A stretch of 40,644 bases of DNA from Loktanella salsilacus (GTDB lineage Bacteria; Pseudomonadota; Alphaproteobacteria; Rhodobacterales; Rhodobacteraceae), in NCBI RefSeq assembly GCF_900114485.1, contig NZ_FOTF01000026.1, positions 1 through 40,644 of the forward strand, given 5' to 3'. This document shows positions 1 through 40,644 of the stretch, piece after piece. The notes beneath the pieces are model-generated. The model saw only the letters and a program-made list of their open reading frames with translations, had not been told where the DNA came from and made no database searches. Numbering within the stretch: position 1 is the first letter of the stretch; every line of letters begins with the position of its first letter. Position numbers and translations under genes: made by a program.

Positions 1-257
1 CGCCACGCGTAGAAATAGCCCCGAACCGTTGAAACCGGCGGGAAGTCGTTGGGCAACATACGCCATTGGCATCCGGTCGTTGCAATGTAGAGGAGTGCGT
101 CGACCACGTCGCGCAAACATGTCGTACGGGGCCGACCAGTTGTCTTCGGCGGCGACATCGAAGGCGCTATCAACGCCCATTCCGCATCCTTCATATCGCT
201 TGCGTATTTATCGCCTTTTCGATCATGTTGACGGCGGGTGAGTTCAGTCCAAGCCAT
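1..257 (-). CDS. IS5-family transposase, N-terminal part
   Basis: The minus-strand frame is open from an ATG at 257 to the window edge (85 codons, no stop). It starts MAWTELTRRQHDRKG and continues with SDMKDAEWALIAPSM, a GRPRTT motif and TGCQWRMLPNDFPP. This is the conserved N-terminal helical domain (DUF4096-type) of IS5-family DDE transposases, which bind the IS ends and move the element. The catalytic DDE residues lie beyond the edge. A GGAG-like ribosome site precedes the ATG. Family assignment is secure; the subgroup is not. Confidence 0.85.
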   Translation of the reverse strand, partial: MAWTELTRRQHDRKGDKYASDMKDAEWALIAPSMSPPKTTGRPRTTCLRDVVDALLYIATTGCQWRMLPNDFPPVSTVRGYFYAW

Positions 258-305
258 TGTGATCTCCATTCAGCTTCACAACCGAACAGAATCACAAACC
301 ACTGA
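1..305 (-). mobile_element. IS5-family insertion sequence, partial (cut by window edge)
   Basis: One end of an IS5-family element, recognised from the transposase reading frame that runs off the window. The outer terminus is not sharply defined. It should lie in the AT-rich stretch at about 280-325, between the transposase start and the interrupted DUF2339 gene. The second end and the target duplication are outside the window, so the boundary is approximate. Confidence 0.75.
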
Positions 306-321
306 ACTCACTCAAATAGTT

Positions 322-1623
322 TTAAATCGGGCTCTGAGAGGCGCTGACGACGCCTGACCAAACTCGAGAGCTGCTCCATACGATGGCCAGCAGAGCGGCG
401 GCCGGCAAGGCGATCAAATCGGCCAAGGCAGGTGCATTGCGGGCCCAGACGATCAGCGCCATGGTCAGCGCGGTAAGTGTTAGAACGGCGACCCAGAACA
501 AGCTTTGGTCTGATGTTTCCAACGTCGTATGCAAGATCAAAAGGCTCGCGGCTAAAATTGCAGCTCCAGCGAGGCGCGCGGGGAACTCTGGCCAAGCAGC
601 GCCTTCCGACCGCGCCAGAATGGACATGCTAAGCAGCGCCCCCTGATGATCGGGCTTCAGGCTTCTGACCGGGATCGTGATCGCGGCGAACGATAGTGCG
701 GCAAGGTAAAGCACAAACGAGATTGAAACGATCGCTCCGGCACCAACGCTCAGCAGCCATCCTGACGCGAAGCCTGCAATGAGCGCCAGCACCGACACCC
801 ATGCCCAGCGTCGAAATGTGTCGATGGCCAGCCCCATGACGGTAACGACCGCGAAGTATGCATATAGGCCTGAAGGATCTTCCGATGGTCCACCAATGAC
901 AAACGGTGCGGCCATTGCGCCAAGGATACCTACTGCGGCGAGGAAGGGACCGTAGAACCAGCCTAGCACCATGGCGATGGCACCAACCGCTGCCAGACCC
1001 GCCAATGTCACCTCTGGACCGGTAAAGCCATATAGCCAACGTGCGGCGAGTATGGCCGCAAACAGCGTGACGATACCTGCTCCTGAAAGCGTGGATGGCA
1101 GGTAAGTCGTGCTGACTGCTTTCCCGTCGCCATATCGCCGTCGGATATACTCTCCTGCAGCTATGAGGCCGCAACCAAGCACCAGAGCCGATATGATACG
1201 GATCGATGGCGGAAGCAGGCCTTGTTCAGCGCCGTAGATGACCAAGAACACCCCGGCGAGAGCCAGAGACAGCGCTGACACCGCGTAGAACCAGTTCTGA
1301 GTGATCCAGCTGGTAAGCTTCCTCATGTTGACTGCGGTGAACACGATAGCTTGCGAGGCGGTGGCTGAAGTGTCCGGCTGAGGCAGAGATGGCCTTTCAT
1401 GAAAGTCGCCGCCAACACCGTCAGTTTCTGAAATCTTAGTTAGCGGTGGCGGGCCAGCGCGCTGGACGGGAATGGCTGGCGTGGCGTTTTCCGGTCTCGC
1501 AAATGCTTGCTCTAAAATGGCAACGCGGCGACGCAAGTTGGCATTTGATATCAAAAGATAGATGATGGCGGCAGGAACGCCAAAAACCACCAGGGCACCG
1601 ATAAGCATATATGCCGGGATCAT
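322..1623 (-). CDS. DUF2339 family membrane protein, 3'-truncated by IS insertion
   Basis: The product is 433 residues. It has an N-terminal membrane anchor, a short charged/coiled stretch (NANLRRRVAILEQAF), a Pro/Thr-rich linker to about residue 95, and then many hydrophobic helices, including LSGAGIVTLFAAILAARWLYG and GWFYGPFLAAVGILGAMAAPFVIGG. This is the N-terminal half of DUF2339 proteins, which usually carry about twice as many residues and membrane segments. The frame ends within about 20 bases of where the IS5 element seems to begin, so the rest of the gene was probably separated by the insertion. DUF2339 has no firm function. The start ATG is preceded by GGAG. A truncated but still expressed protein cannot be excluded. 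Confidence 0.75.
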   Translation of the reverse strand: MIPAYMLIGALVVFGVPAAIIYLLISNANLRRRVAILEQAFARPENATPAIPVQRAGPPPLTKISETDGVGGDFHERPSLPQPDTSATASQAIVFTAVNMRKLTSWITQNWFYAVSALSLALAGVFLVIYGAEQGLLPPSIRIISALVLGCGLIAAGEYIRRRYGDGKAVSTTYLPSTLSGAGIVTLFAAILAARWLYGFTGPEVTLAGLAAVGAIAMVLGWFYGPFLAAVGILGAMAAPFVIGGPSEDPSGLYAYFAVVTVMGLAIDTFRRWAWVSVLALIAGFASGWLLSVGAGAIVSISFVLYLAALSFAAITIPVRSLKPDHQGALLSMSILARSEGAAWPEFPARLAGAAILAASLLILHTTLETSDQSLFWVAVLTLTALTMALIVWARNAPALADLIALPAAALLAIVWSSSRVWSGVVSASQSPI

Positions 1624-1868
1624 GATGGCTCCATCTCTAACTTCACTGACGCACGTCCGTCATCACCTTGCCCTAAATACTTAAACTATCTTGAACAAGA
1701 AGGACTGGGCAGCGTTATCAATGTGAGCAAAAAACCATGCAATGCTAGGCTTTTATAAGCGTTCAAAAAGATTGGGCTGTGGAACAGTTTGCGTAATACA
1801 GATGCCCGTCTGGCACCCTAAAAACCAACACGCCTCGAACCACAGCGCCAAACACATCGGATCGATCC

Positions 1869-2372
1869 ATGAAGAACCGCTTGAAATACATACCATCTGC
1901 GGGTCTTGCATTCGTCCTGTTTAGCTCAGCGGCATCCGCAAACTGCCTGCCACCAATGCAGACCTTGTTCGCTTGCACCTTTGAAAACACCGATACGCGG
2001 GTCGAATTTTGCCATGAAATAGCGACAGAACGCACATCGAACGCATCTTCGGTGCCAGAAGACCAAAGCAGCTATTCCTTAGCGCGGGGAACCGCCCCAA
2101 CAGAGCTATATTTCACGCCAACAACGTCCTATTTTAACGTAATAAGTGCCAGTGCGATTGACCAAAAAATATACGGTCGAGATCTTACCGATTTCTTGGT
2201 TATCGGGTATGAAAACGTCGATTACATTTACGCAGCCCTCATAGGTGTGGACGACAGATACTACGACAGCTTTTATGGTGCCGAGATTCGGGTCTATAAG
2301 AACGAAAACGATTTCCAAAATATGGCTGACGCAACTCCCACAGGAAATCTCCAGAAGCCCCGCTGGCGATGA
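1869..2372 (+). CDS. Small secreted protein, function unknown
   Basis: The product has 167 residues. A clear signal peptide (MKNRLKYIPSAGLAFVLFSS, predicted cleavage after SAASA) is followed by a mature chain with three cysteines near its start (NCLPP, LFACTF, EFCHE). The middle is rich in Tyr, Phe and Asp. The pattern of a Cys-bearing N-terminus followed by beta-rich sequence resembles small exported proteins common in Rhodobacteraceae, but I assign no function. The DNA here, roughly 1.66-2.45 kb, is visibly more AT-rich than the rest of the window. With the IS element nearby, that hints at acquired or weakly selected DNA. The gene stands alone, and its ribosome site is weak. Confidence 0.65.
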   Translation: MKNRLKYIPSAGLAFVLFSSAASANCLPPMQTLFACTFENTDTRVEFCHEIATERTSNASSVPEDQSSYSLARGTAPTELYFTPTTSYFNVISASAIDQKIYGRDLTDFLVIGYENVDYIYAALIGVDDRYYDSFYGAEIRVYKNENDFQNMADATPTGNLQKPRWR

Positions 2373-2467
2373 AAATTGAAAAGGGGCGGTAAAAACTCCA
2401 CCTGTCGGTCAAACCGCATTAAGGATACAGTCGAATGCTTAGCGCGCTGCCTTCGGTGATCTAATTC

Positions 2468-3310
2468 CTATTCGTCTTCCTTTGTGTGAATCAGATCATG
2501 GCGCAGCGCGTCTTCGTCCAGCGGTAGCCCGGCAAAAATCGCCCAAGCGTGCACGCCTTGGTAAAAAAACAGCTCCCACCCGGACATCACCGTCAGACCA
2601 GCGGCGGCGGCATCGGTCAGGAATTGCGTGTCAGCCGGCGTATAGACGGCATCAAAGGCCCATTCGGCCCCGGTCATTGCTGCAGCGGCAAGCGGCGTGC
2701 CCTCGTAGCCGGTCATGCCCACCGGCGTGCAGTTGATCAGCCCAGCCGCCCCCGGCGCTGCTGCAACGGCGTCGCTGCCAACGCTGATCTGCACATTCGG
2801 GGCCGCGCAGCGCAGGTCGGCGGCCAAAGCTTTGGCCTTGGCCAGATCCCGGTCCACCAACCGCAAATCAGTCGCGCCAAGTGCAATCAGGCCAAAGGCC
2901 ACGGCCCGCCCGACACCGCCAGTGCCGATCATCAGCACCGGACCGGTTGCCACATCACCGCGCACCCGCGCGTAGGCTGCTTTGAACCCAGTGTAGTCCG
3001 TGTTGTGGCCCTGCGGCCCATCCGCGGTAAAGATCACTGTATTGACCGCCCCAATCGCCCGCACCAAGGCATCGTCGATCCGCAGCCCTTGGGTGACGCG
3101 TTCTTTATAGGGATAGGTCACGTTGACCCCGCGATAGCCCCCGTCGCGGCAGGCGGCAAAGACCTCCTCGAACGGCGCGCCGCGATCAACCGGGACCAGC
3201 CGATCATAGGTCACCGCTAGGTCATTTTGCGCCCCCGCCAGCCGGTGCAACAAAGGCGAACGGGACCGGGCGATATTGTCCCCGATAAGCCCCAGTTTTA
3301 ACGTCGTCAT
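2468..3310 (-). CDS. Shikimate/quinate dehydrogenase family protein (AroE paralogue)
   Basis: The product has 280 residues with the two-domain AroE layout. The N-terminal substrate domain has SRSP near residue 16, the catalytic lysine in NVTYPYK (K69), and N90 and D105 (HNTDYTGF). The C-terminal Rossmann fold has GTGGVG at 129-134, then NCTPVGM and a final FYQGVHAWAIFAG helix. These enzymes interconvert 3-dehydroshikimate (or 3-dehydroquinate) and shikimate (or quinate) with NAD(P)H. The YPYK motif and the N-terminal GDNIARSRSPLLH differ from the usual housekeeping form (NVTIPHK). I therefore read it as a paralogue of the quinate/shikimate-utilising type. It stands alone, with no aromatic-pathway neighbours. 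Confidence 0.8.
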   Translation of the reverse strand: MTTLKLGLIGDNIARSRSPLLHRLAGAQNDLAVTYDRLVPVDRGAPFEEVFAACRDGGYRGVNVTYPYKERVTQGLRIDDALVRAIGAVNTVIFTADGPQGHNTDYTGFKAAYARVRGDVATGPVLMIGTGGVGRAVAFGLIALGATDLRLVDRDLAKAKALAADLRCAAPNVQISVGSDAVAAAPGAAGLINCTPVGMTGYEGTPLAAAAMTGAEWAFDAVYTPADTQFLTDAAAAGLTVMSGWELFFYQGVHAWAIFAGLPLDEDALRHDLIHTKEDE

Positions 3311-3920
3311 GCGCGATCCTTTCGCAGCAAAGCCTTACACTGCGCCCGGGCCGAAAGGCACCGCCGGTGCCCAGCAATGCGCCGATGATGACGCCGATCA
3401 ACGCGGTTTGCACTGTCTGACAGTCTTTCGCGTCAAAATGGACATCACGCGACCGTTTTAGGTCACCACTTCGGTTTTGATCGGCAGAGTTTCCTGCACA
3501 GGGTGCCCGATCAGATCTTGTTGCACCAGTCAGGCCACGGTGACGCATGGCTGGACTGCAAGGGCATGCCCCCTAAACAAAACGGCGCGGCTTTTGCTAA
3601 TCCGCGCCGCGCTATAAATAGCCGTTGGCTACTTACATTGCAGGCAAGATCGCAATGTCGCGGATCGTGCCGTCGACGCCTGCCAATCAAGGCTGCGGTC
3701 GCACCCCTGTCATAAGGACGGTACATTCGCCCTTCACGCACGCGTAACCTGCGCCCCGTTCGAAAAAGGAGGGGTGGCAACGCGGGCCGCGACATTTCAT
3801 AATCACCACAATCCGCGCCAGACAATCGTGTCTTGCGCGAGGGCCATACAAATGACCTTCGGCCCCTTTCGACCACGAAGAATGCAGCATAATCCTATTA
3901 TTCCATTCAGGAGCCGACCT
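3311..3920. other. Gap without a convincing gene
   Basis: About 610 bases separate the AroE paralogue from tauA. Short open frames exist on both strands but have no ribosome sites or family features. The minus-strand stretch near 3350-3410 encodes a hydrophobic run (ALIGVIIGALLGTGGA) that could be the remnant of a membrane protein gene. A perfect 7-bp inverted repeat (GGCGCGG, 11-nt loop, CCGCGCC) sits at 3584-3608 without a T-run. The control region of the tau operon must lie in the 3' part, but I see no certain promoter. Confidence 0.5.
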
Positions 3921-4910
3921 ATGACCCGCCCTTCAAAGATGATCATGATGGGGACTGCGGCGCTGGCGTTTTCGGCCTCTACCCTCGCGGCCGAAACGAT
4001 GGTCATCGCGACCTTCAGCGATCCGACCCCGATGAACGCAGTGCGTGGCACCGACGCCTTCGCCGCTGCAACCGGATGGGACATCGAATGGCGGGTCTTT
4101 AACTCTGGCACAGAGGTCATCGCGGCATTGGCCTCTGGCGATGTGAAGGTGGCGGAACTGGGCTCGTCGCCTCTGGCAATTGCGGCAAGTCAGGGCGTCG
4201 ATTTGCAGATGTTCATGCTGTCCTATGCGATCGGCCAAGCGGAAAGCCTGATCGCACACGACGGATCGGGCATCACCACCCTTGCCGATCTAAAAGGAAA
4301 ACGCGTCGCCGTTCCGGTCGGATCGACAGCGCATTATTCCCTGATGGGCGCAATGACCCACGCTGGCCTGACCGAGGCTGACGTGACCATCGTGTCGATG
4401 CCCCCCGACCAGATCGCCGCAAGCTGGAGCATGGGCGTGCTGGACGCCGCCTTTATCTGGCCGCCCGTGCAGACCCAACTGCTGGAAAGTGGCACGCGCA
4501 TCGTCGGCGCGGATCAGACGGCGGACTGGGGTTATCCGACGTTTAACGCTTGGGTCGTCGACATGGATTTCGCCGCCGCGCACCCGGCTGAAATGGCCGC
4601 CTTTGCCCGCGTGATGGACGGTGCCAATCAGGCCTATCTGGCCGATCCTGCCGCGTGGACACCCGGCAGTGCGCCCGTGACGGCCATCGCCGATCTGACC
4701 GGCGCGCCAGCGGACCAAATCCCCCAAATTTTGCAGGGCTATACCTTTGTCCCGCTGGCAGATCAGACCGGCCCGGCGTGGCTGGGCAATGCGGCGAATG
4801 TGATGCAATCTACCGCCGCATTCCTAAAATCAGCCGGGCGGATCGATACGGTCGCAGATGATTATGCCCCCTTTGTGAACGCCGATATTGCGGCCGCCGC
4901 GACGCAATAG
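3921..4910 (+). CDS. tauA: Taurine ABC transporter, periplasmic substrate-binding protein
   Basis: The product has 329 residues. The ATG at 3921 is chosen because AGGAG lies 7 bases upstream and it begins a good signal peptide (cleavage near ASTLAA/ETM); a longer in-frame start further upstream lacks both. The mature chain follows the TauA pattern closely: [34 protein letters not shown], the hinge [18 protein letters not shown], and [14 protein letters not shown]. It should bind taurine or a related sulfonate in the periplasm and deliver it to TauBC. It is the first gene of tauABC-tauZ. Close relatives can prefer other sulfonates, so the substrate is inferred from family and context. Confidence 0.9.
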
Positions 4911-4941
4911 CCGCCGCTTTGCCCAGCTAAGGAGCCCCCGT

Positions 4942-5730
4942 TTGGGACTGATCATTACGGACGCCTCGGTCGTCTATCCGGCGGCCAAACGTCGTGCGCC
5001 AGTTGCGGCGCTTAGCGAAATTAATCTGACGATCAAGGATGCTGAATTTGTCGTCGCGCTTGGTGCCTCTGGCTGCGGGAAATCGACGCTTTTGAACCTG
5101 ATCGCAGGCTTTCTGGCCCCAAGTTCGGGTCAGTTGCTGCTAGATGGCAAAGTGGTGTCTGGCCCCGGCGCGGATCGTGCGGTGGTGTTCCAGAAACATG
5201 CGCTGCTGCCATGGCTTAGCGTGCGCGATAACGTCGCCTTTGGCCTGAAGATCCAAGGCGTGCCCAAGGCGCTGCGCAACAAAACGGCCGATGCGTTTCT
5301 AGATATGCTGGGGCTGGACGGGTTTCACGATGCGCCGGTTTACGAATTGTCCGGCGGCATGCAGCAACGGGTCGGCATCGCCCGCGCCCTGACCTGCGAT
5401 CCGCGCATTTTGTTGATGGACGAACCGCTTGGCGCGCTGGACGCACTGACCCGCGAAAAGGCGCAAGAGCTGATCCTGAAGGTTTGGAACGACACACAAA
5501 AATCGGTGTTTTTCATCACTCATAGCGTTGAAGAAGCACTGTTCATGGGCACCAAACTGGTCGTCATGTCGCCGCGTCCGGGCCGCATCACCCATACCTT
5601 TGACCTGCCGTTTTCGCGCGCCCATCTGAACGGCACCCCTGCCCGCGCACTGAAATCCAGCCCCGATTTTATCGCGATGCGCGAACAGGTGCTGGACATC
5701 GTCTTTGCCGACCAAGAGGCCATGGCATGA
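4942..5730 (+). CDS. tauB: Taurine ABC transporter, ATP-binding protein
   Basis: The product has 262 residues, read from a TTG start at 4942 because AAGGAG lies 7 bases upstream and the protein then begins [13 protein letters not shown], as ABC subunits do. An ATG inside the end of tauA would add an unlikely Arg/Pro-rich leader. Walker A is GASGCGKST at 41-49, followed by a Q-loop ([13 protein letters not shown]), the signature [15 protein letters not shown], Walker [17 protein letters not shown] and the switch histidine in FITHSVEEA. It energises sulfonate uptake with TauC. It starts 31 bases after tauA and overlaps tauC by 4 bases. Confidence 0.9.
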
Positions 5731-6572
5731 GCCAAAAACCGTCCCTGTTCGCCCGCCTATCCCGCAGCCGTCCAGTCAAACCGGGCGCAGTTTACGGCGT
5801 CCCCGGCCAAGGCAACACGCTGTGGCTGTCGCTCCTGTCCATCGCGGCGCTGCTTTTTGCGTGGTGGCTGGTGACATTCATGGGCTGGGTCAAACCGCTT
5901 TTTGTGCCCGCGCCCATGACCGTTTTGCAGAAATTTCTATCGATCTGGGACACAGGCTTTACCGGCACACCGTTTTTGGAACACGTGGGCATTTCGACAG
6001 CGCGCGTCTTTGGTGCCTTCATCCTTGCCTGCGTGATCGGCATCCCGCTGGGACTGGCCATGGGCATGAGCCCGGTCATGCGCGGGTTGCTTGACCCGCC
6101 GATTGAATTCTATCGCCCGATCCCGCCGCTGGCCTATCTGCCGCTGATGATCATCTGGTTCGGCATCGGAGAGACCTCTAAGGTTTTGCTGATCTTTCTG
6201 TCGGTCTTTGCGCCCATCGTTTTGGGCGCGCGGTCTGGCGTGAAATCTGCTGCGATTGAACAGATCCACGCGGCCTATTCCTTTGGCGCAAGCCGCTGGC
6301 AGGTGCTGCGCCACGTCATCCTGCCATCCGCACTGCCAGAGATTTTGACCGCGATGCGCATCGGGATCGGCTTTGGCTGGACGACGCTGGTCGCCGCCGA
6401 AATGGTCGCCGCGACCAAGGGTGTGGGGTATATGGTGTTGTCGGCCAGTCAGTTCCTGCAAACGCCCGTCGTGATCATGGGCATCTTTGTCATCGCGTTT
6501 ATCGCCTTTGCCTTTGATCTTTTCATGCGGCTGATGATCCAGCGCCTTGTGCCTTGGAAAGGCCGGATGTAG
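5727..6572 (+). CDS. tauC: Taurine ABC transporter, permease
   Basis: The product has 281 residues with about six membrane helices after a basic N-terminus. The binding-protein-dependent permease motif, in the loop that docks with the ATPase, is [20 protein letters not shown] followed by [18 protein letters not shown]. The stretch [20 protein letters not shown] is typical of the TauC/SsuC group. It forms the inner-membrane channel for sulfonate. Its ATG overlaps the tauB stop (ATGA), so the two are probably translationally coupled. Confidence 0.9.
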
Positions 6573-6633
6573 CCCCTCGGTTGCGCGGGCGCGGCTGCCA
6601 CGCCGCGCCCCGCCCCCAGATCAAGGCCCGCCA

Positions 6634-7668
6634 ATGTCCCGACCAGACGATATGAACCTGTCACCTCGCCCCCAAACTGGCCCCGTTCCGCAAACTTTGG
6701 CGTGGATCGCGGATCATCGCGGCGGCATTATTCTGGCGGTCACCGTCGCGCTGGCGTCCAGCTTTTTAGCGGATCACTACAACGCCCCTGCAATGCTGTT
6801 TGCCCTGCTGATCGGCATGGCGTTCAACTTTATGACCGACACGCCGCGCACGATGGAAGGCATTACCTTCTGCTCTCGAACCTTGCTGCGTGTCGGGGTC
6901 GCTTTACTGGGGTTGCGCCTGACCTTTGCGGATGTGTCACAACTGGGCATCACGCCGATCATCGGCGTGGTGGGGATGCTGATCCTGACCCTGCTGGGCG
7001 GTGTTGTGTTTGCGCGGCTGTTTGGGCGGACGACGGCGTTTGGCCTGCTGACCGGCGGCTCTGTCGCGATTTGCGGTGCCTCTGCCGCCATGGCCATAGC
7101 GGCGGTGCTACCCAAGAAATACCTGAAAGAAGAAGACGTCTTGCTGACCGTCGTCGGCGTGACCGCCATGTCGACCATCGCGATGATCGTCTATCCGATG
7201 CTGTTCAGCCGGCTTGGCCTTGCGGACGTCGAAAGCGGCTACATGATTGGCGCGACGATCCACGACGTCGCGCAAGTTGTCGGCGCAGGCTATTCGGTCA
7301 GCGACACCGCAGGCGATATCGCCACCTTTACCAAGCTGCTGCGCGTCGCGCTTTTGCCGGTCGTCCTGCTGGTCGTCGCGGTTATTTTCCGAAAGGACGC
7401 TGGCGGCACCGCTGGCCTGCCATGGTTCGTCGTCACCTTCATCGCGCTGATGCTGCTGCGCAATTTCGTGCCGCTGCCAGAGGGGCTGCTGAACTTCGTC
7501 AACGACACGTCGCGGTTCCTGCTGGTCGTCGCGATTTCGGCGCTTGGGGTCAAAACATCGCTGCAAAAGCTGTTTGCGCCGGGCGTCAAAGGCTTGGTCC
7601 TGATCGCGGTCGATACGGTGTTTCTGCTGCTGCAGGCCGTGATCTTTGCGCATATCTTCTTGCTTTGA
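6634..7668 (+). CDS. tauZ: YeiH/TauZ-type putative sulfate exporter
   Basis: The product has 344 residues, read from the ATG at 6634 rather than a longer in-frame start inside tauC. About ten membrane helices are visible. Conserved blocks of the YeiH (putative sulfate exporter) family are TFCSRTLLRVGVALLGLRL, GGSVAICGASAAMAIAAVLP and GATIHDVAQVVGAGYS. In taurine-degrading Alphaproteobacteria a member next to taurine genes has been called TauZ and proposed to remove the sulfate or sulfite left after desulfonation. Its place 61 bases behind tauC supports that role. No desulfonating enzyme (xsc, tpa, tauXY, tauD) is in the window. Confidence 0.8.
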   Translation: MSRPDDMNLSPRPQTGPVPQTLAWIADHRGGIILAVTVALASSFLADHYNAPAMLFALLIGMAFNFMTDTPRTMEGITFCSRTLLRVGVALLGLRLTFADVSQLGITPIIGVVGMLILTLLGGVVFARLFGRTTAFGLLTGGSVAICGASAAMAIAAVLPKKYLKEEDVLLTVVGVTAMSTIAMIVYPMLFSRLGLADVESGYMIGATIHDVAQVVGAGYSVSDTAGDIATFTKLLRVALLPVVLLVVAVIFRKDAGGTAGLPWFVVTFIALMLLRNFVPLPEGLLNFVNDTSRFLLVVAISALGVKTSLQKLFAPGVKGLVLIAVDTVFLLLQAVIFAHIFLL

Positions 7669-7676
7669 ACTGCGGG

Positions 7677-7705
7677 GGTGTTCAGCCCAGCTTGGACTGA
7701 ACACC
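7677..7705. terminator. Hairpin between convergent tauZ and YHYH gene
   Basis: A perfect 9-bp inverted repeat (GGTGTTCAG / CTGAACACC) with an 11-base loop lies exactly between the stop of tauZ and the stop of the convergent YHYH gene. There is no strong T-run on either side. Its position and symmetry fit a terminator working in both directions. Confidence 0.65.
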
Positions 7706-7718
7706 ACTTCGTAACCCG

Positions 7719-8858
7719 TTATGGTCGCCCCGGCATAGCGGCCTGAAGATCGTCCAGCGACACATTCAAACGTGCGGCCACCTTGGCAAGGTCAGCGTCC
7801 CGGCCCCCCTCTGCGTCAAGTGCGGCTTGCAGAGCGGCCAGATCAACGCCCAGCGCCGCTGCAGTGCCTGAGAAATCGGGACCACCTTGGCCACCGCCGC
7901 CCGGCCCACCAGCAGAACCGATGCCCTGCGCCGCAGTTGTTGCAAAGTTATCCTGCGCAACAACGCCCATCAGACAGGTCGGCAGGTTCGGAAAACCGTC
8001 CCCCGCGTGGTAATGGTAAACCTCTTCCGCGCTGCCCAGAGTCGTGCCGATATGGCCGCCGCATTGGTCCAGCCCGACAGGTGCCGCTCCATCTGCCTCA
8101 AGCGAGCCGAACATCGCAAAGCCGTCAAAGGCATAGGCAAACTGCGCGGTCTGATCTTGCGCGACATTGGCGCAACTGGCGTCAACACCGTCTTGGGCAA
8201 AGACCGTGTCGATATCCGTCGCCGTGGCGTGCCAGTGATACCAGCCGCCCGGATCGACGTGGCCGCCGCAGGTATCCAGCGCGGGCATATGTCCGGTGTC
8301 CAGCACGCTGGGCGCATCGGCAAAGATCGGAACGCCGTCGAGCGCGATCCCGACCTTGGCCACGGTGCCGAGCGATGTCGGCGCGTCCGCCAAGACGGGT
8401 GCGATCGGGATCAGCGTGGTGATCGACATCTCGCTGCCCGCGTCCAGCGATCCGGCGATACATTCGTGCTCTGCCTCTGGCCCTTCGACGCGGATGTCAA
8501 AGAGGTTCACGACGCCGTCGTCGTTGTAGAAAGTGTAGCCAAGTCCTGACAGCATCTTAAAGTAGTCGCCGTCGATCCGGTAAAGGCCTGCGTTCTCTCC
8601 ATCCCAGTCCCAAATGCCGCCGACGTCGTCCAGTGTCGCGGGGCAGAATGGCCCGATTTCCAAATCATCCGGCACGAATTTCAGCGTATAGGACGCGCAT
8701 TGCGCCGCGTCCCCATTTTCCAGCGTGCAGTCCACGATCTGCGCAGGCTGCACCAAAGCTTTGTCGGAAATGCTGTCCACATCCGAATGGGCAAAGGCCA
8801 TGGCAGGTGCAAAGCACCCTGCCGCGATAAAAATTGAGGTCGTCCAAACACGCTGCAT
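7719..8858 (-). CDS. YHYH-domain secreted protein
   Basis: The product has 379 residues from the ATG at 8858, which AAAAGGAA precedes at good distance; a GTG six codons earlier is less likely. The signal peptide ends near AMAFA/HSD. The central domain carries the motifs naming the YHYH family (PF14240): HVDPGGWYHWHA, YAFDGFAMFG and the signature EEVYHYHAGDGFP, with several cysteines (CGGHV, CGGHI). A Gly-rich linker near residue 325 (SAGGPGGGGQGGP) leads to two short related helices, AAALGVDLAALQAAL and AARLNVSLDDLQAAM. The YHYH domain has no established biochemical role. The His-rich motifs suggest metal binding, which is inference. It should be periplasmic or exported, and it transcribes alone. 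Confidence 0.85.
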   Translation of the reverse strand: MQRVWTTSIFIAAGCFAPAMAFAHSDVDSISDKALVQPAQIVDCTLENGDAAQCASYTLKFVPDDLEIGPFCPATLDDVGGIWDWDGENAGLYRIDGDYFKMLSGLGYTFYNDDGVVNLFDIRVEGPEAEHECIAGSLDAGSEMSITTLIPIAPVLADAPTSLGTVAKVGIALDGVPIFADAPSVLDTGHMPALDTCGGHVDPGGWYHWHATATDIDTVFAQDGVDASCANVAQDQTAQFAYAFDGFAMFGSLEADGAAPVGLDQCGGHIGTTLGSAEEVYHYHAGDGFPNLPTCLMGVVAQDNFATTAAQGIGSAGGPGGGGQGGPDFSGTAAALGVDLAALQAALDAEGGRDADLAKVAARLNVSLDDLQAAMPGRP

Positions 8859-8921
8859 CGTCAATTTCCTTTTCACTTTGATGGTTCAAACGTCAGCCCG
8901 CCGGTTTTACGGCGTTAAAAC

Positions 8922-11900
8922 TCACACCCGGTCAAACGTCGTGTCGAACCCGCCGGCCTGCTGCTCGCCTTGCAGGCGTTTGGACGCCATCCCGGGCTCT
9001 GACCCCCAAACGGCAATCCAGCGATAGAACACCGGCGTCAGGAACAGGGTAAAGACAGTGGCAAAGCCAAGCCCGCCGACGATGACCCAACCCACGGCAA
9101 TCCGCGCCTCTGCCCCCGCGCCAGAGGTGACGATCAGCGGCAGGCCGCCAAAAACGGTGGACACCATCGTCATCATCACAGGCCGGATGCGCAGTGCCAG
9201 CGCGTCACGGATGGCGCTGTCGATATCCTGCCCGGCCTCGCGCAGCTGGTTGGCGAATTCGACGATCAGAATGCCATTCTTAGCCATGACCCCGATCAGC
9301 ATCACCAGACCGATCTGACTGTAATAGTTCAGTGATCCGCCCGTCAGTTTAATCGCGAACAAGGCCGCGGCCAGACCGAAAGGTACGGTCAGCATAATCA
9401 CAACCGCACTCGCGATGCTTTCGAACTGGGCGGCCAGCACAAGGAACACAATCAAAAACGCCACGCCAAAGACGGTATACATCGCCGACTGACCGTCCGT
9501 CAGTGTTGCGGCTTCACCGGTAAAGATGATGCCCATATCGTCTGGCAAAACCTCCTCGGCGATTGTGGTCAGATGCGCCATGGCCGTGCCCAAATCGACG
9601 CCTTCGGCAAGGTTCGCTTGCGCTGAGACGGCCAATGATCCGCCCTGCCGGGTGATGCTGGACTGGCTGACCACGGGCACCAAGGTTGCCGCTGACGACA
9701 GCGGGACAAAGCTGCCGCCGGGCAGCTGCAAAAAGATGCCTTCGATATCGCTTGGATCGTCAATCGGCGGCCCGCCCGCGACGACATTGACGTCGGTTTC
9801 TGTGTCATCTTGGAACACGGTGACGGCCACGCTGCCTTGGATCATGGTGCTGACGGTTTGCGTGATTTCTGCCTCGGTCAGGCCAAAGACTTCGGCCATT
9901 TCGGGGTCCACGCGCACTTCGTATTGCGCCTGCACATCGTCGCCAGACAGCTGCGGGTTCACAAAGCTGTCGTCGTTGCCCATGGCCGCCACCAGCGTAT
10001 CAGCCGCATCCGTCATCGCATCGACGTTGTTCCCCGTCACCGCGAACCCAAGGCCCTGCCCCGCCCCACGAATGTTCAGACTGTTGGTGGACCGGGCGCT
10101 GACCTGCACACCGGGCACGCTGCCCAGCTTGGCGTTAATCTTGGCGATCAGTTCTGCCTGCGACCAGTCGCGATCTGCCCAATCTGGCAAGCGCACCACG
10201 ATAAAGGCACTGGTGCCGCCGCCGACGCCGATGATGCTTTGCACCACGTCGATCTGGCCGCTGGCGCGGTAGGGATCAAGGATCGCTTCGATCTGGGCGA
10301 CCTGCGTGTCTAGATAGGCGACGGTTGTATCAGCCGCGCCCCGCGCTTGGATCAGGAAAAACCCGCGGTCTTCCTCTGGTGTGATGCTGGACGACAGGGT
10401 CTGCGACGCGCCTGCGGCCATGATGGCAAAGCCCATGGCGACGGTCAGCACAAGGATTGGCGCGCGGATTGCCCGGTCCATGATCGCGTCAAAGCACCGC
10501 GCCATGCGGCTTTTCGGCTTCGGCTCCGCCTCTGCCTTGCCCGGTTTTCCCGGGTCTAGGAACGCCGCCATGACGGGGGCCAGCGTCAGCGCCGTCAGCG
10601 AAGACAGCGTGACGGAAAACGCCAGCACAAAGCCAAATTCGCTGAACACGCCGCCCGCTTGGCCCGGCAGAAATGAAATCGGGATAAACACAGCGGCAAG
10701 CGTCGCCGTGGTTGAAATCACGGCAAAGAACACCTCGTTTGTGCCAGCGGCGGCGGCGGCAAAGGGGCCCATGCCTTCTTTGCGTTTGCGCACGATGTTT
10801 TCGATCACGACGATGGCGTCATCCACGACCATGCCCGTGGCCAGAACCAGCGCCAGCAAGCTGATCGAGTTCACGGAAAAGCCTGTGATCCAGATCGCCG
10901 CGACCGTGCCGACCAGCGACACCGGGATCGTAACCGCCGGGATGATCGTCGCGCGCGGCGAGCGCAGGAAGGCAAAGATCACGGCAACAACGATCACCGT
11001 CGCAAGGCCGATGGATTTGATCACCTCGTCGATGGACCCTTCAATGAACACACCATCGTCGGATGCGATCAGCAGCTCGACCCCTTCGGGCAGGGTGGTG
11101 CGCAGATCGTCGACAGCTGCGCGCACGGCCTTGGAAATCGTCAGCGTGTTGCCCACGGATTGCCGCGTAATATCAAGCCCCACCGCAGATTGGCCATTCA
11201 CGCGAGTGGATACATCACTGTCCTCTGGCACGATCTGGACGAAGGCCACGTCTGACACGCGTGTCGTCGCATTGATCGCCACCTGATTGACGGAATCGAC
11301 AGTCACATCGGCATTGCCGACCCGCAGCGCCAAGGTTTGCGCATCCGTTTCCACCGACCCCAGCGGCGTGTCATCGCGCAAGGACGCCAGCGCATCGGTC
11401 ACGTCTGCAACGTCCAGCCCCCGGCTTAGCAAGGACCGCATATCAAGCGTGACCCGAAATTCATTCGCGCGATTGCCGCGCACAGTCACCTCGGCGATAC
11501 CGTCGATGGTGGACAGCCGGTCATAGACCGCGCCTTCGGCAATCGCTGTCAGTTCGTCAAAACTCGCGTCCCCCAGTAGGGCCAAACGGATGATCGCATC
11601 GGCGTTGCTATCGCTTTTCGTCACGCTGGGATCGTCGTCAATATCGTCCGGCAACTGCCGCAGCGTGGCGGATACGATCTCTCTGGCCTCGTTTGCGGCG
11701 ACGTCGACATCGGTGCCTTCAGACAGGTCAATCGTAATGCGGCTGGACCCGGTAGAGGAGCTGGATTCCATGTAGGACAGCCCCTCGAGCGCGCTGAGCG
11801 CGTCCTCTAGGACCTGGGTGATTTCCTGATCGACGGTGGATGGCACAGCGCCCTCATAGGACGTGCGCACAGACAGCACCGGCTGGTCCACGTCAGGCAT

Positions 11901-12041
11901 TTCGCGCACATCGACCGAAGACAGCGCCGCCAGACCCGCGATCAGGATGAGCAGGTTCAGCACGATCCCAAGCAAGGGCCGCGCCACGAACAGGTCGGCA
12001 AAACCTTTTTTAATAGAGCCCGTTTTCAAAGTCCCGCTCAT
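8922..12041 (-). CDS. RND-family efflux pump (inner-membrane subunit)
   Basis: The product has 1039 residues, the normal size for the AcrB/HAE1 group. It has one N-terminal helix (GIVLNLLILIAGLAAL), a first large periplasmic loop, a helix bundle, a second loop starting after about residue 540, and a second bundle. The proton-relay aspartates are in GMVVDDAIVVIEN (D407, D408), at the same numbering as AcrB. Further family motifs are REMPDVDQPVLSV near the N-terminus and VMLIGVMAKNGILIVEFAN near the C-terminus. It exports drugs or toxic compounds by proton antiport with the adaptor encoded just upstream. Its start overlaps the adaptor stop (ATGA). No outer-membrane channel gene is adjacent. Confidence 0.92.
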   Translation of the reverse strand: MSGTLKTGSIKKGFADLFVARPLLGIVLNLLILIAGLAALSSVDVREMPDVDQPVLSVRTSYEGAVPSTVDQEITQVLEDALSALEGLSYMESSSSTGSSRITIDLSEGTDVDVAANEAREIVSATLRQLPDDIDDDPSVTKSDSNADAIIRLALLGDASFDELTAIAEGAVYDRLSTIDGIAEVTVRGNRANEFRVTLDMRSLLSRGLDVADVTDALASLRDDTPLGSVETDAQTLALRVGNADVTVDSVNQVAINATTRVSDVAFVQIVPEDSDVSTRVNGQSAVGLDITRQSVGNTLTISKAVRAAVDDLRTTLPEGVELLIASDDGVFIEGSIDEVIKSIGLATVIVVAVIFAFLRSPRATIIPAVTIPVSLVGTVAAIWITGFSVNSISLLALVLATGMVVDDAIVVIENIVRKRKEGMGPFAAAAAGTNEVFFAVISTTATLAAVFIPISFLPGQAGGVFSEFGFVLAFSVTLSSLTALTLAPVMAAFLDPGKPGKAEAEPKPKSRMARCFDAIMDRAIRAPILVLTVAMGFAIMAAGASQTLSSSITPEEDRGFFLIQARGAADTTVAYLDTQVAQIEAILDPYRASGQIDVVQSIIGVGGGTSAFIVVRLPDWADRDWSQAELIAKINAKLGSVPGVQVSARSTNSLNIRGAGQGLGFAVTGNNVDAMTDAADTLVAAMGNDDSFVNPQLSGDDVQAQYEVRVDPEMAEVFGLTEAEITQTVSTMIQGSVAVTVFQDDTETDVNVVAGGPPIDDPSDIEGIFLQLPGGSFVPLSSAATLVPVVSQSSITRQGGSLAVSAQANLAEGVDLGTAMAHLTTIAEEVLPDDMGIIFTGEAATLTDGQSAMYTVFGVAFLIVFLVLAAQFESIASAVVIMLTVPFGLAAALFAIKLTGGSLNYYSQIGLVMLIGVMAKNGILIVEFANQLREAGQDIDSAIRDALALRIRPVMMTMVSTVFGGLPLIVTSGAGAEARIAVGWVIVGGLGFATVFTLFLTPVFYRWIAVWGSEPGMASKRLQGEQQAGGFDTTFDRV

Positions 12042-13273
12042 GTCGGATCACCTGCTGGCGCGGTTTGTGCACTTGCGTCAGCGCCCACACGCGGCCCGCC
12101 TTCTTTGGCAGCGCCGTCCTTGGGACCGCTGCGCACGGCATCCGGCGTCGTGATCGCCGCACCAGCGCGCAGCTTTTGCGCGCCTTCGCTGATCACAGCG
12201 GTGCCTGCAGCGATATCAGCATCAATCCAAACGGTGCTATCGCGTCGATACAGGATCGTCACGGCGACCTGCTCTGCCTTGCCATCGGCGTCGATCCAAA
12301 CGCTGGACCCGGCCCGCGACCACGTAATCGCCGTCGCGGGCACGGCAGGCAGCGGGTCGCTTTCTTGCAAGATGCGCACGGCAAAGGTCATGCCCGGCCA
12401 CAGTTCCCTGCTGGCGTTATCGATCCGCGCCTTGACGGTCACACTGCGGGTCACATCATCAAGACGGCTGTCAAAGGACACCACCTCGCCCTCGAAATTG
12501 CGCCCGGTAAAGCTGGGGGTACTGGCGACGACGGTCTGAACGTCCTGCAGAATGCCGATGGCACGCTCTGGCAGTTCAAACTCCACCAACAAGGCTTCGT
12601 CATTGTCGATGGTGACGACGACATCATTGGCGGACAACTGATCGCCGACCTCGATATCGCTAAGCCCCAGCTTGCCTGCGATGGGCGCGCGTAGGGTGCG
12701 GTCGTCTAGCGCCACTTGCGCCAAGCCGACATTCGCCTCGGCCAACCGCTGGGCAATACGCGCATCCGACAGGGTCACGTCGGTCACGGTGGAATTGCCG
12801 CTGGCCCGCAGGCGGTCATAACGCGCAACGGTCTCGTTCGCTTGATCCAGTTGCGCCTGCGCGATTTCCAGATCCAGCGTCTGGGTGCGGGCGTCCAGTT
12901 GGACCAGCACATCACCCGCCGCGACAGTGGTATTGGCGCTAAGGTTCACCTGCGTCACCTCGCCCGCCGTGTCGGACACAACATCGGCGCTGCGCAGGGC
13001 GACAGCGGTGCCAAGCGCGTTCAGGACGACCTCAAAGGGTTGCAGTTCCAGCGGCGTGGTCACCACGGTCGTCGCACGGCTGCCCCCGCCGGGCCGTCCG
13101 CCGCCACCGGGGCGGCCCCCAGCGGCAGGGCCAGCCGCTGCGGCCTGATCGCCTTGTGCCTCTGCCGTTTCTAGATTGAGAGCGCTCGTGACGCGGTCCG
13201 GCATGCCAAAGACCGCAGCATAGATCGCAAACAAAATCACAACCGAGAATATCACTGAAAATAGTCTGCGCAC
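12038..13273 (-). CDS. RND efflux periplasmic adaptor (membrane fusion protein)
   Basis: The product has 411 residues from a GTG start with GGGG upstream. An N-terminal membrane anchor (LFSVIFSVVILFAIYAAVFG) is followed by a Gly/Pro/Arg low-complexity linker (GGRPGGGGRPGGGSR, about residues 52-66). Then come the lipoyl-like half-motifs (VSDTAGEVTQVNL and LRAPIAGKLGLSDIEVGD) either side of an alpha-hairpin (LDLEIAQAQLDQANETVARY). Beta-barrel and membrane-proximal domains follow (GMTFAVRI, VPATAI). The adaptor links the RND pump to an outer-membrane channel. It is the first gene of this two-gene operon. The long glycine linker is unusual but in frame. Confidence 0.9.
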   Translation of the reverse strand: MRRLFSVIFSVVILFAIYAAVFGMPDRVTSALNLETAEAQGDQAAAAGPAAGGRPGGGGRPGGGSRATTVVTTPLELQPFEVVLNALGTAVALRSADVVSDTAGEVTQVNLSANTTVAAGDVLVQLDARTQTLDLEIAQAQLDQANETVARYDRLRASGNSTVTDVTLSDARIAQRLAEANVGLAQVALDDRTLRAPIAGKLGLSDIEVGDQLSANDVVVTIDNDEALLVEFELPERAIGILQDVQTVVASTPSFTGRNFEGEVVSFDSRLDDVTRSVTVKARIDNASRELWPGMTFAVRILQESDPLPAVPATAITWSRAGSSVWIDADGKAEQVAVTILYRRDSTVWIDADIAAGTAVISEGAQKLRAGAAITTPDAVRSGPKDGAAKEGGPRVGADASAQTAPAGDPT

Positions 13274-13431
13274 GCCCTGTGCCCCTTTGATGCCAAGATG
13301 TATCCCGGCTTGAACGCGCGGTGATGCAGCATCCGTCGCAAGTTTCTTTCGATTGTTTTGCTTTGCAGATCACATCGGCGTCAGACGCGCCGTTGCGTAT
13401 CAAGGCCGCGCGCGAATTTAGGGCATTTAAC

Positions 13432-14322
13432 TTAGCTTAACTGTCCCGCCGCCAATGCAATCAGTTCGCTGGCATACCGCAGCCGCGCCGACATCGTGCG
13501 TCCGCGCCGCCCCGCGAGCCACAGCGGATGCCGCCGCCGCTTTGCCAGTTGCACGACCTTTAGCAAGTCCCTGCGGGCAAAGGCTTCTACCCCGCTGCGC
13601 GGCAACAACGTATAGCCAACGCCCTGCGCCACCGGGGCCGGAATCTGGCCGATCTGGTTGACAAAACCACGCACGCGCAGCCTGTCGGCACCGGGGTATG
13701 CGCCGGGAAAATTCAAGTGCAGCAGGTCATCGGCATAGGCGTCGCCGTCAGGATGCCCGATCATCCCCCGCGCCTGCAAATCGGCAAAGCTGGGCGGCGT
13801 ATCCGGCGCATCTGCTGGCAGGACAAGGCACAATTCTTCTTCGCCCAAATGCGTCGCTTGCAGACGCGGGTGGCCGGGGTCTGCGTCCAACACGCCCACG
13901 TCAAACTGCCCGTCAATCAGCCCCGACAGCACCTGCGCTTGCGGCGCGGCTTGCAGGTGGATCGCCAGATCAGGCGCAGCCTGCATCCAAGGCATCAGCG
14001 CGGGATACAGCAGCATCGCAAAGCTGCCGGAACAGGCGATCCGCACGGTGCCACTGTCGCGATCATCGGCGGTGATTGTGCGGCGCAGGGCGTCCTCTTG
14101 CGCGCGGCGGGACTGACCAAGAGCCAAAACAGCCTCCCCCGCCGGGGTCAGGGTAAAGCTTTTGCCTTGCCGCGTGATCAGGCTTTGGCCGACTTGCGCC
14201 TCTAGCTTGCGCAGATGCTGCGACACGCCGGGCTGCGTCATGTTCAACCGCGCCGCCGTGCGGGTGAAATGTTCCGCCTCGCACAGGGTTGTAAAGGTCT
14301 CGAGCCAAGTCGCGTTCAGCAT
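13432..14322 (-). CDS. LysR-family transcriptional regulator
   Basis: The product has 296 residues. The N-terminal winged helix (1-60) contains FTRTAARLNMTQPGVSQHLRKLEAQVGQ, the LysR helix-turn-helix. A linker helix and a periplasmic-binding-like effector domain follow, with typical pieces such as VRIACSGSFAMLLYPALMPW, FDVGVLDADPG and VAQGVGYTLLPRSGVE. It is divergent from a VOC protein across about 105 bases that contain a perfect inverted repeat with LysR-box spacing. It therefore probably controls that gene and itself. The effector cannot be deduced. Confidence 0.9.
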   Translation of the reverse strand: MLNATWLETFTTLCEAEHFTRTAARLNMTQPGVSQHLRKLEAQVGQSLITRQGKSFTLTPAGEAVLALGQSRRAQEDALRRTITADDRDSGTVRIACSGSFAMLLYPALMPWMQAAPDLAIHLQAAPQAQVLSGLIDGQFDVGVLDADPGHPRLQATHLGEEELCLVLPADAPDTPPSFADLQARGMIGHPDGDAYADDLLHLNFPGAYPGADRLRVRGFVNQIGQIPAPVAQGVGYTLLPRSGVEAFARRDLLKVVQLAKRRRHPLWLAGRRGRTMSARLRYASELIALAAGQLS

Positions 14323-14341
14323 AGGTTAACCAAATATTTTG

Positions 14342-14366
14342 TTATGATTTTTATTGCATATCATAA
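14342..14366. promoter_or_regulatory. Candidate LysR operator (7-bp arms, 11-bp spacer)
   Basis: TTATGAT at 14342-14348 and its exact reverse complement ATCATAA at 14360-14366 are separated by 11 bases. This matches the T-N11-A architecture of LysR boxes. It lies 20 bases upstream of the lysR start and 62 bases before the VOC start, in an AT-rich patch of otherwise GC-rich DNA. Confidence 0.7.
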
Positions 14367-14427
14367 TTTCACACGCAAGGCACGCATCGCTATCTGATGG
14401 GTATCGCAACCTTGCAGGAGACCTAAA

Positions 14428-14928
14428 ATGTCCCAGACACCCCGCACCTTTTCCCACATCGGCCTCTCCGTTCCCGACCTTGACGCCGCCGTAAAATTCT
14501 ATGCCGACGTGCTTGGTTTTTACGTCGTCATGCAGCCCACCGAAGCGTTCGAAGATGACAGCGCCATCGGCGTGATGTGCACCGATGTTTTCGGCCCCGG
14601 CTGGGTGTCGCTGCGCATCGCGCACCTTTCCACCGCCGATGGTATCGGTATCGAAATCTTTGAATTCCCTGGCAATTATGCCCCTGATGAAAAGCTGGAA
14701 CACAAGCGCCACGGCGCCTTTCACTTTGCCGTCCAAGACCCCGATGTCGAAGGTTTGACCAAAGCCATCGTCGCCGCAGGCGGCCGCCAGCGGATGCCGA
14801 TCCGCGAATATTTCCCCGGCGAAAAACCGTATCGCATGGTCTATGTCGAAGACCCTTTTGGTATCGTGTTCGAGATCTACAGCCACAGCTACGAGCTGAC
14901 CTACTCTGCCGGGGCCTACGCGTCCTAA
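14428..14928 (+). CDS. VOC family protein (glyoxalase/dioxygenase superfamily)
   Basis: The product has 166 residues with two beta-alpha-beta-beta-beta modules. AGGAGA lies 7 bases upstream. A possible metal quartet in the usual VOC positions is H10 (SHIGLSVPDLDAA), E76 (IGIEIFEF), H99 (AFHFAVQDPDVEG) and E149 (FGIVFEIYSH), with the family ending Y-x-EDPFG. Metal-binding VOC enzymes include glyoxalase I, epimerases, thiol transferases and ring-cleavage dioxygenases. The sequence does not settle which, though lactoylglutathione-lyase-like proteins look closest. It is the presumed target of the divergent LysR regulator. Confidence 0.85.
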   Translation: MSQTPRTFSHIGLSVPDLDAAVKFYADVLGFYVVMQPTEAFEDDSAIGVMCTDVFGPGWVSLRIAHLSTADGIGIEIFEFPGNYAPDEKLEHKRHGAFHFAVQDPDVEGLTKAIVAAGGRQRMPIREYFPGEKPYRMVYVEDPFGIVFEIYSHSYELTYSAGAYAS

Positions 14929-14930
14929 AG

Positions 14931-14946
14931 CCCCCGCGACCGGGGG
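14931..14946 (+). terminator. Possible terminator hairpin after the VOC gene
   Basis: CCCCCG, a CGAC tetraloop and CGGGGG form a strong GC stem three bases after the VOC stop codon. No T-run follows, so termination is plausible but unproven. A second perfect 8-bp stem (GCCGCCCC / GGGGCGGC) lies further on at 15041-15063 and could serve the same purpose. Confidence 0.45.
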
Positions 14947-15077
14947 GACGCCCAGCGGCACGCGGTTGCAGTGCGCGCCCCCGGCACAACCATTCCGCTG
15001 TTGCGATCCGCAAAATTCGCAACTAGCGTCCGGTCAAATCGCCGCCCCAAACTTGGGGGCGGCGCAAGACATATTAT

Positions 15078-15159
15078 CCGTCGGGGGGCCCTTAGGGGCT
15101 GAGAGGTGCACGCACCGACCCGTCGAACCTGATCCGGGTTATACCGGCGTAGGGAACGG
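15078..15159 (+). promoter_or_regulatory. TPP riboswitch (THI box) aptamer
   Basis: The conserved THI-box elements appear in order: GGGGCTGAGAGG, a compact P3 stem GGTG/CACC, the second-arm core CGAACCTGATCCGGGTT, and ACCGGCGTAGGGAACGG. A closing P1 helix can form between CCGT at 15078 and ACGG at 15156. The aptamer binds thiamine pyrophosphate. It lies directly upstream of thiD and a ten-gene thiamine operon, so excess TPP should turn the operon down. Confidence 0.95.
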
Positions 15160-15162
15160 GTA

Positions 15163-15197
15163 GAACGCACCACTCTTGGGGCGTATTCTCGTTTTTT
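15163..15197 (+). terminator. Intrinsic terminator of the TPP riboswitch expression platform
   Basis: Right after the aptamer, GAACGCACC can pair with GGGGCGTATTC (one bulge or mismatch) around a short loop, followed by TCGTTTTTT ending at 15197. A stem followed by six T residues before the thiD start at 15235 is a standard rho-independent terminator. It suggests the riboswitch acts by premature transcription termination rather than by hiding the ribosome site. Confidence 0.75.
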
Positions 15198-15234
15198 CAC
15201 GTCGGCATTTCCCAAAACTTGGAAAGTTGCCGCC

Positions 15235-16044
15235 GTGAACACTGCCCCTCCGATCACCTTGACGATTGCCGGATCCGACAGCGGTGGCGGCGCTGGCGTG
15301 CAGGCTGACATCAAGGCGATGTCCGCCAATGGCACCTATGCTGCCAGTGTCATCACCGCTGTGACCGCGCAAAATACCTGCGCTGTCACCCATCTGCACG
15401 CGATCCCCGCCGACATCGTTGCCGCCCAGATTGCAGCAGTGCTGTCCGATCTGGATGTGCGGGCGATCAAGCTGGGGATGCTGTTTTCCGCGCCTATCAT
15501 CGATGCCGTGGCGCTGGGGCTGGCTGGATTTACAGGCCCCATCGTCCTTGATCCCGTAATGATCGCCAAATCCGGCGACGCGCTTTTGCAAGATGCCGCC
15601 GTCGCCGCCATGACCCGGGCGCTGCTGCCCCGCGCGACCTTGCTGACCCCCAACCTGCCAGAGGCCGCCCGCCTGCTGGACACCGCCCCCGCCACGACCA
15701 AGGATGAGGTGATCGCCCAAGGCATGCGCCTGCTGGACCTTGGCCCGCAGGCCGTTTTGATGAAAGGCGGCCATGCTGAAGGTGCGGTTTGCACCGATAT
15801 CCTGATCGGCCCGGACGGCGTAATGGCCACGCTAAACGCCCCCCGCGTTGCCACCCGCAACACCCACGGCACCGGCTGCACCTACTCTGCCGCGATCACG
15901 GCGCAACTGGCGCTGGGGCTGGACCTGCCTGCCGCCGTCACGGCCGCGCACCGCTATCTGCAAGGCGCGATCAAAGCCGCCGATCAGTTGCACATCGGTG
16001 CCGGTCACGGTCCGGTGCATCATTTCCACGCGGTCTGGGCATGA
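15235..16044 (+). CDS. thiD: Hydroxymethylpyrimidine/phosphomethylpyrimidine kinase
   Basis: The product has 269 residues from a GTG start; the ribosome site is weak (GGAAAG). It has the ribokinase-like ThiD signature: TIAGSDSGGGAGVQADIKAMSANG at the N-terminus (HMP pocket), VLDPVMIAKSGDALL, LLTPNLPEAARLL, VLMKGGH, and the anion-hole/catalytic motif NTHGTGCTYSAAI. It phosphorylates HMP to HMP-P and then HMP-PP for thiamine assembly. It is the first gene under the TPP riboswitch. Its stop overlaps the thiO start (ATGA). Confidence 0.95.
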   Translation: MNTAPPITLTIAGSDSGGGAGVQADIKAMSANGTYAASVITAVTAQNTCAVTHLHAIPADIVAAQIAAVLSDLDVRAIKLGMLFSAPIIDAVALGLAGFTGPIVLDPVMIAKSGDALLQDAAVAAMTRALLPRATLLTPNLPEAARLLDTAPATTKDEVIAQGMRLLDLGPQAVLMKGGHAEGAVCTDILIGPDGVMATLNAPRVATRNTHGTGCTYSAAITAQLALGLDLPAAVTAAHRYLQGAIKAADQLHIGAGHGPVHHFHAVWA

Positions 16045-17048
16045 CCCCCAACACCGCCTCTGTCACCGTCATCGGCGCAGGCGTTGCAGGCCTGTGCACT
16101 GCCCGCGCCTTGCTGGATCGCGGCGCGCAGGTCACGGTCATCGACCGCCACGCCGCCCCCGGCCCCCACGCCTGTTCATGGTGGGCGGGCGGCATGCTGG
16201 CCCCATTTTGCGAAGGCGAAAGCGCCGAGGAGCCCGTGGTGCGGCTAGGCCAAGAGGCGGCTGATTGGTGGGCCCGGCGCACCGGATCAGTGCAACGCTG
16301 CGGCTCTCTGGTGATCTCTCCGGCGCGGGATAGGGCAGAACTTGCACGCTTCGCCAAGCGGACGACCGGGCACAGCACCGTCGATCAAAACGCCATCGCC
16401 GCGCTGGAACCCGATCTTGCCGGACGTTTCACCAGCGGGCTGTATTTCGCGCAAGAGGCGCATCTGTCCCCCCGCACCGCGCTTGCCGATCTGCGGGCTG
16501 GCCTTGTGGCAGATGGTTGCACCTTCCAAATCGCCGACGCGCGCCCCGAAGATCACGCCGCCCGCGGTCTGGCGATCGACTGCCGCGGCTTTGCGGCACG
16601 AGACGCGATCGCGGACCTGCGCGGCGTGAAAGGGGAAATGCTGATCCTGTCTTGCCCTGACGTGTCGCTGTCCCGCCCCATTCGCCTGCTGCATCCCCGC
16701 GCGCCGCTCTACATCGTGCCGCGCGGGGATAGCATATTCATGCTGGGGGCGACGATGATCGAAGGCCGTGCAGGCCCGCACATCACCGCCCGCGCCCTGC
16801 TGCAACTGCTGTCCGCCGCCTACGCCCTGCACCCCGCCTTTGCCGAAGCCGAGGTGATCGAGGTTGGCGTCGATAGCCGCCCCGCCTTTGCCGACAACCT
16901 GCCGCGCATTCGCCGCAACGGCAATCTGATCCGGCTGAACGGCCTGTTCCGTCACGGCTTTCTGCTGGCCCCCGCCGCCGCCCGCATGGTGGCCGACCTG
17001 ATTTTCGACAACCAAATGCCAGAGGTGATGGATGAGACTGCAGCTTAA
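16041..17048 (+). CDS. thiO: Glycine oxidase (FAD-dependent)
   Basis: The product has 335 residues from the ATG that overlaps the thiD stop. The N-terminal FAD dinucleotide fold is VIGAGVAGLCTARALLDRGAQ followed by the acidic strand end VTVID. The DAO-type C-terminal region has MLGATMIEGRAGP and NLIRLNGLFRHGFLLAPAAA. ThiO oxidises glycine to iminoglycine (dehydroglycine) for ThiG. This is the aerobic alternative to the radical enzyme ThiH, which is absent here. It overlaps thiS by 17 bases. Confidence 0.92.
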   Translation: MTPNTASVTVIGAGVAGLCTARALLDRGAQVTVIDRHAAPGPHACSWWAGGMLAPFCEGESAEEPVVRLGQEAADWWARRTGSVQRCGSLVISPARDRAELARFAKRTTGHSTVDQNAIAALEPDLAGRFTSGLYFAQEAHLSPRTALADLRAGLVADGCTFQIADARPEDHAARGLAIDCRGFAARDAIADLRGVKGEMLILSCPDVSLSRPIRLLHPRAPLYIVPRGDSIFMLGATMIEGRAGPHITARALLQLLSAAYALHPAFAEAEVIEVGVDSRPAFADNLPRIRRNGNLIRLNGLFRHGFLLAPAAARMVADLIFDNQMPEVMDETAA

Positions 17049-17229
17049 CGGAGCGCCCATCGCGGCGCAGGCAGCGACCCTTGCAGAGCTCTTGGACGCC
17101 TACGGTTTCGCCAATGCCAAAGTGGCAACCGCGGTGAACGGCAAATTCGTGCCCGCCACCGACCGCGCGGATTATGCGCTGTCAAACGGCGATCAGGTCG
17201 AAATCCTTGCGCCGATGCAGGGGGGCTGA
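17032..17229 (+). CDS. thiS: Sulfur carrier protein ThiS
   Basis: The product has 65 residues, is ubiquitin-like and ends in the obligatory GlyGly (APMQGG). Its start MRLQLNGAPI lies inside the end of thiO in another frame. ThiF adenylates the terminal glycine, which then becomes a thiocarboxylate that donates sulfur to the thiazole made by ThiG. The NG-x-F and DQVEILAPMQGG segments are typical. Confidence 0.95.
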   Translation: MRLQLNGAPIAAQAATLAELLDAYGFANAKVATAVNGKFVPATDRADYALSNGDQVEILAPMQGG

Positions 17230-17232
17230 GTG

Positions 17233-18006
17233 ATGCGTGATTTTTATGGCACCGCCCTGCCCGGCGGTTTGATGCTGGGCACCGCGCAATACCCGTCGCC
17301 TGCGATCCTTGCCGACGCCTTCCGCCGCAGCGGAGCCAGTGTCGCCACCGTGTCCCTGCGCCGCGAAAGCGGACAAGACCGCGCAGGCCAAGATTTCTGG
17401 CGGCTGATCAGCGATCTGGGCGTACGCGTTCTGCCCAACACCGCAGGGTGCCACACGGTGAAAGAGGCGGTGACCACCGCCCATATGGCCCGCGAAGTCT
17501 TCGATACGCCGTGGATCAAGCTAGAGGTCATCGGCGATGCCGACACGCTGCAGCCCGACGTCTTTGGCCTTGTCGAAGCCGCCCGCATCCTGACCGCCGA
17601 CGGCTTTCAGGTCTTCCCCTACACGACCGAGGATCTGGTTGTCGCAGACCGCCTGCTGGATGCGGGATGCGAGGTCCTGATGCCTTGGGGGGCACCCATC
17701 GGGTCGGGGCTCGGGCTCAACAACATCTTTGGCCTGCGGGCCTTGCGCGCCCATTTTCCGGATGTGCCATTGGTGATCGACGCGGGCCTTGGCCTGCCAT
17801 CGCAAGCCGCACATGCGATGGAATTGGGATTTGACGCCGTGCTGTTGAACACCGCCGTCGCCGCAGCCGGCGATCCCGCCGCGATGGCAGAGGCGTTTGC
17901 GCTGGCAATCCGCGCCGGGCAATTGGCCGCGCACGCAGACCCGATGGAGCCGCGCGACATGGCCGCACCGTCCACCCCCCTGCTTGGAAAGGCGTTCCTT
18001 GGATGA
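17233..18006 (+). CDS. thiG: Thiazole synthase
   Basis: The product has 257 residues from the ATG at 17233; AGGGGG lies 7 bases upstream, and a GTG immediately before it is an alternative start. Conserved thiazole-synthase parts are [15 protein letters not shown], the Schiff-base lysine in WIKLEVIGD (K96), [33 protein letters not shown] and VLLNTAVA. ThiG condenses 1-deoxy-xylulose-5-phosphate, dehydroglycine and ThiS thiocarboxylate into the thiazole. It starts 3 bases after thiS and overlaps thiE by 4. Confidence 0.95.
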
Positions 18007-18599
18007 GCCTTGATCGTTTCTATCCCATCTTTGACAGCGCCGACTGGCTGGAACGGCTGGTGCCGCTGGGCATCAAATTGGTGCAATTGCGGATGAAAGA
18101 CGCCAGCGAAGCCGTGCTGCGGGGTCACATCCGCCGCGCCAAAACGCTTTGCGCCGCGCAGGGCTGCACGCTGGTCATCAACGATCACTGGCGCATCGCG
18201 ATTGATGAAGGCTGCGACTGGCTGCACCTTGGTCAAGAGGATCTGGACACCGCCGACATGCCCGCAATCCGCGCCGCAGGCCTGCGCCTTGGCGTCAGCA
18301 CCCATGACCGCACAGAGCTGGCCCGCGCGCTGGAATTGGTCCCCGACTACATCGCCCTTGGCCCGATCTATCCGACGATCTTGAAGCAGATGAAGTGGCA
18401 CCAGCAAGGGGTGGACAAGCTGACCACATGGCGCAGCCTGATCGGTCAAACGCCCCTGATCGCCATCGGCGGCATGACCATTGACCGCGCGGCGGGGGCC
18501 TTTGCCGCCGGGGCAGACACGGTGTCCGCCGTGACGGATATCACCCTGCACACAGACCCAGAGGCGCGGGTCCGCACTTGGCTGGCGGCCACCCGATGA
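18003..18599 (+). CDS. thiE: Thiamine-phosphate synthase
   Basis: The product has 198 residues, slightly short for the family. It is a TIM barrel with [10 protein letters not shown] (pyrophosphate-binding Lys), [34 protein letters not shown] and [20 protein letters not shown]. It joins HMP-PP and thiazole phosphate to thiamine phosphate. It is coupled to thiG upstream and to thiF downstream by ATGA overlaps. Confidence 0.93.
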
Positions 18600-19570
18600 G
18601 CCGCTATAGCCGCCAGGAAATCCTGCCCCAGGTCGGCCCCGCAGGTCAGGCCGCCATCAGCGCCGCCCGTGTGCTTGTCATCGGCGCTGGCGGGCTGGCC
18701 GCGCCGGTGCTGCAATATTTGGTTGGGGCGGGTGCCGGACATCTGACGCTCGTCGATCCGGACACCGTGTCCCTGTCCAACCTGCACCGGCAAACGCTGT
18801 TTCGCATGGATGACATCGGCCAACCCAAGGTAGACGCCGCCGCCGCGACCCTGCGGCAACTGAACGATGACATTCAGATCGACACATTGCAGTGCCCCCT
18901 TGATCCGGCAAATGCCGCTGCGCTGATTGCGGCCCACACCCTTGTGCTGGACTGCGCCGATAGCTTTGCCGCCAGCTACATCCTGTCTGACGCCTGCCTT
19001 GTCGCTGGGGTACCGCTGATCAGCGCCTCGACCCTTGGATTTACCGGCTATGTCGGCGGGTTCTGCGCCGGTGCCCCATCCCTGCGCGCCATATTCCCCG
19101 ATCTGCCGGACCGCGCCGCCAGCTGCGCGACCGCAGGCGTGATGGGCCCCGTTGTCGGGCTGATCGGGGCGGCGCAGGCGCAGATGGCGCTGGCTGTCCT
19201 GATCGGGCAAACCCCGTCGCCCCTAGGGCAGATGTTGCAGTTCGACATGGCGAGTTTTCGCGCCAGCGGCTTTCGTTTTGATACAGCGCCAGAGCCCGAA
19301 GCCGGTTTTCGCTTTATCGCCCCCGCGCAGATTGGCCCCGCCGATTTGGTGATCGACCTGCGCGATACCCAAGAGGCACCATTCCCCGTCATCCCCACCG
19401 CCCTGCGCATGACCAACGCGCAGATCGCGGATCAGGCTTTCCCTGATACGGGCCGCATCGTTTTCGCCTGCCGCTCTGGCCTGCGGGCATGGCAGGCGGC
19501 CAGCACGTTGCGGACCAAACGGGGCGGCGAAATCTCACTCATTGCATGCGGCGATACGCCGGAAATTTGA
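18596..19570 (+). CDS. thiF: ThiF/MoeB-type adenylyltransferase with C-terminal rhodanese-like domain
   Basis: The product has 324 residues from the ATG overlapping the thiE stop. The N-terminal E1-like fold has VLVIGAGGLAAPVLQYL (nucleotide loop near 30-35), LVDPDTVSLSNLHRQTLF and LDCADSFAASY. After about residue 245 a short rhodanese-like domain follows, with VIDLRDTQ and the candidate active Cys in VFACRSGLRAW. It should adenylate ThiS and help load sulfur. Where ThiF/MoeB proteins usually have the first zinc-binding CxxC this protein reads PSLRAIFPD. One later Cys (AASCATAG) is kept, so the usual zinc site seems incomplete. Confidence 0.88.
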   Translation: MSRYSRQEILPQVGPAGQAAISAARVLVIGAGGLAAPVLQYLVGAGAGHLTLVDPDTVSLSNLHRQTLFRMDDIGQPKVDAAAATLRQLNDDIQIDTLQCPLDPANAAALIAAHTLVLDCADSFAASYILSDACLVAGVPLISASTLGFTGYVGGFCAGAPSLRAIFPDLPDRAASCATAGVMGPVVGLIGAAQAQMALAVLIGQTPSPLGQMLQFDMASFRASGFRFDTAPEPEAGFRFIAPAQIGPADLVIDLRDTQEAPFPVIPTALRMTNAQIADQAFPDTGRIVFACRSGLRAWQAASTLRTKRGGEISLIACGDTPEI

Positions 19571-19582
19571 AAGGCACAGACC

Positions 19583-20521
19583 ATGAAACTGACCACCCTC
19601 ACCGCCGCATTGGCCCTCACCGCTCAGCCACTTTGGGCTGCTGACGACATGACCGTTCTATTGGATTGGTTCGTGAACCCCGACCACGGCCCGATTATTG
19701 TAGCGCAGGAAATGGGCTATTTCGCGGATCAAGACCTGAACGTCACGATCATCGCCCCGGCTGATCCGTCCGATCCGCCCAAGATGGTCGCAGCGGGCCA
19801 AGCCGATCTGGCGATTTCCTACCAGCCACAACTCCACCTGCAAATCCACGAAGGCCTGCCGCTGCGCCGTGTCGGCACGCTGGTCGCGACCCCGCTGAAT
19901 TGCCTGCTGGCGCTGGCGGACGGGCCGATCAAATCCCCCGCCGACCTTGCGGGCAAAAAGGTCGGCTTTTCTGTCGGCGGCGTTGAAGAGGCGATGCTGG
20001 GTGCCATCCTGACCCACAACGGCGTCGCCCCGGACGATGTCGAAATGGTCAACGTGAACTGGTCCCTGTCGCCGTCGCTGATGTCGGGCCAAGTCGACGC
20101 GGTCATCGGGGCCTTTCGCAATTTCGAACTGACCCAGATGGAACTTGAAGGCGTCAAAGGCCACTGCTTTTTCGTCGAAGAAGAAGGCATCCCGTCCTAT
20201 GACGAGCTGATCTATGTCGCCAACGCGGACACGATGGACAAAGACCGCATCGCCCGCTTTTTGGCCGCCACGCAGAAGGCGACCCAATATATCGTCAACC
20301 ACCCGCAAGACAGTTGGAAGGTCTTCGCCGCCACCTCGACAGAGCTTGACGACACCCTGAACGCCCGCGCCTGGATCGACACGATCCCGCGCTTTGCCCT
20401 GCGCCCCGCCGCCTTTGACGTCGGCCGCTATGCCGCGTTCGAGGCGTTTTTGGCCGAAGCTGGCCTTGTGCCTGACCAGACTCCTGTGTCCGGCATCGCG
20501 ATTGACGTGACCGCGCCATGA
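19583..20521 (+). CDS. thiY: ABC transporter substrate-binding protein for thiamine pyrimidine precursor
   Basis: The product has 312 residues with a signal peptide ending near QPLWA/ADD and GAAAGG upstream. It belongs to the NMT1/ThiY family: VLLDWFVNPDHGPIIVAQEMGYF, DPSDPPKMVAAGQADLAISYQPQ, and DLAGKKVGFSVGGVEEAML. ThiY binds N-formyl-4-amino-5-aminomethyl-2-methylpyrimidine (FAMP), a thiamine breakdown product, in the periplasm. The context of thiZ, thiX and tenA supports this salvage role over sulfonate uptake. It starts 12 bases after thiF and overlaps tenA by 4. Confidence 0.92.
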   Translation: MKLTTLTAALALTAQPLWAADDMTVLLDWFVNPDHGPIIVAQEMGYFADQDLNVTIIAPADPSDPPKMVAAGQADLAISYQPQLHLQIHEGLPLRRVGTLVATPLNCLLALADGPIKSPADLAGKKVGFSVGGVEEAMLGAILTHNGVAPDDVEMVNVNWSLSPSLMSGQVDAVIGAFRNFELTQMELEGVKGHCFFVEEEGIPSYDELIYVANADTMDKDRIARFLAATQKATQYIVNHPQDSWKVFAATSTELDDTLNARAWIDTIPRFALRPAAFDVGRYAAFEAFLAEAGLVPDQTPVSGIAIDVTAP

Positions 20522-21198
20522 CGGCACCGGATTACGGGCAAACCTTTGCCCTGTGGCACGGCGGCGCACAGGGGCAGTGGCGCGATTATACCCGCCACGC
20601 CTTTGTCGCGGGACTGGGCGACGGGACGCTGCCGCGTGCGGCGTTCCTGCACTACCTGACGCAGGACTACGTCTTTCTGGTGCACTTCGCCCGCGCGTGG
20701 TCGCTGGCCGTGGTCAAATCGGAAACGCTGGAGGAGATGCGCACCTGCGCTGCAACCGTTGATGCGCTGGTCAATCACGAAATGGCCCTGCATATCGGGG
20801 TCTGCGCTGCGCATGGCATTGACGAGGCGGCCCTTTTTCAAACTGCCGAGGCTGCGCCCAACCTTGCCTATACCCGCTACGTTCTGGACGCGGGCCTGCA
20901 GGGGGATTTCCTTGATCTGATGGCCGCGCTTGCGCCCTGCGTCATGGGATACGGCGAAATCGGCCTGCATCTGGCGCAGACCTGCACGCCGGACACGCCC
21001 TATAAGGACTGGATCGACACCTATGCCGCGCCGGACTATCAGGCCGTTTGCAAAAGCGTTGGCGCGATGATCGACGACGCCGTGACGCAGCGGATCGGCA
21101 GCTTGGCCACCTCACCTCGTGCTGCGCGGTTGCAGCAGCGTTTCACCACGGCGACCCAGCTAGAGGTCGGCTTTTGGCAGATGGGTCTGGACGCATGA
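20518..21198 (+). CDS. tenA: TenA family aminopyrimidine aminohydrolase (thiaminase II)
   Basis: The product has 226 residues and is all-helical. Catalytic positions of TenA can be recognised: the Asp in FLHYLTQDYVFL (D50), the active-site Cys in LAPCVMGYGEIG (C141), and the C-terminal Glu in TQLEVGFWQMG. The YTRYVLD motif is also present. It hydrolyses aminomethyl-pyrimidine to HMP, feeding ThiD with salvaged pyrimidine brought in by ThiYZX. It overlaps thiY and thiZ by 4 bases each. Confidence 0.93.
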   Translation: MTAPDYGQTFALWHGGAQGQWRDYTRHAFVAGLGDGTLPRAAFLHYLTQDYVFLVHFARAWSLAVVKSETLEEMRTCAATVDALVNHEMALHIGVCAAHGIDEAALFQTAEAAPNLAYTRYVLDAGLQGDFLDLMAALAPCVMGYGEIGLHLAQTCTPDTPYKDWIDTYAAPDYQAVCKSVGAMIDDAVTQRIGSLATSPRAARLQQRFTTATQLEVGFWQMGLDA

Positions 21199-21917
21199 CA
21201 CCCCCGCCGGGCATCACGTTGGCGGGGGATTATGCCCTTGGGGGTGCGCCGCTGTTCCGCGCGAATTTGCACCTGCGGGCGGGGGAATGGACCTGCTTGC
21301 TTGGGCGGTCCGGCACCGGCAAAACGACGATCCTGCGGTTGCTGCTTGGCCTGCCGACGGGTGGCCATTTTGCCGGGCAGATTGCAGCCACGGACGGTGC
21401 CAGCCTGCAAAACCGCGTCAGCTATATGGCGCAGTCTGATCTGCTGCTGCCTTGGCTGAATGTGCTGGATAACGTCTGCATCGGCGCCCGCCTGCGGGGC
21501 ACGATCCCCGACCGTGCCCGCGCGGCAGAGCTGCTGCGCCGTGTCGGTCTGTCAGGCGCCGCACATCACATGCCGCGCCAGTTGTCCGGCGGCATGCGCC
21601 AACGCGCCGCCCTTGCCCGCACCCTGTGCGAGGATCGCCCCGTTGTTCTGCTGGACGAGCCCTTCTCGGCCCTTGATGCAGGGACACGCGCCGATATGCA
21701 GGACCTTGCGGCGCAGGCTCTGGCGGGCCGCACCGTCCTGCTGGTCACCCACGACCCGGCAGAGGCCGCGCGGCTGGCCCATCAGATCGTCCTGCTGTCG
21801 CCGCAAGGGACGGCAGTCTGGCCGACCGCGCCGCAATCCCCGCCCCGCGCCATCGACGCCCCGGACACTATCGCGAGCCAAAGCCGCCTGCTGGCGCATC
21901 TGCGCTGCGCCGCATGA
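21195..21917 (+). CDS. thiZ: ABC transporter ATP-binding protein for HMP precursor
   Basis: The product has 240 residues from the ATG overlapping the tenA stop; a longer in-frame start inside tenA is unlikely. It has Walker A GRSGTGKTT (37-45), Q-loop MAQSDLLLPWLNV, signature LSGGMRQRAALARTL, Walker B VVLLDEPFSALDAGTR and switch His in VTHDPAEA. It powers the ThiX permease for pyrimidine salvage. The ATG of thiX overlaps its stop. Confidence 0.92.
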   Translation: MTPPPGITLAGDYALGGAPLFRANLHLRAGEWTCLLGRSGTGKTTILRLLLGLPTGGHFAGQIAATDGASLQNRVSYMAQSDLLLPWLNVLDNVCIGARLRGTIPDRARAAELLRRVGLSGAAHHMPRQLSGGMRQRAALARTLCEDRPVVLLDEPFSALDAGTRADMQDLAAQALAGRTVLLVTHDPAEAARLAHQIVLLSPQGTAVWPTAPQSPPRAIDAPDTIASQSRLLAHLRCAA

Positions 21918-22654
21918 GGGGGCGGGATATCTTGGCTGCGGTGCTGCTTGCGCTGGCCCTGTGGCAGGCGGCGGTCACACTGACAGGCGCGCCGCATTTC
22001 ATCCTTCCCTCGCCGCTGCGGGTCATGCAGGCCGCTTGGGCAAGCCGCGTTTTAATCGCGCAAAACGCGTGGGTGACGGGGATCGAAGTGCTGCTGGGCC
22101 TGATCCTTGGCACGGTTTTAGGCGCTGCGACGGCGATCGGGCTGGCGCTGTCAAAAAGGGCAGAGCGGCTGATGCTGCCGCTGCTGGTCTTCAGCCAAGC
22201 GGTCCCGGTCTTCGCCCTCGCACCCCTGCTGACGCTGTGGTTCGGGTATGGCATGGGGTCCAAGATCGTGATGACCGTGCTGATCATCTTCTTTCCCGTG
22301 ACATCAGCCTTTCACGACGGGTTGCGCCGCGCGGCCCCCGGCTATCACGATCTGGCCGCGACGATGGGCGCAAGCCGCTGGCGGTTCATGCGCCATATCG
22401 CGATCCCGCAGGCGCTGCCCGCGCTGGGGACGGGCCTGCGGTTGGCGGCAGTTTATGCGCCAATCGGGGCCGTCATTGGCGAATGGGTCGGGGCGTCGCG
22501 GGGGCTGGGATATCTAATGCTGCTGGCCAATGGTCGGGCCAAAATCGACCTGATGTTCGCCGCCCTGATCGTTTTGGCCTGCCTGACGGTCGCTTTGCAT
22601 CTGGGTGTGGGAAAGCTTGCGGATCGGTTGTCACGCTATGCGCACGGCGATTAA
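21914..22654 (+). CDS. thiX: ABC transporter permease for HMP precursor
   Basis: The product has 246 residues and about six membrane helices. The ATPase-contact loop reads LAATMGASRWRFMRHIAIPQALPALGTG without the first residues of the canonical EAA box. FILPSPLRVMQA and SQAVPVFALAPLLTLWFGYG are typical of ThiX. It is the last gene of the riboswitch-controlled operon. Its 3' end overlaps by 4 bases the end of the convergent acyl-ligase gene, leaving no room for a terminator between the two operons. Confidence 0.92.
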   Translation: MRGRDILAAVLLALALWQAAVTLTGAPHFILPSPLRVMQAAWASRVLIAQNAWVTGIEVLLGLILGTVLGAATAIGLALSKRAERLMLPLLVFSQAVPVFALAPLLTLWFGYGMGSKIVMTVLIIFFPVTSAFHDGLRRAAPGYHDLAATMGASRWRFMRHIAIPQALPALGTGLRLAAVYAPIGAVIGEWVGASRGLGYLMLLANGRAKIDLMFAALIVLACLTVALHLGVGKLADRLSRYAHGD

Positions 22655-24072
22655 AGCAGCTTTTGCAACGCCTTGCGGTCTACCTTTGACGCATGGCGGC
22701 GGTCCATCGGGATACGGGCGATATGCTTAACGCCGGGGATATCCAGCTGCGCGGCGGCTTTCGTCCAAGCGTTCAGGCACGCCGCGTCCCCTGCGATCAC
22801 AAGACAGGGCGCACCGCGCACCGACATCAATGCGCATTGGGCCGCTCCGGGCCAAGACCGCGCGGCGACCTCAATCTGAAACGGATAGGTTGGCTTGCCA
22901 GCCAGATCGACCTGCGTGCCAACGCGCCCCAGCAGCCAAAGCCGTCCCTGCGCGTCGAAATACCCAGCGTCCCCGGTGCGGTGCCAGATGATCTGCCCAA
23001 TCCGCACCTTGTTTTCCGCATCATGCGCGGGGTCCAGATAGCCGCCGTTGACATGCCCGCCGGCGACCTGAATTTCGCCCGTGACGATGCGCACGTGAAT
23101 ATCGCGAACGGGCGATCCGACCAGAAGGCCCTGCCCCGCCGCCATTGCCGCCACGTCCTGAGCGGTGATCTGGGCGCTGCTGAGGTGCGCAATCGGCTCT
23201 GCCTCGGTCGAGCCGTAGACGCAGGTGATGTGCAAGGCGGGCCCCTCGGCTTGCAATCGCCGCAGCAGGTCCGGGAAGATCGGGCCGCCGCCAGTAAAGA
23301 CGGTGTGCAGTGACGGCGGTATCGCGCCGCCAGCCAGCGTGTCGCAAAGCGCGGGCGGCAGCAGGGCGCGGGTGACGGTGTGCTGCGCCATCCAAGCCGT
23401 CAGCGCGGCGGGTTGCACCTGCGCGAGTTGCGACATCTTCCAGTTTGGCAAGACGGACGTGCGGCCGCTGGCAATGTTGATCAGGACAAAGACCGGAAAG
23501 GCGACAAGATCGACCTCTGCCGCGCTGCTGTCCAGCATCGGCGCAATGGCGCGGTGCTGGGCGGCAAGGAAGCCATGGCTGCGCGGGATCGCTTTGGGCG
23601 CGCCGCTGGTGCCAGAGGTGAAAGAGATCAGCGCCAGATCACCCGCATCTGGCAGGGGCAGATCAAGCGCGGGGCCCGGCTTTGCGATGGGCCGCAAATG
23701 CGGCAAGCGCCACAGCGCAGGCAAGGCAAAGCGGAGCAGCCCGTATGCGCCCGCGCTGGCAAAGGCCGTGACCCCCGCCACCCGCACCGCATGGCGCAGG
23801 CCCGCCAGACCCATCGCAGGCTCTGGCAAGACCACGGTCGCGCCCAGCGACCACAGCGCCGCAAGGCTGGCGTAAAGGTCGGCGTCCACGCGCATCGCAA
23901 GCAGCACGCGGTCGCCTTTGCCGATGCCGCAGGCGTGCCACGCCCACGCCAATCCCTGCGCGCGGGCCTGCAACTGCGCAAAGCTGACCCGCCGCCCTAG
24001 CCCGTCGATGATTGCCGTTCGGTCAGGGGTCCGTGCGACGGCGGCGGCAAAGTCGGACAGCAGATCAGCCAT
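22651..24072 (-). CDS. AMP-dependent acyl/aryl ligase (acyl-CoA synthetase superfamily)
   Basis: The product has 473 residues in the ANL superfamily. It has the phosphate-binding loop ISFTSGTSGAPKAIPRSHG (about 149-166), VYGSTEAEPIAHLS (A5), the RTGDAGYFDAQGRLWLLGR hinge region (A7/A8), and a C-terminal lysine in HASKVDRKAL (near K463). It adenylates a carboxylic acid and probably transfers it to CoA or another thiol or nucleophile. The substrate is unknown. The STEAEP motif is unlike ordinary fatty-acyl-CoA ligases and is reminiscent of OleC-like and tailoring ligases. It is last in a seven-gene coupled operon and overlaps the GNAT gene by 8 bases. Confidence 0.85.
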   Translation of the reverse strand: MADLLSDFAAAVARTPDRTAIIDGLGRRVSFAQLQARAQGLAWAWHACGIGKGDRVLLAMRVDADLYASLAALWSLGATVVLPEPAMGLAGLRHAVRVAGVTAFASAGAYGLLRFALPALWRLPHLRPIAKPGPALDLPLPDAGDLALISFTSGTSGAPKAIPRSHGFLAAQHRAIAPMLDSSAAEVDLVAFPVFVLINIASGRTSVLPNWKMSQLAQVQPAALTAWMAQHTVTRALLPPALCDTLAGGAIPPSLHTVFTGGGPIFPDLLRRLQAEGPALHITCVYGSTEAEPIAHLSSAQITAQDVAAMAAGQGLLVGSPVRDIHVRIVTGEIQVAGGHVNGGYLDPAHDAENKVRIGQIIWHRTGDAGYFDAQGRLWLLGRVGTQVDLAGKPTYPFQIEVAARSWPGAAQCALMSVRGAPCLVIAGDAACLNAWTKAAAQLDIPGVKHIARIPMDRRHASKVDRKALQKLL

Positions 24073-24910
24073 CGCGGATCAGCCCGAACAGACCATAGCG
24101 GCGAAAGATCTGCGCGCCTTCGGTCGCGCTGCGCAAGGCCGACAGGTTGTCGTCATGAATCAGCGCATGGATCGCGGTGTCATAGCCCAGCGCGGCGGCG
24201 GCGGTGTGAAAGGCATGGGCCAAATGCTGCCCCGCACCCTTTTGCAGGCTGGCATAAGTCTTGAGGATCGCGCTGCGCGGCGCAAACCCTTCGGCGTAAT
24301 TGGGCGTGCCGAACAAAAAGCCTGCCAGCGTGCCATCCGGGCGGCGGGCAAAGAAGATCAGCTCGGGCTTTAGCATCGGCACCATGGGCATATACATCGC
24401 CAGAAAGGCATCCTGACTGATCGGTTTGTAGAACGCGTTGCGCACAAAGGCGGCGCTGGACAGGGCGTAGACCTGCGCAAACAGCGCCTCTGGCGCGGTG
24501 CCGTCCCACGCCTGAATTGTGAAATCATCGGTGGGCGCAGGCGACGTGGCTGCGGCAGTGGCCAGTGGCACCCGGGCGGAAAAGTAGCTGCTGATCTGGG
24601 TGAAGCCTGCGTCCGTAAACAGGGCGGGCGCTGCGGGATCGTCCTTCGGCTCCAACAGAAATGCGGGGCTGCCGTCTGTTTGCGTGACAAAGCGGTAGCT
24701 GTGCCATGTGTCGCCATCCATCGGGCCGATAATGCGGCGCTGGCCCGCATCCCAGACATGGGCGATCGCCTGATCCAACACCGCGCGGCCTGCCTCTGGC
24801 GTTTTGCAGGCGAACCCGCCCAGCGTCGCCGTTGGTGCGCCGTCCCATGCCGGGCCGTCCAGATACACGGTGATCTTAGCACCGTCATTTTGAAACACAC
24901 GGCTTGTCAT
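24065..24910 (-). CDS. GNAT-fold N-acetyltransferase-like protein
   Basis: The product has 281 residues from the ATG that overlaps the preceding stop (ATGA). A longer upstream frame lies inside the kinase-like gene and is discounted. An N-terminal region (GPMDGDTWHSYRF, FLLEPKDDP, GFTQISSYFSARVP) precedes a GNAT-like core, with ELIFFARRPDGTLAGFLFGTPNY as the beta4 strand, LKTYASLQKGAGQHLAHAFHTAAAALGY as the CoA-binding helix area, and ALIHDDNLSALRSA near the end. It may acylate an amine of the cluster product. The exact Q/RxxGxG/A pyrophosphate loop is only loosely present (QKGAGQ), so function is tentative. Confidence 0.7.
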   Translation of the reverse strand: MTSRVFQNDGAKITVYLDGPAWDGAPTATLGGFACKTPEAGRAVLDQAIAHVWDAGQRRIIGPMDGDTWHSYRFVTQTDGSPAFLLEPKDDPAAPALFTDAGFTQISSYFSARVPLATAAATSPAPTDDFTIQAWDGTAPEALFAQVYALSSAAFVRNAFYKPISQDAFLAMYMPMVPMLKPELIFFARRPDGTLAGFLFGTPNYAEGFAPRSAILKTYASLQKGAGQHLAHAFHTAAAALGYDTAIHALIHDDNLSALRSATEGAQIFRRYGLFGLIRDG

Positions 24911-26217
24911 GCGGCAAATCCAATCGCTGCCAGATAGGTTGTCACCGGGATCGCGAGGGACATCAGCGTCACCTTTGTCACGCGGCTTGCCCCGAAAGCG
25001 GCCGGGATCAGGGACGGCGTCAGCCCTGAAAGCAAAACGCTGGCGACCACGGCGGGCCACATCGGCCCGTTCCAATTCGACGCATCAGGGTTTAGCCCAA
25101 AGGCCACTGCGTAAATCACGCAAAGCCCCCCTGCTGCCAGCAACAGCAGCCAGCCGCGCACCGCTACGGGACGGGCTGCCAGCGCCAAGGCACACAGCGC
25201 CAAGGTCATGCCCATCGCGGTCAGCCCGTAAAAGGTCACCGCGTTCCACCCCGTCGCATTGCCCAGCGTCAGCCAACCGAAACTGACAAGCGCCAGCCCG
25301 GCGACGATGTCCAGATCGGGGTATTTGCCCCGGCAGGGTGCGGCGCTGCGGCTGAACGCATGGGCGGCAAGCACAAGGATCGGGATGATCGCGTTGTGCA
25401 CCTCGACCGTAGCAAGCAGCAGGAAAACCGTGGTGACATAGACGTGGGACGCGTGATGCGTCAGCCCGATGCGCGGCGCAATCAGGCGGAATGCCACAAG
25501 GGACGCCGCAAAAACAGCCGCCAGCCACAGCAGGCCCGCTAAGGGGCTGGCCGCATGGACGGACAGGAATGTCAGCAGACCCAAGGGCAGGAACAGGTTG
25601 TCAAAGCCGCGCCAACTGGCGGCCTCGACCAATGTGCCAAAACCTGCGACCATCAGGGCAATGACGATGATATTGGGCGGCGGGAACGGCGTCATCAGCA
25701 TCAGGCACAGGATCGCAATCAGCAGGGTGACGGTGAAAAAGACGACGCTGCCTTCGACGCTTTTGCGCCCTTCTTCGATCTTGAAAAACCGCGTGCCATA
25801 GGTGCTGCCCGCCAGCGCCGCCGCAGCATCCGCAAGTGTCAGCACAGCCATCGGCAGCACATAAAGGTAAGGCTCGTCGCCCGACAGAAAGAGGCAAACG
25901 CCGACGGACAGCGCCAACAGCAGATCGCCATAGGACGTGCGCTCGACGCCGTGCAACGTCTGCCCGAGCCGCGATCCGGGACGCCGCAGCACCAGCATGA
26001 CGACAAGCGTCACCGCGACCAGCACATAGACAGGCCAGCGATCCGGGAACAGCCACGGCAGGGTCAGGGCGTAAAGGCCGGTGGCGATGTGCACCAGCTT
26101 GCGCTGCACCTCTGCCCCGATCTGCCAAACGCCCGCCAACCGCCGCACCAAAGCCATCACCCCCAGCAGCACCGCGACAGAGCCAAGCGCCAGCCCGATC
26201 TGGAGCGGAGCCGTCAC
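24907..26217 (-). CDS. Phytol/dolichol-kinase-like (CTP-dependent) membrane enzyme
   Basis: The product has 436 residues from a GTG at 26217 (GTGA overlap with the upstream stop), with roughly a dozen membrane helices. The N-terminal half has the hallmarks of the Sec59/VTE5/diacylglycerol-kinase group within the CDP-diglyceride synthetase superfamily: QRKLVHIATGLYALTLPW (38-55), TLADAAAALAGSTYGTRFF (127-145) and GRKSVEGSVVFF (150-161). Such enzymes use CTP to phosphorylate prenyl alcohols or diacylglycerol at the membrane. The C-terminal half (after about 230) adds further helices that I do not recognise, making the protein about twice the length of bacterial VTE5-like proteins. A prenyl-alcohol substrate fits the HMGR and UbiA neighbours but is inference. 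Confidence 0.75.
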   Translation of the reverse strand: MTAPLQIGLALGSVAVLLGVMALVRRLAGVWQIGAEVQRKLVHIATGLYALTLPWLFPDRWPVYVLVAVTLVVMLVLRRPGSRLGQTLHGVERTSYGDLLLALSVGVCLFLSGDEPYLYVLPMAVLTLADAAAALAGSTYGTRFFKIEEGRKSVEGSVVFFTVTLLIAILCLMLMTPFPPPNIIVIALMVAGFGTLVEAASWRGFDNLFLPLGLLTFLSVHAASPLAGLLWLAAVFAASLVAFRLIAPRIGLTHHASHVYVTTVFLLLATVEVHNAIIPILVLAAHAFSRSAAPCRGKYPDLDIVAGLALVSFGWLTLGNATGWNAVTFYGLTAMGMTLALCALALAARPVAVRGWLLLLAAGGLCVIYAVAFGLNPDASNWNGPMWPAVVASVLLSGLTPSLIPAAFGASRVTKVTLMSLAIPVTTYLAAIGFAA

Positions 26218-27311
26218 GCAGTGACCTCTTCGACAATCAGGTCGGAGTAGAAGAACGCCTTGTCGATAGCTTTCAGGCGATCCTCGGTCTGTGTCAGGGT
26301 GCGGACGCGGCCGGCGTATTGTGGCGGCATCCGGCGCGGGGCCATCATGTTCCAATACACCAGCTGCGCACCGGGGGCCGCGGCACTTAGGATGTCGCCA
26401 TAGACCTGCGCAAAGGTGTCCGGCGACATGTATTCAAAGATGTCCGACAGGTTGAACCCGTCGGCCTTTTCCCCGGTCGAGATAAATGCCTCTAGCGCGC
26501 CGGGGCGGATATCGAGGCGATCAAGGCGCGCCTTGATCGCCTCAAAATGCTCTGCCCGCCACGTCATCGGCAGGGCCGCGCCGTGGGTGCCTTTCATGAT
26601 CCAGTGAAGATAGGGGTTTTCCGCCGGATCACAGGTGACGGCAGCATGGTGAATCCGGCGGGCAACGTGTTGCGCCGGACTGCCGTCGACGTGGTCAAAG
26701 AACGCCTTGTCCCGCCCCATGCGCCCCATGACAAAGCGCGAAAAGAAGGTGTTCAGCAGCAAACGCCACCGCCACGTATTGAATCGCTGATCCAGAAACG
26801 CCTGACGCGCGGCCAAAGGGCGAGTTTCGAAGATAGCGTCGATCGTCCGCTTGCTGTGGACCAGCGGCAAAAGCCGGGTGCGAAAGATGCGAAAATAGCG
26901 TTCGAACTTGCCGACGCCGCCCGCGCCATAAAGCGCGACGTCATCGGCGAGCGCCTGCCAGAAGGTCTGCGTGTCTGGGTCCAGCCCCGCCAGCGCCCGG
27001 TCCAGCAGACCTGCGCGCTGCGTGCTGGCGCGCGCGCCCATCAGCTCCAGAAACTCTGGGTGGGACAGGTTGCGAAATGCGCCGATCCGCAAGCGCAGGC
27101 AGGCGATTTGCGCCGGCGACAGATCGACGACCACGACCTTTGCAGGGTCCAGCGTCAGCATCGCCAATGCGTTATCCCCGGCGGAACAGATCGACACCAG
27201 CGTGCCGCCTGCGCAATCGCCAAGGGCCTGCGTCAGGACATCCGCGTCCTCCCACAACTGAGCATAGCGGATATGGTCAAAGGCCGCCTTTGCCGCGATT
27301 TCAGAGGTCAT
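26214..27311 (-). CDS. DUF3419 family protein (BtaA-like SAM enzyme)
   Basis: The product has 365 residues. It opens with FDHIRYAQLWEDADVLTQAL, matching the YxQxWEDxxxL motif of DUF3419. A SAM-binding Rossmann start follows (LVSICSAGDNALAMLTLDPAKVVVVDLSP). C-terminal motifs include FNLSDIFEYMSPDTFAQVY and VYWNMMAPRRMP. DUF3419 includes BtaA, which transfers the 3-amino-3-carboxypropyl group of SAM to diacylglycerol in betaine-lipid synthesis. A BtaB-type N-methyltransferase is not adjacent, so a plain betaine-lipid pathway is not evident. An aminocarboxypropyl ether on another lipid or prenyl alcohol is possible. It overlaps the dikinase gene by 11 bases. Confidence 0.8.
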   Translation of the reverse strand: MTSEIAAKAAFDHIRYAQLWEDADVLTQALGDCAGGTLVSICSAGDNALAMLTLDPAKVVVVDLSPAQIACLRLRIGAFRNLSHPEFLELMGARASTQRAGLLDRALAGLDPDTQTFWQALADDVALYGAGGVGKFERYFRIFRTRLLPLVHSKRTIDAIFETRPLAARQAFLDQRFNTWRWRLLLNTFFSRFVMGRMGRDKAFFDHVDGSPAQHVARRIHHAAVTCDPAENPYLHWIMKGTHGAALPMTWRAEHFEAIKARLDRLDIRPGALEAFISTGEKADGFNLSDIFEYMSPDTFAQVYGDILSAAAPGAQLVYWNMMAPRRMPPQYAGRVRTLTQTEDRLKAIDKAFFYSDLIVEEVTA

Positions 27312-29721
27312 TCAAACGCTCCACCATGCCAGTTGCCCCATCGACGCAGATCAATTCCCCGTCGCTAATCCACTGTGTCGCGCCTTTCAGACCCACAACG
27401 CAAGGGATGCCCAGTTCGCGCGCCACGATGGCCGAATGGGACAAGAGCGAGCCGCGTTCGACCACGATGGCGGCGGCGTTGGAAAAGACCGCGATCCAGC
27501 CCGGATCGGTATGGCGCGCAATCAAGATGTCGCCGGGGGTCAAGGTTTCCGTACGCGGATCGCGGATCACCCGCGCCCGCGCCGTGACGCGGCCAGCAGA
27601 GCAGCCTGTCGCGCTGCGCTGCGTGGCGGGGTCTTTTGTCGTGCTTTCGGGTTGCCACACCGGCGCAATCGCAGGGCCGCGCAGCGTAATCCGCTCTGGC
27701 GGGTCGGGGCGCAGGGCGGATGCGGCGTCCTCTGCCTTGCGCAGGGCGATCAGGGATTTCAGGTCTGGCGACAGACCGTAGCCTTCGACCGCGCCCAGCG
27801 CCTCGTCCTTGGTCAGATAGAAGATGTCGCGCGGCGCGGCGATCAGCCCGCGGGCGGCAAATTCGCGCCCCAGCGCAAGGAAGACGCGGCGCGTCAGGCC
27901 AAAGATGCGCGTGCGTTCAAACCGCAGGTTTTCGCGGTCGCGCACCCGGGCCTTGGTCCAGTTGATAAGCCATTTGGCAAAGTGTCGTCTGATGGGATTT
28001 TTGGGAAACAGCGCGGACCAGTCCGGCGCGGTCCCCACCCGATCAGCCACCGGGCCGCGCCCGGCACTGGCGGCGATGGCCTGCAATAGACTGCTGGGAT
28101 CATCCGTCAGCGGGATGCTTTCCAGCTTTAGCTCTTCGGTGCAGCGATCACCAAAGCGGTCCAGATAAGCGTGAACCTTTTGCAATATCGCCGGATGTCC
28201 GGCCAGCGCGTCCAATCCATCAGCGGCCAAAGCCTTGGCCAGCCCTGCCTGCGCCACCATCTGCCCCATCTGCGCAATGCGCTGCGCAGGCTCGGCCGAG
28301 ACGATATCCCCCTGCCCGATCATGACATCGTTGTGCAGGATCAGCCCCTGTGGCCCCAGCCATTTTTCCAGCAGATTGCGCGAGGCCCCAAAGGCGATCA
28401 TGCACAAAAAGTCATTCACCAGCGGCGCGTCCCAGCGGTCCAGTAGCGTGCTTTCGATCCGGCGGTATTCGGCGGCCAACGCGGTTGGCCCCGCCGTTTG
28501 TGGATCAAATCCGCTATCCAGCGCCGCGTTCAGGCGGTCATAAAACCGCGCCCGCGTGCGGGGTAGCCGGATCGCCTGCCAGATCAGACCGCCCGCAACC
28601 CGCACCAGCTTGAGGTATTCCCGCACGCGCGCGGCACCTTTGGCGGGGGGCGGGCCTATGCTTTGCGTGACTTCATCCGGCATCGGGGTCGCGACGCCCA
28701 TCATGGTTTCCATATAGGCGCGGTTCAGCGAAAACCCCGGCAGCAGGGCCAAGGCGCGATACCAGTTCACAAGGTTATAATAGACACGGCCATCAACCCG
28801 CCCCAGCATATTGCCAAAGACGCCGGCATGCGCTGCAACCGTGGCATCAGGCACCCCCAACAGGCCAACAAAGGCGCGGTAGACGCGGGCGTAGACATGC
28901 ACGGCAAAGGAATAGGTTAGCGGGCTAACCATGCCGGGATAGCTTTCGACAATGTTGGAATTGTCAAAGATCGTCAGCGCCGTGTCCACCTGCGGCGCTG
29001 GCAGCAGCGGCGTCGTGATCGGGCGCGATTGCAGGATATGCAGGCCAGCGGCGTCGATGGCCCATTCGATATCCTGCGGCGCGGTAAAGGCCGCCTCTGC
29101 CCGGCGCGCAAGGTCTGCGATGCCCAGCGCCTGCGCGGGGGTCAGCACCTGCGGCGCATCTGGCCCTTGCGCTGTATCCGTGACGATCCAATCCTCGCCG
29201 TCGACTTCGCCCGACACCAGCCTTTCGCCCAAGCCTGCGATGGCAGAGATCACAACAACGCCCCGCTGGCCCGACACCGGATCGGCGGAAAAGGCGACGC
29301 CTGCGGATTGCGCGTCAATCATGCGCTGGACAATGACGGCGGGCCCTTCTGCCGCACCGCCGGATTTAAGCTGGCGATAGGTGGCGACGGTATCGCCAAA
29401 GCCTGACTGATAAACCTGTTGCGCGGCCTGCCAGACGTTAGCGGCAGCGACGTTCAGCACCGTATCAAACTGCCCCGCGTGGCTATGCTCTGCCCCGTCC
29501 TCTGCCCGGGCAGAGCTGCGCACGGCAAAGGGGCCGGCCCCCAGCGCCTGCAAGGCCGCGTCCAGCCCGGCGATCGGTTCACGCGCAGCGCAGGCGCTTG
29601 CCGGGATGACAAAGAACACAGGCGGGTTGAACCCCAGCTTGGCCAGCTGCGCGAGGGACGCAGCCTTACCGCCGACCTGCTGCACGTCCTGCGCGGCCTC
29701 TTGAGCGATGATGCCAGACAT
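27301..29721 (-). CDS. PEP-synthase/rifampin-phosphotransferase-like dikinase
   Basis: The product has 806 residues from the ATG at 29721 (TAATG overlap with the UbiA gene). The frame stays open upstream into the UbiA gene, but that part is a shadow. The N-terminal ATP-grasp domain has VGGKAASLAQLAKLGF, FAVRSSARAEDG, SAGVAFSADPVSG and IEWAIDAAGLHILQSRPI. A long middle domain, about residues 290-690, lacks recognised motifs. The C-terminal swivelling phosphohistidine domain has ERGSLLSHSAIVARELGIPCVVG with candidate His762. The PEP/pyruvate TIM barrel of true PEP synthase is missing. This order and size match rifampin phosphotransferase, which passes the beta-phosphate of ATP through His to a small-molecule hydroxyl. 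I infer phosphorylation of a pathway alcohol. Confidence 0.8.
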   Translation of the reverse strand: MSGIIAQEAAQDVQQVGGKAASLAQLAKLGFNPPVFFVIPASACAAREPIAGLDAALQALGAGPFAVRSSARAEDGAEHSHAGQFDTVLNVAAANVWQAAQQVYQSGFGDTVATYRQLKSGGAAEGPAVIVQRMIDAQSAGVAFSADPVSGQRGVVVISAIAGLGERLVSGEVDGEDWIVTDTAQGPDAPQVLTPAQALGIADLARRAEAAFTAPQDIEWAIDAAGLHILQSRPITTPLLPAPQVDTALTIFDNSNIVESYPGMVSPLTYSFAVHVYARVYRAFVGLLGVPDATVAAHAGVFGNMLGRVDGRVYYNLVNWYRALALLPGFSLNRAYMETMMGVATPMPDEVTQSIGPPPAKGAARVREYLKLVRVAGGLIWQAIRLPRTRARFYDRLNAALDSGFDPQTAGPTALAAEYRRIESTLLDRWDAPLVNDFLCMIAFGASRNLLEKWLGPQGLILHNDVMIGQGDIVSAEPAQRIAQMGQMVAQAGLAKALAADGLDALAGHPAILQKVHAYLDRFGDRCTEELKLESIPLTDDPSSLLQAIAASAGRGPVADRVGTAPDWSALFPKNPIRRHFAKWLINWTKARVRDRENLRFERTRIFGLTRRVFLALGREFAARGLIAAPRDIFYLTKDEALGAVEGYGLSPDLKSLIALRKAEDAASALRPDPPERITLRGPAIAPVWQPESTTKDPATQRSATGCSAGRVTARARVIRDPRTETLTPGDILIARHTDPGWIAVFSNAAAIVVERGSLLSHSAIVARELGIPCVVGLKGATQWISDGELICVDGATGMVERLNDL

Positions 29722-30626
29722 TAAAGAACCCTTATCAAGACGGGCACAAAGCCTGCGATGGCATAGCAGGCGAAAACCCAAAGGCCCGCAACCGTATCCA
29801 TGCGCTTTTCCGCGCCGGGTGTGAGGGATATGGCATAGGCCCGCGCGGCCCAAAGGCAGGCGGCAAAGCCTGCCCCGCCCAATGCAAGCGTGATCCAAAA
29901 TGCGCCTGTTACGGCACCAACGCCCAGCAGCAGGCCAAAGGATAGCGCGGTGCAAGCCGCCCAGATGATGGCCGCGCGGCGCGGCCCCCAGAGGCGGGAA
30001 TAGGTCTCCACCCCCGGCAATTCGCTTTGCGGTGCCCACAGCTTGCGCCCGATTTCCAGCACGCAACCGTTGACGAAAGATAGCGCCAGAAACAGCCAGA
30101 TGCCGCGCGTTGCCCCGCCGCCGGGCATCCATTCGATCCCGGTCAGCAAAAGATCAATCAAGGGCATGATCGCCATATGGCTGACCAGATACAGCAGCGG
30201 CCGCGCCTTGAGCCACGCTGCCACGCCGAATTCTGCGGTCATCGCAGCCAGCCAGAGCCAGACCAGCGCGAGTAGCCAAAGCGCGGGGGGATGCCACAGC
30301 CAAACGGCCAGCGCCGTGACGGGCAACGAGGCTAGCCCAAGCGCGATAATCTGGCGCAGCGACACCAACCCGCGGGGGATCGGGCGGTGCGGGCGATAGC
30401 GGCGGTCGTCGTCCAGATCCTTGTATTCATCGCAAACGCGCATCTGGAAAAACAGCATCATCGCGGCCATGAAGGCCGCCACAAACGCCCACGCTTCGGG
30501 CAGCGGCCGCCCTGCCATTTCAGCCGAAGCGCACAGGCTTGCCGCTGAAAACACCGCCAGCAACGGAACCGTCTTGGCCAGCGGAAAGCGTTCCTTTTGA
30601 TAGGTCCAAAGCGCCGCAGCCTTCAT
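29721..30626 (-). CDS. UbiA-family prenyltransferase-like membrane protein
   Basis: The product has 301 residues with eight or nine membrane helices. The first aspartate-rich motif of the UbiA superfamily is clear: RVCDEYKDLDDDRRYRPHRPIPRG (residues 63-86; D66 and D70 for Mg-diphosphate), with the RPxRPIPRG tail. The region where a second DxxxD is expected reads LPGVETYSRLWGPRRAA, with Glu/Tyr in place of aspartates, so metal binding may differ. UbiA enzymes transfer a prenyl group from a diphosphate to an aromatic ring, glycerol phosphate or other acceptor in the membrane. Acceptor and prenyl length are unknown. It overlaps HMGR upstream (ATGA) and the dikinase downstream (TAATG). Confidence 0.82.
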   Translation of the reverse strand: MKAAALWTYQKERFPLAKTVPLLAVFSAASLCASAEMAGRPLPEAWAFVAAFMAAMMLFFQMRVCDEYKDLDDDRRYRPHRPIPRGLVSLRQIIALGLASLPVTALAVWLWHPPALWLLALVWLWLAAMTAEFGVAAWLKARPLLYLVSHMAIMPLIDLLLTGIEWMPGGGATRGIWLFLALSFVNGCVLEIGRKLWAPQSELPGVETYSRLWGPRRAAIIWAACTALSFGLLLGVGAVTGAFWITLALGGAGFAACLWAARAYAISLTPGAEKRMDTVAGLWVFACYAIAGFVPVLIRVL

Positions 30627-31888
30627 CGGTGCCGCGCCAATTGCTGATGCGCCCGCGTGAAATGGCCCGCCGCAATCGCCGCCACGATCGAGATTTCACC
30701 GCACAGACACGTCGCCGCCGCGACCTCTGCCAATGCCGCGCCTTTGCCCGCGCCCTTAAGCCCCAGAATGTTCAGCCCCGCCGATTGGCTTGGCAGCGAT
30801 GTGCCGCCGCCGACCGACCCCACAAGGATGTTGGGCATGGTGACAGAGCAGAACAAATCATCGCCCCGCGCCTCCATCCGTGTGATCCCAACGGCGCTTT
30901 CGGCAACGCAGGCGGCGTCTTGCCCGGTCGCCAGATAAAGCGCGGCCAAACCGTTCGCGTAATGCGCCTGCGCGCCAAGCTGGCCTGACAGATGTGATCC
31001 AAGGTTCGCAACCTGACCGTAATCCAGCATCGCCTGCACACTGGTGCCAAGCACGGTTTCGACCACCTTGGCGGGCAAGGTGACAGACGCGCTGACCTTG
31101 CGCCCGCGCCCAGTGACGAGGCCCAAAAAGGATGCCTTTTTATCGCCGGAAAAGTTGCCTTCGATATACCACGCCTTCATCGGAATAGGGCAGCGCGCGT
31201 TGATGTCTTCGCATAGCGCGTTTGTCGCGATGGTCACCATGTTCTGCCCCGCCGCGTCGCCCGTTGTGTAGCGGCAGATCAGAAACACGATGTTATTGTC
31301 CACCATCGGCTCGACCGAGGTCAGCTTGCCGTGGCGCGTTGTCGCCTCTGCTGCGGCCTTGAGCGTTTCGATGTCATTCACGACCCATTCCACGAACAGC
31401 CCTGCGTTGACCAAATTGTCAAAGACAAAGGCTGGCGTGCGGATCACGCCCTCGTACAGCAGCGCGGTGCTGATGCCGCCGGATTTTGTCGCGGCATAAG
31501 CGCCCCGCCCGTAGGACGCGACCAAGGCCGCCTCTGTCGTGGCCAGCGGGACGTTGTAATCGCCGTGGGCGTTCAAGCCGTTGATGCGCAGCGGGCCGAT
31601 GATGCCGACGGGGATTTTCACGGTGCCGATGAAGTTTTCGATATTGGAGTCGAATAGCGCCGGATCAGCCATGGTCAGCGAGTCGGCCAAGGCGTCCCGG
31701 TCCTGCGTCGATGCTGTCTCCAACAAACGGTTCCAGTATTTCGCGACCGATGCCGCCGTGGCGCGGCGCACCGGGCGCAGGGCGGCAAAGGCAGCCTCGC
31801 TGGGCTGCATACGGTTTGCCAGTGGCTCTGCCTGAAACGTTGCGCGGACTTTGCGCAGCATGTCGATCACATGGGACGGGATGGTCAT
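30623..31888 (-). CDS. Hydroxymethylglutaryl-CoA reductase, class I type, soluble
   Basis: The product has 421 residues from the ATG at 31888, with GGAG 7 bases upstream; the frame stays open further upstream but has no ribosome site. Class I motifs are ENFIGTVKIPVGIIGPL (84-100), PLATTEAALVASYGRGA (E119), NADPH-site GDAAGQNM (210-217), GNFSGDKKAS (K250), TGQDAACVAES (D324), SVTMPNILVGSVGGGT, and the C-terminal AAGHFTRAHQQLARHR (H414). All four catalytic residues (Glu, Lys, Asp, His) are in place, and no membrane anchor is present. It reduces HMG-CoA to mevalonate with NADPH. The enzyme is rare in Alphaproteobacteria, which normally use the MEP pathway. It leads a seven-gene operon with no other mevalonate-pathway gene. 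Confidence 0.93.
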   Translation of the reverse strand: MTIPSHVIDMLRKVRATFQAEPLANRMQPSEAAFAALRPVRRATAASVAKYWNRLLETASTQDRDALADSLTMADPALFDSNIENFIGTVKIPVGIIGPLRINGLNAHGDYNVPLATTEAALVASYGRGAYAATKSGGISTALLYEGVIRTPAFVFDNLVNAGLFVEWVVNDIETLKAAAEATTRHGKLTSVEPMVDNNIVFLICRYTTGDAAGQNMVTIATNALCEDINARCPIPMKAWYIEGNFSGDKKASFLGLVTGRGRKVSASVTLPAKVVETVLGTSVQAMLDYGQVANLGSHLSGQLGAQAHYANGLAALYLATGQDAACVAESAVGITRMEARGDDLFCSVTMPNILVGSVGGGTSLPSQSAGLNILGLKGAGKGAALAEVAAATCLCGEISIVAAIAAGHFTRAHQQLARHR

Positions 31889-31951
31889 AGGCAGAACTCC
31901 GGCTTTACTTCGCGGGTGATAGCCTAAAAACATATCGGCAATGCGGTAAAT
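31889..31951. promoter_or_regulatory. Divergent control region between HMGR operon and sulfotransferase-P450
   Basis: Only 63 bases separate the two divergent start codons, so both promoters must overlap here or lie inside the opposite coding ends. The centre is AT-rich (CCTAAAAACATAT). The HMGR side carries GGAG as ribosome site. I cannot assign -35/-10 boxes with confidence. The arrangement implies joint control of the two arms of the cluster. Confidence 0.6.
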
Positions 31952-33088
31952 ATGCGATCGGACAAGGACATGAGTGCCCAGCTGAAACATCAATGGAGCA
32001 TTGGGCACAATTATCTGACCGGAATCACCTTTGGGCGGTGGTGCAAATTGCTGGCGCAAAACGGGTTTCAGGTGTCCCCTGCCTATTTGCACCGCGCTGC
32101 CGCGATTACGCTGGCAAGCCTGTCCAATTCGGTCTGCGCCGGGGTTGAGGAATTGCGCTATGGCGCGGCGATCCGCCAGGCCCCGCGCCCCAAAGCGCCG
32201 CTGTTTATCCTTGGCCATTGGCGCAGCGGCACGACCCTGCTGCACGAATTACTGGCGCAGGACCGCGCCCAGTTTCAATTTCCTAACACCTATCAGGTTG
32301 TGAACCCTTACACTTTTCTGACGACCGAAGGCTTTACCACCCGCATGTTCCCATGGCTGGTCCCGCCAAAGCGCCCGATGGATAACATGGCGCTGGCCTT
32401 TACGTCCCCGCAAGAGGACGAGTTCGCCCCGCTGCTGATGACGCTGACCTCGCTTTACCTTGGCACGAGCTTTCCGCGCCGGATGGATCATTACGACCGC
32501 TACATGACGTTTCAAGATGCCGACCCGCAAGACGTTGCAGCCTGGAAGTCCGCCTTTGTCACCTTTTGTAAAAAGCTATCGCTGCATGACACGCGCCATT
32601 TGCTGATCAAATCGCCGCCGCATACCGCGCGCATTCGGCTGATATTAGAGATGTTTCCGGACGCCCGTTTCATTCATATCCACCGCGACCCCTACCGCGT
32701 CTTTCAATCGCAGCGGCATTTCTTTGATACTGCTGGCTGGTACACCTATCTGCAAAAGCCCGATCTGGGGGCGATTGACGATGGCATCCTGCGGCGCCAC
32801 GAGGCGATGTATGACGCCTATTACGCCGATCTGCCCTTGGTCCCAAAAGGCCAGATTCACGAGCTTCGCTTTGACGCGTTAGAGGCCGATCCGGTCGGCG
32901 AAATCGCAAAGGCCTATGACGCGCTGTCGCTGGACGGTTTCGCGGAATTCTCTTTGGTTTTGCGCGGTTATGTCGCCAGCCTGAAAGGGTATAAAAAGAA
33001 CAGTTTCGGCGAATTGGATGCCCCCACCAAAGCCATCGTCGCAGACCGCTGGGCCCGCAGTTTTGAACGCGGGGGCTATGCGAAATGA
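31952..33088 (+). CDS. PAPS-dependent sulfotransferase family protein
   Basis: The product has 378 residues; an ATG six codons in (31970) is an alternative start. The 5'-phosphosulfate loop is LFILGHWRSGTTLLHELL (about 84-101), and the 3'-phosphate motif is ARFIHIHRDPYRVFQSQRHFF in the second half. LIKSPPHTARI lies between. This is the Sulfotransfer_3-like group, which moves sulfate from PAPS to an alcohol or amine of a lipid, sugar or small molecule in the cytoplasm. It overlaps the P450 gene by 4 bases and is divergent from the HMGR operon, so the cluster product may be sulfated. The substrate is unknown. Confidence 0.85.
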   Translation: MRSDKDMSAQLKHQWSIGHNYLTGITFGRWCKLLAQNGFQVSPAYLHRAAAITLASLSNSVCAGVEELRYGAAIRQAPRPKAPLFILGHWRSGTTLLHELLAQDRAQFQFPNTYQVVNPYTFLTTEGFTTRMFPWLVPPKRPMDNMALAFTSPQEDEFAPLLMTLTSLYLGTSFPRRMDHYDRYMTFQDADPQDVAAWKSAFVTFCKKLSLHDTRHLLIKSPPHTARIRLILEMFPDARFIHIHRDPYRVFQSQRHFFDTAGWYTYLQKPDLGAIDDGILRRHEAMYDAYYADLPLVPKGQIHELRFDALEADPVGEIAKAYDALSLDGFAEFSLVLRGYVASLKGYKKNSFGELDAPTKAIVADRWARSFERGGYAK

Positions 33089-34329
33089 CGCGTGCGCCGG
33101 GGCCAAAGGGCAGCCTGCTGTGGGGATCGCTAGGGGCGTTCAAGGCGGACTCGCTGGGGTTTTTGGCGCAGGCCGCGCAGGACCATGGCGATGTTGTGCG
33201 CCTGCGGTTTGGGCCGATCACGGCGCATTTAGTCAACCACCCTGCGCTGGTGGAACAGGTGCTGTCGCGCAATGCGGCAAACTATGACAAGGCCACCCGC
33301 AGCGCGGACCGGATCGCGGCCACCACAGGGCGCAGCCTTTTGTCTGCCGATCAGACCGCATGGGCGCGGCACCGCCGCCTGATCCAGCCCGCATTCCAGC
33401 CTCGCGCCTTCGATGGGATCGGCCCCGTCTTGGACGACCTGATTGCGCCGATGTTTGTCCGTTGGGACAAGGCGGGCAAGATCGACATCGTGGACGAGAT
33501 GATGCAACTGGTCATCGCCGCCGCAATCCGCATTCTGTTTTCATCCAGCATCGATCCGCAGCGCATTAACGCGCCTTTGGAAATCCTGCTGGCCGACACC
33601 TGGCGCCGGATCGAGGCCCCTTTGGACGCCTCTCTCCTCTCTCCCCGTCTGCACCGCCCCGCCTTTAAAAAGGCCGTTGCGCAGATTGATGCGATCGTGC
33701 TCGATCTGATCCAAACGCGCCGCGCCAGTGTCCAGCGCCCGGACGATGTGCTGACCCGCCTGCTGGATGCCCACGCGGCAGAGGGAGAGGCGCAACTGAC
33801 GGATCAAGAACTGCGCGACGCCGCCATGACGCTGCTGCTTGCGGGGCACGAGACGACGGCGAATGCCCTGTCTTGGGCCTTCATCCACGCCTCTGGTACC
33901 ATTCAGGCCGCAGACCCCGCCCATATTTTTGCAGAGGCGATCAGGCTTTACCCGTCGATCTGGATCATCGAACGCCGTGCGTTGCAGGCGGACACCATTG
34001 GCGGCTTTGACATCCCGCGCGGCAGTTCGGTCCTGATCTCTCCGTTTCTGTTGCACCGCCGGGCTGATTTCTGGCCTGATCCGACGCGGTTTGACCCCGC
34101 CCGCTTTGCGGATGGCACACCGCGTCCGCGCGATGCCTACCTGCCGTTCGGGCTGGGGCAACATCGCTGCGTCGGCCTGCATCTGGCGAACAAGATCGCA
34201 GCCCACGTGATCGGCCGGGTCTTTGCTGAGTTTGACCTGCGCGCCCTGCCCGGCCAAACGCCCCACACCGATCCCGGGATCACCCTGCGCCATGCGCAGC
34301 CATTCTGGATGAGCGTTAGCCGATCATAG
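33085..34329 (+). CDS. Cytochrome P450 with shortened I-to-K-helix region
   Basis: The product has 414 residues and no membrane anchor. P450 landmarks are a C-helix WARHRRLIQPAF (W93-R97), I-helix LLLAGHETTANALSW (AGHETT 253-258), K-helix EAIR (E284-R287) followed by LYP, the FDPARF meander motif, and the heme loop LPFGLGQHRCVGLHLA with ligand C362. Only 25 residues separate HETT from ExxR, where P450s normally have about 50, so the J/J' helix segment appears to be missing while the frame stays intact. It probably hydroxylates the cluster product. No ferredoxin or reductase gene is adjacent. Its end overlaps the convergent COG4705 gene by 14 bases. Confidence 0.9.
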   Translation: MTRAPGPKGSLLWGSLGAFKADSLGFLAQAAQDHGDVVRLRFGPITAHLVNHPALVEQVLSRNAANYDKATRSADRIAATTGRSLLSADQTAWARHRRLIQPAFQPRAFDGIGPVLDDLIAPMFVRWDKAGKIDIVDEMMQLVIAAAIRILFSSSIDPQRINAPLEILLADTWRRIEAPLDASLLSPRLHRPAFKKAVAQIDAIVLDLIQTRRASVQRPDDVLTRLLDAHAAEGEAQLTDQELRDAAMTLLLAGHETTANALSWAFIHASGTIQAADPAHIFAEAIRLYPSIWIIERRALQADTIGGFDIPRGSSVLISPFLLHRRADFWPDPTRFDPARFADGTPRPRDAYLPFGLGQHRCVGLHLANKIAAHVIGRVFAEFDLRALPGQTPHTDPGITLRHAQPFWMSVSRS

Positions 34330-35089
34330 GCTGCACGCGGGCTTGGCGCCCCCGCGACATGTAGATGACAATCGCGACAATGGCGGCCAGAAACAGCGCG
34401 CTGGTCATAATCGTCCCAAGACCGTAGCCGCCATATTCCGCAGGCTGCGACAACAGATCGCCAAGGGATGCGCCCAACGGGCGAGTGAAGATGTAAGCGA
34501 TCCAGAACGCCCAATTCCCGTCAAGTTTCAGCACGAAATACCCCGCCGTCACCGATGCGATGATCATGCCAAACAAGATGCCCGTCGCCATGTAGCCCAG
34601 CGCAAAATGCTCTGCCACCAGATCGCCCGCAGCGGTTCCAAGGGCAAAGGTGAACAGGATCGCAAGCCAATAGAAGCCCTCTCGCCGGGTCGTCTTGACC
34701 TCGTGGATCGACAGTGTGCGTTCTGACGCGAACCAAGCGGCAAAGGTCAGGGCCAGCAAGGCGCTGAACAAAACCGTCGTCGTCACCAGCGATACGCCAA
34801 AGTTGTCGACAAGGTTGTCAGTCACCAACGTGCCAACGATCGAAATCAGCACGACCGCCAGCCAATATGACCACGGCACGTACCGCCTTTGGCGAAATTG
34901 CAGCGCCAACGCGCCGATCAGAATGGCCGCCATCAGCAGCGAGGTCGCAGTCAACCCAAGGCCAAGGTTCACAGCCAAAAAGTCGGCCGCGGTTTCCCCC
35001 ATCGTGACGGCCATCAGTTTGATCAGCCAGAAGTCGACGGTCACATCAGGTACGCGGTTCAGGGCGGCGGATGGTGCAAAAGTGCTCAT
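34316..35089 (-). CDS. COG4705-like membrane protein with fourfold repeat
   Basis: The product has 257 residues and about eight membrane helices. It contains four copies of a pattern in which an aromatic-Trp pair is followed about ten residues later by GxxxxDxL: FWLIK...GETAADFL (20-38), YWLAV...GTLVTDNL (75-93), YWLAI...GTAAGDLV (140-158) and FWIAY...GASLGDLL (195-213). This is the layout of the COG4705/DUF347 family, of unproven function. The conserved in-membrane acidic residues suggest cation handling, which is inference. It follows a small exported protein gene on the same strand, close to a two-component system, and they may form one unit. Confidence 0.8.
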   Translation of the reverse strand: MSTFAPSAALNRVPDVTVDFWLIKLMAVTMGETAADFLAVNLGLGLTATSLLMAAILIGALALQFRQRRYVPWSYWLAVVLISIVGTLVTDNLVDNFGVSLVTTTVLFSALLALTFAAWFASERTLSIHEVKTTRREGFYWLAILFTFALGTAAGDLVAEHFALGYMATGILFGMIIASVTAGYFVLKLDGNWAFWIAYIFTRPLGASLGDLLSQPAEYGGYGLGTIMTSALFLAAIVAIVIYMSRGRQARVQPMIG

Positions 35090-35112
35090 GGTTTTTCCCT
35101 TAGCTCGCAGAT

Positions 35113-35745
35113 TCAGTGGGTCATCAGGGCAATGCCCTGCGCGAAAAAGTCATCGGCGCGGGTGTCGTCGTCAGCGTTGCAACGCTCTGTCCCCTTGGCC
35201 TGCAGCGTGTCGATGGTGGCGCGATCGCGCGGCGCGATGGTGGCTTGCGACAGGGCCGTGCGGAACTGGTCCAGCATGACTTCACACGGCAGCGCACGAC
35301 CGTTTCCGTCAGTGGTGGCCACGCCGGACACGGTTTGTAGCGGCCCGCCTGCGGTCCCTACGGCGGGGTCAGCAAGCGCGGTTTGCAAAGCGGCCAGCGT
35401 CGCGGTGACCGTGGTGCCGTCCGGAGCCTTAGCGCGCAGCGCCGTCAACGCGCCGTCAATCGCCCCGTCAACATTGCCCCACGCCAGTGTATTATTAGGC
35501 CGCAACGTGCTTTGTGCGTCATCCCAAGCGGTTTCCAGATCAGTGATCCGCGCCTTGGCAGCTGGCAAATCGCCAGTCGCCGCGACCCCCTGTACGTCCG
35601 TTGTGATTACGACGAAGTGCGCCATGTCGCCAAGGCTGGGTGCGGCGGCCTGCACAATCTGCGCCGGCGTTAAGAAATTGTATCCGGCGGCGAAAAGGCC
35701 GACCGGGACGATGATCAGCACCGTGCTTAACAAAAGGTTCTTCAT
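35113..35745 (-). CDS. Small exported/anchored protein, function unknown
   Basis: The product has 210 residues from the ATG at 35745; a longer upstream frame is unlikely. A hydrophobic N-terminal segment (LLLSTVLIIVPVGLFAAGYNF) acts as a signal or anchor. The rest is Ala/Thr/Asp-rich and mostly helical (PAAKARITDLETAWDDAQSTL, DGAIDGALTALRA), with two cysteines late in the chain. No known domain is recognised. It is upstream of and close to the COG4705 gene (23 bases) and divergent from the response regulator across a 24-bp palindrome. It may be an accessory or sensory protein of the same system. Confidence 0.7.
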   Translation of the reverse strand: MKNLLLSTVLIIVPVGLFAAGYNFLTPAQIVQAAAPSLGDMAHFVVITTDVQGVAATGDLPAAKARITDLETAWDDAQSTLRPNNTLAWGNVDGAIDGALTALRAKAPDGTTVTATLAALQTALADPAVGTAGGPLQTVSGVATTDGNGRALPCEVMLDQFRTALSQATIAPRDRATIDTLQAKGTERCNADDDTRADDFFAQGIALMTH

Positions 35746-35860
35746 CGCGGGTGCCCCTGATGGTCCGGCACAGGGCCGGGGATGATCGTGCAAGCAGTCG
35801 CAAATCCTACGCTGCCATGTTGCGTGGCGTGACAGCCCCGCCCCCACGCGGCGTTTTCCG

Positions 35861-35884
35861 GATCATTGCAAATTTGCAATGATC
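35861..35884. promoter_or_regulatory. Perfect 24-bp palindrome in divergent promoter region
   Basis: GATCATTGCAAA is followed immediately by its exact reverse complement, giving 24 bases of perfect dyad symmetry with no spacer. It lies midway between the exported-protein start (35745) and the response-regulator start (35959), where both promoters must be. A dimeric regulator site is the simplest reading. OmpR-type regulators usually prefer direct repeats, so another regulator may be involved. Confidence 0.7.
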
Positions 35885-35958
35885 GCAGTTCAGCGCCCTG
35901 TGATACTCATCCCCAAAGCCGCTGCTTTGTTAGTCGGTTCAGCGCGTAAGGGGCGACC

Positions 35959-36633
35959 ATGAAAATACTCGTCATCGAAGACGACGCAGCCACCGGGGCC
36001 TATATCGCGGACGGGTTGCGCGAAGAGGGCCATAGCGTTGATTTGATCGCCTCTGGCGCTGACGGATTGGTGCAGGCCACGATCGGGACCTATGACGTGA
36101 TGGTCGTGGACCGGATGTTGCCGGGACTAGACGGCATGAGCGTGGTCAAAACCCTGCGGGCCACGAAAAACGCAACACCCGTGCTGTTTCTAACTGCGAT
36201 GGGCGGCGTCGATGACAGGATCGCCGGACTGCACGCGGGCGCGGACGACTATCTGGTCAAGCCGTTTGCCTTTGGCGAACTCTCTGCCCGGATCGCAGCC
36301 ATTGGTCGGCGCCCCAAGATGCAGGACGACCCGATCAGCCTAACCGTCGCGGATCTGGACATGAATTTGCTGACCCGCAAGGTCACGCGGGCGGGCCAGA
36401 TCATTGATCTGCTGCCGCGTGAATTCGCCCTGCTAGAGCAGTTGATGCGCCGAAAAGGCCGGGTGCAAACGCGGACCATGCTGATGGAGTCGGTCTGGGA
36501 CATTCACTATGATCCGCTGACCAATGTTGTCGACACCCACATCAGCAGGCTGCGGGCCAAGATCGACAAACCCTTTGGATCAGAACTGATCGAGACAGTG
36601 CGCGGCGCGGGCTACCGGATCAACGTCGCATGA
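35959..36633 (+). CDS. OmpR/PhoB-family response regulator
   Basis: The product has 224 residues. The receiver domain has the acidic pair (VIEDDAAT), phospho-acceptor D51 (VMVVDRMLPG), the Thr in FLTAMG, and the Lys in YLVKPFAF. The C-terminal winged helix (about 125-222) contains LPREFALLEQLMRRKGRV and NVVDTHISRLRAKIDKPF followed by ETVRGAGYRI. It is activated by the histidine kinase whose start overlaps its stop. Likely targets are the divergent exported-protein/COG4705 pair and the nearby cytochrome b561 gene. Confidence 0.95.
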   Translation: MKILVIEDDAATGAYIADGLREEGHSVDLIASGADGLVQATIGTYDVMVVDRMLPGLDGMSVVKTLRATKNATPVLFLTAMGGVDDRIAGLHAGADDYLVKPFAFGELSARIAAIGRRPKMQDDPISLTVADLDMNLLTRKVTRAGQIIDLLPREFALLEQLMRRKGRVQTRTMLMESVWDIHYDPLTNVVDTHISRLRAKIDKPFGSELIETVRGAGYRINVA

Positions 36634-38033
36634 TGCCCGCCCGCGTGCTGCGCATCAGGTCTACGCCGCTGCGCCTGACCGTCATCTTGTCGGTCATCTT
36701 TACCGCGACGTCGCTGGCCTGTTTTGCCACAACTTTTTTCCTCGTGCGCGCTAATCTGACGGCGGCGATCCTGTCTGATATGCAGCAGACCGTCGATACC
36801 TTTGGGTCTACGGCCGACCTTGCCGAACTACGCGAACATTTGACAGAGGCGGCCCTGACGACCGACCCGGCTTACCGGATCCTGCACTTTCTGCCCGATG
36901 ATGGGGCTGTCATTGCGAACGTTAAACGGGCCGCACCGGTTAGCGGATTTGCCGTCTTGCCGGGGTCCGACTTTGCCACGTCTGATCGGCCCCTCGCCGA
37001 AAGTTATCAGGTGCGCAGCCTTCGGATCGGGGATGGGCAATTGATCGTCGCTCAATCCCGCGATTCTATTATTGAAATGGCCGAAGTGTTTGCCGCCGCC
37101 GTTTTAATGGGATTGTTGCCCGCGATTGGCATCGCCGCCAGTGCGGGCCTGTGGGTGGCCCGGCGGACGCAGCAGCGGATTGGCACCATCCAGACCGCGT
37201 TAAGTGCAATCACAAGCGGCCAAACCGCCGCGCGCGTGCCGGGCGTTGCTGGCCGCCACGATGATCTGTCAGGCATCGGGCAGGACGTGAACGACATGGC
37301 CGCCGCGCAAGAGGCGCTACTTGTGTCCATGCGCCAAGTCTCGACCGATATTGCGCATGACCTTAAGACGCCGATCCAGCGGGTGTCGGTGCTGCTGGAT
37401 CAAGTGATGACGAAAACAGACCTGTCCGCAGCGCAGGAAACGCTGCTGCTACGCGCAAAGGATGAGACCGCGTGCATCGTGCGCACGTTTCAGGCGCTTC
37501 TGCAGCTGGCACAAATCGAAGGCGGTGCCGCACGCGACCGTCTGACGGCGGTTGATCTGACAGATATCGCCCGCGACGTTGTCGATTTTCTAGAAGTCGA
37601 CGCCGAGGCAAGAGGGTTGATCCTGACGACGGATTTGACTTCGGATGCTATCGTGGCAGGCGAACGACAACTGCTATCGCAATTGCTGGTCAACCTGATC
37701 CAAAACGCCATGCTGCATGGCGGCGATGGCGGAAGCATTCAGGTCACCGTTTCCACTGGACCGGATGGCGTCACGCTTGTTGTCGCAGACCGAGGTCCGG
37801 GTATTCCAGAGCATGAGCGCAGCAAGGTTTTGCAACGACTATACCGCCTTGAACGCAGCCGCACGGCGGATGGAAACGGGCTTGGCTTGGCGCTGGTGGC
37901 GGCAGTCTGCACTTTGCACCGCGCGCATTTGACCTTGGCCGACAATGCGCCCGGACTGGCCGCGCGCATCGATTTTCCCAAGCCCCCGTCAGGCACCGGG
38001 ATGTTTGCGCAAGGACCACATCTGCCGCAGTGA
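36630..38033 (+). CDS. Two-component sensor histidine kinase
   Basis: The product has 467 residues. Two membrane helices (about 15-40 and 152-177) flank a periplasmic sensor domain of about 110 residues with no recognised fold. A HAMP-like linker follows. The H-box is VSTDIAHDLKTPIQR with H243. The ATPase domain has the N-box (LVNLIQNAMLHGG), G1 (VADRGPGIP) and G2 (DGNGLGLALV). It phosphorylates the adjacent OmpR-type regulator. Its end overlaps by 45 bases the end of the convergent cytochrome b561 gene. Confidence 0.93.
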   Translation: MMPARVLRIRSTPLRLTVILSVIFTATSLACFATTFFLVRANLTAAILSDMQQTVDTFGSTADLAELREHLTEAALTTDPAYRILHFLPDDGAVIANVKRAAPVSGFAVLPGSDFATSDRPLAESYQVRSLRIGDGQLIVAQSRDSIIEMAEVFAAAVLMGLLPAIGIAASAGLWVARRTQQRIGTIQTALSAITSGQTAARVPGVAGRHDDLSGIGQDVNDMAAAQEALLVSMRQVSTDIAHDLKTPIQRVSVLLDQVMTKTDLSAAQETLLLRAKDETACIVRTFQALLQLAQIEGGAARDRLTAVDLTDIARDVVDFLEVDAEARGLILTTDLTSDAIVAGERQLLSQLLVNLIQNAMLHGGDGGSIQVTVSTGPDGVTLVVADRGPGIPEHERSKVLQRLYRLERSRTADGNGLGLALVAAVCTLHRAHLTLADNAPGLAARIDFPKPPSGTGMFAQGPHLPQ

Positions 38034-38615
38034 TAGGGTGCCACCATAATGCGCAATCAACCCCATTGCCGCGTGACCGATGAGATAAATCCATACAAGA
38101 TTAGCCAGCGTCGTATGAACGGTCATCGCAACCTTGACCAAGCCGCCTGCGTCAGGATCGCCCGTGGTTACGAAATAATACAGCGTGCCCGACGCAGCCA
38201 TCGCCGTCACCAAAAGCAAACCAAGACCATGAATGGCTGAAGCAAAGGGCGCATGGGTGTCGTGCACCGGAAGGCGTCGTTTTGTCAGCGCGGACAGGTG
38301 CGCCTTAAAATCAGACCAGACCGCGCCAAGGCGCTGGCCGTTAAACCAAGGGATCAACGTGCCCAGCGGCGTGCCGCGCTGGCGCAAAAGCGTCTGCACC
38401 CAAAACGCAAGCACGAGGGCAAAGGCCGCCAGCCCAACATAAGAATGAGCACGAAAGATATTATCGCCCCCGTCGTCAGGGTTCATGAACTGACTACTGC
38501 CAAGCTGCACGACGATCGCCGTGGCAAGCCCTGCATGCAAAACGCGCGTTGCGATTGCGTGGCGCGGCGTTTGGGTGGCACCGGTCGTGTAGAAAAGCGG
38601 GGGTGTCTGCGACAT
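37989..38615 (-). CDS. Cytochrome b561-family protein
   Basis: The product has 208 residues from the ATG at 38615 (GAGAG upstream); a longer frame exists but has no start signal. Four membrane helices are visible, with candidate heme-ligand histidines H27 (TRVLHAGLA), H57 (FRAHSYVGL), H129 (AIHGLGLLL), H167 (VHTTLANLVW) and H181 (IGHAAMGLIAHY). Bacterial b561/CybB-type proteins pass electrons from quinol in the inner membrane, often to redox-stress or reductase partners. The neighbouring two-component system and upstream direct repeats suggest regulated expression. Confidence 0.85.
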   Translation of the reverse strand: MSQTPPLFYTTGATQTPRHAIATRVLHAGLATAIVVQLGSSQFMNPDDGGDNIFRAHSYVGLAAFALVLAFWVQTLLRQRGTPLGTLIPWFNGQRLGAVWSDFKAHLSALTKRRLPVHDTHAPFASAIHGLGLLLVTAMAASGTLYYFVTTGDPDAGGLVKVAMTVHTTLANLVWIYLIGHAAMGLIAHYGGTLSLRQMWSLRKHPGA

Positions 38616-38683
38616 GATCAATCTCTCGGACCGTGGACCTGACCCGGTGTCAGATCGCTTACCCTTCACGATATTGGGCATAC

Positions 38684-38710
38684 CATGTCGCTTCATGTCG
38701 CAAACATGTC
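38684..38710 (-). repeat. Three direct repeats GACATG at 10-11 bp phase
   Basis: On the minus strand GACATG occurs three times, starting 11 and 10 bases apart (plus-strand CATGTC at 38684, 38694 and 38705). This is helical phase, about 70-95 bases upstream of the cytochrome b561 start. Tandem half-sites at this spacing are how OmpR/PhoB-type regulators bind, and one is encoded next door. Confidence 0.55.
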
Positions 38711-38817
38711 TTCGCTGTAATGTGCGCCCCATTTGCCCCAATGGATCACGCAGTCACAAGATTAGGCCGCCTTCCACAAATCGTCGAATCGGGGGCTGGG
38801 CACCCGCCATTTTACGC

Positions 38818-38851
38818 CATTAGATCCGCCAAACGAACGGCGGATCTAATG
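38818..38851. terminator. Perfect 13-bp-arm hairpin
   Basis: CATTAGATCCGCC and GGCGGATCTAATG form a perfect 13-bp stem around the 8-base loop AAACGAAC. It is about 135 bases beyond the stop of the chemotaxis receptor (minus strand) and upstream of the b561 promoter. No T-run follows on either strand. It may be a terminator for the receptor gene or a regulator site. Confidence 0.5.
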
Positions 38852-38986
38852 CGGTCCCATCTGGCTTTTAGGCGCGATCACGGGATCAATCGAAATGTGC
38901 TAGACGCGTAAATCGGCAAGATTTGAATACATTTACCTTTTCGATTCTATCTGACCAAACTTGGCAAAGAGACAGGGCTTGATACT

Positions 38987-40324
38987 TTACGCGACTTTGC
39001 GTTTGACAGATTTTGTGCTTTTAGGAACGAACACAGCAATCGTCTGCACCAATTCCTGCACATTTGTGGCGACCGAAGAACTGGCTGCTGTTGTCTCTTC
39101 AAAGGTTGCGGCATTGCGCTGGGTTACCAGATCAAGCTGGCCCAAAGACTGATCGATCCCTTGAATCACTTTGGCTTGTTGTTCTGCGGATGTCGCAATC
39201 TCAGTGACGCGCGATGACATCGCGATGATACGCTCTGCCACGTCTTTCAGTGCGACCCCTGTGCGCTGCACCAGATCAACGCCTTGGGTCACTTGTGCGC
39301 CGCTGTTTTCGATCAACCCTCTGATCTCGCTTGCCGCCTGCGACGAACGTTGTGCAAGGGCGCGCACTTCAGATGCGACAACCGCAAAGCCCCGACCAGA
39401 ATCTCCGGCGCGTGCAGCTTCTACGCCGGCGTTCAGCGCCAATAGGTTCGTCTGGAAGGAAATGTCTTCGATCACTTTGATAATTGATGTGATTTGCTGG
39501 GACGATGCTTCAATCTTTCCCATGGCAACGACCGCATCGCCAACCAATGCAGCACTTTTTTCCGTTTCGACCTGCGTTTGGTTCGCTTCCCCGCTTGTGG
39601 TTTTCGCCAGCTTTGCCGTGCCGCGCACGTTTTCATTCACCCGCGACATCTGCGCTGCGACGTCAGCAAGCATGGTTGCCTGACTTTCAGTCCGGGTCGC
39701 CAAATCTGCTGTCGCCTTAGAGATTTGACTGGTTTCGACACTGATATCGTCAGCGCCTTCTAGGACAGATTCTATCGCCCGCCGCAGTGACACGACAGCG
39801 TCGTTAAAATCGCGGCGTAGGTCATCGTATTCGTCAGAAAATAGCTGATCGAGCTGCTGATCAAGACGCTTATCAGACAGGTTTTTCAATCCGATCCGCA
39901 GCTGTTCGACGACAAAGGACACCCGCTCGGCTTGGGCGCGGTCGCGCTCCGCCTCGTTTTGCTGACGTTCGCGTTCGCGCGCGTTGGCGACATCCAATTG
40001 GGCCATCGCCTCGCTTGATTTCAGGGTCTCTTGTTCTGCTTTGGTCACAGCGGCCTCTGCGCGCATGCGCAGTTCCTCGCTTTCTTTTTGACCGGCTTTA
40101 GCTTGAACAAGCGCTGCAGCAGCATCAGTCATTGCCGTTTCGATCGCGCTACGATCAAGACTGGACTGACGATCCAAGCGTGCCCGTGTCGAGATGGCCC
40201 GGAGTAGCGCAGCAGTTTCAACAATCACGGCAACACCGTGAAAAAGCGATCGTTCGACATTTAGGATCATGTCCGACGACGGGTAAATAAGCGAGGGAAC
40301 CAATACTGATAGCGTAAGCGACAA
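38987..40324 (-). CDS. Methyl-accepting chemotaxis protein, 5' end removed by IS66
   Basis: The open frame has 445 codons, but its first codons lie inside the IS66 terminus. The native start is therefore lost, and an internal ATG at 40270 is the first methionine in chromosomal sequence. The remaining protein has an Ala/Glu-rich helical stretch, a probable coiled coil (about 75-140). A HAMP-like segment and the signalling hairpin follow, with the tip [20 protein letters not shown] and then [22 protein letters not shown]. It would signal to CheA/CheW. The sensory N-terminus is missing, so the receptor is probably non-functional or altered. The start and length of the intact gene cannot be seen. 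Confidence 0.85.
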
Positions 40325-40644
40325 GGCAGCCCCGTGGGTTAAAGGGCGGCCTATTCCTTGGTAGGTTTGCGACGTTCACGCAAGCGCCGGGGTTTTATGT
40401 CTACGACCAGTCCTACGCCTATGCCTACGCATGGTAGCTTTCAGTTGATCGAAGCCGTCGTCGAACGTCTTGACGGTGCGCCCGTCGGAGAGCGTCGTCG
40501 CTGGTCTGATGAGTTCAAGGCGCAGGCTGTCGCCGCGGCCATGGCACCGGATGTCAATGTTTCGGCGCTGGCGCGTCGATTGGGGATTTCGCCGCCGCAA
40601 CTGTTTGGCTGGCGCAGGGCATATCTGAAAACGCTGGATGAGGC
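40314..40644 (+). mobile_element. IS66-family insertion sequence, left end, partial
   Basis: The element begins at GTAAGCG (40314-40320), the conserved terminal inverted-repeat start of IS66 elements. The first IS66 gene (tnpA) follows 77 bases later. The rest of the element, with tnpB, tnpC and the right end, is outside the window. Insertion is inside the 5' part of the chemotaxis receptor gene. The 8-bp target duplication expected for IS66 cannot be checked with one end. Confidence 0.85.
40397..40644 (+). CDS. tnpA: IS66 accessory protein TnpA, N-terminal part
   Basis: The frame is open from the ATG at 40397 to the window edge (82 codons). After a variable start it reads RRRWSDEFKAQAVAAAMAP and NVSALARRLGISPPQLFGWRR, the helix-turn-helix of IS66 TnpA (IS3 OrfA-like) proteins, needed for transposition with TnpB and TnpC. 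The 3' end of the gene is cut off by the window. Confidence 0.9.
   Translation, partial: MSTTSPTPMPTHGSFQLIEAVVERLDGAPVGERRRWSDEFKAQAVAAAMAPDVNVSALARRLGISPPQLFGWRRAYLKTLDE

Follow-up and report, generated by a model that had tools for sequence, protein, structure and literature searches.

A conserved seven-gene cassette headed by an HMG-CoA reductase-fold enzyme and its possible role in an undescribed membrane-lipid pathway

Class I HMG-CoA reductases (HMGRs) of the mevalonate pathway use Glu559, Lys691, Asp767, and His866 as catalytic residues. UbiA prenyltransferases feature a second Asp-rich motif, and the DUF3419 enzyme BtaA performs the first step to the betaine lipid DGTS. A passage in PMC9500038 assigns to Lys735 of HMGR a salt bridge with the terminal carboxylate of HMG, and the CTP-binding motif of dolichol and phytol kinases is given in a passage of PMC5853391 as DxxAxxxGxxxGx8KKTxEG. 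Here, we describe a gene cassette in which proteins resembling all these enzymes are encoded side by side.

Layout and distribution of the seven-gene block

The window, that is, the whole stretch of 40,644 nucleotides analysed from Loktanella salsilacus (NZ_FOTF01000026.1), contains seven minus-strand genes at 22651–31888, with consecutive overlaps of 1–11 bases. Diverging from the HMGR gene across a 63-bp intergenic region (31889–31951) are two plus-strand genes, encoding a sulfotransferase (31952–33088, 378 aa; PF13469, 127.3 bits) and a cytochrome P450 (33085–34329, 414 aa; PF00067, 190.8 bits). No sigma-70-like promoter match was detected in 31800–32050, at the head of the cassette. The GC content of the seven-gene block (0.62–0.66) is similar to that of the adjoining thiamine genes.

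An HMGR ortholog was detected in 22 of the 390 genomes searched in the order, each of which carries the complete block with its genes in the same order. Moreover, strong GNAT and DUF3419 matches in this sample identified the same 22 genomes. A contig scan yielded 512 relatives, and the best 80, reaching down to 63% identity, were taken as named loci; these partially overlap the 22 order genomes, and the two sets of counts are not independent. All seven genes are present in 74 of these best 80, and the remaining 6 end at contig edges. Among the 74 complete loci, the gene order is fixed throughout, each neighbouring gene pair overlaps in 61 to 74 loci, and the median gene spacing is −4, −4, −11, −4, −4, and −8. 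In addition, the pairwise distance matrices of the cassette genes correlate at 0.79–0.91. The cassette is found mainly in roseobacter-type bacteria, among them the laboratory strain Roseovarius nubinhibens ISM (L075), with further named loci in other Alphaproteobacteria and one Halomonas. In the 385-genome class sample, a strong GNAT match was obtained in the window genome only, with four weak others, and in the 398-genome phylum sample the best other HMGR reached at most 525 bits, compared with 827 bits for the window. The seven genes are a single conserved unit, which is probably one transcript and has probably spread horizontally.

The sulfotransferase/P450 pair occurs in 3 of the 22 order carriers, and the sulfotransferase and window-type P450 occur in 14 of the best 80 relatives; they were thus rejected as core parts. 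Only four families recur in at least 5 of the 80 loci's flanks: two P450 types, the sulfotransferase, and a family present in 11 loci that was judged by eye to be an ABC transporter ATPase. The sequence-only reading had described the overlapping genes and the divergent pair as they are found here, and had proposed a biosynthetic unit with lipid-like enzyme types together with a neighbourhood check for co-occurrence elsewhere. This unit is supported by the block in all 22 carriers and 74 of the 80 named loci, and the genes do co-occur beyond the window genome; the same reading had also counted the sulfotransferase and P450 in the pathway, to which they are optional additions. The product class that it suggested, a prenylated, phosphorylated and perhaps sulfated lipid or meroterpenoid, is one candidate.

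The HMGR-fold reductase and host pathways around HMG-CoA

The gene at 30623–31888 (minus strand) encodes a 421-aa protein with the HMGR catalytic domain (PF00368, 369.4 bits against a cut-off of 27). In an alignment of 21 of the 22 carriers (L048, cut by a contig end, was left out), E119, K250/K251, D324, and H414 are invariant, and the cassette enzyme retains the equivalents of Glu559, Asp690, Lys691, Lys692, Asn755, Asp767, and His866, of which Asp690, Lys691, Lys692, and Asn755 are themselves HMG contacts. The HMG-contact residues Ser684 and Lys735 are replaced by Glu (E243) and Ala (A294), respectively, in all 95 cassette rows covering both sites, and their equivalents are kept in all 6 mevalonate-type control HMGRs. 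At the R590 site, 11 of the 95 cassette rows still have a basic residue, R or K; this site is a poor marker, because 2 of the 6 mevalonate-type controls carry Glu there. Neighbours of the controls include HMG-CoA synthase (L049 and L172), GHMP kinase (L049–L051), and an FMN-dependent dehydrogenase (L050–L052, L171, and L172); no mevalonate genes were found among the HMGR neighbours scanned in the window. Furthermore, in a tree containing the window enzyme and 24 of the 74 named cassette HMGRs, picked for spread, all 25 lie on one side of a branch with support of 100/99. Read from its sequence, the enzyme is probably an NADPH-dependent acyl-CoA-to-alcohol reductase acting on a substrate other than HMG-CoA.

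Non-cassette HMGRs were matched in 20 other genomes of the phylum sample, and 18 regions from 17 genomes were taken (G416, G485, and G696 were left out; one region spans only 4620 bases). Apart from HMGR, these neighbourhoods yielded one distantly related dikinase (L160, 156 bits), ligase matches of low score (L165 and L169), and one unrelated response-regulator match, and no common theme emerged among the ten neighbours checked. The nearest standalone HMGRs belong to one genus (g237), which we guess to be Vibrio.

HMG-CoA synthase was found in none of the 22 cassette carriers, and the window genome encodes the MEP-pathway enzyme DXR. Since HMG-CoA synthase is absent from the carriers examined, their HMGR serves no standard mevalonate pathway, and mevalonate supply for isoprenoids was rejected. 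The earlier idea of isoprenoid supply built on HMGR is therefore not sustained, as it also meets with DXR, the lack of mevalonate genes among the neighbours scanned in the window, and the replacement of two HMG-binding residues in every covering row. HMG-CoA lyase scored over its cut-off in 20 of the 21 other carriers, which makes a supply of HMG-CoA from leucine probable in most carriers, and HMG-CoA may still be a substrate of the HMGR. In the window genome, the best lyase match reached 46 bits against a cut-off of 246, and both this genome and G312 keep the cassette with neither HMG-CoA synthase nor lyase over the cut-off. A host-wide absence of HMG-CoA, drawn from the window genome alone, fails given the lyase in the other carriers.

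The six other cassette enzymes

The UbiA-family membrane prenyl/alkyl transferase (29721–30626, minus strand, 301 aa) matches PF01040 with 57.4 bits (cut-off 34.2); its best match among solved structures, 6m31, has an E value of only 0.02. The first Asp-rich motif, DExKDxxxD, is present in 69 of 75 copies, and the second is replaced by ExGRK in 74 of 75; because this second motif is lost, the chemistry may differ. The adjoining dikinase of the PEP-synthase/RPH/PigC type (27301–29721, minus strand, 806 aa) combines an ATP-grasp domain (PF01326) with a phosphohistidine swivel domain (PF00391) and matches the PDB structure 5fbs. Its motif pattern was found in 76 of the best 80 of 512 relatives, and H762 is invariant in 19 aligned rows. 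This alignment and those of the four enzymes below cover 19 of the 22 carriers (L039, L042, and L044 were left out). A PEP-synthase-named model gave the highest score (625 bits), and the RedH, RPH, and PigC models scored 266, 254, and 244 bits, respectively; all 25 of the 27 NCBIfam models listed are below cut-off, the best reaching 625 of 883 bits.

The DUF3419/BtaA-like enzyme (26214–27311, minus strand, 365 aa; PF11899, 192.9 bits) is, by analogy, probably a 3-amino-3-carboxypropyl transferase using SAM. No second DUF3419 gene was found in the window genome, and two other carriers (G173 and G236) have an extra DUF3419-type gene with a weak match. Identity to rhizobial plasmid relatives is ~24–28% where most of the protein aligns. 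PDB sequence searches returned nothing useful for this enzyme or for the polyprenol/phytol/dolichol-kinase-like membrane protein encoded next to it (24907–26217, minus strand, 436 aa). The window copy of the latter has no Pfam or NCBIfam match, and 19 members are without a relevant family. A relaxed CTP-kinase motif, DxxAxxxGxxxG...KSxEG (x8–10, one Lys, Ser or Thr), was found in 69 of the best 80 of 512 relatives; in the window copy, the spacer is one residue longer and Lys-Lys-Thr is changed to Arg-Lys-Ser.

The putative tandem-GNAT acyltransferase (24065–24910, minus strand, 281 aa) was recognised by a fold match covering residues 1–281; its window copy likewise has no family-model match, and a PDB sequence search gave a chance match only. 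A distant relative (hhalign probability 96) adjoins a fatty-acid hydroxylase gene and may belong to the bacterial ceramide synthase group. The AMP-dependent acyl ligase (22651–24072, minus strand, 473 aa; PF00501, 124.6 bits) most resembles PRK09274 and OleC-like acyl ligases and scores 268 bits against NF006754, under the 478-bit cut-off. A strict pattern for the A10 motif is limited to 23 of 79 copies, though the lysine of this motif (K463) is invariant in 19 aligned rows.

Proposed pathway, alternatives, and comparison with described systems

From these enzyme types we favour, tentatively, a reading in which the cassette, probably one transcript and horizontally spread, would make one membrane lipid or lipid-like metabolite. 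A more specific version, proposed with somewhat greater reserve, is that an HMGR fold was recruited as an alcohol-forming reductase for longer or isoprenoid acyl-CoA. This step may be the entry to an undescribed membrane-lipid class with a homoserine-type ether headgroup, N-acylated and optionally hydroxylated and sulfated, encoded by a seven-gene cassette spread across Rhodobacterales and Hyphomicrobiales as well as a few other Proteobacteria. We infer six steps, ordered by falling certainty, with step order and substrates as a proposal. The ligase would convert a carboxylic acid to acyl-CoA (or acyl-AMP), and the HMGR-fold enzyme would use NADPH to reduce an acyl-CoA other than HMG-CoA to an alcohol. 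The two kinases, one CTP-dependent and polyprenol-kinase-like and the other a phosphohistidine dikinase, may then phosphorylate this alcohol or a neighbouring hydroxyl, and the UbiA enzyme would couple the activated chain to an acceptor within the membrane. The DUF3419 enzyme, like BtaA, may use SAM to attach a 3-amino-3-carboxypropyl (homoserine-type) group through an ether bond, and the tandem GNAT may acylate the new amine or a hydroxyl. In some strains, P450 hydroxylation and sulfation could follow on top.

Other products were weighed against this lipid. That the product is instead a secreted meroterpenoid or prodigiosin-like small molecule, for which the dikinase would serve as a C–N ligase of the PigC type, is doubtful: the dikinase matches the RedH and PigC models near RPH and optional P450 and sulfotransferase tailoring is available, but the PEP-synthase-named model scores far higher, and the flanks show only four recurrent families, namely the two P450 types, the sulfotransferase, and the one read as an ABC ATPase. 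We consider it rather less probable still that the HMGR makes mevalonate as a building block from leucine-derived HMG-CoA, with the ligase forming mevalonyl-CoA, the GNAT transferring it, and the MEP pathway feeding the isoprenoid steps. The fungal siderophore enzymes SidI and SidF follow such a logic of a mevalonyl-CoA-making ligase and a transferase, most carriers have a lyase over the cut-off, the pocket Glu, DKK, Asn, Asp, and His are intact, and the ligase and GNAT accompany HMGR in 74/74 complete loci. However, this explanation has to accommodate the Glu/Ala replacements in 95/95 covering rows, the two carriers that keep the cassette with neither synthase nor over-cut-off lyase, and a ligase closest to a fatty-acid CoA ligase model.

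Salvage of isoprenoid alcohols is an unlikely function. The kinase-like protein and dikinase would make phytol- or polyprenol-like diphosphates for UbiA, with the ligase and HMGR turning isoprenoid acids into alcohols, which accords with the relaxed CTP-kinase motif and with a dikinase in the same block adjoining UbiA. Such a route has no need for DUF3419 and GNAT, yet neither is missing from any of the 74 complete loci or the 22 carriers, and the patchy spread (22/390) is unlike housekeeping salvage. A chance neighbourhood of housekeeping genes can practically be dismissed, given the fixed order and frequent overlaps in the complete loci and the identical carriers returned by the HMGR, GNAT, and DUF3419 searches.

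No published description of the seven-gene set or a named pathway was found in searches of the open-access literature, in agreement with the sequence-only reading, which knew of no named pathway with this enzyme combination. An unrecognised lipid-type pathway in ~6% of the sampled order genomes would add a compound class to well-studied marine bacteria. The cassette HMGRs are probably not mevalonate enzymes, and inferring a mevalonate pathway from the HMGR gene alone would thus be wrong in these hosts. Moreover, the two proteins without a family model in the window copy are direct targets for new enzymology.

Compared with class I HMGRs of the mevalonate pathway, the cassette enzyme shares the fold, the Glu/Lys/Asp/His residues, the cis-loop DKK, and the Asn755 equivalent, but differs in Glu/Ala at Ser684/Lys735, in its separate side of the tree, and in hosts that lack HMG-CoA synthase. 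The UbiA-like protein has the PF01040 domain and first Asp-rich motif of UbiA prenyltransferases but carries ExGRK...GVxxYS at the second (alignment of 22). The dikinase shares its ATP-grasp and His swivel domains with rifampin phosphotransferase, PEP synthase, and PigC, although it stays below the cut-offs of the models listed. The kinase-like protein has a relaxed form of the motif of dolichol and phytol kinases; it differs in a long, poorly conserved C-terminal half and, in the window copy, in matching no Pfam or NCBIfam family. The tandem GNAT resembles mycothiol synthase and similar proteins in fold over its full length, but with 8–17% identity among the 50 matches listed. Finally, the cassette shares the DUF3419 family with BtaA and differs from the betaine-lipid pathway in that no BtaB-type methyltransferase is found among its seven genes.

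The seven-gene block and its surroundings

The block comprises seven minus-strand genes, whose coordinates and overlaps were as the sequence-only reading had stated, given true starts: HMGR (30623–31888), UbiA (29721–30626), dikinase (27301–29721), DUF3419 (26214–27311), a kinase-like protein (24907–26217), GNAT (24065–24910) and ligase (22651–24072), all on the minus strand. The divergent sulfotransferase/P450 pair begins 63 bases from the block. Pfam backed seven of these nine assignments, and no Pfam or NCBIfam model matched the window copies of the GNAT and the kinase-like protein.

Thiamine genes (17230–22654; ThiG, ThiE-type, ThiF, NMT1/THI5-like binding protein, TenA, ABC ATPase and permease) head towards the cassette, and the permease gene (21914–22654) overlaps the ligase gene by 4 bases, tail to tail. 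A DUF347 repeat membrane protein with four repeat stretches (34316–35089) adjoins the P450. Elsewhere in the window, a YHYH-domain protein (7719–8876) lies beside an AcrB-type efflux gene (8922–12041).

Conservation and inheritance of the cassette

The HMGR search of 390 genomes of the order returned 26 matches, of which 22 were close (64–100% identity, window included) and four were distant (35–38% identity). Strong matches to the GNAT profile numbered 22 across 390 genomes of the order, with one further weak match, and the DUF3419 profile matched strongly (at least 642 bits) in 22 genomes of the order and only weakly in 27 others. Compared by eye, the strong HMGR, GNAT and DUF3419 sets were the identical 22 genomes. 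Furthermore, GTDB species genomes were scanned with a DUF3419 alignment, and the best 80 of 512 relatives were used. The sequence-only reading had proposed gene co-occurrence as a check, and co-occurrence was indeed found: the other six genes accompany the HMGR, in the same order, in all 22 close-HMGR genomes, and all seven are present in 74 of these best 80 loci. In the remaining six loci, 1–219 bases separate the first match from a contig end, and the position of the absent genes would be at or past a contig end. No cassette block lay beside any of the four distant HMGRs.

Hosts among the best 80 of the 512 relatives include Thalassococcus, Yoonia, Ruegeria, Roseovarius, Sulfitobacter, Paracoccus and Bosea, together with Rhizobium, Devosia, Chelativorans, Dongia, Hyphomicrobium and Halomonas salipaludis. 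G200 and G307, two members of the same genus as the window genome, gave no HMGR or GNAT match in the searches of the order sample, indicating that the distribution of the cassette is patchy; G307 gave a weak DUF3419 match.

Across the 74 complete loci, the median spacings between neighbours in gene order were -4, -4, -11, -4, -4 and -8 bases. Overlap was seen in 61, 67, 74, 70, 69 and 63 loci for the respective pairs, with odd spacings (up to 639 and down to -1098) arising from a few start calls. For the seven proteins, pairwise distance matrices correlated with one another at 0.79–0.91, as expected for a unit inherited together, with shared species history also contributing. The cassette is almost certainly a dedicated biosynthetic unit.

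Among 72,556 plasmid records, one from Roseinatronobacter sp. S2 (NZ_CP121116.1, 137 kb, typed non-mobilizable; locus L179) closely matched the DUF3419, kinase-like and UbiA proteins. The record annotates six genes in cassette order and labels two of these 'hypothetical protein'; the HMGR position spans the record start, where no gene is annotated. This plasmid-borne copy hints at movement between replicons. In the window, the GC content of the block resembles that of the genes alongside, giving no compositional sign of recent arrival.

The accessory genes are less widespread. The window-type P450 and sulfotransferase occur jointly in 14 of the 80 named loci and in 3 of the 22 carriers of the order sample (window counted), whereas 7 of the 80 loci and 3 of the 22 carriers have a distant P450 (25–27% identical) in the neighbourhood of the cassette. 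At thresholds of at least five loci and more than 35% identity, one other flank family recurred (11/80), which on visual inspection was taken for an ABC transporter ATPase.

Substrate residues and ancestry of the cassette HMGR

The closest solved relative of the window HMGR is 6hr7 (E = 1.4e-98). Alignment with 1dq8, which we take to be human HMGR, showed that the cassette HMGR retains the presumed catalytic Glu, Lys, Asp and His as well as the DKK loop. The equivalents of Asp690, Lys691, Lys692 and Asn755 (human numbering) are also retained. Ser684 and Lys735 are replaced by Glu243 and Ala294 (window numbering) in all 95 rows spanning both sites, out of 96 cassette rows, some of which represent the same genome in two collections. 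The Arg590 site carries Val in 64, Thr in 13, and Lys or Arg in 11 of the 95 rows. Ser and Lys occupy the 684/735 sites in all five solved chains listed by the structure search and in all six control HMGRs taken as mevalonate-type, in which the Arg590 site holds Arg or Lys (4/6) or Glu (2/6).

Ten neighbouring genes from the six control loci (L049–L052, L171 and L172) were matched to families. HMG-CoA synthase lies beside L049 and L172, GHMP kinase beside L049, L050 and L051, and an FMN-dependent dehydrogenase, presumably type 2 IPP isomerase, beside L050–L052, L171 and L172, being the sole gene examined for L052 and L171. L049–L052 are the distant HMGRs of four of the 390 genomes, each with mevalonate-pathway-type neighbours.

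In a tree of 47 sequences, the 25 sampled cassette HMGRs all fell on one side of a branch with support of 100/99, next to standalone HMGRs of genus g237 and apart from the mevalonate-type HMGRs. These standalone proteins (L155–L160; six of eight genomes of the genus examined) are 51–54% identical to the cassette HMGR and likewise lack the Ser and Lys anchors; the only other cassette gene found near them was a distant dikinase in L160. They are probably a second group of non-HMG reductases. In a third HMGR-like group from other Proteobacteria (L161–L170), the Lys at the 735 site is absent in all ten and the Ser at the 684 site is kept in five, with no shared neighbours among those checked.

HMG-CoA synthase (PF01154) was found in none of the 22 carriers, which excludes a standard mevalonate supply in them within the sensitivity of the family model for the synthase. 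The window genome encodes the MEP-pathway enzyme DXR. It is very unlikely that the cassette HMGR serves a mevalonate pathway. HMG-CoA derived from leucine is another conceivable substrate. HMG-CoA lyase scored above the cut-off in 20 of the 21 carriers other than the window genome, and in neither the window genome nor carrier G312; the replaced residues make leucine-derived HMG-CoA less likely as the substrate. Overall, we consider that HMG-CoA is probably not the substrate of the cassette HMGR.

A candidate pathway and comparison with known systems

The ligase and the HMGR-fold reductase might convert an acid to an alcohol, which would then be activated by the two kinases and attached in the membrane by UbiA; the BtaA-like enzyme could supply a headgroup that carries an amine, and acylation would fall to the GNAT. 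The enzyme types are each supported, and we infer the order and substrates of the steps; the full pathway is proposed tentatively, at somewhat below even chances. Searches of open-access literature for the seven-gene set or its parts yielded no description of the set. By kind, the genes predict a lipid or natural-product biosynthetic cassette: its enzyme families are known, and what distinguishes it from the systems described in the open-access literature found is their combination and the altered HMGR.
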